From: Bemisia tabaci
Taxonomy: Eukaryota > Arthropoda > Insecta > Hemiptera > Aleyrodidae
NCBI RefSeq assembly: GCF_918797505.1
Contig: NC_092796.1
Location: 1-64,000, forward strand
Direction of reading: 5' to 3'
Length of the DNA stretch: 64,000 nucleotides
Shown piece after piece: positions 1-64,000 of this stretch (positions are counted from its first letter, which is position 1; each line of letters begins with the position of its first letter). The notes under the pieces were generated by a model. The model was not told where the DNA came from and searched no databases. It was given only the letters and a program-made list of their open reading frames with translations. A program made the position numbers and the translations under genes.

Positions 1-539
1 TTATTTGTTCGAAAAGTGCCCTACGGCAATAGAAAAGTCCAATCTCTTTGAGAGGAGGTTTTTTTTCGGGGGGGGGGGGGGGAGGTGGGAGCTGGGGGCG
101 ACTGATCTTGAATTTTTATAGTACAAACGTGGGATGGGCAATTGAATCGGTCAGTTACAACAGGGCTCAAGCGCCAGACACAAAAATACGAAAAAAACAG
201 TAGAAACTGTATAAACCAACCCGTTTTAAATTGCAAATTAATTAATAATGTGATGAATTAATTCATCGCTTTAATATTTTAGAGCTCGGAGAATTCTTAC
301 AAGGGGTCAATTAAAATAGTTATTACCATTTTTCTCGAATTCTCATTATTGGTGTTTGAGCCATTTTGTAACTTACCGATTCAATTGCCGAAGGACCCAG
401 CAATCTCTGCAACCAACTCTCCCCTGCGCTCTCTCCTTTAAAAAGTACATGTTTACGCTTGTGCCGCCGCTGCCCCCCCCCCCCCCCTCCCAGTCCGAGG
501 CACATAACTCCCCCTGATGGGATTAAAATTGAGGGACGT
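1..539. other. intergenic, no gene seen
   Basis: No credible coding region. It contains a G homopolymer at about 68-82 and a C homopolymer at about 473-487; short ORFs here run through these and look spurious. Confidence 0.6.
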
Positions 540-776
540 GGAGGACAAGGCGCATAAGTGCAGTTTTTGCTGTTTCAAGAAACACTTGTTGGAAGGTTTG
601 AAATTACATGGAGCCTTGTGGCAGAGAGAAAGTTCAAACTGGCTTTTTGATGCCTTAAAGTTGGAAATTGGGAGCAAATTCACAGAATAGGTATGCATTC
701 AGACTAGTATTACTTGAAAACATTAATATCTCAATTTTTTTCAAAAACTTCACTTATGCGCATGCGCTTGTCCTCT
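540..776. repeat. MITE family A, copy 1 (uninterrupted)
   Basis: A 237-bp element with inverted ends: the left end reads GGAGGACAAGGCGCATAAGTG and the right end is close to its reverse complement (CACTTATGCGCATGCGCTTGTCCTCT). The reverse-complemented sequence aligns along its length with 15257-15932, where the same element carries a 442-bp insertion. No coding capacity, so it is a non-autonomous element. Confidence 0.75.
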
Positions 777-1132
777 AAGACCCTCAATCGAAAGATGGGT
801 AAAAATGGCAGTGCGATGCGAGGCTCTCGGTCAAGTAGAAGAGGTTTGATCTATGTATAACGTGACTTGTGAGTCTCGTGCCCCAGTGTAGGTATCTCTG
901 TTATCAGTGCCGCTGCCCCCCAGCCCCCACTCATTCCCCGCGGCCCTTCTCACTGGCGCATCGATGACGGTCAGCTGTTCTCGAACGTTCGAATTTGTCG
1001 TATCAATTTTGCACGTTCCCGTACCGCGTCATAGTTCAGTCCCCCTGCTCGAATCACACGACTCCGCGCCACAACGGTCTGGACTTCTCCAAGTGGATTC
1101 ACGAGTGGATATTTTGCTTGATAAGCACTATG
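777..1132. other. intergenic, nothing recognised
   Basis: A C-rich patch around 907-950 and ordinary unique-looking sequence. I see no gene, RNA or repeat that I can support. Confidence 0.5.
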
Positions 1133-1942
1133 CTGCCGTGTTAAGTAAAAACGCCGTATGAACCTTCAGGCGTTGCCAAATTTCCGATGATAAAACACAA
1201 ATTTCCAGGGCTGATTATTGAAATTGACAGACACAGCTATACACAAAGAAGACATAAGGAGTATGGATCGATCCTATTCATTGAAATGGGTCGTTGTTAT
1301 AGACTAAAGGGGAAAAATACGGACTAACTGTAGGGTCTCTGCGGGCCGATTATTGAAACTGATAGACAAAGCTATAGACAAAGACGACAAAAGGGATTTA
1401 GAGGGATCCTATTGGTGGAAGCGGGTGGTGGCAATGGACATAGGAGGTACGTAATGGACTAACTAATGGCCACCCACCAAAGACCTGACAGTTAGTCCAT
1501 CACTTTCTTCCTTAGTCTATAAGAAGCAAGCATATCAACCAATAGGATCGCTCTATACTCCCTATATCTTCTTCGTCTATCGCTTTGTCTATCAGTTTCA
1601 ATAATTGGCCCGCTGGTGAGTTGCCGTTAGATAGTCTACCCTTTACTTCCTTCGTCCATTGCGCCACCACCCGCTTCCACCAATAGGATCACTTTATTCT
1701 CAATTAGTCATCTTTGTCTATCGCTTTATCTATATATTTCAATAATCAGCCTCGAGTTAGGCTCTGCTCGGCTTATAAATAATGTCCTTCCAATTTTTTC
1801 AGAATTTTGTTAGCAATTTCATCTGAAATTCCTGAAAATTTCAAGGAAAAATATTCATGACGTTCGGCAAAAATAAACATTTTATCGAAGGAAATTCGGC
1901 AACACCTGAAGGTTCATACGGCATTTCGCCTTAGCAGGGCAG
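1133..1942. repeat. MITE family B, copy 1, split by nested inverted repeats
   Basis: The outer ends (CTGCCGTGTTAAGTAAAAAC on the left; CGGCATTTCGCCTTAGCAGGGCAG on the right) match the 252-bp element at 16292-16543. This copy is 810 bp because an inverted-repeat element of about 540 bp (1209-1751) sits inside it. The flanking halves still align with the uninterrupted copy (for example GTTGCCAAATTTCC on the left and ATATTCATGA on the right). Confidence 0.75.
1209..1751. repeat. inverted-repeat element nested in MITE B, itself concentric
   Basis: The ends read GGCTGATTATTGAAATTGAC and TATTTCAATAATCAGCC. A second, inner pair with the related motif (GGGCCGATTATTGAAACTGA near 1341; CAGTTTCAATAATTGGCCCG near 1594) lies inside, so the element appears to have inserted into a relative of itself or been duplicated inward. 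A shorter relative is at 21124-21250. Confidence 0.65.
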
Positions 1943-2436
1943 TATGGGCACACCTTGTCAAACGTTGCGTTACTACCTAATATCTCCGGTATCGCCGGGT
2001 TTAGAGGGTAATGTCAGGACTTTACTCGGAAATCGTGGAAATGATGATGCAACGGAAAAAGCTGACGATGGCCAGCGGAATGATCTAGAAGAGATGACCC
2101 GGAAAAATCTTGACTTTTCCCAACGAGTTTCTATGACGCGTGTTGCTTCCCACTATCGCTTGTCACGCTGCATAACATGGAAAAAGTTCTCAGGAAGGAA
2201 GATCAACGGCCCCGGTCGTATTGCAACAGTTTCGTAACTGTCTGTACGGAAGGATCGGAAAAAGAAACTTTTGCGTCGTAAAAGTCTCATTTTAAATTTT
2301 CCCTCTCGGTTTCATTTTCCTCCCCAGAAAAACGTATGTGCACAAACAATCACCCTGTACAACTAGGGGAGGGGGAGATACACGTAAAAGTCCGTCCCGG
2401 AGGAGAAGAACCTGTAAAATCCAAAATGATCCAAAT
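1943..2436. other. intergenic, nothing recognised
   Basis: A 97-codon ORF (1944-2237) starts at the end of MITE B and shows no protein motif I recognise. I regard it as chance. Confidence 0.45.
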
Positions 2437-2601
2437 CAGTGGCGTGGCGTGCTTTGCGATATATCGATTGATCTGTCATTTAAACCTATGGAAAAGGATC
2501 GATGAACAGGGTGTTCGCAGCGGACACCTTAATAATCGATTCTTTACCATAGGTTTAAATGGCATCACAATCGATACATCGAAATTCACGCCACACCACT
2601 G
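2437..2601. repeat. hAT-like MITE family C, copy 1
   Basis: The ends are CAGTGGCGTGGCGTG and CACGCCACACCACTG. The interior contains two inverted stretches around ATTTAAACCTATGG and CCATAGGTTTAAAT plus ATCGAT motifs. The copy at 55762-55925 is strongly similar. The CAGTGGCG start is of the hAT type. No clear 8-bp duplication is visible at this copy. Confidence 0.75.
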
Positions 2602-2618
2602 TATGAACCTTAATGATA

Positions 2619-2830
2619 CACCAAAAAAAAAGTGTATAGGTGTTAGAGTAGTAACATCCCAGATGTTAAAAAAATATGCGACAACTCTTGGATGTTGTCA
2701 TTAACGCTCTGATATTAACATAACATCCTAGAATGTTATGTTTACATCCTAGGATGTTACTTTAATATCAGAGTGTTAATGACAACATCCAAGAGTCGCC
2801 GCACATTTTTGAACACCTTTTTTTTCGGTG
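2619..2830. repeat. palindromic MITE flanked by TA
   Basis: A 212-bp near-palindrome with ends CACCAAAAAAAAAGTG and CACCTTTTTTTTTCGGTG, with TA immediately outside each end (2617-2618 and 2831-2832). This suits a Tc1/mariner-type TA insertion. The inner arms pair around ACAACTCTTGGATGTTGTC and GACAACATCCAAGAG. A similar-sized element is at 45490-45698. Confidence 0.75.
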
Positions 2831-3315
2831 TATCTTCTCATTTTTACCTGTAAAATTCAAAGGACAAACATAATTTTTTGAATTTTTGAAAAGCTTCTCC
2901 CAGCGTTGATTTTTCGTCAAGAGGAAGTAACAGAAAATTAGAGCAGGAATAATAGCACAATTTTAGTTTTCTACGAAATAAATACAAAATGAAAGGATAG
3001 TGTAACTTAGTTTTTCCAATTTTTTCATCTGCAACCGCGTACGTTCATGTGAGAATATCAAGAAAAAAGAAGGTAGGTCGATATGACTTTCTTTCATGCT
3101 TTCGACGATGTATAAGGAACCAAATAAAATAAATAAGCGACCACGAAGAAGATGTTTGCGTCCCCTTAGCTCATGCAAGTAATGAACATCCTTTGAAAGC
3201 TCTGAGGTCATCTGGGAATTTGGCGCTTTGAGCAATGCATGGTCCTAAAATATGCTATTAGACAGTTGACTAGAGCCACGCTAAAGAATGACAGAGACTG
3301 CTGGGTCAGTACAAA

Positions 3316-3551
3316 CCGCTGCGAGCAGCTATCAGTGATTCCAAGCCGCTCAAGTTGCTTATCGAGATATTGAAGGCGAACTGGTCTTAGCGAGTGAGAA
3401 ACGATATGAGTGAAATATTTAACTGCTGCACAGCTTGAGCAAACTGAGTAAATGTGGCCGAGATGCGGCGCGCGAGCAACTATTACTGCTCCCAAGCCAT
3501 TCAAGTTGCCTATCGAGATGTTGAAGGCGAATTTGTTTGAACGAGTAATTT
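3316..3551. repeat. degenerate direct repeat, two units
   Basis: Two copies about 152 bp apart share the stretch CAAGTTGCYTATCGAGATRT followed by TGAAGGCGAA. On the minus strand both read as a related peptide (RLQxLDxQLExLG) in two different frames. Function unknown; the units may be remnants of a decayed coding or mobile repeat. Confidence 0.45.
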
Positions 3552-5077
3552 TTTCTTGAGGGAGGGGGACAGGTAATTGGGGAAGAACCAATACAGTCAG
3601 TATTTTTTATCTCCAACGACCTTAAAGAGACCATTTGGGACTTTTTGCTTTCTTGGCAATGTGATTCGCCTTCGATTTAGGAAGTATACCACCCGCAATG
3701 CGCGAGCCCCTGAGCGCTCATCCGATTCTGTTGGAACTTCCAACTTGGGAGTTACAGTCGGGAAACAATTATGATCGGAATGTACCTACCTTCAATCATT
3801 TTTCAGAATTCTTTCCATCAGCTGATTGTAAAGCGCATCGTTATCTCTCGTAATGAGCGCTATCTCTGTGAACTCTTTTCCGGAAGACGATAAAATGCAT
3901 TGCGTACTGCACTTGAACTTCATAACGAGGTTGGGAACAGATCAATAATGCGACGCCGACGGAGAAACACGACAATACGATTCGGTGTCAGTTTAATAAT
4001 CATAATGATACGATACATCATTCATCATGTCTCCATCCCTTACACCGCGTCCTTTGGCGTGCCTTATGGCCTCAATTATTCCAGTTCAAGAACGTAGTTT
4101 CTGCATGCTTCTTCCATTATTGATTTCGTCTGTTTTTTCTATTTCAAAGAGGCTGTAAACAAGGTGACTAGATTCTTTGAGTCCGTAAGTGGGTAGTTCG
4201 ATAAAATAAAATATCCTCTTAAAACACTTGCACTCAGAAGTTTGAGTGAAAAAAAACCAGAACAATAGGAGGAAAAAGTTTAAAGCCAATTTGTACACAC
4301 CCAAAATCCTTAAAAAATCAGGGAAAATTTCGTAAATTTTGCTTGAGATTCTTGGAAAGTCAGGGAAAAATCAGAAAATTTCTCCACTCAAATACCTTGA
4401 ATTCCGTTGTTTTGTCCAAAACTTTGAGCGGCTCTGATCGCATTCATGCTTTTTATCAGCAAAGTTTGATTTTCGCACAAAACATACCTCCTGGAAAACA
4501 TTTTGATGCTCAACATCCTTAAAAAGTTAGAGAAAATTCAAACATATTTTTTTATTTCATTACTTCGAAAAGCCAGAAAGGAAGAGGGAAAAGTCAGAAA
4601 ATTTTAAAATTTCCAGGAAACTTATCTTGCTAGATCAATTTATCTCTAAACAGATGGCTACGCTCCCTGATTGATTCGTAGCCCAACCCCGGAAGTGCCT
4701 CGCGCCTCAGACGTACGCGTTACTCTTATGATTTTGCATCATAGAGTGCAGGGCCGGATTAAAGGGGTGGCCCAATGGGCCGCGGCCCATGGCGGCAAAT
4801 TTTGCAATGTTTTTGTATGTACGTATAAAAAAAATCGGATTCAGAAAAAAAAAATTATCAATGAGAAAAGGGGACAAAATCTCTTTCCTGAGAGTATAAT
4901 AATTTCGAATTTTTTCGTTTTTCGGTGATACAAGAGACAGCATCTTTAATTAGTCGAGTTAAGAGAGGAACTAAACACGCAATTTGGCCTGGAGCTCAGC
5001 GCAGAGAGGAATGATGACGAGGACTTAAAAAGTAAAGGACAAGCACGCGGCGCAGCGGTCGGCATGTAACACATATT

Positions 5078-5240
5078 AGCGCCTACGAGACTGCATGAAT
5101 ACTTCAATTACTTCACCCATTGCGTCAAACACAGTGCGGTCAGGAGCGGTTGGCGTGAAACGCATAGCGCCTACAAGACTGCGGGAATACTTCACGCATT
5201 GCGCCAAACACAGTGCTATCAGCGCGGCGCAGGCGCAGGC
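5078..5240. repeat. tandem pair of a dispersed repeat
   Basis: Two units of roughly 85 bp, each containing GCGCCTACRAGACTGC, AATACTTCA and CATTGCGYCAAACACAGTG. The same words (TACTTCACGCATTGCGC) form the core of the palindrome at 57586-57675 in a TPS intron, so this is a dispersed element. Confidence 0.6.
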
Positions 5241-5471
5241 CCAGCGGCGGCGGAAAAAGTTAAAATTATTCAACCACATTTATGTTTGTTATTTCATAAT
5301 TTTTTGGTTCATTTCTTATGAATGGAGGACCTTGTCCACACAGAGACAGGTTTACGGAACTTAACTTTCGTGCAAAGTTCCGTGAAATTTTACTAGTAGT
5401 GTTGACAGGGCTTTCGCAAAAAATGTATCCAACATGAGTAGTTAAACGCGTCTTATGCACCTCTCCCCCTC

Positions 5472-5971
5472 NNNNNNNNNNNNNNNNNNNNNNNNNNNNN
5501 NNNNNNNNNNNNNNNNNNNNNNNNNNNNNNNNNNNNNNNNNNNNNNNNNNNNNNNNNNNNNNNNNNNNNNNNNNNNNNNNNNNNNNNNNNNNNNNNNNNN
5601 NNNNNNNNNNNNNNNNNNNNNNNNNNNNNNNNNNNNNNNNNNNNNNNNNNNNNNNNNNNNNNNNNNNNNNNNNNNNNNNNNNNNNNNNNNNNNNNNNNNN
5701 NNNNNNNNNNNNNNNNNNNNNNNNNNNNNNNNNNNNNNNNNNNNNNNNNNNNNNNNNNNNNNNNNNNNNNNNNNNNNNNNNNNNNNNNNNNNNNNNNNNN
5801 NNNNNNNNNNNNNNNNNNNNNNNNNNNNNNNNNNNNNNNNNNNNNNNNNNNNNNNNNNNNNNNNNNNNNNNNNNNNNNNNNNNNNNNNNNNNNNNNNNNN
5901 NNNNNNNNNNNNNNNNNNNNNNNNNNNNNNNNNNNNNNNNNNNNNNNNNNNNNNNNNNNNNNNNNNNNNNN
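5472..5971. other. assembly gap (500 N)
   Basis: A run of N. ORFs spanning it are artefacts. The LINE-like fragment that follows begins at the gap edge, so more of that element may be missing. Confidence 0.99.
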
Positions 5972-6304
5972 AAACTAAAACCTCTCAAGTCCTGTAGAAC
6001 TCACTTCAAGAGGAGTTGCCTACTAACAAAGCCCTCCCTAATTATCAACTGTTCAATCATGAATTTTGTGAATACTAAGCTAAATGTTGACAACTTAAAT
6101 ACTAACCACCCATTTCTCACCAGAAATGCAGCTTCAACTGCCCACATGAAGGTTAGCCCATGTCCTCAGAGAAGGCCTACCTTTCACGTTAAACTGCCAG
6201 TAACTTTGAAGAGTATGATCAACCAAATAAACTTTAAAAATAAATTAACAAAGCTTCTAATTGATGGTGAATATTATGAAGTAGGCGAGTACAGGAATGA
6301 ATGA
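5972..6304 (+). mobile_element. probable LINE reverse-transcriptase C-terminal fragment
   Basis: An open frame runs from the gap edge to a stop at 6302-6304, without needing the ATG at 6059. Its last part (LKSMINQINFKNKLTKLLID, then EYYEVGEY) resembles the conserved tail of jockey-like LINE reverse transcriptases, where LP..LK..N...FK..LK..L is followed by an aromatic-rich YY..EF segment. The catalytic palm domain would lie in or beyond the gap and is not seen. The call rests on this tail pattern only and is tentative. Confidence 0.4.
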
Positions 6305-7094
6305 TTGAGTAGTAGAAGAAGTAAATGTTCAATCTTTGGCGAATTTGTTACTAGCCTCCATGTGCAACCAAAACAAATCAAAGTTATTATTATGATTATT
6401 ATACTTTATTTCTAGTGAGCCCTAGTGTTAAAATGAAACAGTAACTGAATCGGCGTATGCGAAAACGTCCGATGTCCAATACAGTGTTTCAGAATTTGAG
6501 TCGATGTTTTTGTCGTAACTTAAAGATACAAGATGGCTTAAGACGTAAGGAATGTAGAACAATTCTATATAAATATAATCCCCCAGGTATAATTAAACGT
6601 TTACAAAAGAGATCGATCTTATTCATCAGTGTTGTGAGGCAAGAGAAATCACTGCAATAATTATGAAAATCTGTGTTGGACAACGGACGTTTTTACATGA
6701 GTCGATTCAATTAAAGGGTGACAGGAAAATCGACACTGTAGGAAACCTAATACATAATAATACAAAAATTTAAGAAGGAGTTGCGATTGATTCTATCTAA
6801 TCTGAGGTGGTTCGGAGTGGGCAGAATGAACGAGACGTAAAAACCTAAGACAAGACACAGTAGGATGTTTTTTTAAAAATTTCACTTACTTAATCAGCTG
6901 AAAACAATGATGTTAAATAAGGGACTAATTAGAAATAAAACATATAAAAGAAAGTCTTGGGAACTGGAGGACTCATTTGTAATGTTAAAGTTTCTGTTAA
7001 CATCGCATTAATGCAAAAACCTAGAGCAGAAATTGAGTCTTGTTAAGACATTTCGTTTTTAAACATCAAAGCACTGTCTGAATGAAATTGTTAA
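6305..7094. other. intergenic, nothing recognised
   Basis: AT-rich sequence with a TTATTATTATGATTATTATA stretch near 6384. No gene or element supported. Confidence 0.5.
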
Positions 7095-7536
7095 GGTGTT
7101 TCGTCAAGCTCAAAAGGAGTGGTCGAACTGGCATGCGATATATCGCATCTTTTAGGTCAAAACTCTCGGCAGATTTTGAATTTTCAGCAAAAAAAAGGAC
7201 AATAGCCCCTGCGCATGAGCCGAAAGAATCATTCTAAACCCAAAAATCGGCAAAATTCAGAGAATTGAAAGCAGAATAGTGTTTGGAAAAAAACCTCGCA
7301 TTCAATACAGAAATCGATAGCTGAATCGAATGCGAGGTTTTTTTCCAAACACTGTCCTGCTTTCATTTTTCTTAATTTTGCCGATTTTTGGGTTTAGAAT
7401 GATTCTTTAGGCTCATGCGCACGGGCTATCGTCCTTTTTTTTGCTGAAAATTCAAAATCTGCCGAGATTTTGTACCTAAAAGATGCGATATATCGCATGC
7501 AAGTTTGACCACGTCACTTGAGCTTGATGTATCACC
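7095..7536. repeat. Harbinger-like palindromic MITE D, copy 1
   Basis: A 442-bp near-complete palindrome from GGTG to CACC. The arms contain CATGCGATATATCGCA near each end and AACCTCGCATTC at the centre. It is flanked by TTAA on both sides. It has exactly the same length as the copy at 15330-15771. A TAA/TTAA target with GG-starting ends suits the PIF/Harbinger group, but no transposase is present. It lies about 0.5 kb beyond the 3' end of the DDE gene. Confidence 0.85.
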
Positions 7537-8027
7537 TTAAAGGAGGTCCAAAAACTACACGAATACATACACACGATGTATACACACATACAACTACACG
7601 ATAATATGTAAATACTGGGACAGCCTTCATTCAGAGGCACGGCAAATATTAGAACAACACTAACATGGTAGCGGATTATGCTGAATGGAGAATTTGCACA
7701 CAAAAATAGTACTGCTTCATCTGAGAGTACCCAATGAGCTGAGCTCACAGTATTTTTCAAAATTTTTTTCTGACATGGGAAATTGGAGAAAAATATATTT
7801 AAAAGTGAGAAAATGTGCCGCCTTGTGACGTAATCTGGCAGCATTTCCCATTTAGACACATGTATTTTCCCAGAATAGGTTATTTTGTCATATTTTCTCC
7901 AATAATTGTTAAATTTAGAAACCAAGGATATCCTCGTTCTCAGTTTTCCTAGCAGTATTATTTTAAAGATGAAATTCACAAAATTTAAAACACCTGCAAA
8001 GTCTCCATTTCTCACAATAATGTAAAA
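7537..8027. other. intergenic or 3' region of the DDE gene
   Basis: AT-rich and downstream of the minus-strand stop codon at 8028-8030. It could hold the 3' untranslated region. A 179-codon ORF across here overlaps the end of MITE D and shows no motif. Confidence 0.4.
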
Positions 8028-8757
8028 TCAATTAAAACTTTGCACAAGGGAAAGGAAACCGTTGAGACCATCACTGCCATCATCTAGCAGAGGATTGGGA
8101 ACAATGGTTTGAGCTAATTGTTGGAAATTGACATCATTAGCAATATCATCATCATCATCATCGTCATCATCAGATTGTTCAGAGCCGTTCGGTAAATCAA
8201 TATCCTCATCCTCCCTGTCAACTAAAGATACCACTGCCCGATTACCTGTTAAATACAGAGCATTCGGGGTCATGTTATTTTCAGTTGATAGAGGGTGATG
8301 ATTCCATTGTTGGAGAAACTGGTCCAAACTTCTCTGGATGCGAGGTTTGAAGATGTACGCTAGGGCTAGCATATGTACTTCATTACCAACATTTAAAATT
8401 CCTTGCAAACACAGGTTGGAAAAAAAATTCTTGAATCGAAGGGAGACTTTATTGACCTCACCCCAGAATCGCTCAATGCGTTGATTATGCACCGAACGCC
8501 CTGTGATGAAGCAATGGGAATCTACTCCTCTACTCTGTAACATGAAAGTAGCAACTTTCACGTTTTCTAAGCCTTTATCACTCCGCACAACTTTGGGAAA
8601 ACCATAACCTTGGACAGCTTCCTTAAAGAACTGAAGGACCGTGGTAGACTTTTTATTTGTGGCACACTTGATATAGATTGCCTTCCGACTGTAGGCATCA
8701 ACGCAGCCATGTATATAAAAGCTATACATGTTGAGTTTTTCATTTCCATCCATACTC
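8028..8757 (-). CDS. DDE gene, last exon (integrase core and acidic tail)
   Basis: The acceptor TTTTTCAG lies at 8758-8765 and the exon begins with G that completes the TGG codon split from the previous exon (LW|SMDGNEK). It encodes 242 residues to a TAA at 8028. It holds all three candidate catalytic acids and, near the end, an Asp run encoded by a GAT/GAC repeat around 8140-8170. A longer ORF upstream to 8906 is intron read-through. Confidence 0.82.
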
Positions 8758-11498
8758 CTGAAAAAGAAGAAGGAGAAAAAAAAATGTAAGAGGGCGGAAC
8801 TAAAAGGATTTAAGATTCTCAAAGAAGTACTATCTACCAAGAAATTCTTATAAGAACCATTCAAGAACAAGAAACTGAAAAAGAATGTATCAAAATAGAG
8901 GATCAAGTACTGATTATATCATTCAGGTATTTGAATTTGTATAAAGTCCTCCAAATGAAAAAAAGAAACACTAAGAAGTGGCCTGAACTGTACGTAACAA
9001 GGTGGAGAAGCCAGCACCGGCACCAGCCAAACCAGCATCATTTCTCCACCTTGTCCTCCACATGTTAGATTCAATCTAGTCTTATTTTTCATTCAGGATA
9101 TAAAAGTAGAGACTAAACTTGTCACCGTTTAAATCTATAGTCAAAAATCTTCAAAGCAGTCACCTTTTTGTATGACAGTGACATTCCAATGGAAAATCGT
9201 GAAGTACCTAATCAAGTTAAACATTGGAGACTTGAACCAGTCAGTAAGTAGTGGGAATTCAATGCACAACTACAAAACCTGTAAACCCATTTTTGGGGAG
9301 GAAAAAATTCTCATTTTTCAATAAATTCGAGCTCTTCATCTTAAAGCAATTGCAGACAATATTACCAACGACATTTTTGGAAAATTTTAGTGATTTTCCT
9401 TCTCTTCATAAGGTATATTCTGTGAAAACTCCAAGCCATGATGTTGCTTGGGAGCTTGGGTATCCTTTTAAAAAATAAAGGAGGTGCCCAGATTTTGCAA
9501 CAATGCAACCGAGATACTCATTTTTAGCCTCACAGCAGCCAATCTAAAAGATGTGTTTTCTGAAAAATTGATTCTTCAAAGATTTTTATTTGAATTGACC
9601 ATGGTTATTTTTACTATTATAGAGAATATTGCTGACAGAGTTACAATAAAAGACATACTCACTGTTGTCTGGATTGTCTGTGAAAAATGTCAGTTGAAAG
9701 GAGCTTAGGAAAAACTGCAGTGGAAACAAGGCTTTTCTCCTCAAATGTACCTACTTAAGAATTAAGAGTAAACCTTACCAAAGGTGATTTGGACCTGGAA
9801 CGTAAAACTTTTTCCGTTTCGTTTTTAGTCTTTGACGGAAAACGGTTCCAACAGGATCCACAGCACGGAGGGTTTCTCGAATTTTTTGGCGAGGTGCAGT
9901 CTTTCCTATGGCTGTAAGATGGCCTTTGACGTATCTTGCCCCACATTTTCGATTCTCTTCCTTTAGATCCACGACAGTCTGGAGCAACTCCTCATCATCT
10001 ATTTCTTCACTACGATAAGTTTGAGTACTGTAATTCCTGTAGAAAGTTTGGCGACTAATTCCCAACACCGCACAAGTTGCCGTGATAGACAAACCTACAT
10101 AAAGGAGAGACAAACAGATAACTGATTTTTGTGTTATTGAGAAATTCTAGTATCCAGTATCATAACCGGGAGGAGAAATGAGAAAGATATTTCACGTAAA
10201 GAGTGTTCATGACATTGGTAAAAAGGCTTTCTTCGATTCTGAAAGAAGAGAAAGTGATTTTTTCCCTCCATCAAAACATGTGTAATCACATTGTCTTGTG
10301 TTGACGTCATTTCAGATGTCTAAAAGGGATGTCTATTTGACACGGGCTTCGTGTACTTTTCTGAGCTTTGTGGTCTACTTTTTTTAAAAATGTGTGCAAA
10401 AAAAAGTCCCTGTCGGAGGTGTATCTCACCTTTAACTCCAAAGATTGGAGGAGTCCATTTTTTACACAAAAAAGTGTTTTTTTTGGTTTTTTTTTTAAAA
10501 TGAAGTTTTATTAAAATACTTCCAACGGCATTTTTAAGTATCAGAAGTTATAAAATGAATTTCCTATTTTTTAATACGGAAGGACACTGAGACAAAGGGA
10601 GAAAAAAATTAATTATACAGCTTTGTTTTTATGGTCTACCTACTTATATGTAAGCTCACAAAAAGCTGAATCCCATCGTAAAGGGGAGTTTGCAGTAGGT
10701 TCCCAAGTTTTAGACATGGCTCAGGCCCAGGTACCTCAAATGAATAAGGTGGCAAGATGACTTCTATCTAACTCTTCATGGTCAGTTCACTTCCTGTAGG
10801 CTTTTTCTACCTGTCCGATCCTCTCGCCAAAGAGGCCAAAATATGTTCATTCTCGGTTTGCTCCATGGAAAATAAAGGAGCATTTGAAAGATATACAATA
10901 GCCCAGTTAAAAAGTTTTTTGGTCGGTGATTCTTTTGGTTTGCTCAAATTTGCTCTAATACAGTAAGCAGCACAAGTTTTAGCTGCTTAAAGATATGCAA
11001 ACACAAAGGCTGTGAAACAGAGACTGAATGTTATTGCAAGTCTTCTACGCTGAAAATCATTTTTCAATAAAGAGGATTATTCATATGTAAGGAAGCAATT
11101 TTGAACTTAGGAAACAATAATGAGATAACTTAACAAACCTGATTTAGCGCAGTTATCCATAAATTCTTGGTCAACTTCCAAGGATGGCCTCCCACCCGCT
11201 GACATGTTCTTTTTCACATAACATGAAGCAGTTGCTTCTTGTACCTCTTCAGGATGATGGTAGTTTATATGGTCATTTATGAAGTTATCAACAAATGATG
11301 CAAGTCTTGAGAGCTGATGTTTCATCTCATCTGGAGCATGTTGTATTAGGTGTTGAAGCTGATCAGCTATTGTATGAAACTTGCTCATGGAATGGCTCAA
11401 CAAAATATTATCTCCATTACTAGCGTGGTTATGTCCCTTTCTTAATTCTTCCAGGGCACCTTCTACAAACTCTTCTATTTCTTGAAGAACTGATTCAC
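8028..11498 (-). CDS. spliced DDE integrase-core protein with helix-turn-helix (gene span)
   Basis: Three exons on the minus strand (11498-11139, 10094-9779, 8757-8028) join with matching phases at GT..AG introns of about 1.0 kb. They give roughly 467 residues plus a missing N-terminus. Order: a helical, acidic N-terminal part with a GRPSLEVDQEF linker; a helix-turn-helix-like segment (GLSITATCAVLGISRQTFYR); a region ending RAVDP and GPNHLW; then an RNase H-fold integrase core. The candidate catalytic residues are Asp in CVDAYSR, Asp in VRSDKG (39 residues between) and Glu in HNQRIERFW (34 between). All three are present. The tail carries nine Asp in a row. The layout matches the integrase-core proteins seen in fish and aquatic invertebrates (from memory). 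No flanking LTR or terminal repeats were found. It may be a transposon-derived host gene or a resident transposase; DNA cleavage activity is inferred. Confidence 0.8.
9779..10094 (-). CDS. DDE gene, middle exon (helix-turn-helix)
   Basis: 316 bp with acceptor ATGTAG and donor GTAAGG on the minus strand. It begins GLSITATCAVLGISRQ, which reads as a recognition-helix unit of the resolvase/transposase kind. It continues with an acidic stretch, then KCGARYVKGHLTAIG and RETLRAVDP, and ends GPNHLW. Both boundaries keep frame with the neighbouring exons. Confidence 0.8.
11139..11498 (-). CDS. DDE gene, upstream exon (helical N-terminal region)
   Basis: 360 bp, acceptor ATTTAAG and donor GTTTGT. It starts with two bases of a split codon (xGT) and stays open throughout. 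The encoded segment is predicted helical and charged (VLQEIEEFVEGALEELRK at the start), includes NFINDHINYHHPEE, and ends with GRPSLEVDQEFMDNCAKSG. An earlier exon must supply the start codon. Confidence 0.72.
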
Positions 11499-12213
11499 CT
11501 TAAATAGAAAAATACAGCAAGGTATAGGTAACTATGTAATGAACACTTTTACTGACTAGGGAACTTCTTTTGGATTCTTTGGATCTTCGTTCACCGCTTC
11601 ACCGCGTGAAAGCGGATATTTTTTTAAATGAAATGGTTTGATTTTTAGTTCCTTTAATGAGCCATTGAAAATGAGGGCGCTGAGGCCATGTTACCCGCAT
11701 TCTGATAGATGATCAAAAGGTACATGCTGTAAGCAAAGTCTGTGTCTATGGAGGTGACTCTATTTGGGGCTTGAGGTGATTAGTTCCTCTGGCTTAGTCA
11801 AACTGGCATGAGTTTTATCGCCTCGATTAAGTAGAAAGTCTTGGCAGGTACTGCATCTGCATTTCTAAACGTGAAGAGAATATTTACTTAATTGATGCGA
11901 TGTATTGCAAGACATTTCCAGCATAGCAGAAACTAGGATGAAACACTTCAATGCTACGACACACTACAGCCTTTTTTATCAAGTTCTCCTCATAACTCAG
12001 TACCAGTGATAGGACATTGGTCTTCCTTTAGGAATAGAGTCAATGCATTTGGTTTTTTAATTAACACACTTACGATTTACAATATAATGCACATAATGCT
12101 GTGTTCAGATGCTACGTCTCCAGGTGTTGGGGTGAAAGGTGAAAGACACCATTTTAGACTGTTTTCTTGACATGGTAAAACCATGCAGAATTATCCTCCT
12201 TTAGCCTCCTATA

Positions 12214-12641
12214 AGGCCTTGTCTCCACGGGACGTTTTCATGGGATTTGTCCCAGGTTCGAATCGCAGGAATGAAACTTCTGGTATTTTTCCCAGTTACC
12301 GTCTCCACGGGACGGGGCTCATACAGTCCTGCGACTAGTTTGGGCGGGAAGATAAATTAGTTAAAGTTGAGTATTTAGCCGGGATTTAAATAATAATTCC
12401 ACTCAATTGACAATTTGACACATTATTTTAACTAAACAAACATGAACAATGTAAGTAGTAATGAATAAAATATCGCACAATTCGTTTTCACTTCTTCTTC
12501 TTCTCTCAGTCGGTCCTAGGGGTACAAGTACCATACTTGGTACTGGGAAAAATATTGATTAACTCAATATTTTTCCCAACTTGGTAAGTGGGATTTTTCC
12601 CTGGGACAAATCTCGTGAAACGGCTCGTGGAGACAAGGCCT
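12214..12641. repeat. MITE family E
   Basis: The ends are AGGCCTTGTCTCCACGGGAC and CGTGGAGACAAGGCCT, about 428 bp apart. Inner repeats of CTCCACGGGACG occur near 12302. It lies in the inferred first intron of the DDE gene and has no coding capacity. The target duplication is unclear because the right flank also reads AGGCC. Confidence 0.7.
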
Positions 12642-12789
12642 AGGCCTTGTAGGCTTATTTTGGAAATGATTTTGAAAGGCGGAAAATCCACTTACAGTGT
12701 GTGGAAAACCTGATTAGTGGAGCGGCCTGACTCCTAAGGGAGTTTAACTTTCAATATGACGGTCAGAAAGAAAAGTAGAGGAGACTTAC

Positions 12790-12900
12790 TCATTTCTCCG
12801 GTAGGTAAATCCAATTCGTAAATCAAGGAAGCTCCACGAAAACAATTGTGATTTGTTTTAGTATGCTCACAGACACTAAAATGTAAACCGAACACTGCTT
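12790..12900 (-). other. possible first coding exon of the DDE gene
   Basis: On the minus strand an open stretch ends at 12790 just before a good donor (GTAAGT). It would read ASLIYELDLPTGEM and supply the single base needed to join the exon at 11498 in frame. No initiating ATG in that frame is visible before an in-frame stop near 12900, so a further exon or another explanation is required. Weak support. Confidence 0.3.
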
Positions 12901-13562
12901 AAATGTTTCTCGTAGAAAAACTAATTCGTAGGAGTTCTTCTCCATGCCTACTGTAATTTACAGACACGCATAACCTCCCTACGGCCACACATCCACGGTT
13001 GTTTTTGTTTATCAATACAACGGTTTTAAAATTCACAGCAGTCAACAAAGGAACGAGGAAGAATCCAAGAAGAATTTAATTTAATGGAGAAGTGGCAACA
13101 CCGCCGAATCACCGATGAGCGCTAACCTCACTTGGACAAAAGAGGAGAAATTTCCTATATATTGCACGATTTTCACTGTAAATTTTGACAAGGTTTTCAT
13201 ATTTATCCACACATTAATTCTTATATAATTAGAGTTTTTTACTATATTACGACAGTTCCGTATATATATTTCAATATTTCCTATATATCTTGAATATTTC
13301 ATATATTGCATCATTTCTTATATATTGCAAACATTTTTATCTTTAGTTACAAACGGCCCTTCATACCTGTTCGCGTCCTTGGTCAACTATTTTGAGCCCC
13401 TAACTACAGTTATCGAACTGAGCTTTTAACATTTTCATTGAAGTATAATCATCTTGAGAAACTTGATTACTCCGTCGTTTGTCACAGTGCATCATGGAGG
13501 TAAAATAGTGGGGAGAGAGTTTTTTAAAAAAGAAAACGAGGCCTTTTTCATGGCCAAATCAG
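12901..13562. other. intergenic, very AT-rich, possible DDE gene upstream region
   Basis: Contains repeated TATATATT/CCTATATATTGCA wording between about 13150 and 13340. No coding region is supported. It would include the promoter of the minus-strand gene if that gene starts near 12.9 kb. Confidence 0.4.
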
Positions 13563-13711
13563 ACTAAGTATCGATACCGTCGATACTGGGGTCTTGGCAT
13601 CGATACTGCATGGTATCGATATCGTGGAGTATCGATGCCGAGTATCGTTAAGTATCGATCGAAAGTATCGATACTTTGCAAGTATCGGATAAGTATCGAC
13701 ATCCCTAGTGC
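13563..13711. repeat. cluster of GTATCGAT motifs
   Basis: About 150 bp in which GTATCGA-type words recur some ten times in both orientations, including six ATCGAT cores. The right edge reads ATCGACATCCCTA, whose complement (TAGGGATGTCGAT) resembles a hAT-type end with subterminal repeats. It could instead be a cluster of DREF-like TATCGATA sites. Both readings are inference. Confidence 0.5.
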
Positions 13712-15256
13712 GAGTTGTGAGATAATCTGATAATCGCATCGCTCTCGAAACATGAGCATGAGCGTGAATTAAGAGTTAGAGGTTAGAATCCATTAAGTGA
13801 AATTGGTAGAAATGTATGTATTAAAAGGCATTGAATCACAGGATCAATTAGTTTCTCGTAGACTTTTCCCCTAATACTCGTGGATCGGGAGACTTGTAAT
13901 TTAAGGAGTATGGGTGATGTGATTAGATTCGTGAAAAAGTGTAACCGCATTGCTTGCTTTTAACTAGCGCTTATGGTTTTGATGCAATGATTGTCATCAG
14001 TTAATTTCCTCTACTACACGACCGCACCCTTATGAAGGCAGATGATGAATAAAAGTGGTTACTTCAGTTGTTAAGTACTCTTTCTCTAAATTTTATGTTT
14101 TGGCATCTCCGCTCCGAAATCACAAGGCTGCCGTGTTCCCTAGCTATGCAGATCGCTTGCTAAGTCTGCCCCCTGTGGAAAGTCTAATCATACCTAAGTT
14201 CTCTCCGGTTGGAATTTCTCTACTTCAATGTACGCAAAATAATATTTTGCAGCTGAAGAACACAGCATCTCTCTTGCGGCTATGAAACAATCCAGTTTTC
14301 TCTCTGAGCTAATAGATTTCATGATGTGCTTGACTTGACTGTAGCTTGATCAGTTACCTAGTTCATCCAGGATGTCACCATGCTCTTCCACAACTCTTGT
14401 TGTTTAAACAATTATTGGGCTCCATTAATTAATGTTCGACAATGTTGTGGAAAAGCACGTCGATAGTCCGTCCAAGCATCGAAGGAGAAGTACATTTGTA
14501 TGAAGGTTTGTCAAGTCTGGCTTAAAGTAAGTCATGTACCAGCCTTCCACCTATCAGCACATCTTAGAGCGCCAGTTTTCTGACAAATAGACCAATTCTG
14601 CATTGTCAGACAATGATCTACCTTTTTTAGAATCCTTTCAGATGTTCCAGTAAACTGTAAACATCAAGTAAACATAACCTCACTTTCTTCTTTTACTTTT
14701 ACACAGAGATAGAAGAGATAGCAGCATAGAGTAAGAGTAGTTAGAGGTAAACTCTCCCGTATAGAACCCCTAAGAACTATACCATCATTGCAGCCTGATT
14801 AGAGGTTTTTTTGAAAGTTGATTTCTTACATACGGAAAAAAATCAGCGATTCTCGTAAAATTTGGGGGAAAAAAATAGGAATAGTTGGTTAATAAATTAG
14901 GTATCGCTCGGCATATATAAGAGCTCCGCCGAGTGACGGAAAATTTCAAGGGGGATATTGTGGCAATTTCACGTAAAACTTATGAAACTTATGCGAATGA
15001 ATGAGGCTGCTTATGAACCAACAAAAAACAAATGAAAATTCAATTTTGAATTTTTTATGAGATAAACTTCGTTGGAAAAAAAAACATTGTTAGTTGAACT
15101 TGCAAATCGTCGGCGTGATTTGTTACAGGCTGCGGAACCAACCCGTAAAAAGTACCTAAGTTTAAATGCATGGGAATATCCACCGAAAAAATTAAATTGC
15201 TCATTTAACAGTTTTGTACTTACAAACTGTCCCGACTTGTTCCAAATGAGGAGCTT
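13712..15256. other. intergenic, nothing recognised
   Basis: No gene or clear repeat supported. Short ORFs at 14055-14285 and 15011-15287 lack recognisable motifs. Confidence 0.5.
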
Positions 15257-15932
15257 GGAGGACAAGGCGCATAAATGCAGTTTTTGAAAAAATTAAGATA
15301 TTAATGATATTAAGTAAAACTAGTCTTAAGGTGATTCGTCAAGCTCAAGTGACGTGGTCGAACTGGCATGCGATATATCGCACCTTTTAGGTAAAAAATC
15401 TCGGCAGATTTTGAATTTTCAGCAAAAAAAAGGACGATAGCCCCTGCGCATGAGCCTGAAGAATCATTCTAAACCCAAAAATCGGCAAAATTCAGAGAAA
15501 TGAAAACAGGATAGTGTTTGGAAAAAAACCTCGCATTCGATACCGAAATCGATAGCTGAATCGAATGCGAGGTTTTTTTCCAAACACTATCCTGTTTTCA
15601 TTTCTCTGAATTTTGCCGATTTTTGGGTTTAGAATGATTCTTCAGGCTCATGCGCAGGGGCTATCGTCCTTTTTTTTGCTGAAAATTCAAAATCTGCCGA
15701 GATTTTTTACCTAAAAGGTGCGATATATCGCATGCCAGTTCGACCACGTCACTTGAGCTTGACGAATCACCTAATGCATATTCTGTGGAAAATTCGTTCC
15801 AAATTTCCAATTTTAAAGCATCAAAGAGTCAGTTTGAGCTTACTCTCCGCCATGGATCCATGTAATTTCGAAACTTTAAACACGCATTTCTCGGAATAGC
15901 AAAAACTGCACTTATGTGCCCCTCAAATGTCC
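15257..15932. repeat. MITE family A, copy 2, interrupted by MITE D
   Basis: Begins GGAGGACAAGGCGCATAAATG and aligns with the reverse complement of 540-776. The alignment is split by the 442-bp element at 15330-15771. Sequence resumes precisely on the far side (TGCATATTCTGTGG). The uninterrupted copy therefore serves as an empty site. Confidence 0.8.
15330..15771. repeat. Harbinger-like palindromic MITE D, copy 2
   Basis: A 442-bp palindrome identical in length and very close in sequence to 7095-7536. TAA stands on both sides (15327-15329 and 15772-15774), and the related empty site at family A copy 1 has one such triplet-like position (CTGAATGCAT). This supports a 3-bp TAA duplication. Confidence 0.88.
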
Positions 15933-16291
15933 TTTTCAATAAGGGAAAGCTAATTGAGCTACCACAAAATTGTTGAATCAGCAATTTCATTTTCTTCCGT
16001 GCATTGCAAATTTGATACTTCATGTGAATTTTTAAGACGAACGCCGCTCGTTCGCCTCAAAAAAAGTGAGTGTGGGTGGGTGCTTAGGGAGCTATAAAAT
16101 ACCTAATTTTGAAATTCAGATTTTTTTCACTCTTTCTCATCTTCATAACCCACCTGTAACATACGTCTGCACTACTCAAAAAAGAAGAAGAAAAAAAACG
16201 TACCGTTTTGTATGATCCCCTTCCTCGAATTAGTATTCTGTACCTAAGTAATGAATTTTGAATGAAATTTCGTAATAGTCGGCCTCCTAAG
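15933..16291. other. intergenic, nothing recognised
   Basis: Short AT-rich stretch with no supported feature. Confidence 0.5.
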
Positions 16292-16543
16292 CTGCCGTGC
16301 TAAGGAAAAACGCCGTATGAACATTCAAGGGTTGCCAAATTTCCTTCGATACAATGTTAATTTTGGAGGAAATTCATGAATATTTTCCCTTGAAATTTTC
16401 AGGACTTGTCGGTGGAATTACGAGCAAAATTATCTGAAAAAGTGGAGGGAAAATATTCATGAGTTTACCAGGAAATTCGTGTTTTTCAAAGGAAATGTGG
16501 CAACGCTTATAGCTTCATACGGCGTTTTTCCTTAGCACGGCAG
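16292..16543. repeat. MITE family B, copy 2 (uninterrupted)
   Basis: 252 bp with ends CTGCCGTGCTAAGGAAAAAC and its reverse complement at GTTTTTCCTTAGCACGGCAG. It continues inward with GCCGTATGAAC on the left and TTCATACGGC on the right. It is the uninterrupted form of the element at 1133-1942. Confidence 0.85.
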
Positions 16544-16716
16544 TATGGTGTAATGGTTGTAGCGCCAGCTCGATGATCGGGAGGTCCCGGGTACGATTCC
16601 CGGCCAGACGACCCGAGTTTGATAGTCCTCAAACAATGGTTGCCTGTTACTGGATGAGGGGTTGGAGGGGGACGGGAATAAAGGGCAAGGATTGGCCCTT
16701 GTGCACTATTTGAAGT

Positions 16717-16750
<34 letters not shown>
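16544..16750 (+). mobile_element. tRNA-derived SINE
   Basis: The head has a pol III A box-like TGGTGTAATGGTTGTAGCG and a B box-like GGGTACGATTCCC spaced as in a tRNA, but the acceptor arm does not pair, so it is not a functional tRNA. An unrelated body of about 100 bp follows, then an A run of about 31 (16720-16750). Head, body and poly-A are the structure of a SINE mobilised by a LINE. Target duplication not evident; it abuts MITE B. Confidence 0.75.
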
Positions 16751-16752
<2 letters not shown>

Positions 16753-17558
16753 GTGTATCTTTCCTTCGGAAAATACACTAAAAACTCATGAAATTTAACA
16801 TCTCTGCGACCAACGCCCAAAACCGCAGGGGACGTAACGTCACCGTTTTTTACCGGCTGATGATGAGAGCAGAGACCAGGGGAATATATTTTGCTGTCGA
16901 CGGACTGATCGACCAACAGCCACAATCTCGGCATTTCCATCCGATCATCCATGTTCCGTAGTATCATTGAACATCTATTAAGAGAGTCCAAATGTCGCTT
17001 AAGAGATACTTCATTTCATTGATATCCTTCATAAATGGGCTGGGCCGTTATCGGTCCGAGAAAATCAAACTAAGATCAACAAAGCAACACACACAAGAAA
17101 AGCAACACAGTTCAGGATCGTTTCGGCAGAGTTATGTGGACTAAAGGGGTTAGTCGAGAAAGCTATTTGTTTTGAACAATGTATCGCCTTCAATTTTCAT
17201 TGCGATCAATCCACCGTACAACTGGCTTGTTGAGAAGAACGGGCATTTGCTGATAGGTATCGCGCCTTCATTTCGTTTAACAGGCAACACATCATACACT
17301 ACAGACTGGCAACATTGTATGAGTTTCAGCGCTCTCTGTCGGCATCTGGCCGCAACCCCTCTTGGGTCACATTGCCACAATCGATTCGATATATCGCAGG
17401 GGAGTCTTGTGGAGGTAATGCCGTTGGAGGTAATGCAGTATTCCCAAAACTAATTCCGCGCGCCACTTTTCGATATATCGATTTTTCTGCGCGCGGAGAA
17501 TAGTATTATTGGCTAGATTGGATGTTAGCGATCTGGACCTGCGAATAAAGTTAGGGCC
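16751..17558. other. intergenic, nothing recognised
   Basis: Overlapping short ORFs on both strands between 17150 and 17600 share no motif with known families. Near 17386 and 17470 there are CGATATATCG words like those in the hAT-like MITEs. Confidence 0.45.
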
Positions 17559-17566
17559 CAGAAATG

Positions 17567-17977
17567 TAGAGTACCTATATTGAGAGAGTATGGCCACTGG
17601 GTCCCATGGAGAGGCTTAGGACCCAAAAATGGCGGTGCTTTGTTTTGGTTTTTAAGGATGGGAGGGGGGTCATTGCCAACTTTTGACGGTTATCGCCAAC
17701 CGCACTTGCTGCCAACCTTACTACATCCAAGATCATTTTTCTCAAAAATTGCACACGATTAGCCTTAAAAATATGTAAAAAAGTCGCAATAGTGCATGTG
17801 GGTAAAGTTCTCGTTACGATAAGCAAAGACAACTACATTTCGAATCATTTTGCATTACATTAACTTTATGGCGTCCGCCATTTTTGGGTCCTAAGGGCTC
17901 CATTCAGCCTAAGATGGCTGAGCCAATCAGAGGTGGTAACTCCAGTGGCCATACTCTCTCTTAATATAGGTACTCTA
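17567..17977. repeat. hAT-like MITE family F, copy 1, with 8-bp duplication
   Basis: 411 bp with ends TAGAGTACCTATATTGAGAG and CTCTCTTAATATAGGTACTCTA. It is flanked by a perfect 8-bp duplication CAGAAATG (17559-17566 and 17978-17985). An isolated end of the same family is at about 18245-18271. Eight-bp duplications are characteristic of hAT elements. Confidence 0.88.
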
Positions 17978-17985
17978 CAGAAATG

Positions 17986-19844
17986 CAGCCAACCTATGAA
18001 TTTCAATTATCCAGAACGATTTACTAATACTATTGTTACGAACCGTCGTTTATTAAGCACGTGTTTGACTCAGTTTTTGCATAAATTTACTCAATTTTGC
18101 GGAAGAACGCTCATTTATGTACATTCTTGGCCATCTTGGTTAGAATTGGAACCTGCAGACTGGCAGTGAAATTTTGTGCGTTAGAAGTTGGTTAGAAGGG
18201 TGGCTGCACTTTTGGGCCCTAAGCCCTCCATGAAGCGATCTGTCCATACTCTCGCTATACAGGTACTCTATTTGACGTTCTTCTTCTTCGTCACGAAACA
18301 TGCGAGAGTGTCCTTTCTATAGGCGTAGCCTCACTATTCTATGGTGTGTGTTGGTGTTAGGTGTTACTGGTGATTTTTATCTCTACGACTGAAACCAAGA
18401 ACTTATAATTTTTATTGTGTATGATTAAGAAGTCAAAAAATTCCGGTTGTTAACCGCACAATCGTAAGTATCCATTCTTCTTCCCTAGCCTATTCTTTGC
18501 TCAGTGAAGAGGCAGCCGTCTCACCCGAGCTGTGCAACTTTGAAGCTGTGCGATGGGTTGGATGTTTATTACTAACATAATCGGCTCGTATTGACAAATC
18601 GTCTTTGAACGATTACATGAAAATCATTCCCCCTGCTACGTTTCTGTTCTCATCCACACTCTTCTTCATCACTGTTATTATCTGCATCGATGTATACCTT
18701 GGTTCCTCCTAATATCCGTCGTTTTGAAGCTCCTGACGAAGTAGGTTATGTCATCTTTGTTTTTCCCTTCTTTTGCCGTGTAATAGCTGCATGACCCACT
18801 TCCTTTCGACAAGAACTCCTGGCTTCTCCTTAAGTTCGTACAATTTCATTGCTTCGACGATTCGCATTCAAACTTTGAGCCCAGTCTTCTACTTCTCTTC
18901 CTACCGTACTTTTACTTCTCAATTTAGTATATCTTTCTTTTTTGGCTGTTAATGCAAGGTCCACAACCACCTATCTTATCAGTGGCCATCTCCATCATCC
19001 CAGTGTACAGTGATTAATGAAGATGAACTGCCCAATTATTTCCTCTATGCCAAAAGTATCTCTTCCACTGATGCTGGTTGATCATCAGAGGGTAATGGGT
19101 AAATTGTTGATAACTCTCCCTGCGCAACTGGAATTTCTAAGTAATGTCTGACTATCACTTGGATGAATTCACGATAACGGGAATAGTAGTGCCGCCAGTT
19201 TCATTTTCAAGTATTCTCAAGGCACAAATAGATTTTGGGATAAATTAATTGAAAAGAATATAATTACCCTTAGAGATCGTCTAATTGGTACACTTGCATA
19301 AGGTTTATGCCAAAAATTTTAAGATCTTATCATTACTAAGAATTTTAGATCAAGGTGTGTAACCGACAGAGAAAAATTTCCTGATGGTTATGTACGTAAT
19401 CCCCAAGACATTTCACGATCCCTAAGTCTCCGTGAAGATGATTCCTCATATATTATTGCATGAATCAATGCAAGGTCACAACTTTAAAAGACTTTCAACA
19501 ACAGTTGTTACATGTCTTCGAAAATGCTAACAACTAAACTGGTGACATTTCTATTCTTGTTATCGTGAAATCACCCTGATATAAGCTGGTTTTTTTGGAT
19601 TAAGTAAAGCATCAATGTAGACCAATGGCGTCATATTTTCAGGAAGATTACTCCACCAAGGGAATCTGTCAGAGATAATTATCTAGTAATGAAATCTTAC
19701 TTGGCGGCAGTTCTTTTCTCAGTATATATTTAAGTAATACGTCGGCAATAACGCCAAGTGTTACTGCGTGATAAGGATCTCAATTTTGGGATGTCATCAG
19801 GTGCAGGTGCTGGATTGGTGAATACTGAACTGCCAGGCGGTAAT
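17986..19844. other. intergenic, possibly decayed mobile-element sequence
   Basis: No frame stays open long enough to support a gene. The region up to P0 may be an old degraded element, but I recognise no motif in it. Confidence 0.4.
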
Positions 19845-21078
19845 GAGCTTGTTCAGTAATTCGTAATTCTTGCATTTTTGGAAACTAGAGAGTGCACATA
19901 GTTCACAGGAATTTTCCCCCATTTTTTTGAGCAATATTAACCCACGAAATACGAGTCCAAAAGTCTGTATTTTGGGCTCCCATTTAAATGCGCGCCGCTT
20001 GGGCCATCTCAAAATGGCGCCCATTCTATCCGTCCGGCGGTGGCCACACTTCTGACGTAGCGTGCCAGCGAGGTACCCCTGCGTGCCTCTGCTGCGTGTG
20101 CGTTGTATAAACAAACGAAGATTGATGACACGAAGGATCCAAACAACTCAAAATCTCTTAATTTTAATTAATTTAAATCCATTTTTGACTTCAACCAAGC
20201 ATTTAGCAATAATATTCATCGTAATTTACAACCTGAAGCCACGGCGTATCGGCTCATTTTAAGGTGCATTCTGAAAATCAGTTTTACAAGTCCAATGTCC
20301 AAACCCAGACTTTCTTCTTTTACTATTTTTTGACCATTCTCTTTTCATTTTCGCCTCAAATCAAATGTTTTGCAGTTTCTTTGTCTTAAGTATGTGGTCC
20401 TGAATTCATTCAAGAGTTAGAGGTTCACCATTTATTTAGTATTATAGCCTTTTGACCTCTCAAGCTTCACCAATATGATCTCATGTAGTTTGAAGTTTCT
20501 TTGGCCGAAACCAAGTGATTACACATCTGATGTGTGTCTTATGGCTCCTCAAATTCGCAGTTTAGAACTAAATCAGAGACTGCAGTTACTTAATCCAGTT
20601 CTGCTCTCTTGTTCAATGTTTGTCATAAGTGTTTGTTTGTGTCTGTTCTTTGTAAGTGACCACTGTAGTGCATACACACAGTTATGCTATCGGTACAAGT
20701 ATTATTTCTTGTTTTTTACAGTCAGGACTTTCTCTTAAGCGCAATAATTTACCAAAGAAATTCACCTAGTTGCGTAAATAATTTGGTGTGTAGATATTCT
20801 GTTAATATCTCCTTGCGGTGATGCAAAGTTTCTGAGATCTGTCAAAAGTGGGTTTTGCATTTAGACGGTCTCTCTTGTATGACAAAATTACTGCTCTGGC
20901 AGCTTCAAATTTATACTTTGATCTCTGATTCATCACTTAATGACACTCGTGCGGTGTCATTTATCTTTAATCAGTTAAAAGCTATTTCGACAATGAATCA
21001 TCAAAGGTCCGATTTAAGAAGGAATTTTCTGGTGTGTGCTGCGGCTGAACCGACATCACAACTCTCGAAAGCGTCAAC
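19845..21078 (+). repeat. P0 left arm
   Basis: Pairs in reverse orientation with 27690-27858, 29490-30197 and 35518-35874. It is the undisturbed arm and therefore gives the empty sites for P3 (CAAATTTATAC near 20906) and for the Helitron (AAGCATTTAGC near 20200). Confidence 0.88.
20868..21078 (+). other. exon-like coding remnant inside P0 arm
   Basis: The stretch reads as protein-like sequence without stops (SSLNDTRAVSFIFNQLKA, then STMNHQRSDLRRNFLVCAAA and EPTSQLSKAS). In the right arm (minus strand, 27858-27690) the same reading continues into FENLSGSGNG and ends at a GTAAGTGG donor-like site near 27654. I do not recognise the family. It may be a captured gene fragment. Confidence 0.35.
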
Positions 21079-21123
21079 CAAGACATGACCATTCGTCTGG
21101 AAGTGGAAATATTTTCCAACTCA

Positions 21124-21250
21124 TCAGCAGGCCAATTATTGAAGGCTTAGAGCAACCCGACAAGACATCAAATTCAGATATATTACGTGGATAAGATAGG
21201 GTTATGTCTTATCATGTCGGGCTGACATAGTTTCAATAATTGGGTCGCTG
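21124..21250. repeat. short inverted-repeat element
   Basis: Ends CAGCAGGCCAATTATTGAA and TTCAATAATTGGGTCGCTG, with inner arms around CCCGACAAGACAT and ATCATGTCGGG. Related to the nested element at 1209-1751. It lies in the P0 loop. Confidence 0.6.
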
Positions 21251-21873
21251 GTAGATTAACAGGTAAGATTTGTAAAGTCACTTAGGTATCACAAGTTACA
21301 TTCGCATCTGTTGCGGAACAGTTTTTGTAAGTATGCTTACCTTTGTGGAGATTAATTGATAACAAAGCGAGCATATCAATGTCATAGCCTAACTAGAGAA
21401 CCTCTTACGTTGATTTACAAGGTTTCAGACTTTCTGTTTCTCTTCGATTATTAAATCATGCAACGAAATGTTACAAATGTCATCCCCAGATAACCTTAAC
21501 CATGTTCCTGACTTATTCTTATGGGAGGATGTAATTCCATGTCTTTTCAAAATCCTTCCATCTGTCTGTACCTGAGAAATTCAATGAACCAGCCGACTTT
21601 GGGACTTTTAATAAGAATCGTCAGCAACTTTACCAGTGAAATTATCATTAGGTGTTTTTGAACAAAGGGATTTTATTAAAATTTTTGTTGGACAGGTTTG
21701 ACTCACCCTGAATACTTAAAAAGAGAGAACAAAAATATTTTCTTCACTCTAGAAAGACATGAAACTGACCAAGCCGTAGGTAGGTAAGTAGTTTTGATCA
21801 CTTCATTCCATGAAATATAATGAGCCTTGTTGCTGCAGGAAACACAGCATACTAGCAGGAATCCTCAAATAAA

Positions 21874-24800
21874 GGAGTGGGTGCAAAATCGTCAAAAATT
21901 CCCCCCTCATGGATGTTGACCAATTTTCAGCATGTCATTCCTCACTATGGGATACGCCTTTTCCCAAAATTTCAAGGCCTGAAATGAATTTCTTTCCGCG
22001 TGGCAGCGTTGCCAAGTTGAAAACCGTCGAGTTCCATATCTTTTGAACGAAAAGAGATATTGAGGTGCGGTTTGCGTTAAAATTCTCCAAAAATTGCGTT
22101 CTTTTGAAATATGTACTCAGTTTGATCGTTTAGGTGATTTCAGATTGCAATGATGCTATTTTTCACACTTTCTTAAGGGTAAAGTTTTTTTCAACCCTAG
22201 TATATCGTCAAACGCCGGATTCTCGATTCGAAAAAAGAAATGTTCATTGTATTATTCGTACTTTTCCATTTCTTTTGATATATTATAGCTCCCAGGGAAA
22301 CGATTGGTAAGGGAGATATGAGCAATTTAAGTTTACGCTTCGCGCGCGCCGACTGGAATCCGGGCGCCGCTCGCCGCTCTGAGTCGTCTGTACACTCCCT
22401 TCCTTGAGCTTCAAGAGGTCATTCCTATGTATTTTTTTGCGTACTTTCCATTTCTGGCCTTTGAAAAGGGCTCCGATAAATTTTTAGGGGCCTTGCGGAT
22501 CATTGTTGCCATTTTTGGCTCGTATTTCGGGGTTCTTCCCTATTTTACTCACAATTCTACTGAAAAACTTAATTTAAACGGAAAACTGTGTGCTTAGATC
22601 AGGGAAAGAACGTTAATAAAAAATAAAATTTCATGTATAAATTTCTCCTTCGTTGCCAAATTTTCGCGAAAAATCGTACCAAAGAGCCAAATATTTGAAA
22701 AATTGGATAAATCCCCACGCCATGGTTTATGAAAGTGGGGCATGGCTTTCATATTGACGTACTTACGTAACAGATCTTACCTATTTATACAACATATTAA
22801 AAGAGCATAGTTGTATTTGGATTCCCACGATCTGAAAATTGTCCGGGATGTCACCTTTAGCGGCCTTTTCTTATGTGTAAGGTAGATCTTTTGAATGTTT
22901 TTCGACCTTTAGTCGTCCTCCATAGGAGTGTATCGTTTGTATTTTTGCTGTAATTTTCATTTTTGGCAGTATAAATTGCTTGTGATGAACTTTAAGGGAC
23001 CTTACGATCCATTTTTGCCATTTCGGCCAATTTTTTAGGGTTTTTTTTTTCAATTTTACACGCGTCAGACCTTATTCAACCTGTAACCGTGTACAACCTA
23101 CACTCAGATTTTTGGAAATAACGTAATAAAGTACATCATTGTAACGTTCTTTGTAACTTTTTCTTACGAGACCATACGTCATAGAACGTAGAAGGTTTTA
23201 GGTAATGAATAATGACTTTCATGCAGAATTGAAGAGCTTTCCGGAAAAAGGGCACATGCCGAAAAAACGCGTTCTGAGAAAAACGCATTTGAAGTTTTCA
23301 CTCTTACATGACGTACGTCGGAACTGGGGCACTCATATCAACTTTCATACACCCTAGAATGAATAACGACCACTGGTAAAACTGACACTTCTTTCAGTGT
23401 TGTGGGAAGAATTTTTTAAAATTTTCCGTTATGTGCCCTTTTCCCGGTAATGGACCGGTGGTCATAGGTTTTGGCTTTTGAAGCTGAATTTTCGAGACTT
23501 TAAATAGTTTCTAAACAAGAGTAAATAATTCCGATTGATTAATAAATAATAATTTCAATCGAGAACGCGCGGGTGGATCATCTTCGATCATTATTGATGA
23601 AAAAGACTGCGAAACACGCGAAAAAATCGAAAAATTCAATCTCACACTGAGACCATTAAAAATAAAATCAATAATAATTACAAAAAATCACGTGTGACTG
23701 GTGCAACGCGTAGACAATCCCTACAATCCCTGCAACCCGATGCTATTGCATTGATTAGCAGAATCAGCGCGATGCATCTGTAGTGAGGGATCCTTATCAG
23801 TATCCATCACCTCCCTGCCTGCCTGCGCGCTATCTCCTCAACGTCGCGGCGACCGTACCCAGAAGCAAATAGATGAAATACGTTTGTGACCCTTGACGTA
23901 TTGTTAGCCTTACAAAACGTGGTCTCGAAGCTCCAAAAATTGATAAATTAAGCTGAAACTCGGAACATTGGTTTATTCGGATGTGAGAAATCCATTTCAG
24001 AGACAATTTTCGGATCGTGGGAATCCAAATACAACTATGCTCTTTTAATATGTTGTATAAATAGGTAAGATCTGTTACGTAAGTACGTCAATATGAAAGC
24101 CATGCCCCACTTTCATAAACCATGGCGTGGGGATTTATCCAATTTTTCAAATATTTGGCTCTTTGGTACGATTTTTCGCGAAAATTTGGCAACGAAGGAG
24201 AAATTTATACATGAAATTTTATTTTTTATTAACGTTCTTTCCCTGATCTAAGCACACAGTTTTCCGTTTAAATTAAGTTTTTCAGTAGAATTGTAAGTAA
24301 AATAGGGAAGAACCCCGAAATACGAGCCAAAAATGGCAACAATGGTCCGCAAGGCCCCTAAAAATTTATCGGAGCCCTTTTCAAAGGCCAGAAATGGAAA
24401 GTACGCAAAAAAATACATAGGAATGACCTCTTGAAGCTCAAGGAAGGGAGTGTACAGACGACTCAGAGCGGCGAGCGGCGCCCGGATTCCAGTCGGCGCG
24501 CGCGAAGCGTAAACTTAAATTGCTCATATCTCCCTTACCAATCGTTTCCCTGGGAGCTATAATATATCAAAAGAAATGGAAAAGTACGAATAATACAATG
24601 AACATTTCTTTTTTCGAATCGAGAATCCGGCGTTTGACGATATACTAGGGTTGAAAAAAACTTTACCCTTAAGAAAGTGTGAAAAATAGCATCATTGCAA
24701 TCTGAAATCACCTAAACGATCAAACTGAGTACATATTTCAAAAGAACGCAATTTTTGGAGAATTTTAACGCAAACCGCACCTCAATATCTCTTTTCGTTC

Positions 24801-24971
24801 AAAAGATATGGAACTCGACGGTTTTCAACTTGGCAACGCTGCCACGCGGAAAGAAATTCATTTCAGGCCTTGAAATTTTGGGAAAAGGCGTATCCCATAG
24901 TGAGGAATGACATGCTGAAAATTGGTCAACATCCATGAGGGGGGAATTATTGTCGATTTTGCACCCACCCC
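21874..24971. mobile_element. P1: palindromic element, about 970-bp arms
   Basis: The left arm 21874-22843 and right arm 24002-24971 are near-perfect reverse complements of equal length, separated by a 1,158-bp loop. The ends are GGAGTGGGTGCAAAATCG and CGATTTTGCACCCACCCC, with AAA outside on the left and TTT on the right. Arm landmarks, in order: CCAAAATTTCAAGGCC, a TTTGAACGAAAAGAGATATT block, GAGGTGCGGTTTGCGTT, and TTACGCTTCGCGCGCGCC. The loop has no recognised gene. Confidence 0.88.
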
Positions 24972-25802
24972 TTTTCTATCTTGTACAATATCTGTTGATA
25001 CTTAAGTATTTGATGATATATCTATGAAGTACAAAAATTCTGAAAAGACACTGGGAATACCAGCAGAGTCATCTCAAAATTTTTGTCTCAGGAACAAAAC
25101 TAAAAGTTGTGGAAGTTTCCTAAGAATGCTCTCAAGAAAAAGAGCTTGATGCAAAAACGGCTTTTTTCGCCCCCCCTCTGGAAGTTCTTCATACTTTGTC
25201 TATTGATTACTCATACTTGAGTGCTTCTTTTCCCAAATTTTCAGACCCCCAACAAATTTTGGGGGGGAGCTAAGGGGGCGGAAGTCAAAACCTGTGAACC
25301 TCGATATCTCTTGAAGAAAGAAAGATATCGAGGTCCGGTTTGGACGAAAAATCGTCTAAAATTGCATACTTTAAGATTCTAAAGGTCGAAATCCCGATAT
25401 TACATTTTTAAGTCAACATATGTGCTTTTTCCAGTTTTTAGGTCTAGAAAATTTCTTTTAAACGAAAAATTTACAAAGATCTCAATTTTTTATTTGAACC
25501 AAAGCCAGTTTTTTTAAATTGTTCGTCTTTTTCCGCATCCAACGAGTGGTCCATTAAGCCGGAGAACCAAACGGTTCCGGAGTTATGATCGATTGAAGTT
25601 TCCGCTCAACGCGCGCCAACCGATTTTCGCGCGCAAAAAAGTCGGATTTGACTGTTATTAGATCAGATTGAATGTTCAAACTGAGCAAAATGCTTTATTA
25701 GGGACTCTTGAGGGTCGCTGAGTTCAGAAATTACAGATACTTCCAAATAATTTACGTTTTTAAATTACAGCTCCGCAGTGGTCCTGTCCGAAGCTGCAAT
25801 TT

Positions 25803-25842
25803 TAAAAAACCGGCGCTCCGCTTCGCTCCGCGCCGGTTTTTG
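25803..25842. repeat. GC hairpin with A/T flanks in P4 loop
   Basis: AAAAACCGGCGC and GCGCCGGTTTTT enclose a CTCCGCTTCGCTCC loop. It is followed by a G run. It looks like a strong stem-loop; in this eukaryotic setting its role is unknown. Confidence 0.6.
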
Positions 25843-26144
25843 GGGGGGGGCTTTGCCCCTCCAGGACGCGCGCGTTTTTTAGTTTGATTGTCCGACCTCA
25901 ATTGTTCTGTCTTTTAAGTGACTCGCGCGTCCACCGCGGGAAGAGTGTATTTTCCGAAGGGAGGGGCGGGGGCGGGAGCCATCAATCTTTGGAGGTTGGA
26001 CTTACGTTTACACTGTTGGAGGCATTGATTATTCGAATAAGGACTTCACGTCGCCAGATTGCAACAACAATCCTCATGTAATGTCTGATATGAAAAAATG
26101 TCAACAAACGCTGTGGCAAGCTTGAATGACGATGGATGAATCTC

Positions 26145-26352
26145 CATAACCCACTGTGCGACAACATTGCCGTCTTGTCCACTAATTCTCAGTCTGTAAC
26201 CCACTATGCGGCAATATAGCCATCATTTCATCAGTTCGTGACCCATTGTACGACAACATGCCGTCTTATCCACCACTTTTCAGTTCGTGACCCACTGTGC
26301 GACAACATTGCCGTCTTGTCCACCAATTTTCAGGTCGTGACCCACTCTGCGG
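26145..26352. repeat. about 50-bp tandem repeat in P4 loop
   Basis: Five units starting near 26148, 26198, 26240, 26288 and 26338, each containing CCCACTGTGCGACAACATTG or a close variant, then CCGTCTTGTCCAC and TTCAG. Unit spacing varies from about 42 to 50 bp. Confidence 0.7.
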
Positions 26353-27858
26353 CTTCCCTCCTTTTGCCGCACACCCCCGCTAAAACTTTCAAAGCTCGCC
26401 ATTTTCAACGGCTCGACCGATTTGGCTCAAATTTAATACAGCCCAGAACTAAGTAAGATCTTCCTTCTGTAAAAATTTCGGGGAGAAAACCTTTTAATTT
26501 GCGCGAGTTATCGCGCCCACAAAAGTGAACCTCCCCCCACTTCTCGCCCCCACCATTCGAAATGTAATACTTCGATCTCCATTTTTTTTTCGCAGAATGG
26601 TAGTCCTGTTCCTCTTCTTTACATCGCAAAAGTTTCACGCGGAAATTTTTTAAAATGAGGGAAATATAGCCAAGCAAAAATCGGAAAAACCACGATGAGT
26701 CGGAAATACATACATAAATAAACAGATATATAAATAAATATATTTATAAATATATATATAAACATGAATTCAAACGGCATTCATATTCGTAATCTACGAC
26801 CCATGATCGATGCTCATTACATGGTCTTTGGTCCAGATCTGACATCAGGGGAGAACGCAATAGTGTATTACCTTCGGAAAATACACAAAAACGTGAATTT
26901 TTTGGAAGTATCGGTATTTTCTGAACTCATCGACCCTCAAGAGTCCCTAATAAAGCATGTTGCTCAGTTTGAACATTCAATCTGATCTAATAACAGTCAA
27001 ATCCGACTTTTTTGCGCGCGAAAATCGGTCGGCGCGCGTTGAGCGGAAACTTCAATCGATCATAACTCCGGAACCGTTTGGTTCCCCAGCTTAATGGACC
27101 ACTCGTTGGATGCGGAAAAAGACGAACAATTTAAAAAAACTGGTTTTGGTTCAAATAAAAAATTGAGATCTTTGTAAATTTTTCGTTTAAAAGAAATTTT
27201 CTAGACCTAAAAACTGGAAAAAAGCACATATGTTCACTTAAAAATGTGATATCGGGATTTCAACCTTTAGAATCTTAAAGAATGCAATTTTAGACGATTT
27301 TTTCGTCCAAACCGGACCTCGATATCTTTCTTTGCTCAAGAGATATCGAGGTTCACAGGTTTTGACTTCAACCCCCCCCCCCCCCCCCCCCCCAAAAGTT
27401 TTTGGGAGTCTGAAAATTTGGGAAAAGAAGCGCTCAAGTATGAGTAATCAATAGACCAAGTATGAAGAACTTCCAGAGGGGGGGCGAAAAAAAGCCGTTT
27501 TTGCATCAAGCTCTTTATGTATTATTAATGGATGAAGTGTAGCCTGCTACATATCATGTCGTATTCCTCTTCAAATATGCATGCAGGTGAGTAGATTTTG
27601 AAATTTTAAGCGTACTATTTGCTTATGAAAGAAGCAAGCACTAACATGATTTCCACTTACCATTACCACTTCCTGATAAATTTTCAAAAGTTGATGCTTT
27701 CGAGAGTTGTGATGTCGGTTCAGCCGCAGCACACACCAGAAAATTCCTTCTTAAATCGGACCTTTGATGATTCATTGTCGAAATAGCTTTGAACTGATTA
27801 AAGATAAATGACACCGCACGAGTGTCATTAAGTGATGAATCAGAGATCAAAGTATAAA

Positions 27859-29489
27859 GAGGTTGTTCCAAAAACGCCGATTTTGGCCCCCCTTGGATTT
27901 GGCCCAAACTTTGCTCAGATGTTGTACTAAGTGTCCCCGATGCTTCGGCAAAATTTCAGCCCCCTCGGATAATTAGGGGGAGGGGGCAGGGGGGCAAAGT
28001 TGCAATTTTTTTAAAACTTTAAAAATCGATATCTCGCGAACGGTTTGAGTGTAAGTGTTGCGGTTTGCGCTAAAAAACGTTAAAAAATATTCTCTACAAA
28101 AATATTAATGCTGTTTGCACGGTTGCGTAATTTATCGCGGTCATAAATCGATTTTTTCGATTTTGACGTTTCGACTTTTTTTTAGTTTTTCGCCTCTCCT
28201 CTCTTTGGAATCGTTGCTACGTGAATGAAAACCTGTTGAGGTGATTCTCCATGAAATTCTGCATCTACTTCACTTTGTTTGACCTTGGGGAAACGATTCG
28301 TTCGTGAGTTACAGCGATTTTTCTGCGCGTTACCGGTTACGCGCGGGCGGCATATCGGCGGCGCTCCATCCCGCGCGGGCAAGGCAGAGGTTGTTTCACC
28401 GCTATAGAGCCTCATATTCATGCTGTAGGCTGTAATTATCGATATTTTCTCCTCCCACACCCTTCCCCTCCAATAAATAATTTTTTTATACTTCGTTATA
28501 CAGGGTATGCCAGACCACCCGTAACAGGTCTTTTTCTCGGTTGGTTTAGGTAGTACGAAGTGGGGGACTGCGGGGTTGAACAGGAATTGACCCCAAGGAA
28601 TCAGAATTTCACGGCCCCGAAACCCCCCTAGCCACCCTCGGGGGGTAAAAGGGGGAGGCACAATGTCTCCCGACTTTTGGGATCGTGAACCCATCTTTAC
28701 CTCCCAAGGGGGCATGGGGGTTTTCGAGGCCGTGAAATTCTGATTCCTTGGGGTCAATTCCCTGTTCAACCCCGCAGTCCCCCACTTCGTACTACCTAAA
28801 CCAACCGAGAAAAAGACCTGTTACGGGTGGTCTGGCATACCCTGTATAACGAAGTATAAAAAAATTATTTATTGGAGGAGAAGGGTGTGGGAGGAGAAAA
28901 TATCGATAATTACAGCCTACAGCATGAATATGAGGCTCTATAGCGGTGAAACAACCTCTGCCTTGCCCGCGCGGGATGGAGCGCCGCCGATATGCCGCCC
29001 GCGCGTAACCGGTAACGCGCAGAAAAATCGCTGTAACTCACGAACGAATCGTTTCCCCAAGGTCAAACAAAGTGAAGTAGATGCAGAATTTCATGGAGAA
29101 TCACCTCAACAGGTTTTCATTCACGTAGCAACAATTCCAAAGAGAGGAGAGGCGAAAAACTAAAAAAAAGTCGAAACGTCAAAATCGAAAAAATCGATTT
29201 ATGACCGCGATAAATTACGCAACCGTGCAAACAGCATTAATATTTTTGTAGAGAATATTTTTTAACGTTTTTTAGCGCAAACCGCAACACTTACACTCAA
29301 ACCGTTCGCGAGATATCGATTTTTAAAGTTTTAAAAAAATTGCAACTTTGCCCCCCTGCCCCCTCCCCCCTAATTATCCGAGGGGGCTGAAATTTTGCCG
29401 AAGCATCGGGGACACTTAGTACAACATCTGAGCAAAGTTTGAGCCAAATCCAGGGGGGGGGCCAAAATCGGCGTTTTTGGAACAACCTC
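27859..29489. mobile_element. P3: palindromic element inserted in P0 right arm
   Basis: 1,631 bp with arms near 780 bp around a short centre at about 28640-28700. The ends are GAGGTTGTTCCAAAAACGCC and its reverse complement. The flanks are ATAAA and TTTGAAG; the P0 left arm shows the empty site as AAATTT, so no bases were duplicated. ORFs at 28182-28769 and 28885-29163 are mirror copies of one sequence and not evidence of a gene. Arm landmarks: CAAAATTTCAGCCCCCTCGG, CGATATCTCGCGAACGG, GTTGCGGTTTGCGCT. Confidence 0.9.
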
Positions 29490-30389
29490 TTTGAAGCTGC
29501 CAGAGCAGTAATTTTGTCATACAAGAGAGACCGTCTAAATGCAAAATCCACTTTTGACAGATCTCAGAAACTTTGCATCACCGCAAGGAGATATTAACAG
29601 AATATCTACACACCAAATTATTTACGCAACTAGGTGAATTTCTTTGGTAAATTATTGCGCTTAAGAGAAAGTCCTGACTGTAAAAAACAAGAAATAATAC
29701 TTGTACCGATAGCATAACTGTGTGTATGCACTACAGTGGTCACTTACAAAGAACAGACACAAACAAACACTTATGACAAACATTGAACAAGAGAGCAGAA
29801 CTGGATTAAGTAACTGCAGTCTCTGATTTAGTTCTAAACTGCGAATTTGAGGAGCCATAAGACACACATCAGATGTGTAATCACTTGGTTTCGGCCAAAG
29901 AAACTTCAAACTACATGAGATCATATTGGTGAAGCTTGAGAGGTCAAAAGGCTATAATACTAAATAAATGGTGAACCTCTAACTCTTGAATGAATTCAGG
30001 ACCACATACTTAAGACAAAGAAACTGCAAAACATTTGATTTGAGGCGAAAATGAAAAGAGAATGGTCAAAAAATAGTAAAAGAAGAAAGTCTGGGTTTGG
30101 ACATTGGACTTGTAAAACTGATTTTCAGAATGCACCTTAAAATGAGCCGATAGGCCGTGGCTTCAGGTTGTAAATTACGATGAATATTATTACCAAACTA
30201 GCTGCTCCGGGCGCCCTCCACAGCTAGCAATGGTGGTGCAGTAGCTTATTTGGAATCGGAGCAATTAGTTGAATCTATTTAATAATGATGATGATTCTGC
30301 GGCAGAAGATCAAGAAATTTAACTGCCTCTCTGCATTACAGGGTGGAGACTGCCATTCTACCGAAAAATGTTATAAAAAGCTCGCATTA

Positions 30390-33300
30390 TTAGTTTTTCT
30401 TTTTTTGTGTGTTATTTTTTAATTTTTTTTTATTCTTATTTTTTGATAATTTTCTAATGACTATGAGGCTTTTGGGATTTATAAAAGATCGAAGCACCTC
30501 TTTGTGCACGATGTTTTTTGTACGGTTGCCTTTGGGAAGAATTTGGACTTCAAAATTTTTGTACGATGTAGCTCGTGAGAGTGCAACGTACATGTTGACC
30601 ATGGCCAAAAACTGTTTGGGGTAAATAAATGCCGACTCGCTTCAGTGTTTGACCCTTAGCTTTGATGATGGTCATGCAGAACACAATGCGAATTGGAAAT
30701 TGTCGCCTCTTAAAAGTGAAAGGGAGAGAGGAGTCTGCAGGTGACAAATCAATTCTTGGCAGTGAAATTCTTTCACCGGCCTTCTCGCCGGAAATGACCT
30801 GCAAATCAAGACAATTTTCATAACGTTTCCAGACGATCAATCGGGTACCATTCGATAAACCTTTAGAAACGTTGAGGTTTCTTAAAAGCATGACAAAAAC
30901 CCCCTCCAAAAGTGTGAGTTTAAGCGGTGGTAAGCCACTAAGATTAAGACTGTCCAAGAATTCGAGGGGAAAATTGAGAGCCTCTCCCTCTTCCTCTACA
31001 ATGAGCCTGTTAACACTGAAGTACGTTTTAGAGACACCTAAAAGAACTTCAACAACCTTGTCGTTAATTTCATTGCAATGCTTATTTTTAGGGGCCAGAA
31101 TTGCGCAGTTTGTGAAATCTACGTTCGAGCATGAGGAAGCTACCTTTTCCATAAAGGAGGGGTGGCGATTTGGGCCATTTCCGGCCCCACCTAATCCGGG
31201 ACTTTTTTTGCTGTGATTCGTTACGTATAAGTGTCAAGAGAAAGCATGCCAAGTTTCAGGCCGATCGGCCCAATATTCGGGGGGCAGGGGCCCCCGAATT
31301 TTTAAGCGCAAAATCGGTTTTAATTTTGTAGCGCCGTCAATTTCGCTCGTATACAGATGAAAATTGGGTGTCAGGGGTAAAATTTTGCGTTCTTTCCATT
31401 TCCGCCGTCACAATTGACACTGGGGCAAAATTAAGGGGGATTTTGGGGGGTTTTTCGCGTTTTTTCGCGTTTTTTACCAATTTTCTGCGGTTTTCATGCT
31501 TTAAGTCAGAGATTTTGAGCCAAACGACCACAGATTTGATTTCTACGCAAAAAATTACATAGGAACATAATGACCAACTAACACTCAACAGCGGATTTCT
31601 CTAGGAAAAACTGACCCATAAGTATGTGTTCACTCAGAAATTTTGAAAATAGCCATGTTTCGGGTACAGCCCAAGCTTGTAGCACTACCATATTCACATA
31701 TGATACGCTCTAGGTCGACCCTGTTGATATTATCGGGAACTTGAAATGCTACCCGCTTGGGCGGAGGGTCGAATTCTCCTCAGAAACGAATAAAAAAGGC
31801 GATAAAATTACGTTTCACGTGAATTGTTGCGAGCGGAATGTTATTATATCGGCAACTTTCACCTCCAACTTATGTAATTTTTTGCGTGCTTTCCATTTCT
31901 GCCATGAAAATTGGCATCAAAGCAATTTTAAACGGGTTTTTGGGGTTTTTTATCATTTTTTAATCATTTTTTTCCGGTCTTTTGCGGTTTTCATGTTTGA
32001 AACCTCACCAAATGAGCCAAACGACCACAAATTTTAATTTTCCTCAAAATACGTTTACTATCACATCCATAAAATACGTCACGGATGAATCGTATAGCAG
32101 AAGAAATGTTGTGTAAAATCCTTATCTCTCATTCTGAATCCTCGTCAGACCATAAGTAAGCAGCATCCTCTAGGCAGTCTCCATAAGAGGATGACAATCT
32201 TCGGGGCTCTTTTTCTTGATGTCGGTAAAAACCAAGAAACCACAGAACTGATATGCCACATGAGGTTTCAAACACGAAAACCGCAAAAGACCGGAAAAAA
32301 ACTGGTAAAAAATGATTAAAAAATGATAAAAAACCCCAAAAACCCCAAAAACCCGTTTAAAATTGCTTTGATGCCAATTTTCATGGCAGAAATGGAAAGC
32401 ACGCAAAAAATTACATAAGTTGGAGGTGAAAGTTGCCGATATAATAACATTCCGCTCGCAACAATTCACGTGAAACGTAATTTTATCGCCTTTTTTATTC
32501 GTTTCTGAGGAGAATTCGACCCTCCGCCTAAGCGGGTAGCATTTCAAGTTCTCGATAATATCAACAGGGTCGACCTAGAGCGTATCATATGTGAATATGG
32601 TAGTGCTACAAGCTTGGGCTGTACCCGAAACATGGCTATTTTCAAAATTTCTGAGTGAACACATACTTATGGGTCAGTTTTTCCTAGAGAAATCCGCTGT
32701 TGAGTGTTAGTTGGTCATTATGTTCCTATGTAATTTTTTGCGTAGAAATCAAATCTGTGGTCGTTTGGCTCAAAATCTCTGACTTAAAGCATGAAAACCG
32801 CAGAAAATTGGTAAAAAACGCGAAAAAACGCGAAAAAAAACCCCCCAAAATCCCCTTAATTTTGCCCAGTGTCAATTTTGACGGCGGAAATGGAAAGAAC
32901 GCAAAATTTTACCCCTGACACCCAATTTTCATCTGTATACGAGCGAAATTGACGGCGCTACAAAATTAATACCGATTTTGCGCTTAAAAATTCGGGGGGC
33001 CCCTACCCCCCGAATATTGGGCCGATCGGCCTGAAACTTGGCATGCTTTCTCTTGACACTTATACGTAACGAATCACAGCAAAAAAAGTCCCGGATTAGG
33101 TGGGGCCGGAAATGGCCCAAATCGCCACCCCTCCTTTCAGTAATAATATCAGTTTCAGTAATACTGCTTGTCGGTCAATCAATGAATTCCGGCATGGCCT
33201 TTTTTAGCAGAAAGGTAAACACCATCACCTATTTCGAGTTAAAATTTTGCAAACTCCGCTTCGTCTTGCAAAGTTCTCATATTTTGAGTAAGTTTTCTGA

Positions 33301-33990
33301 TTTTGAAAAGAGGTCAAAGTGGTGAGAATTTGATTGCGTTTTGCACCAATGTTTGGCGAGAAGCATGCGGAACAACGGGTAAAACCTGTCTAAAATCACC
33401 ACCCTAGACGACAATTTTTCCTCGAAAAGGGATATCATTACCCATTCTCTAAGAAGTCGGTCGATGCATGCCAGAGCATGCGTGATAACCATGAGAGCTT
33501 CACCCCAAAAAATGATCGTTGTTTTCCGAATAGTCTCAGCCTCTCTTGAGCTAACCGTCAGACTTGACACAGAATTCTCATTCAGAACCGAAGGAATTTT
33601 GAATTTGCCATGAACCGGCCGACCGTTAGGGAGCAACGATGCGGCGATACCTGTCCAAGCAACGGAGATGACGTCTAAGTTTTCCTTTGTACAATACGCA
33701 GTAAGACATTCTTAAACGAAAGTTTTTCCCGATCCTCCTGGACCATCAATGAAAATCGCATTACACGTGTAAGATGGATTTTGGATGAGACTAATTATTT
33801 CAGAAATAATTTGATGTTGCTCTGGGTTAGCAGCAGAAATCATGGAATCATAGTTTTAGGGGGAGGAGAATCAGGCTCCGACCCTTGAAGATTCTGGTTA
33901 ATTGGAAGCAATTCCGGAAGATCAAATGATGATATTGAAAATCCATGAAGTCTTAATGTGCTTTCAATAGCAAAAAGCCGATCAACGCAG
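30390..33990 (-). pseudogene. Helitron helicase, decayed and split by P2
   Basis: Minus-strand segments in order: RLFAIESTLRLHGFSISSF (about 33990); Walker A in FIDGPGGSGKTF (near 33740) followed directly by a stop; TGIAASLLPNGRPVHGKF; IIFWGEALM where the usual motif has Asp; a frame change into LTQNMRTLQDEAEF with a stop before IGDG; then P2 (31156-33134); then CAILAPKNKHCNEIN, SGLPPLKL, NGTRLIVWKRY, KRRQFPIRIVFCMTI and KAKGQTLKRVGIYLP. A final frame change leads to MYVALSRATSYKNFEV. These are conserved motifs of the Pif1-like Helitron helicase. Several stops, frameshifts and the P2 insertion make it non-functional. Confidence 0.88.
31156..33134. mobile_element. P2: palindromic element inserted in the Helitron helicase
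   Basis: 1,979 bp; arms of roughly 855-880 bp around a loop at about 32010-32257. The ends are GGAGGGGTGGCGATTTGGG and its reverse complement, with AAA and TTT outside. Removing it leaves AAATTT and rejoins the helicase reading (GAAATTTATGG), again without a duplication. The arms contain CAAGTTTCAGGCCGATCGG and a GGGGGGCAGGGGCCCCC block. Near-identical 90-codon ORFs in the two arms (31741-32037; 32170-32547) are mirror images, with small indels showing slight arm divergence. Confidence 0.88.
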
Positions 33991-34079
33991 TCGACCGACC
34001 AACAAAATAAAGAGAGAGGAAGAAACGAAGTATCAAGCAAATTTGAAACAAAGTTGGAAAGAGAAAAGAACAAATAAGA

Positions 34080-34910
34080 ATGAAATGGGGGGAAACATTT
34101 TCAAAATATTTCGAAAACATTTCACGGAACACTTCGAAATTGAAAGTTTCTGAGAACGTGTTGGAGATGTGTTGAAAACATTTTTCTAAAACTTCAGCGA
34201 CACTGGTTCGATTTATATTCAAAACGTTTTGAAATGAATTGAGGATGCTGATCGGAAAGAGAATTAAAACGTTTTGAAAATGAGTTGGAGATATACCACA
34301 CCAATCAGTAATATTTATTAATAATTGAAAACATATCTAAAATGTGTCAGATAGGTTCCAGGAAGGTGTCGTTGAGCCGTGCAGGAAAAGTATCTGACAG
34401 TACTTTGAAAAGTTGCTTGAAACAATCTGTAGATTAATTTGAAACATTTTCAGAATATTTCCAAAACATTTCACCAAACACTTCGAAATTAGAAGTATCT
34501 GAGAACATGTTGGAGATGTGTTGAAAACGTTTTTAAAAAGTGATAGTAGAACAATTTGAAAACATTTTGAACACATTTTAAAAACATTGTTTCACGTTTC
34601 TGCAAGATGAAATGAAAATATTTTTAAACTGTGTTCAAAACATGTTGTCTCTGATGAAATATTTTACATGACTCGCAACTTTGTCTTCAAAATGTTTTTA
34701 AAACATTTCATTTCCCCTCCAAATTTTTCTTTTGTAAAATGTTTAGGATTGGTTTTCAAAACATTTCTGTTGTGTTAAATGTATCCAATTTGAAAACATT
34801 TTCAAAATGTTTTGGATATGTTTCAATGAAATTTTCAAAGTATTTGCGTCCTTGAAACATTTCTGAAATGTTTTTAATATGTTTCATCGAGATGAATCAG
34901 TTTCGACACA
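34080..34910. repeat. field of degenerate AAAACATTTYNAAATGTTTT repeats
   Basis: AT-rich sequence in the Helitron where words such as GAAAACATTTT, CAAAACGTTTTGAAAA and AAAATGTTTT recur dozens of times in both orientations. ORFs here are by-products of the repeat. Confidence 0.6.
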
Positions 34911-35029
34911 AGTGGAATGTTTCTAAAACCTTACCGATCCGAGCTGTGCTACCAGGGCGGACTTTAGTCTGAATAAATGGGAGAAAATTTGAGCCCAGCT
35001 AAACTTCACTCGTCGATAAAAGTAAGACA

Positions 35030-35517
35030 ATTTGAGAAAATCGAAAAAACGATCACAGCCTGCAAATCTACAGATCACAGGCTTTAATTTAAAACAAAAA
35101 TTATGCAAATAGGTCCGGTGGTTCTCTCAAAGTTAACGTCCACACATTCGGACCTCCGTTTTAATGCATCGAAGAAAATTTGAGAAAATTATGGTGAAAA
35201 ATTTGAGAAAATCGAAAAAACGATCACAGCCTGCAAATCTACAGATCACAGGCTTTAATTTAAAACAAAAATTATGCAAATAGGTCCGGTGGTTCTCTCA
35301 AAGTTAACGTCCACACATTCGGACCTCCGTTTTAATGCATCGAAGAAAATTTGAGAAAATTATGGTGAAAAATTTGAGAAAATCGAAAAAACGATCACAG
35401 CCTGCAAATCTACAGCTCAGGGGCTTTCATTTAAAAAAAAGATCAGGCAAATCGGTCCGGTGGTTCTCTCAAATTTAATGCCCCAAGATTCGGAACGTTG
35501 CATTTTAATATATAGGA
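35030..35517. repeat. 171-bp tandem repeat at Helitron 5' end
   Basis: CGATCACAGCCTGCAAATCT recurs at 35050, 35221 and 35392, a period of 171 bp. The first two units are almost identical and the third diverges near the Helitron terminus. Terminal repeats of this kind are common in Helitrons. Confidence 0.8.
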
Positions 35518-36054
35518 TGCTTGGTTGAAGTCAAAAATGGATTTAAATTAATTAAAATTAAGAGATTTCGAGTTGTTTGGATCCTTCGTGTTATCAATCT
35601 TCGTTTGTTTATACGACGCACACGCAGCAGAGGCACGCAGGGGTACCTCGCTGGCACGCTACGTCAGAAATGTGGCCACCGCCGGACGGATAGAATGGGC
35701 GCCATTTTGAGATGGCCCAAGCGGCGCGCGTTTAAATGGGAGCCCAAAATACAGACTTTTGGACTCGTATTTCGTGTGTTAATATTGCTCAAAAAAATCG
35801 GGGAAAATTCCTGTGAACTATGTGCACTCTCTAGTTTCCAAAAATGCAAGAATTACGAATTACTGAACAAGCTCATTCTTTTCATCTTCTCATGTTCTCA
35901 ACGCGCCCAGGACTGGGGGAAGAAAAGAAAAGACGTATATCACATTTAATTAGACTGAATTAAATTATGTAATTACTGACTCTTCCATACGAGTAAATTT
36001 CATGGATGAGCTCAGTTGTTTGTTAATTCATATTTTGTACTATAAACTGAGAAA

Positions 36055-37372
36055 TAAATGGCCATTTCTGTTCCGGTTTTTCATTGGTCGCGAGTAGAGT
36101 CCCTTTATACTGAGAGACAAGACAACACCCCTCATGGAGTCACAAACGGGAATAAAGATTACACAAATTGAACGTTTTTCGTAATCTTTGATCGGCTCAT
36201 TCTTAAATTCCTTTCACCGTTCCTTCTCTCATTCCGTTTGTTCCTTGTCGAACCCGAAATTCCTCGGTCCATTCCAGATTTTAATCTTTGCAATTGGTGA
36301 AAATGTAATCTTTATTCCCGTTTGTGACACTGTGAAGGCCTAAAATCCGGTTAACCAATCAGAAATGGATTCGCATTGTCTTGACTCTCAGTATAAAGGG
36401 ACTATAGTCGCGAGCGATTAGGCTGACACGATGCTCTTAGGGCCGTAAATAAACAAACAAGATGGCCGTTATCAGCAAGCAAGATTGAGGTTATGCACAT
36501 CTTACATCCTCCTGTGATAAAGGTGAAAGGCAATTTAACAATGTTTTCATGTGTTTTTCGTGTGCTATTCGTAGATATGCTCGTTAAAGGTTAATCTTCA
36601 GCTGTAGTTCCGAAAAAATCCACCACGTTGCGCTGCTAAAATCCGACTCCGAAATCAGTGATTATTTAAATATCACAATAGGTATCTTAAATTCTAAGAC
36701 TCATAAGTTCTAGCAGCATACGTCTGGAATCCTTAGAATCAAACGCGAGCTTTGAAAGTCTTATAATTAAAGCTGTAAATTGATCCCAGTTTCTCTTACG
36801 GGATATCTGTAAGTGCGAGAGAGACATCTCACGGTGGGAGAGAGATATCTGCAACTGTTGAGAGCGATCAATCGCGATTGGTTGCATCAAGGTCATCATG
36901 CGTAACCCTACTTTTTTCTGGGATCAAATTGCAGAGCTTCATAAATGACTTTTCACGTGGTTTTTAGGGTCAATAGGAAGAAGAATGTTATGGCTAGAAC
37001 TTATGACTCTTCGATTTAAACACAAATTCCTTCAACTTTAAATAAAAGCGCAAGGACTCATGTGAAGCTGTACAGACTCTAATAGCATGGACCAAAAAAT
37101 CAAAACACAGGGGTGGCGCCCTCTGCGGGGAGAAATTTCTTACTTCACGCAGCTGTAGATAAACCTTAAATTGTTACTGCCGCATAATTGAAATTTTTGT
37201 CAAATTTAGCTTCTCATCGATGTTACGGTGAGCCGCCATCTTGTTTGTTTATTTACGGCCCTAAGAGCATCATGAAGCCTAAAAACTCGTTGACCAATCA
37301 AAAAGCGGAACAGTTTTCCTGTAGTTAAAAGATACGAATGGCCATACTCTGTCTATAAAGGTACTCTAGAAA
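36055..37372. repeat. inverted-repeat element with nested MITE F
   Basis: The left part ATGCTCTTAGGGCCGTAAAT near 36431 pairs with ATTTACGGCCCTAAGAGCAT near 37251. The outer parts pair around TGGCCATT...TTTTTCATTGGTC and GACCAATCAAAAAG...AATGGCCA. The right end reads CTATAAAGGTACTCTA like family F; the left end looks truncated. No gene inside. Confidence 0.6.
36095..36406. repeat. hAT-like MITE family F, copy 2, with 8-bp duplication
   Basis: 312 bp, ends TAGAGTCCCTTTATACTGAG and CTCAGTATAAAGGGACTATA. Flanked by a perfect GTCGCGAG duplication (36087-36094; 36407-36414). Inner arms include GGGAATAAAGATTACA and TGTAATCTTTATTCCC. Confidence 0.88.
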
Positions 37373-38548
37373 TAAATAAAGAATCAGTGTCTCTGCGCCA
37401 CAGATTATAAAAAACGCAAGATGGGACGCTGTGGAACGCACTTATCGGTTAAATAAGACGCACGATGGAACGCGTCTATCAACCAATCAGAAGCCAGCAT
37501 TTGATGCGAGAAATCTGAATTCGCACGCTGCGCGGCAATTTCTACGATTTCTCAATGCGTTTATTTTACAAACAATGTTCTTATCAATATTTTTCGAACT
37601 ATAAAAATAAATTTGAAGCCATTCTTTTTTTAAAAATGAAAAACAAGATTTTGACATGCTAAATTATTTTGGATGTGAATGTTTGAAGTTATCAAAAAGG
37701 TGATGTTTGGAAGCACATCTCACATGCATTAATGTTTGACAGTTTTAAGATGTGTTAGCTAATGGATTGCAAACGGGTTCATAAGTGCAATTCTTGGAAA
37801 ATGTTAGTTATGAAGTTATTGGTTGTCAAATAAAACTAGCCCAGGAATAAACCCTGTCAAAATATTCAAATGTAAGCTCACGTTTTTTACGGCGAAATGT
37901 TAGTTTCTACTTTTTTAGGCGGAAGGCTTTATTTAAGTAATTTTAAAATTTAAAAGTAAAAGTACTAAAAACTTTTTTTGTATTTTAATTAGAATCGGCA
38001 ATAACTAACACCAAAGATACATATATCTTGTTCTATGTTAGGTCACTACACAAGGGTTGCCTTTGCGTTGCTGTCAGCTGGCGGTCCCGGTGCAGTAATG
38101 TTAATGCGTGGTGAAGAAAAATTATTGTAAGGCAAAAGCGAATAGCCTTGGGAACTAAATACATACGAGGAGAATGTGATATTGGTATGATTGGAGGTGC
38201 ATTTTAATCATCAAATTGTAAAAGTTTACAATTTTTGAAGAATTATACGCAGCTTTTGCTTAATAAGACGCAATTAGACGCAAGACGCACAATGGAACGC
38301 GAAGACGCACTTAAAGAATTGAATTGAATTGACATGGAATAAACTGCGTCCATCAACAGTTGTCCCATTAGTTACCACATTATTTTATGTTGAATAGTGC
38401 TGTTCTCAGATGTGACACCGGTCTCTTCTTTTCTTTCCTCAGTTCTAAAACATTACCAGCTGATCCATAGAAATACATATTTGACCAGTAAAATGTGATG
38501 AAGTGTAAAAATAATCCTAACCATCTACATTCAAAGCACATCCAGGGG
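37373..38548. other. intergenic with diffuse GACGCA-type repeats
   Basis: Repeated words such as AAGACGCA and GATGGAACGC occur at both ends (about 37415-37475 and 38270-38315), suggesting another decayed inverted or dispersed element. No gene seen. Confidence 0.45.
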
Positions 38549-39958
38549 CCATAGAGAAAATACAGAAGGTGGTGGCAAGCGGAGAAATGTTCTTTTCTAC
38601 ATCACAGCTAAAAATGAAGCCGCCCTTCTGATTGGTCAATAGGATTGCAGAAAAACCGAGACCTCTTTAAAATTTAAAAAGGAGCGGGAAAGGTTGTGAG
38701 GTTCCCTCCATAGAGTAGAGTCCCTTTATACCCAGAGTTACGTCAACTCGATTATCAGCTGACTGACAGCCGGCCTTGGCTGGCCATGGAGGCCGAAACG
38801 AGTGCACCCAAACGAACGATATTGAGGGATAAGGATCAGGAATCCTGCGATGTCTGTCACACAAAAACAACAACATCAACAAACTGATCAATTAACAATA
38901 AAATGAGATTGGTTTGTGAATAATTTCTTGATCTATTTTCATTTTGGACCAATGGAAATAACAATTTACTCTTGATAAACCACAATTAGGTAATATTTTC
39001 ATTATTCTTGTTCACATACGAGGTACCGCCATCTTGGTGCACTCGTTTCGGCCTCCATGAGCGAGAACCAATCAGAATTGGATTTTTTTTTTAGGCCACT
39101 TTCAGCCCAACCCTGGCCCAACCAAAAGTGAGTTGTCGTAACTCTGGGTATAAAGGGACTCTACCATAGAGAAAATACAGAAGGTGGTGGCAAGGCAGCC
39201 ATCTTGAAGATTTTCTGTGACGTAGAAAAATACACGGACTGGCGCGCTGTTAAGAAAAAGTACATTTCATGCATTTCATGATGGAAGATGGAACCTATGT
39301 ATAAAGACCTACATCACCACTCAAACTAACATTGAAAGTCATATAATTTAACATGAGTTACCATCACTCTCCAATGTCTTCTTTTTTGACGCACAGAACA
39401 TAATTTAACATGGTTATACCTTTAAAACGGGACGAGTCGAGATAAAAGTTGTTATTATATGAATTATTTATTTTTAACTTACAAATTATTTTCAGTTACG
39501 GTGGAACATTGATAAAAAAACATATTGAAACGTAAAAAGTCATACTTACGAGTTTTTAGAGCTAAAATAAGTGGGAACCTTACAACCTTTCCCGCTCCCT
39601 TTTAAATCTCAAAGAGGTCTCGATTTTCCCGCAATCCTCTGGACCAATCAGAAGGGCAGCTTCATTTTTAGCCGTGACGTAGAAGAGTACATTTCTCCGC
39701 TTGCCACCACCTTCTGTATTTTCTCTATGGGTTCCCTCTTATTTTGGCTCTAAAAACTCGTAACATGGCTTTTTTTGTTTAAATTTATTTTTCTACAAAT
39801 GTTCGACTGTAACTGAAAATAATTCGTCAGTTAAAAATATATATTTCATAGAATAACAACTTCTATCTCGACTTGTCCCGTTTTGAAGGCATAATCATGT
39901 TAAATTACGTTCTGTGCGTCAAAAATACAGAAAGTGGAGAGTAATGGTAACTAATGTT
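38549..39958. repeat. compound inverted-repeat region
   Basis: CCATAGAGAAAATACAGAAG begins at 38549 and again at 39164, and its reverse complement ends at 39730. A longer pair of arms around ACATGAGTTACCAT...GACGAGTCGAGATA (from about 39350) and TATCTCGACTTGTC...ATGGTAACT (to about 39958) encloses the last of these. The first unit is separated from the rest by the MITE at 38716-39163. Confidence 0.65.
38716..39163. repeat. hAT-like MITE family F, copy 3, with 8-bp duplication
   Basis: 448 bp, ends TAGAGTCCCTTTATACCCAG and CTGGGTATAAAGGGACTCTA, flanked by a perfect CCATAGAG duplication (38708-38715; 39164-39171). The arms include TCGTTTCGGCCTCCATG-type inverted sequence. Confidence 0.88.
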
Positions 39959-40281
39959 CAAGTATATGACTCAATGCAGGGCTCGTGAGTTGAAATTGCT
40001 CAGTCAACAATGGTTTACCCGCTCACCTGCATATTGCCCAGGATACTACATAACAACTCTCTGTTGTTTTGCTGAATACACGACATCAATGAAAAGAAAT
40101 TTCAAACAAAGGTGGGGGGAGGGGGCAGGGCAAGGCAAGGCACAGACCAGCACACTGAGATATTGAGATACATCCAGTGGGCCGGTGACTGCCAAAGTGA
40201 GGAAAAGAGGGAGAGGAGGAAAGAGAAAAGCAAAAAAGAAGGAGGAACGAAAGTGAGGATAGAGAACAGGGATCATGCATT

Positions 40282-40284
<3 letters not shown>

Positions 40285-40312
<28 letters not shown>
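40285..40312. repeat. (TA)n microsatellite
   Basis: An uninterrupted run of about fourteen AT dinucleotides. Confidence 0.95.
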
Positions 40313-40315
<3 letters not shown>

Positions 40316-40859
40316 CGTCCATCCACATGTAGATCTAGAGAGAGGTACCAAGGTTTGAGTGGCCTGCTTATTTTCTAAGTGCGGAGAACTACCGTGGGCG
40401 CACAGGTGATCTTACTCTCTATGCTTTATATTTATGTACAGTCAGAAGCGGTCAAAGATTGGATCTCATCAAATTGATTTGCCTGAAATGTCTTAAAACT
40501 TTGGGAAATATATTCACGAGGCCGAGAATTGCTCAAAAACAGTGCAGCGATACCTCAATTTACAAATGCTCACCTTCCCTTGCTCCTCTCCCACTGTATT
40601 TTCCAGTCTATTATTTTTTTTACCGCCCTGCTCTTCGACATTTTAGTCATAGAATATACCACTGAGGTCCTTAGAAGAAACAAAACACTGAAAAGTAGCA
40701 TGGTAACACAAGAATCACGACGAATTCGTTGTTTGTTTTCGTTTGGTTCCGTATTTGTTCGGAAGTTATGTTGGGGCTACATTTCTTTCTCCTCCCCCCC
40801 TTGTGCCCAGCGCCTCTGCCACCCTGTGAACATATCCCCTTATTAGTGTACTTAGCATA

Positions 40860-41330
40860 CAGCATACAGGGGCCCAAACCACCCGCACCTGGCTTTTTTC
40901 TCTATTATTTAATGTCGGACGAATTGTGGGATGGTTGGGATTAACGGGGAATTGATCTCAAGAAGTCAGAATTTCATAGTTCCGAAGGACCCTCGTTCCC
41001 GCGTGGTGGCTAAAGGGGGGGGGGGGGGGTCTTCGCTATGAAGATAAAGGTTTACTGCAAATTTTTTAAACTATTTCATCGACATCAGGAATTAGGAAAA
41101 TCTCAACCGAAATCGATACCAAGAAATCAAGAATCGGCCCATCCGTGTCCGAAATACTGACCCTTGAAAGAGGGGGACGGAAGCCCTCCACCCTCCAAAA
41201 AATTCTAGTTCACTTAGTTGACGCAGATGCTCGAAAGGAAGACGTTTAAACACGTGTGATCGACCCGAAGGAATCCTAATTTGATGGTCATGTAGCCCCC
41301 TGAGACTTTACCAATGGGGAACAAGGAGGA
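40860..41330. repeat. degenerate relative of P3 arm sequence
   Basis: Words shared in order with P3: CCACCCG followed by a CTTTTTTCTC tract, GGGATTAACGGGGAATTGA (P3: GGGGTTGAACAGGAATTGAC), and CTCAAGAAGTCAGAATTTCA (P3: CCCAAGGAATCAGAATTTCA). A second, inverted-looking part follows near 41265-41330. It suggests an older, decayed member of the palindrome family. Confidence 0.5.
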
Positions 41331-41501
41331 CCCCTAGCTCGAAATATCAAATTTTTGGTATGTTGACACCGAAATCTTTGACAGCATGCAACGTTACCCG
41401 CTAAGAGCACTACTCCATTCTTATTGCACACCTACCTTGAGGCGGATGGCCAGAGATTATTTTCGGTTTACGGAAGATAGCGCCGCGCAAGTGATGGAGG
41501 G

Positions 41502-42596
41502 GTGCAGCAGTGGCGCTCCAGAAATAGCGCACGGTGGGCGGCAGTGACGGACGGATCGCGGTCGGGCATGCACGATATCACAATGCGCTCCTCGAATGGT
41601 GGCTCTCAGGGGTCGCGCAACTCCGTGTCCACGTCAGCTTCGGACCCCCGCGAGAAGGTGAAGGACTGCTGCCGAAAGTTGGTGGCTTTTATGTGCACGC
41701 AGGTGGGCGTCGGAGGGCTCATCGTGGGTTACGCCGTTGTCGGCATGTTTGGGTTTAAGTACATCGAGTCAGCCCGCGACCGTCCAGAGATACTCCGCGT
41801 AGAGCAGCTCACGAACGAGACAGCCTCCCTTCTATGGGACCTTATCTTGGTCGTCAACGTTATTGACCGCACCGCCTGGCGGGCTCGGGCCAACGAGACC
41901 CTCGTTCGCTTCCAGCACGGCATCGTCAATGCCTCCAAGGCTGGTTACGACGGACGCACCGACGAACTCTGGTCCTACTCTGCTGCTCTCATGTTCTCCT
42001 GCTCCATCTTTACCATGATCGGATACGGGAACATGGTCCCCCGCACGGCCGGAGGTAAAGCCGCCACCGTCGTCTACGCTGTTTTGGCATACCCTCTATG
42101 TCCTCTACTTCAGAAACATGGCAAGGTCCTGGCCCAGACTTTCCGCTGGGGATATACTTGGTTATACCGCTGCAGCATGGAAGACCGCAAGGCCAAGCAC
42201 GATCTGGCGCTGCGTCCCGAGTTATTGTCCCCTCGACGGCGTGCCTCTGGGTGCTAGCTGCTTATGTTGCCGGCGGGACCATCATGTTCGCTGAGTGGGA
42301 GAACTGGTCCTACTTGGACAGCTCCTACTTTTGCGTCACAAGTCTCTGCAAGATCGGTTATCGGAGATTTCGTGCCCGGGGCAAGCATTCTGGACGCCCG
42401 GAGTCAGACCAAGCTAGTCATCAATTTTGTTTACTTGCTCCTCGGGATGGGGCTCATTGCTATGTGCTACGATCTCATGAGAGAGGATGTGAACGTGCGA
42501 GTGCGCAAGTTGAAGTCGGACATCGGACTGTGCTTCGAGGACATCCGGCTGAGAGCCGTCGAGTGCTACCAACGGCGCAATTCCTTCGATTATTAA
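41502..42596 (+). CDS. two-pore-domain (K2P/TWiK-type) potassium channel, frame disrupted
   Basis: An uninterrupted, intronless coding stretch for a plasma-membrane leak K+ channel. Order: a short N-terminus, TM1 (VGVGGLIVGYAVVGMFGF), an extracellular cap with NET and NAS glycosylation sites, pore 1 (FTMIGYGNMVP), TM2, TM3 (CLWVLAAYVAGGTIMFAEW), pore 2 (CKIG..GDFVPG), TM4 (FVYLLLGMGLIAMCYDLM) and a tail ending RRNSFDY. The frame changes four times: around 42087-42097, at 42118-42120, near 42220 and near 42357. Each side keeps conserved residues, and at least two changes fit single bases missing from homopolymers. A later ATG at 41569 is also possible. It is either a recent pseudogene or retrocopy, or a good gene with consensus errors. 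Confidence 0.82.
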
Positions 42597-43103
42597 TCTC
42601 GCCGGGGGTGATTTGCTCCCATATAGTAAATGCTTTTGGAGATGGTGTCTGTTTTACATAGGCAAGATTCGAGTCAAGTACACTATTCGGACGAGTGAGA
42701 ACACCTCGTAAGAGGAAAATAGTAAAATGACAGTTTCTGAGAGACGAATTTGTGAACGCTGCTTGGATTTCTTTCGTTCTCTCAAGAGTTAGTATCCTAT
42801 AAATTCGATGTGTTTTGTGATGAGTGTAAGTCAAAACTTTCGGATAACTGTCTCCGCAGATAGTTTTTTTTAGCCCATCACCCGGTTCTTTGATAATCTG
42901 TTATGGATTTTCATTTTTAATCATTTATATCTATTTCTGTATTTGCGTAAATTACTATCAGTTTGTGTGCACCCTCCTTCAAACGCCGTTCATAATTTTA
43001 ATTTAAATCTCTTTTCAGTGGGCTAACACGTCTAATCACAGGGCAAAATGTCAACGTGACAGCAGTCTTACGAAAAACTCATCTAGTTGCAGAATTGTAC
43101 TGN
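42597..43103. other. 3' flank of the K2P ORF, nothing recognised
   Basis: The sequence becomes AT-rich right after the stop. No poly-A tract or duplication that would prove a retrocopy was seen. Confidence 0.5.
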
Positions 43104-43602
43104 NNNNNNNNNNNNNNNNNNNNNNNNNNNNNNNNNNNNNNNNNNNNNNNNNNNNNNNNNNNNNNNNNNNNNNNNNNNNNNNNNNNNNNNNNNNNNNNNN
43201 NNNNNNNNNNNNNNNNNNNNNNNNNNNNNNNNNNNNNNNNNNNNNNNNNNNNNNNNNNNNNNNNNNNNNNNNNNNNNNNNNNNNNNNNNNNNNNNNNNNN
43301 NNNNNNNNNNNNNNNNNNNNNNNNNNNNNNNNNNNNNNNNNNNNNNNNNNNNNNNNNNNNNNNNNNNNNNNNNNNNNNNNNNNNNNNNNNNNNNNNNNNN
43401 NNNNNNNNNNNNNNNNNNNNNNNNNNNNNNNNNNNNNNNNNNNNNNNNNNNNNNNNNNNNNNNNNNNNNNNNNNNNNNNNNNNNNNNNNNNNNNNNNNNN
43501 NNNNNNNNNNNNNNNNNNNNNNNNNNNNNNNNNNNNNNNNNNNNNNNNNNNNNNNNNNNNNNNNNNNNNNNNNNNNNNNNNNNNNNNNNNNNNNNNNNNN
43601 NN
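43104..43602. other. assembly gap (N run)
   Basis: About 499 N. The missing 5' exon of TPS could lie here or farther upstream. Confidence 0.99.
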
Positions 43603-43683
43603 TAAATTTACTCCCTAGTAAATATTTCGTTAGAAAAACTATGGCAACATCCGGTTGCTCATACGGTGTTGTTCCTCAATTCG

Positions 43684-43880
43684 TCACCTTTCGGCCAAAG
43701 TATCACAAGCGCCATGCGAAGTTTCAAAATTTCCGCCGCCATTTTATATTTTTACAGAGAAAAAGAAATTAGTGAAATTTTGGGATAGCTTTGTTGAACA
43801 ATTTCTGTGTAAAAAAATAAAATTGCGGCGGAAATTTTGCAACGTCGCATGGCGCTTGTGATACTTTGGCCGGAAGGTGA
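43684..43880. repeat. palindromic MITE G, copy 1
   Basis: About 197 bp with ends TCACCTTTCGGCCAAAGTATC and GATACTTTGGCCGGAAGGTGA, continuing inward with CACAAGCGCCATGCGA. A related copy is at 50903-51136. Confidence 0.82.
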
Positions 43881-45489
43881 GGAACTCGGGAGAGAAGTCT
43901 CGGAAGCCGGATCTTGGGATGTTTGCACGGCGGCGACGGAAATCAGGGCGACGGCGGACGGCAAACAGGGCTGGCGGCGCCTTGACCCCATTCGGACACT
44001 CATCGAGATGGAAAATCAGTCAGCGTTGATAAGCCGATCGCGTAGAATGCGTCAACAAGTGCATACTTTTAGGCACTCACCTCGTGCAATTAGTCCAGTT
44101 GCACCGGCATCATGGAATGGCACTGGGATTTCCCCCCTCCTCTTTGAGACCGTGCAGAAAAACACTTTCTCTTCCCGGTTGCTTGGGAATTTAGGTCAAT
44201 TGATTTTTTCATTAGTGGAGGTCAAACTGCACTTTACAATTACTACAGTTGGAATATGAACGCTTCAACCTTTTTTTTTTTTTTCATCGGGACCAGATGA
44301 TCGGGTGATAATATGCATTATACGGATTTAACCGGAATCAGCCTGTTTCCGTTTCACGTTGCCTGATTCTATCTGATTTTTTTTCTTTCTTTCACCGAGA
44401 ACATAATTACCTTACGCCTTTGAACATTCTATGAATTTACCCCAGATTATGAAGAATATACTCGCACGATTCCAAGCTTCAGGGTTGCTTAATTTTCTGT
44501 TTTGATAGTGAAACATGATAGAAAATTAGGCAGCGTCTGATGTTCTTAGGTTGATTTTGATTTGATAGCGAATCTCTGGAAGCCGTTTACACAAAACTTG
44601 CTTCTCGGAAGCCGTGGTTGATTCGAATCATCATCAATCGCAGTCCCTTGAAATATTTGCGAACAACTATGAAAAAACAACCAGCCGTTTAATAATAATT
44701 ACTGAGAAAAGAAGTAGACGAATCGATGGTGAAATTAGAAACCAACTCGACTGTAACGTCTCAAAATCTCTACGTTTATCCATTTTCTCAAAGTACAGAG
44801 AACTATTATCATCGCTTATAATCTTCTCTAATTCCCCTTCCCCACCCAAATTTTCACATGGGGAAATGTCTCTTGTGGTTTTCAAAAATTAATACAGAAA
44901 ATGTTCCAAACTATAAAAAGAAGGATAACGGGAGGTTTCAAATTGAAATATGCGTTTTCTCAGCTCCACACTCGAGGCACATTGAATCTGGCTCTTAACC
45001 CAACAGTAATTTATCCTCGAATATCGCCAGGGTAGTTTTGTAAACGTATCCGATTAATTATTTCTATTAAAGGATATTGTTATCACACCATTGAAACCTG
45101 TCAGATCAAAAACCAAAAGAGGTTGTACGCGGTGGAATTTAAATACCCTTCGTTTTGACTTATTGATAAGATACAACACAAATACTACGCGTTTATGAGG
45201 GATCAATCGAGAAACTCAATATCAGAAGTAAGGATTTGCATTGGCAATAGAGATTCAGATCAAACTCTGAGGATACAACTATTTGAACTCTTAGGAGATG
45301 ATTTTGCCTACTCGGCGGATAGAAGGCGAATACCCAGCTGTGTTGCTCACTTGCGCTCTTTCCATCGCACACGGCAGCCTAGTTCGACCTCACTTTGACT
45401 GGTTGGACAAAATCAGATTTGAAGAATCGAAACCTTAGGGATCTCTCACTTAGTTCACGAGCGTGAGTCCGCAAAAAGTACCATCGGTA
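43881..45489. other. no gene recognised; upstream of the first visible TPS exon
   Basis: Short ORFs (43837-44259, 44614-44892, 45195-45398) lack motifs. An unseen 5' TPS exon carrying the start codon could be here, but I cannot identify it. Confidence 0.4.
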
Positions 45490-45698
45490 CACTGAAAAAA
45501 ATGGTATGCTGTTTTAGCACCTAGAATGTCAAAAAAGTGTCTGATGATCCTAGGACGCTACCTTGATTGCCCACGCAGTTGAATTTGCACTCATAGGATG
45601 TAAAGTAAACTGCAAGGGCAGTAAAAGCAGCATCTTGGGATCACCAGACACATTTTTGGCATCCTATGTGCTAAAACAACATATTATTTTTTTCAGTG
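45490..45698. repeat. palindromic MITE flanked by TA
   Basis: 209 bp with ends CACTGAAAAAAATGG and ATTATTTTTTTCAGTG and TA outside both ends. Inner arms pair around TGTTTTAGCAC and GTGCTAAAACA. It resembles 2619-2830 in size and ends. Confidence 0.8.
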
Positions 45699-45918
45699 TA
45701 CTCTCCTATATTCACTGTCAACTTTTTATGAAATAGCTTCAATCGAAGCAAAATAAATTTTAGCCTGGTTGAAAATTTCTTAGCCTGCACACGTACTAAT
45801 AGGTATGTTAGTTAAGCATCTACACGCCTGAATTAACTATTTCTCCACTCTTTCTGTGTCTGTCTGATAAATTTAAGTCACTACTAAGTACTAAAGTCTT
45901 GGTTTCTTAAATGTGCAG

Positions 45919-46030
45919 GTGCTCCCATCTCCGGGAAAGGAGGAATTAACGCACCTCTCATTGTGGTGTCCAACCGACTGCCATTCGTCCTACACAGAAA
46001 CAAAGATGGAACCCTTGAGAGGAAACAAAG
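45919..46030 (+). CDS. TPS: TPS exon a: SNRLPFVL
   Basis: 112 bp, acceptor TGCAG and donor GTAAGT. It encodes GAPISGKGG, then APLIVVSNRLPFVLHRNKDG, the start of the GT20 fold. The first two bases finish a codon from an unseen exon; an in-frame stop upstream shows it cannot be the initial exon. Confidence 0.93.
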
Positions 46031-49000
46031 GTAAGTTGTATTAAATTATAGCTCACTAGTTTTCAATATTTTCTTAACACTCCTTAAAGAATATTTCATC
46101 AGTCATCCTCGATGCTTTTTGAGCTCTGAATTTTGAACATTTAAAAAATATTGGTGCTTCAAAAAGTCAAATTGTAACGATAAAACAAGTGTGTTCACTG
46201 GTTTTTCAATATTTCAAATTATGAATGGGCAAATTGCAAAATATTGCAGTGGGATTTAGGACAGCACTACGCGACAGTTGCGAAAGCGCCTTCAAGTAGG
46301 GGTGATGCAATATGGGATGCAGTTGATCACATCCCATAATGACGCATTATGCTTGCTGTTGGTTTAAATGCAATTGTGGATGCCTCGATTTGAACAAAAA
46401 CGTGAGACCTATGAATTACGAAAATGCATATCTAAAGCAGAGATTCTGCACTGACGTATCCATAAGCTAAGCCATCACAGCACTGTTGTGCTGTGAAGAA
46501 AATGTTTAAGAAAATTAAGAAATACGTGCGACACATAAAAAACAGTTTATGTGCCATCCTCAAATTATAAAATGTGCCCGGGTAGATGTTATATAGCTGA
46601 TTGTGAAAATGATCTCCTTAACTTTCCATCATTTCGAAAATTTCCCCTAAAGACGGATTTTTCTAAGAAACCTCTGATTGAGGAAAACCGAGGTAATTTT
46701 TGGCACCGTAACAAGTATACGTAAAAATAACTCGTGACTCGGGAACAACAAGATGTATACTGAATCGTCTTTGAAGTGAGATTTGCCTACTTTTAAGCTC
46801 TCTGCGCGTATTAACAGGAATACAAACACAGCCCTTCGCAAAAAAAAGAAGGAAAAACAGATTTATGTCTCGGTTCCAACACGGTAGTGGATCAGGCCTC
46901 TTCAAGACTGAATTCATCAATCTGTATACGTAATCTACCATCAAAATCAACAAACACTGTAATTTTAACCAATATTAGTATTTTTTCCCCCTGATAATAC
47001 GCTAATCTACAAGATAATCAGTGTAAATGCATTCTTCATATTTTAAGGATTGTGTCAGGAAACACGCAGAAGGAATTTATTAAAAAAATAATGGAGTTTT
47101 CTTGTACGAGAGAAAAAAAACGTAAAATTTGTGATGAGACTACGGCGTTCTTATTTTATTCAGCATCATTCACACCAGTTGCTTCGAGCACTGTACCGGA
47201 AAAGCCAGGTATAGAGAAAACCATGGGATACACTACGGCGGCGAATGACGCCATACGTAACTCCTTTAGAAGAACGATGCCTCGATTAATATCGAAATTA
47301 ATAACTTCGCGTCTGGATCAAGTATAACTTTTTTGGGTAATCTGTGGGAGTCACGCATCAATTACGGCTGTGACTAGTGCATACGACTTGTTGTATTTCC
47401 AAACTAGCATCGGAGAATAACCCGGCCTTATCTTCGCGGTTCGACGGCGTAAGTGACATGCCTACGCATCGGTGATAATCCACCCCCTCCCCTCTTGTTA
47501 TCTTTAAATGAAACTAAGAAAATTGAAGAAATAGATTGGTTTGGAGTCTGATGTAATATATTGCACATACGTATAATGCGGGTTAGCACCGGGGATATCT
47601 TGTGGTATCTGACGAAGCACGTGTAATTACTGATAATGCATGTAATCTCTTAACTGATAGTAAAGAAGAGCTTTCGCCTAATTACTGTGGATCTTCAACT
47701 TCTGGTTTGGCGTATCGCCACCACTTTGATGTATTGTAGATTGCAGCTACTTCAGTACTTTTTTGGGGTGAGCTGAAATGTCAGTATACAATTCAATCAC
47801 CGAGAAATATGCGTACAAAAAATTAACCTTTGAAGCCTCATAAGTTCAAAAACTTTCTCTTCGATCGATGATGAATCTATATTAATGCTCGACTAAAAAC
47901 AAAGCTTTTGACCATATTTTAAGGTTGGACAGATGTTCTCTAATTTTATATCCCGTTTCATAGTGATTGATCTGGATGCTACCATTTCAATCTATCCAAA
48001 TAATCTTCCTCATATTTGAAATTTAAAATCCGTCAATCGCACACAGAACGACTTGCTCCAAAGCCTATGGCGTGACGAAGTTTTTTTGGGCCCCCCACAA
48101 AAATTTTTCTAGCCTGCTCTCCCCCTCCCGCCATTCTGATCCAATTCCAAAATGAAATTTTCACTCCCTCCCTTACCACCCGTTCACTACTGTCCCCAAA
48201 GCTCCTCCCCTCGTAAGGACCAAATTTCAAAAATTTTCGAGAAAATCGCTCTTCTCAACAGCTTATTTCAGTGGCTAAGGGCCAAAGAACCGTAACTACA
48301 TTTTTATCGATTCAAGAAATCTGTGCGCAAGTGTCATTGTCTGCGGCGTATTTTGCAAATTAAAAACTTTGTAGCTTAGGCCTGACGTAAGGTATCATAA
48401 TTAAACTTTGTGTAAAGTGTTGATATACAGCAAATTATCGCGGAAAATCGAGGAAAAAAATATTTTTTCTATAACACGGTTTCTATACACCACAAAGCTC
48501 ACGCTCGAATTGCATACTTTGTGCACATATTGATGCAGCTTAGTATAGTACACAGGTGTACCTTGAAACCCGATTTTTGAAATTTTCACTCAGATAACTG
48601 TCGTTACCTTTTTCCTGTGCAAAACAGGGGCAGAAATGTGGCTGTCAACTGTGCAGAAGTAACATAGATTCCATCAAAGAACTAGTGTCTGGCGAAAAAT
48701 TTGCTCAGTCCGTAGATTGGGCAATTTTGCCGACGGTGCGGAAATACACAAGACATTCCTCTTAAACACGGCAGTACTGGTTCGTCACCCTCGCGACTTA
48801 TTTTAGTCTATTAAATTATTTTGACATTGCGTAGAATAAGGGAATCCCATCGAATCAGTGATAAGCAAACTATCGCCGTGCACGATTTGTGGGTGGCACG
48901 TTTTCATCACTTTCATTTTAAAGAGCACCCCACACCTGAGTTCAATGTTTCCACACCTGCTATCAGCGTCTTCGAGTCATACTCCGTCTCATTCTTATCA

Positions 49001-52000
49001 CAATGTTCTCCTCCTCAATATTAATAATTATTTTTTTTTTCGCGACTTAATCTTAACACTTAGGAAATTTCCCACGGGGCGTCAAGTCTCAGAGGAGAGT
49101 GCAAGATATGAGACAGCCCTTTGAACCTGGACGTCATAAGGACGTTGGAGTTCTGTCAGGCCGTGAAGTTTTTTTTATCTTCTCAACAGATAGTATAATG
49201 CATGCTCTGCTGCATGTAGTCTTATCCTTGTTAATTTCTTATTTTTTTTCTTTTCATTTGCTGAAATATTTTGGAGGGAGCGTCTGGCTCTCACACAGAA
49301 AAGAAAATTAGCACAAAAATGAAGCAATCTACTTTCGTTATGTTTTCGTGATAATTTCAACGCTTCATATCGTTAATTTGTTCGAGGTCAAAATACAGAG
49401 TTAATTTATCGTCGGAAACAGCCGCTCTATACCTTCGAAATCATCTTCAAAGGTTACGAACCAAATAAATACGTTGGGGATGTAAACGATTTCTCTCCAA
49501 GCTTTTGCATTCACATTTAAATGTAATGACAGAATAATAGAGAAATTGTATAGAGAAGCGTGTTTTTTAGTTCCATGCAATTAAATGAGAAACAGGTTTT
49601 TACAAGTTCTTACTTTGCTTCAAAATCGCTGAAATTAAAGTTTTTCGAATTTCAATCATTCTAACAATTTTAAAAGTAGGGCCGTTAATCGTTGAAGCAT
49701 TCACGAAAAACTATCTCTTTATTCAGTAACGTTTCCTGAATGATAATTTAGAAGGGATAGACTTGACAGGGGAGATAAATGAGGGTTTCGCGCAATATCA
49801 TGTCGCCCACAATTTTTGAGGTAGAACAGGAAACATCTGCCATCTGCAATAAGTATGCATCCAATGATTTGTAATTTTGGTTTCCTTATGAGTCTGGCCT
49901 GCCGTAAATTAGGTTAAGCTTCATCGATAAATTTGAAAGCTAGCTCTGCTGTTATATTGAAATCTGTATGCTTGCTGATAAATTAATGATCTAAAAATTT
50001 CTGCTCCTCAAATTTCATGGGAGAAGCAGTGGTTTTCTTTCCGTACGTTCAGAAAATACCACAGGTTTTGATTAGACTTGTATCACAGGCGGTTAGCAAT
50101 CGCCGGCAATTTGCAAGCTCCGCGCTTGTCAATTCGTCATAAATTGCAATTGCAATAACATCGATGTGGTAAAGGTTTCTTTAGGGAAGAGATGCAAGGC
50201 ACGACCTCAGCTTGGAACGCCTTCAAATCCAGCAATACTCTCCGCTTTGCCGAGGAGTTAGTTTAGTTGCTTAACCTAACCAAACCCAACACATATTATT
50301 GATTCATTTCACAAACTCGCGAGTGCGCTAGCTGGTACCACACAATCAAGAAGAAGGAAATAACGTATGTTTGAATTCAAAGCATAAAAATCACTATTTC
50401 CTATCTCGTTTTTTCACTTGCAACTTGTTTAATTTGTTGATTCAACACGAACAGATTGCAATTTGACGGCGATTGCTGATTGCCTGCGACATATGTACGT
50501 ATAACTCTCCGCATAAGTATTTAAAAATATATTTTCTCAAAATTACACTTTGACTTCATGCCACTCTTTTTGGGAACACGAGTGCTCAGATTTCACGTCA
50601 AGGTCTAGGTTCACTTTTCTTTATTTGATTAAATCGACGGAATTTAAAGGAAAAGTGTGGATATTGAAAATATGCTAAATGATGATTTGTTTTGATTGCA
50701 GTGCCGGCGGTCTGGTTACAGCGGTGGCTCCAGTGGTCATCGACTACAAGGGTGTCTGGATTGGTTGGTCCGGCCTCTACGACATGAAACCGGACGAAAA
50801 GATACCAGAGTCTCACCCAGATGATCGTGCCCCAACTGCGGGTCTTCTTTCTAGTCAGGTAGCCTAATCTATCTCTGATTATATCTCATCTATCTAATCT
50901 ACATATCGTCACCATCGGGCCAAAGCATCACAAGCCCCTTTATTTTTTATAATAAAGATAAATTGTTCAACGAAGCTGTCCAAAAGTTTCACTGAATAGT
51001 CTTCGTGCTGCTGATAAAATGGACTGGAATTTTCAAACAGATTCAACCGACAATGTCTCTGTAAAAAATAAAATGGCGGCAGAAATTTTGAAACGTCGCA
51101 TGGCGCTTGTGATACTTCGGCCGGAGAGTGACGATATAATGAGTCAGTTGCACCCGAGAGATACAGCGGTGTGAAGAAACTTTAAAGAGGCTTAGCCCAA
51201 AAATTAGGATGGACATATCCGAAAAGTCTGAAATCCACACCTTCGCGCGCAATCTGCGTTGTTCGGAACACGCCGTTCCAAACTACCCGCGCCCAGACGC
51301 GGGAAATTGGGGGCAGTTTTTTAGTCACTGGAAACGAGCAAACGGTAACTACTTGCGGTCTCGGTGGTTGTCGGTAAATGCCGAAAGCTCTCGATTCGTT
51401 GTTTTTGTTCATTTGTTTTGTTTAAAAGCCAAACGTGATCTTTAATGGATGTCCATGCCTTGAGTTGTCATTTGTGCATTTCATCGATTTGCAGGTCACG
51501 TTGATAAATATTATGTTTAGAGTGGTCAGTTTTCGTCAACTGCAAGTTACCACGAGCTGCCGTTGCTTCTCTTCCTCCACATGAGATGACTGAAAACTGC
51601 CCCTAGACGCGGCAAATTTGAAAGGTCGTGTTCCAAATCACGCAAATTGCGCACAAAAGAGTAGCTTTCGATTTCGGACTTTTTTACGTGCCACCTTACC
51701 CAAGAGAAGTCGTTTTACGCGACTGTATCTTCCAGATTGTATCTGTAACAGGCGCATTCTACTTGAAAATAAGCCCAAGCTCCTTCGTTCTTCGTTACTA
51801 CCAACATAAAGAGTAAATTAATACATGGCATCGCACAGATGCGACTATATCTGCTTGATATTTGTGTGTGTTGCATTTTTGAAACATAAGAGCGAATTCC
51901 TGGTTAAGGTCGCAGCACCATTTTCCTTCCAGAATTAATGTGATACGGATTTAAGGTCATAGCCAAGTAATCAGTGTCAAAAAATACTGAGCGAAAGGCT

Positions 52001-55000
52001 AATTTCAGTGGTTAGTGCTTGTTCTGAGATCATCCTCATGGACATATGAGCTGAAACTTATTATGAATAACGTCATCGGTATATTTCCACTGGTCCCCGT
52101 TTTTTGTAACTGACCCAAGTGTTATATAGAGCTGGACTTAATGTCAGATATACTTTACAGCAGATTGTTTGTTTTTATTGATTATTTATATTTGATTATT
52201 ATATAACTTATATTTTGATTTTATTATTTGTTTTCTTCTTTGCAAATCACTTGGCTTTCGCACAACATTTTATTAATTTAAAGGCCTGGGGCACCTTTTC
52301 GCTATGAGCTATATGAGTTTTTTTAAAATCAATTTCTCCGCCATTTTTATGTAACTATACTACACATCAAAGCTGAATGCTTGGCCATTCTCATTTATGG
52401 CCCTTAAAACTAATACATTTTAAGAGAGATGGATTCCAGGCTATGAAATTACGATGTATCGTCAAAATATTAGAGAAAGAAGGTTATCTTATAATACCTT
52501 GATTTACAGATTATTCCAGTGAATGTAGACGAAAACGAGTTCGAAGCTTATTACAATGGATGTTGTAACGGAACGTTTTGGCCTCTGTTTCACTCTATGC
52601 CCGACAGAGCCGTGTTTCAAGCAGATACTTGGAAGGTGAGAAATTTTAATTTTTTACCTTGCCTCAAATAGATTTTGTAAAAAATGTCACATTTTTAAAC
52701 GCTCATTTAGATTGGTAACTGTATAGTTGGATGTCTTGGGCAAGATGATAATTGGTTTCACATAAGTCATTAAGTCATTAATATTCTATAAAGAAGCGAA
52801 AATTTCCTTTCATGCGCCAGGATGACAATTAAAGATGAAACATCTATTTTAAACTCCTCAGAGGACCATTTATGGCCAAATACCTAGTTGAAGGGAGGGA
52901 GGGGGGCTGAAACCTCAGAGAACTGATGGCCCTCCTCCCACAGACAGCTGTGACCTTATACATATAGCTGTTAAATACCAATTAGATCCTCTTGAGAAGT
53001 AAATGGGTCCTTTCCCCCTTCTTATACACCATAGAGAGAAAATGAAGTGTTTGCATCTTGATTGTTTACCCTGTAACATAGGCCGGTATAGGTACCTTAG
53101 CAAAATCCGGAATCTGAAGTATGAAAAATGGACCATACGTCCGCTTTTTTTGCTTACATCATATTATTTCTAACACTTTATATAGGATGAATTTTTTCCA
53201 TGAAATACACCATTTCCAAGAAATTCGATGATGAAAATCGTCCGTACCGACCTACGTCATCAAAAAAATCCAAGATGCCCGAAATGCAAAAAAAAATTCT
53301 TTTTTTTTCTCCATGCTTATACACATTCAAATGTTTTAGCTACACGTATGGATATGACGAGCAGTGCAGTTTAATGTCCTTAAAAGTAAATTAAAATCTC
53401 TTTCGGGGATTCATAAGAAAAATTGGATTGAGACCTTTGAAAACTTCTCTCAGAATGCAAATGCGCTAATTCATTTCCACCAAATAACTGTTTCTCATGA
53501 ATTCAAAAATTCAAAATGAAATTTTTCTTTATTCCTTTGTCAACTTGTAGGCATACTGCAGAGTGAACGACTTATTCGCGAAAGCAACCCTGGACGCTTT
53601 GAGGCGAATCTTGAAGGAGCTTGACGAGGAGGGAAAAACTGAGACTCTGCCCGTAGTTTGGATCCATGACTACCAACTTTTCACCGCGGCCACAACCATC
53701 CGTCAGGTTTGTCTTTCATTTATTTCCTTGCGTGTGGGTTTCACACGAGATGCTTTCAGAATTTCTACCAATACACCCAGATCTGTAGATAACACCATGA
53801 AAAATGCACAAAAATAGCTAATGCAATAGACTTTTCGGGGTGATTCAGATCTTGTAATAATTTAGAGGTTGACGGATTTGCAAATATTTTTTTAAAACAG
53901 ATTGGTGAAGTCAAGAATCTCTTGACAAAAGAAAAAGCTCTAATAATTACAGTTTACTGATCAAAAACTCATATATTTTTTGTCTTAAATTACAGGCCTT
54001 GATAGGTAGTAAATGAAACAAGAAAAATAAATTAGTAAAAACAAAGGGAAAATAAGCTTATGAGGCGAGTACTAGCGCCCAAAAATTTAAAAGAAAAAAA
54101 AAAATTACCAATAAGGGAGACAAGAGAGTAAAACTAAATAACTCAAGGTCTACCTGGGCCAGATTGCGCACTTGACTTACTGCCTCGGCGTAGTTTATAA
54201 TGAGGGGTCATCTCGATGCGCTGATTTTTCTCGCCAAGTTTCAAGTGCAGCGTATCGAAGAAGGAAAACATTGTAAAATTTGAGTGATTCATAAATTAAT
54301 TAAAGTGAGTTGATTCATTCTTTAGAGCCAATTTGACTTTCGAACCGACTGATTATGAACTACATAGATATTCAAGGATTTTCACTGATGAGAAATTTTT
54401 AGAATCCTCTTTGCTTTACAATGTTTTGCCAATCGCAGGCAATCTGTCAAATCAGGTATTCAGCTAAATGTATAGACGAAATAATAGTCAATTTCAAGAC
54501 TTACCAAATTTTGAAAATGTGCCTGATTTTCACTGATTTATTGTGATTTGATTCAGAGAATCCTGCCAGTTGCCGATTCTCAAAGAGTAGCAATATTAAA
54601 AATTTTAGCCTCACCTTTTCTATCAATTTTTTGAATTTTATAGTACAAGAATTAGCACATTTGTGATAAATATCCTTCGGTAAACCGGGAAGTGACTCAC
54701 AATTTTTACAGGGGATTTTTTACGCATTAATGTAAAGTTAACGTCAGAAATAGCGTGTAAATAACTCCGAATTTTAAGTCGGCAGAAAATCTGCCCCGCC
54801 GGTATATAAGTCTAACTTTGACGATCAGTTCATTAAAAGTGGAAACTCACCTTCTTTACTGTTCAATTGGGAGCGTTCCAAACGCAATGCGAAGTTATTT
54901 TATATAGTAACGAGCAACTTCGAGATAAATTTTAATTTATAAATCCATATACCCAAGTATAAAATGACCCGACACTTTACAAGGAGAATTTATCTACGCA

Positions 55001-58000
55001 CTTAGGCAGTCTGAACATAAAAAATTAATTGCAAAATCGCAGAAATTTAATTTGGGAGAACATGGATCGGATTCGACACATCAAGCAGGTGAGATTGTAT
55101 CAATTCCGATTGGTTCAACATGTAAACATAGCCTTAAAAGTCAGGAATCTGACGGAACGGATTTCTTGTGATGGATTTTTTATTCTTATGAGTATAAAAT
55201 GGCAATGAAAAGTGAGATTGTTAGGATTTTTCTCGTTTTCAGCCTTACCTACTTAAGTCCTAAAATTTTCGTTCGAGGTTATGTTCTATTGTTTTGAACC
55301 AAACGATACATATAATATAATAATAATAATAATATATATCTTTATTTGTTTTTGGCTTGCACATGGCTTCTACAAATGCGTCGAACCACTATCGAATACG
55401 ATCCATACGACTTGCTGTCAAATAGTGCTAACCTTGACTAGCAGTCTTTTAAAACTGAAAACGCACATCTTTTTCAAAGACAAACTGAAAGCGTTGCAAA
55501 TACGAAAGCGAGGGTCTCTAACGAGATGCAAAATATTTACATCCAGCTTTCACTTTGTAAACACGGGCCGGAAACGGTGGATAAACACGTTTCGGATAAG
55601 TCGAACGAGCGACATGGCTCCCGGTATCCATTGACCTATCAACCGATTCGCTGATAACATATTTGTCAATGTTTGTGAAGGCGATAAGCTCGTGAAAAAA
55701 GTCGAGTTTTTTCGTCGATCCTAAGGCGAGGGTCAAACTCCGGGCGAGACCCTCTCGCGAGCAGTGGCGTGGCGTGCTTTGCGATATATCGATTGATTTG
55801 CCATTTAAACCTATGGGAAAGGATCGATAAACAGGGTGTTCGCAGTGAACGCCTCAGTTATCGATTCTTTACCATAGCTTCAAATGGAGAAATATCGATA
55901 ATCGATCATTCACGTCTCGCCACTGCTCGCGGGGACGAATTCGACGATGCCGCCATTGCCAAGATGACCGCCATCGACCGCGTTTTAGGTCGTCGTGCGT
56001 GCATTAAGTTCGGCACCTTGCAGCGCTGATTTTCTCGACTGCCAAGTGGCACGTATACTCAAATCAAAAGTCGGCTGGGTGATTGAACCAAGCATGAATC
56101 GGACGCACCTCATGCGAAACTATTCTGTTTGCGTATCGCGAGCAAATAGGCATAGAACGGTCCATAAATCGTCGTGTCTTAGACAAAAGAGCGAATCTTC
56201 ATTCCAAGGTCCCAAAAGCTACCTACGGTATTAGCTTTTCACCCACAAAAATAACAGATTCGGTTTTAAATTCCGCTGATTCTTGACGGTACTCCCTGAT
56301 ATTCTCGATCAAATGCTCAATAGTAACCGAGTAAATCTAACATTTTCAGCGGAAATGTGGCAACATTGGAGAATAGTCCTGATTTTTTGTCTACCGAACA
56401 AAAAGATGACGTTAGGTTTTTGGGGAGGAGGGGTCTGGTCCAGGACTGCTTGACAAATTGTCTTGAAGTAGAGTAGGAGGGAGAGAGAGGACTTTCGTGG
56501 GAGAAGAAGGGATGAAAAAAATCGCAAGGAAAGTTTGATTTCATTAATGAATTCACCAATTTTCCAGGTTTTGTAAAGGTTACTTCATTCTCAGTATTTT
56601 ACACGGAATGCTGATTTAAAAAACCCGTTTGTCTTAAATGTCGATAGTTTAAACTCTACGCTTCAAATTTTCTATTAATTGTTTAAATTCACTATGTTTT
56701 ACAAAATAATGAGTAGTTTTGAGATCAATTGTTCAAGTTCAAACTTGGTTTTCTTTTAAACAACAAAAGTGTCACTATTACTGCATTAAGCTCTCCAAAT
56801 CCGTTAAGTTAAATATTTTTGAAAATCTAATAAGATCCTGTAGATTTAAAATTTAACCAATTTCTTCTCTATACCTAATAAATTACCGTGTCGACACTTT
56901 TATGTTTGCAAAAATATGTGGGACTTAAGTAAGTTTTGTTGATTCTAGGTTTGTGATGAAGAGAATTTGCGGTGCAAACTCGGCTTTTTCTTGCACATTC
57001 CTTTCCCATCCTGGGATATCATGAGGCTCTTCCCTTGGGACGACCAAATTCTGCAGGGAATATTGGGTAAGTGTTTTGAGTTGCGATTGACCTAGTACAA
57101 ATTATACCCTTTCCAGGGTAACATTAATTCAAATGCTTGCTTTTTCAGTAGGTACACGATGAATTCACAAGATAACATAGTTTCCCTGGTAAAAATTGGC
57201 AGTAGAATCTGTGTTCCAAAATACTATAGACGTAAAGCCGGCTGTAAGATTTCCAATTGCTTCTGTAGCCGGCTGTACAATTTCTTTTAGCCTTTTATGG
57301 CCGATGGCGACTAAGCAACAGCCAGACGATAAAGTTTATGCTAAACGTTACTAAATACGGATACTAGGCCTTAGTTAGTTTTTGGACCACCGCTCTATTT
57401 TTGTGCCGTAGTATCTTGATTTATTTTGCGAGGAACGTTCCGTACTTTTGAAGGATGCCTGACATTCTTAATATGTTGGAGCGCCTTCAATTTCTTATGA
57501 TACTGTGCAATACCTCTGGTGTGAAATAGTTTCTTCAGACGCCGTGGCACGCTGCGGCGCAGCGGGCGGGCAGAAAGCGCGAAAGGCGCATTGGCACCTA
57601 CAAACCTAACAGGGATACTTCACGCATTGCGCAATGCGTGAAGTATCCCTGTTAGGTTTGTAGGCGCCAGTGCGTCGCTGCTCCGCTTTGTGTTAGGCTC
57701 TAATAGTTTAATCTCGTGGAGTCAGCGTTTTTCAACTCATGACTTTGAAATGTTTGCACACTCTGTATGGATTATTCTCATTTTAATTGATGAAAAAAAA
57801 ACGTCTTAAAGGAAAATATAACGTGTGTTATTAAGGTAGTTCCATATCAAACTTAATTATTTCCAAAGCACACGAATTTCTACACAATTTCGTATAGCCT
57901 TTTATAGCCAATGGCGATTAAGTGTAAAGTCCGGCGATAGGAACTATATCCCGACTGTATAATTTTTTATAGCTTCGTATAGCCCGGCTATATGATTTGC

Positions 58001-61000
58001 TCCGCTTTCTACAGCCAGCTATATGATTTTCAATAGCCTTCTTTAGTCGGCTATAAGAACTCCTATGGTATTTTGAAACGCAGCTCCTATCGCCAATTCT
58101 TACCAGGGTTATAAATGATTCAACAAGAGGAAATCGCTCCCGTTTTTATTTTTCATTCAATATTGAGCGTATTATCATAGCTCCGAGCACAAAGCAATAA
58201 AAAACTTTTAACAAGATTGAAAATGTAGAACATAGGAAATAATTCCCTCACAGGTGACCCTGAATATCTTCCCGATGCTCCTAAAGTCTAATATCTTAAT
58301 TTTAAAATCGAATTTTCCTTTAAACATCTTAAATTTCAATACCTAAAGAGACAAAACTAAATAAACCTAGTAAGGACTAGCCCCAGGAAGCCGAGACACA
58401 GGTTGGCAAAACTTCATGAAAAATAAAATGTCGAAATTCCACGTGAAATATTTCATGATATTTCAGAAATTTATGGAAAATATTGAAAAATATCCCTTCC
58501 CTTTCATGTTTTGCAAAATGTAAAAAATGTGACTCTCTTCTATTTGTGTGTGTGTTTGAGTGCGGGTTGCATACTTTAGCCCCTGAAAAATATTTTCACA
58601 GCCTTGTAAAATTTCATGAAATATTTCTCTGCTATTTCCAAGGTTTCATTTCTTTCCTACGTTTCATGCCACCCTGCCCAGACATTGCCCCTCCAAAACT
58701 TCCCTTATGATGTTTGAGAGACATCCATAGAGTACATAGGGTCGTAATGTAAGTAAGAGAGCTGGCGCAACCTCTAGGCATTTTTCGGGGCCCGAATTCC
58801 GAGACTCCTGTGTGACGCCGGGTCACTTTTTCGATACACAATCGATTATTTCCGATACACGGGTACCCGGCCATGTAAACAAAGGAGATAGGAATTACAA
58901 CGGATTCCACACCACCATTTCGGATCGAACATGTAATGAAAAAGTGACCGAAGCTCGGCGCACACCGGGCTCGGAACTCGTCGAGCAGAACATGGCGCCA
59001 GCTCTCCCATTTACATTACTATGGGAACTCTATGGGAACATCTCTCGGGAATTGTTAGTCGGAGAGGTTGGTATCGCTAGACTAAAAAGCCGCATCTGTT
59101 TTCAGCGAACGACTTCGTTGGTTTCCACATTGAGGACTACTGCCTTAACTTCATCGACTGCTGCTGCCGGCGGCTGGGCTGCCGCGTGGACCGGAGCGGG
59201 ATGCTCGTGGAGTTGGCCGGGCGGACGATCCACGTCAAAGCGCTGCCCATCGGGATCCCGTACGAGCGCTTCGTCCAGCTCGCCGAAGCCGCCCCCGTCT
59301 CCATCAAGGACACAGAATCCGTCAAGGTCATCCTCGGGGTCGACCGTCTGGACTACACCAAAGGTAATGCGCTAATCCCACCCTGCACACGGAGAAAAAA
59401 ACTTCGTGCATGGGACCCGAAGTTGAGGTCATATGGATCTCTGAAGTTTTCTGATCGCGCATCCGAAAACATTAGGTCCAGCAGCCGATATTCGGGTCAG
59501 ACATCGAGGCACTTCGGTAGGTACCGGAATACCGGAGTACTCCAGATGTGTGACCCGAACCCTTCGGTATACATCGAAGTACTTCAGATGTCTGATCCAA
59601 ACTTCGACAGCTGGACCTCAAGTTTTTAGATCCGAAAACTTCAGAGATCCATATGACCTCAACTTCGGGTCCCACGCACGAAGTTTCTTTCTCTGTGCAG
59701 TTCCGATAGAAACTAGTTTTAATTAAATTTAGTCATTCGTACCTATGTATCAAAATTTTTTGCGATGGTAAAGTGCTAGGAATGAGAACTGGAATTCCAG
59801 GGTTCGTCACCGGAAAATTTCCGGTAGTTGTGAGTGATTATACCTTGTGAATGTGCATGTGCTCATGTGTCTGTGTTTGTTTGCCGAAGTTTACTGGGAA
59901 AACAAGATTTTATCCGTGAATTCCTGAAAACTTCCCCGGGAACGGGAGGATCTCTGTTACATCTCTTGTCGCACTTGTCTTAGAAATAAGCTTTGATAAT
60001 TGAATTTTCTGCTTAAAATGAAGAAAAAGATCGACCGATTACCTTAAGGTTATCACTGAAAGTGGCTTCAAAAAGTTCTCCTTTATTACTGCCTCAATTG
60101 CGACCTTTTATATTTTAGCCACTTCTGATTTTTCCGTTTTCGGTTATTTTCTTGAAAAAGGGTCTCTTCTACTCTCGGCATGTGAAAAAAGGAAATAACA
60201 CTCTCTTCAAAATGAGAGGGGGGAGAGGAAGAGGGGAAAGAGGGCAGAAATTAAATCATATTACAAGATACATTGCGTAGCATGTGAAAGAGTAGTTAGT
60301 GAAAGATTCTCATAATTGTGTGTGTGTCATTGCAGGTCTAGTGCACCGAATCTTGGCGTTCGAGCGTCTTTTGGAGAAGTACCCTCAATACATCGAGAAG
60401 GTGACACTGCTCCAGGTCTCGGTGCCATCGCGGACGATCGTGCGGGAGTACCGTCAGCTGAAGGACGAGATGGACCAGATGATCGGGCGGATCAACGGGC
60501 GCTTCTCCAAGCCGAACTGGTCGCCGATCCGTTACATCTACGGCACCATCAGCCAGGAGCAGCTGGCCGCCCTCTACCGGGACGCCGCCGTCGCCCTCGT
60601 CACCCCGCTCCGCGACGGCATGAACCTCGTCGCCAAGGAGTACGTCGCCTGCCAGATCCGCGACCCCGGCGTCCTCATCCTCTCCCCCTTCGCCGGCGCC
60701 GGCGGCATGATGCACGAGGCCCTCGTCGTCAACCCCTACGAGATCAACGACTGCGCCGAGGTCATCCACCGCGCCCTCCACATGCCCCTCGAGGAACGTG
60801 AGCTCCGCATGATCCAACTCCGCCATCGTGAGGAGATCTGGGACGTGAACCACTGGATGAACTCCTTCCTCGCTTCCATGGGCGCCCTCGACGACGAAGA
60901 TAAAGATCCCTTGACCACGAAAACCCTCCAACTCACCCTCGACGATTTCGACATGTACCTCCACGGCCACATCGACCGAATCTGCAAGCTCAGCCTCATC

Positions 61001-62152
61001 CTCGACTACGACGGTACCCTCACCCACCTGACCTCCCATCCTGACTTGGCCGTCATGTCCGACGAAACGAAGCGCGTCCTCGAGCGGCTCACCAACATGC
61101 CCGACGTGAACATCTCCGTCATCTCCGGGCGAAGCCTCGAGAACGTCAAGAAGATGGTCGGCATCGAGAACGTGACCTACGCCGGTTCCCACGGTCTGGA
61201 GATCCTCCACCCGGACGGCACCAAGTTCATCCACCCGGTGCCGCACGAGTACGCGGAGAAACTGCGCGAGCTCATGCGTTCCCTCCAGGACGAGGTCTGT
61301 CGCGAGGGGGCCTGGATCGAGAACAAGGGCCTCCTCCTCACATTCCACTACCGAGAGACCCCGCTCAACATGCGCGACGACATCGTCAACAAGGCGACGG
61401 AGCTGTTCAAGGCGGCCGGCTTCGAGCCGCACATCGGGCAGTTGGCCATCGAGGCCAAGCCCCCGGTCAAGTGGGACCAAGGCCGGGCCTCCATCCATAT
61501 CCTCCGCACCATGTACGGTGTCGACTGGTCAGAGCGGGTCCGGGTTATCTACGCTGGTAACGAAGACGCCATGCTCGCTCTCCAGGGTATCGCCATCACC
61601 TTCCGAGTGGATTCCTCGCCCACGGTCAAGACGGCGGCCGATTACCGTCTCGCTGGACCCGATGCTGTTCTGACCATGCTGCGCTGGGTCGAGAAGCAGA
61701 TGAACAAACGAGAGCCCCGCATTGCCAAGTCCCCGCGGTTGGCCCGCTCTTCCGTCGGGCAGAAGAAACAGCAGCAACAGTCCCTGGAGTGCATCCACTC
61801 GCAGATGTCCTTTGAGGAGGAGTCGGAGAACAAGCAGAAGAAGACGATGGCGCGGAACAGCAGCGGTCAGAGGCCCACCCGCCGGCCGCCCTGGTCAATG
61901 GCGGCACCGCGAAGAAATGAAGCGCCTTTCGGCTGCCCGGCAGCTATCTCAAGTTCCTCCCAAGTCTCGACGGAAAGAGAGCATGAGGACCCGCGAATCT
62001 TGCCTACTCACACGCCATCCTTCACAGCAGTTATTCAGAGAAACCCCTTCATTTGTTGCCTAATGCAACAAGCTCTACCGGCTGCATGCGTGTATTGCAC
62101 ACATGATAGATTGAAGGGTTGTTTTGAGAGAATTGTGAGGGTAACTCTTTAA
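45919..62152 (+). CDS. TPS: trehalose-6-phosphate synthase (gene span, 5' end missing)
   Basis: Seven exons (45919-46030, 50702-50858, 52510-52635, 53551-53706, 56949-57066, 59106-59363, 60336-62152) join in frame at GT..AG sites. The protein couples UDP-glucose and glucose-6-phosphate into trehalose-6-phosphate in the cytosol (family GT20), the first step of insect trehalose synthesis. A C-terminal HAD phosphatase-like domain follows (LDYDGTLT; SVISGRSLENV), as in insect TPS proteins. The first visible exon starts mid-codon at GAPISGKGGINAPLIVVSNR, so about 20-30 residues, including the start, lie in an unidentified exon. The printed frame runs to a stop at 62150-62152; a probable one-base error near 61815-61850 suggests the true stop is TGA at 61918-61920, giving about 836 residues from these exons. 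That fits the family better than 913. Confidence 0.95.
46031..50701 (+). other. TPS intron a
   Basis: 4.7 kb, AT-rich. I see no gene or clear element; short ORFs near 46647-47327 and 48821-49311 lack motifs. Confidence 0.6.
50702..50858 (+). CDS. TPS: TPS exon b: AGGLVTAV
   Basis: 157 bp. Encodes SAGGLVTAVAPVVIDYKG, a donor-sugar loop segment of GT20, then GVWIGWSGLYDMKPDEK. The codon AGT is split with the previous exon and the exon ends on a full codon. Confidence 0.95.
50903..51136. repeat. palindromic MITE G, copy 2, in TPS intron b
   Basis: Ends ATATCGTCACCATCGGGCC and GGCCGGAGAGTGACGATAT. The inner right arm (CGTCGCATGGCGCTTGTGAT) matches copy 1; the left arm has lost part of it. Confidence 0.72.
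52510..52635 (+). CDS. TPS: TPS exon c: WPLFHSMP
   Basis: 126 bp, both ends on codon boundaries. Encodes IIPVNVDENEFEAYYNG and the conserved GTFWPLFHSMPDRAVF block of GT20. Confidence 0.95.
53551..53706 (+). CDS. TPS: TPS exon d: HDYQL variant
   Basis: 156 bp on codon boundaries. Encodes RVNDLFAKATLDALRR and VVWIHDYQLFTAATTIRQ. The family motif is usually HDYHL; here the second His is Gln (CAA) and the following residues are Phe-Thr instead of the usual hydrophobic pair. Confidence 0.93.
53707..56948 (+). other. TPS intron d
   Basis: 3.2 kb. Contains the hAT-like MITE at 55762-55925 and an ATA-rich tract near 55310-55340. Nothing else recognised. Confidence 0.6.
55762..55925. repeat. hAT-like MITE family C, copy 2
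   Basis: 164 bp; ends CAGTGGCGTGGCGTGC and CACGTCTCGCCACTG. The flanks CTCGCGAG and CTCGCGGG match at seven of eight bases, consistent with an 8-bp hAT duplication. Close relative of 2437-2601. Confidence 0.83.
56949..57066 (+). CDS. TPS: TPS exon e: FFLHIPFPSWDI
   Basis: 118 bp. Encodes LRCKLGFFLHIPFPSWDI and RLFPWDDQILQGILG, a strongly conserved GT20 segment; the last base starts the Ala codon finished by the next exon. Confidence 0.95.
57184..58108. repeat. inverted-repeat element in TPS intron e
   Basis: Ends CCCTGGTAAAAATTGGC and GCCAATTCTTACCAGGG, with inner repeats of TAGCCGGCTRTA in both orientations (57235-57280; 57980-58060). The palindrome at 57586-57675 lies inside. Confidence 0.72.
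57586..57675. repeat. near-perfect 90-bp palindrome
   Basis: Centre between 57630 and 57631 (CACGCATTGC|GCAATGCGTG). The perfect core spans about 57598-57663, with mismatches outside. The arm word TACTTCACGCATTGCGC also occurs in the tandem repeat at 5078-5240. Confidence 0.9.
58109..59105 (+). other. rest of TPS intron e
   Basis: AT-rich to mixed; short ORFs at 58483-58910 on both strands lack motifs. No further element supported. Confidence 0.5.
59106..59363 (+). CDS. TPS: TPS exon f: GFHIEDYCLNF
   Basis: 258 bp. Encodes NDFVGFHIEDYCLNFIDC, LPIGIPYERFVQL and VILGVDRLDYTKG, conserved GT20 blocks. Codon use shifts here to mainly G/C-ending, unlike exons a to e. Confidence 0.96.
59384..59699. 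repeat. MITE H in TPS intron f
   Basis: 316 bp with ends TGCACACGGAGAAAAAAACT and AGTTTCTTTCTCTGTGCA, continuing inward with TCGTGCATGGGACCCGAAGT and its partner. It starts only 20 bp after the exon f donor. Confidence 0.82.
60336..62152 (+). CDS. TPS: TPS last exon: rest of GT20 and HAD phosphatase-like domain
   Basis: A long GC-rich exon. GT20 part: LVHRILAFERLLEKYPQY, TPLRDGMNLVAKEYVACQ and LSPFAGAGGMMHEALVVNP. HAD part: LSLILDYDGTLTHLTSHP, VISGRSLENVKKMVG, YAGSHGLEILHPDG, and VKWDQGRASIHILR with VIYAGNEDAM. Asp-x-Asp is intact in the DYDGT motif. After MSFEEESENKQKK the printed frame loses its acidic character, while the frame one base earlier reads EEDDGAEQQRSEAHPPAALV and stops at 61918-61920. 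Confidence 0.95.
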
Positions 62153-64000
62153 ATAAGCAAAATTTGCAGGTCTTAAGCTCGTTAATGGAAATTTGTGGTA
62201 TCAGGAAGCGTAGGTCAAATTGTACACAGACTGTAAATAATGTTGGGAGAGGACCGAGGATTCGACAGTATTTTTGGCTATCTCTCTTTGGAAACAAACT
62301 ATTTGTCTCTTTTTGCTTTATTTATTTTCTTTTATATAGGTGAGCGTAAAACGCTTGCGAAACTCCAGACAGAACCCTCTCATAATTTTTACAATGATCT
62401 TCCTACATTTCGTATTTGTTTTGTTTTGTACATTTTGTGCCGTTTCATCTTTTCTGCCTCTTGCTCTCCAAAATGAAAGAATGTTAAGTATGATTTGAAG
62501 TCGTAATCCATTCTTTTTTGTTAAGTAAATTCACTGCTGCTTTTTGAATTTCCTATGGCCATCAGTATACTCCTAGAGCTTTTGTAACATTGTGGTGGAA
62601 AGAATGGGCCCTTGTTTTCATTTCGCACTGTATCTTAGTATACAGGAAGAGAATCTCCATGGGATCTCGCTTTTGAGATTATCAGAAAAGAACACGAAAA
62701 ATGATCGTAATTTAAACTAAGCATCTCAGGACTGATGCACCAAAAACTACAGAGTAATCTATAGCATGAAGAGGCCTGGTTTGAAAGACAGAATATTTTT
62801 TGCTCTCCTTAAATAATCCAAAAACTTTTTTTGTATGTTTCTTTTGTTGTTTTTTTTATTTATATAATGTATTATAATGACCTATCATTACGGACTATGT
62901 AAGTAATTTATTAACTCTTTAGTCAAATAAGTTGATTAGTCAATATGATTATGATCTGATCGCTGTTAGGTGGTCCTGATTTATTTGCTGCCTATGGTTT
63001 TGTATCAATTTCTACTTTTTTCTACCACGTTCTATACTTTATTTGCAGATGCAGATAATGTGCCCAGTGATTATATTTATGAGGATTTTTTGCTTTTTAA
63101 ATTTTCTTGATTATGCCACAAATACGTCCGATGTTGATAAAATTGAGAGTTAGGAGCTTCAAGTTTTCTTCATTTGAGGGAACACACGAAGAAGATTCAA
63201 AACTCCAAGTTTTGTCAACTTTTGATGGTACAGAATTTTTCAAGGCCATCTAGCATAAAACTGTGACCAAAAAATCATAAATAAGTCAGTCGTACATGTT
63301 TTGCGCATGAATGCAACATTATTCAATGGTTTTTGAATAACATTAATGAACCAAAAACAATACTATCCCGCTCGTTATCAAAAGTTACATCGAAAAAAAT
63401 TGAGTTAAATTAAGCATTCCATGATAATATATAAACTTAAGAACGTTTTTATTTTATTGAAATGAAAAGATAATATTTACATGGACTAGAATGACTTTAT
63501 TTAAATTGATAACTGCTATTATGGCACCCTAATACTGAGCACTTGATTTCACTTAATTTTGTTTTTCAGTGTTTGACTTTGGAATATTTCAATTGACACT
63601 AAACACCTTGACTCAAATTTAACGTGCTAAGCTTCTTTAATAAAGTGATAACAAATAATTGCGCTTTTGCTAATTATGGAGGTGACTTATTTTAATTATC
63701 ACCTTTCTTGAAAATAGAATGTTGTTGGATGCCTAAGTAATCTTATGTGTCAAATAACTATAATTTGTACCTACTTTTGTAATGTGAATAACGTATTAAA
63801 GTGAAAGAAGTCAGGAAAACATCGTTTCATATTTATTTCAATCTATCCACCCTTCCCCAATGATTTTTTTTTATTCTCCTTATTTTCGAAAGCGGTATCT
63901 CTTTCTTTTCTAGGGTTGAGCAATTTTGTTGACCCAAGGAAAAATGGAAGGGATAAACTACTCAACGGCAATACTTTAAAACTGTCGTGATTTTTCCTCT
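61921..64000 (+). other. TPS 3' region
   Basis: AT-rich, with no further gene seen. An AATAAA at 63639-63644 is a candidate polyadenylation signal; other AT-rich signals near 62860 are possible. If the stop is at 62152 the untranslated part begins there. Confidence 0.5.

Follow-up and report, generated by a model that had tools for sequence, protein, structure and literature searches.

Introduction

Spy transposons, which were reportedly the subject of a study by Han et al. in 2014, are among the closest described relatives of the elements presented here. They belong to the PHIS superfamily and, according to PMC4482050 (citing its reference 15) and PMC11304231, insert into the target AAATTT without duplicating it. 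Active elements, cgSpy and cvSpy, are described in PMC11304231, where the terminal inverted repeats (TIRs) of five elements measure 467, 167, 27, 26, and 15 bp. The sister group of Spy within the superfamily, ISL2EU, is described in PMC4482050 as duplicating AT within A|AT|T, with first bases that are usually, but not strictly, GG, and with reported TIRs of 6-259 bp.

Our literature search for Spy, PHIS, ISL2EU, or inverted-repeat elements in Bemisia or whitefly found no report among the papers covered, which does not prove their absence in print. Very long inverted arms are also typical of foldback-type elements such as Tetris and Galileo, which duplicate several base pairs, and the second of which is described as a member of the P superfamily. 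Although their long arms are alike, both the target and the enzyme of these elements differ from those of the whitefly palindromes.

Here we describe five nested palindromes, P0 to P4, in a window of Bemisia tabaci DNA (the whole stretch analysed, 64,000 nucleotides). We consider with high confidence that P1-P4 are non-autonomous, long-armed (foldback-like) cut-and-paste elements of the Spy group and that P0 is a PHIS-type element obeying the ISL2EU rule, the group names being assigned by target rule, gene content, and anatomy. They add new members to kinds of PHIS element already known, and their arms are unusually long. The first-pass annotation had treated them as one family of five, but their target rules differ and place them in two groups or more.

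The nest of palindromes

All five palindromes have sharp ends and an inter-arm identity of ~95-99% (Table 1). The analysis bore out the ends and coordinates initially proposed for them, and the flanks seen in the window are likewise AAA|TTT for P1-P4 and AAT|ATT for P0. The pieces of the P0 arms are 98.0-99.4% identical and enclose a loop of ~1.14 kb once the nested inserts are subtracted. The arms of P1 (970 bp), P2 (627 bp), and P4 (876 bp) are 99.4%, 94.6%, and 96.3% identical, respectively, and P3 compared with itself over the entire element reaches 96.5% identity.

Table 1. Features of the nest, in positions of the window.
Feature	Position	Strand	Description
P0	19845..35874	.	Outermost palindrome; flanks AAT|ATT; ends GAGCTTGTTCAG; non-autonomous, very likely under the ISL2EU-type 2-bp (AT) rule
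P0 arms (~1.24 kb)	19845-21078 vs 35874-35517 + 30197-29490 + 27858-27690		
P1	21874..24971	.	Within P0 loop; AAA|TTT; ends GGAGTGGGTGC / GGGGTGGGTGC; Spy-rule element
P2	25142..27513	.	Within P0 loop; AAA|TTT; ends GAGCTTGATGCAAAAACGGC; Spy-rule element
P3	27859..29489	.	1631 bp palindrome in right P0 arm; AAA|TTT; ends GAGGTTGTTCC
P3 empty site AAATTT	20907..20912	-	Left P0 arm
P4	31156..33134	.	AAA|TTT; ends GGAGGGGTGGCG; within helicase sequence of nested Helitron-like insert
Spy-type transposase remnant	32132..32251	-	Middle of P4; aligns with L032 protein over 46 residues at 39% identity (tblastn, E ~1e-4)
Helitron-like insert	30198..35517	-	Right P0 arm; TC start, CTAG end; contains PIF1-type helicase fragments; bordered by A and T

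It had also been proposed that removing P2 restores a helicase reading. No helicase was found around 25142-27513, and it is P4 that has PIF1-type domains on both sides in the window. Since the helicase frame upstream of P4 ends at ~33,279, short of the P4 edge, the removal of P4 alone would not yield one open frame.

Insertion into AAA|TTT

A first look at the whole genome gave 431 candidates with P3-type ends, 1317 with P2-type ends, and 643 with P0-type ends, spread over many chromosomes, and 40 candidates were scored for each end type. Because the three types of ends recur on many chromosomes, the pattern of the window is not a product of chance. The copies of the P0, P2, and P3 types retrieved with their flanks have flank types matching those of the window elements. 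P3 itself (~1.63 kb, with both arms) is found at 14 other places among the matches listed, with unrelated flanks at 13 of them, and the other retrieved copies of P2 lie at AAA|TTT in 5/5 cases. The P3 copy L051 was not counted among the independent insertions, as it belongs to a segmental duplicate of the nest in the window.

The resulting set comprises 37 independent AAA-type insertions: four window elements, 13 P3 copies, five P2 copies, and 15 transposase-bearing elements. Their flanks read AAA|TTT in 35 cases, which upholds the central, symmetric target claimed for P1-P4, AAA|TTA in one, and CAA|TTT in another with a damaged end (L038). Duplications of 1-11 bp are present in none of the 37. 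The 3-bp TWA duplication of PIF/Harbinger elements was likewise missing from all examined insertions of the P types and of transposase-bearing elements. In a control for 3-bp duplications, the loci L001-L030 were too short to display the TWA rule for any Harbinger element, and the only two identical 3-bp flanks were runs of A or T.

Empty sites agree with this picture. The joined flanks of P3 are identical to the left P0 arm at 298/300 positions without a gap, and the empty site there reads AAATTT, intact, as had been claimed. When joined sites were compared with the window and the collected loci, 9/48 matched a paralog crossing the junction, one of which (L051) repeats the P3 insertion. Paralogous empty sites are available for nine insertions, most of them as diverged paralogs: the exact one of P3 and eight others, namely window P2, L093, L101, L107, L032, L035, L036, and L044, whose paralogous repeats have ~68-94% identity. 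In these eight the junction aligned without gain or loss, save that L101 has two paralogs, one of which shows a 3-base gap 2 bases off the junction, and several paralogs deviate from AAATTT at 1-3 of the six target bases. The absence of duplication, initially asserted for all five palindromes, thus holds for P1-P4 and very likely not for P0, in whose examined copies the flanks are consistent with a duplication. Nor is the rule a new one, real as it is, having already been published for Spy (PMC4482050, PMC11304231).

Transposase-bearing relatives

Elements in which long inverted ends like those of P1-P4 enclose sequence of a DDE transposase were sought at 21 loci (L030-L050), and 14 of the 15 resolved ones lie at AAA|TTT. 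The loci L030, L039, L041, L043, L046, and L050 were dropped, as both ends were not resolved; the single end visible at each of L039, L046, and L050 adjoins AAA. Stop-to-stop frames of 668-720 residues are present in 12/15 elements, the others being L047 (530), L032 (498), and L049 (none of 400). One frame of 681 residues is found at 16 places among the matches listed, with mostly equal scores. The expectation of a longer, enzyme-encoding relative was therefore correct, but its enzyme is a DDE (PHIS-type) transposase and not a tyrosine recombinase or rolling-circle enzyme.

The domain PF13359 is found at 103 places in the genome, and it accompanies PF01609 in 7/7 transposases tested. Across 22 sequences, residues D363 and E411 of L034 are invariant and D281 is conserved in at least 90%; we take these three residues to be the candidate catalytic triad. 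In the tree, 10 rows labelled Bemisia Spy-type, five of which (L030, L039, L041, L043, and L046) come from elements without both ends resolved, group with 36 homologues and are split from the other PF13359 rows by a branch with 100/99 support, with long branches flagged by the tree program. Within the genome, the Spy-type rows thus stand apart from the remaining PF13359 rows, those of DDE+YqaJ included. A PDB sequence search gave five matches (best E 0.094), with no transposase among them, and a search with a made-up motif gave 0 matches.

These elements share with Spy the AAATTT target, the lack of target duplication, the inverted ends, and a DDE transposase of ~700 aa in a single frame. They differ in that the TIRs of the transposase-bearing whitefly elements measure ~0.64-1.06 kb, and in that many whitefly copies are gene-less palindromes. 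The closest link is that of P4, which is 90-96% identical to both arms of the L049 element; L049 carries DDE pieces, and P4 is a cut-down relative of it that keeps a transposase remnant. The relatives found for P1-P3 are similar in their ends only: no transposase-bearing element with the exact ends of P0, P1, P2, or P3 was present in the loci examined, and L042 and L048 have only the first 11 bp of the P3 ends in common with P3.

P0 and its probable AT duplication

Independent insertions of the P0 family read AAT|ATT in 16/16 cases examined, and 6/6 one-sided ends are consistent with the same flanks. The one clean empty site (L138/L139) reads AATT: a neighbouring repeat, 89% identical over 165 positions, aligns with L138 without gaps only when AT is counted once (score 256 vs 250). 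The regularity of the flanks and this empty site together make it very likely that P0 duplicates AT within A|AT|T, the target and duplication known from ISL2EU. Gene pairs of DDE+YqaJ, the ISL2EU combination, are present in the same genome, and one such element, which starts GGAGAATTTGC, has in two copies the AAT flank of P0 at the end seen. P0 differs from ISL2EU in starting with GAG (GAGCTTG) instead of GG, and in having arms of ~1.24 kb vs TIRs of 6-259 bp. No DDE+YqaJ element with P0 ends was present in the loci examined. The transposase gene of L043 was considered as a partner of P0 and rejected, as the ends of the L043 palindrome differ and the gene lies outside it; inner arm and loop of that palindrome are 68-76% identical to those of P0.

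Alternative explanations

All five palindromes could instead form a single Spy-type group without duplication, P0 simply favouring AATATT, which we regard as unlikely. The P0 ends (GAGCTTGTTC) do resemble those of P3 (GAGGTTGTTCC), and at L127, a second P0 site that is ambiguous by score, direct joining scores 2 higher than counting AT once in 12/14 paralogs and in the window paralog (2 lower in the other 2/14). However, this lower AT-once score is caused by an indel beside the junction, and AATATT is read at the site in none of the 14 paralogs. Two weak comparisons of L148 favour AT counted once (74 vs 68 and 66 vs 64), and the L138 alignment and the AAT flank of the DDE+YqaJ element also speak for the duplication.

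Two other explanations appear highly improbable. Folding of the arms through misassembly is conceivable in that assemblers can be misled by near-perfect inverted arms, and the entire nest is present twice, in C4 and at C1:85561551-85578425. Yet P3 recurs with both arms at the other places described above, nearly always in unrelated flanks, P0 and P2 also recur, and the insertion sites are precise. Movement by a tyrosine recombinase or a rolling-circle (Helitron-like) enzyme, on which the first-pass annotation had speculated, would fit the lack of duplication at P1-P4 and the Helitron-like element within the same nest. It is not needed, as a DDE transposase is encoded by elements whose ends are of this kind; furthermore, the palindromes combine long inverted ends with AAATTT, whereas TC...CTAG ends and a separate A|T site mark the Helitron-like insert.

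Proposed mechanism and significance

Under our preferred reading, of Spy-group P1-P4 and an ISL2EU-rule P0, a DDE transposase supplied by relatives in the same genome would bind the long inverted ends, excise P1-P4, and insert them at the midpoint of AAATTT. The cut there would be flush (0 bp), with no gap to fill and so no target duplication. For P0, an enzyme that is probably also of the PHIS type would cut A|AT|T with a 2-bp stagger, duplicating AT. The transposases of these relatives may have moved the palindrome copies in question, and the geometry of both cuts is predicted.

The palindromes without duplication are in this way accounted for by a known, little-studied transposon group, and the whitefly adds to it a rich, apparently recent Spy-type population in an insect pest genome. 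More tentatively, and with the odds against it, two sister lineages of PHIS with a near-identical terminal motif (GAG[C/G]TTGTTC) may both have produced giant palindromes in one genome, one with a flush cut at AAATTT and the other with a 2-bp stagger at AATT, the arms being homogenised within copies. If true, the Spy and ISL2EU-type elements of the whitefly would represent a natural experiment on the change of stagger in a DDE transposase.

Since a single nested stack combines the 0-bp and 2-bp target rules, it directly reveals in which order and with what geometry the elements were inserted. P0 would have arrived before the others, followed by P1 and P2 into its loop and by P3 and the Helitron-like element into its right arm, and P4 would have inserted last, into the Helitron-like element.

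Nested palindromes and their order of insertion

The giant palindromes of the first-pass annotation are real features of the window, where five of them, P0 to P4, lie nested with arm-to-arm identities of about 95-99% by alignment. No transposase-sized frame was seen in P0-P4 when stop-to-stop frames were read; the longest, found in P3, has 212 residues and crosses the palindrome. An insert in the right P0 arm carries PIF1-type helicase pieces and is Helitron-like, following the TC...CTAG end rule; compared with the empty left arm, it sits between A and T (192/197 identical, no gap). From these nesting positions, P0 was inserted first, then, in any order, P1, P2, P3 and the Helitron-like insert, and P4 last.

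Coordinates of the palindromes and other features (window positions unless a contig of assembly G000 is named)
Feature	Position	Strand	Description
P0	19845-35874		outermost of the five nested palindromes
P1	21874-24971		palindrome within the P0 loop
P2	25142-27513		palindrome within the P0 loop
P3	27859-29489		palindrome within the right arm of P0
P4	31156-33134		palindrome within the helicase sequence of the Helitron-like insert
Helitron-like insert	30198-35517	minus	5.3 kb, in the right P0 arm; starts TC, ends CTAG
Tandem copies	35029-35541		171-bp copies near the 5' end of the Helitron-like insert
Compact hairpin element	7091-7540 and 15326-15772		two copies; arms 225 and 222 bp, no spacer
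Open frame	8028-8918	minus	putative, integrase-core-like by eye
Second P0 nest	C1:85561551-85578425		near-identical copy of the entire nest
L129+L043 palindrome	G000:C2:39366300-39375500		1231-bp arms (99.7%), ends TGACGTCACACTTTAGGTG
Transposase-piece array	G000:C9:34097784-34101287		short frame pieces, mostly 206-bp spacing; about residues 414-480 of the L043 protein
YqaJ array	G000:C3:54064286-54082025		nine YqaJ domain pieces, regular 2,177-bp spacing

The 610-Mb assembly, of which the window is the opening 64 kb of contig C4, gave at first look 431 candidates with P3-type ends, 1317 with P2-type and 643 with P0-type, the best 40 of each being scored. Among the matches listed, contigs C1-C10 and C28 carry the P3-type, eight of C1-C10 the P2-type, and nine of C1-C10 the P0-type. 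Fourteen further P3 copies have both arms among the listed matches, and in each of them the arm identities to the query lie at most 1 point apart. The second P0 nest shares its outer flanks with the nest in the window and, from match positions, is about 860 bp longer between the starts of P2 and P3; it is either a segmental duplication shared with the start of C4 or an assembly duplicate, and was left out of the counts of independent insertions.

Insertion at AAA|TTT

The independent AAA-type insertions number 37: P1-P4 of the window, 13 P3 copies, five P2 copies, and 15 transposase-bearing elements, these last from 21 loci (L030-L050), six of which were left out with both ends not resolved; three of the six show one end, each adjoining AAA. 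Their target is AAA|TTT in 35, AAA|TTA in one, and CAA|TTT with a damaged end in one, and a flanking duplication of 1-11 bp was found in none of the 37. The earlier claim that all five palindromes insert without duplication holds for the P1-P4 type but very likely not for P0, where AT would be duplicated.

P3 in the right P0 arm faces an unoccupied AAATTT in the left one, and its joined flanks align to that arm without gaps (298 of 300 positions identical), bearing out the empty site first read there. When joined sites were compared with the window and the fetched loci, a paralog spanned the junction in 9 of 48, one of which (L051) is the P3 insertion again. In the other eight the junction aligned with zero bases gained or lost, except that one of two L101 paralogs has a 3-base gap close to it. 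These paralogs are diverged (about 68-94% identical), and in several of them one to three of the six target bases are not those of AAATTT; for these reasons, and because of the L101 gap, P3's own site is, on these alignments, the strongest single case.

Spy-type transposases and P1-P4

A genome search with PF13359 (DDE_Tnp_4) found 103 places, with a 681-residue frame in 16 of those listed. In the 15 resolved elements, transposase sequence is enclosed by inverted ends about 640-1060 bp long, which adjoin AAA and begin with GAGGTCTGTGC, GAGGTTGTTCC, GAGGGTTATGC, GGACCCTATGC, GGAGGGGTATCG or GGAGGGGTGGCG; frames span 668-720 residues in 12 and are shorter in L032, L047 and L049. All seven transposases tested in Pfam have both DDE_Tnp_4 and DDE_Tnp_1. 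In an alignment of 22 sequences, D363 and E411 never vary and D281 is kept in at least 90%; we take these residues to be the catalytic triad.

P4 is the only place in the window matched by Spy-type transposases. It has the look of a deletion derivative: its ends and arms match the L049 element at 90-96%, and a 46-residue transposase remnant survives at its centre. The transposase-bearing relatives of P1-P3 are only elements with similar ends.

Spy elements, in excerpts of PMC4482050, insert within AAATTT without duplication; in excerpts of PMC11304231, their transposases have about 700 aa in one frame, the TIRs of five elements measure 467, 167, 27, 26 and 15 bp, and 8810 integrations of cgSpy into human cells fell at AAWTT sites in about 60% of cases and left no duplication. 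By every feature testable here, P1-P4 are very probably non-autonomous Spy elements and appear to work like Spy. Our literature search found no report of Spy- or ISL2EU-type elements in whitefly, and the question arises why whitefly PHIS elements have long matched arms.

The target of P0 and the ISL2EU group

AAT|ATT flanks all 16 independent P0 insertions examined (the window's and 9, 2 and 4 other copies, with flanks fetched in separate sets), and six further copies with one end visible are consistent with it. These flanks could be read as a 6-bp target without duplication, or as a 4-bp AATT target with AT duplicated. The filled site L138 reads GACTCAAT[P0]ATTCAGC, and a direct repeat next to it (89% over 165 bases) has GACTCAATTATGC in its place; the two align without gaps only when AT is counted once (score 256 vs 250). 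AATATT stands at the site in none of the 14 paralogs fetched for L127, where counting AT once scores 2 lower in 12 of them and in the window paralog, a drop due to an indel beside the junction, and 2 higher in the other two. L148 favours AT counted once in two weak comparisons. Taken together, these site comparisons indicate an A|AT|T target whose AT is very likely duplicated by P0, the main weight falling on the one clean site, L138.

This target rule matches that of ISL2EU, the sister group of Spy, for which excerpts of PMC4482050 give A|AT|T with AT duplicated, TIRs of 6-259 bp, and DDE plus YqaJ proteins. YqaJ domains occur in at least 33 places of the genome, and 11 of 33 listed (L001-L007, L009-L011, L015) have a listed DDE_Tnp_4 match no more than about 4 kb away, which makes them candidates for the gene pairing reported for ISL2EU. 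Two near-identical copies among them, L010 and L011, have a common end (one end seen), AAT|GGAGAATTTGCACC, with the AAT flank of P0 and the GG start reported for ISL2EU; no empty site was seen for them. P0 seems to work like ISL2EU and is a candidate member, no more, because no gene-bearing element with P0 ends was found among the loci compared. How two near-relatives with almost identical ends differ in cut stagger is a further question raised here.

In the transposase tree, four of the 11 loci with such a pairing (L001, L002, L007, L009) group with L013 (91/81). Another five PF13359 rows make up a second group, and ten rows labelled Spy-type, five of them without two resolved ends, a third with 36 homologues (100/99); the deep order is uncertain because of long branches. 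The L129+L043 palindrome has its inner arm and loop in common with P0 at 68-76%, not its outermost 263 bp, and a DDE_Tnp_4 frame of 550 aa lies directly outside it.
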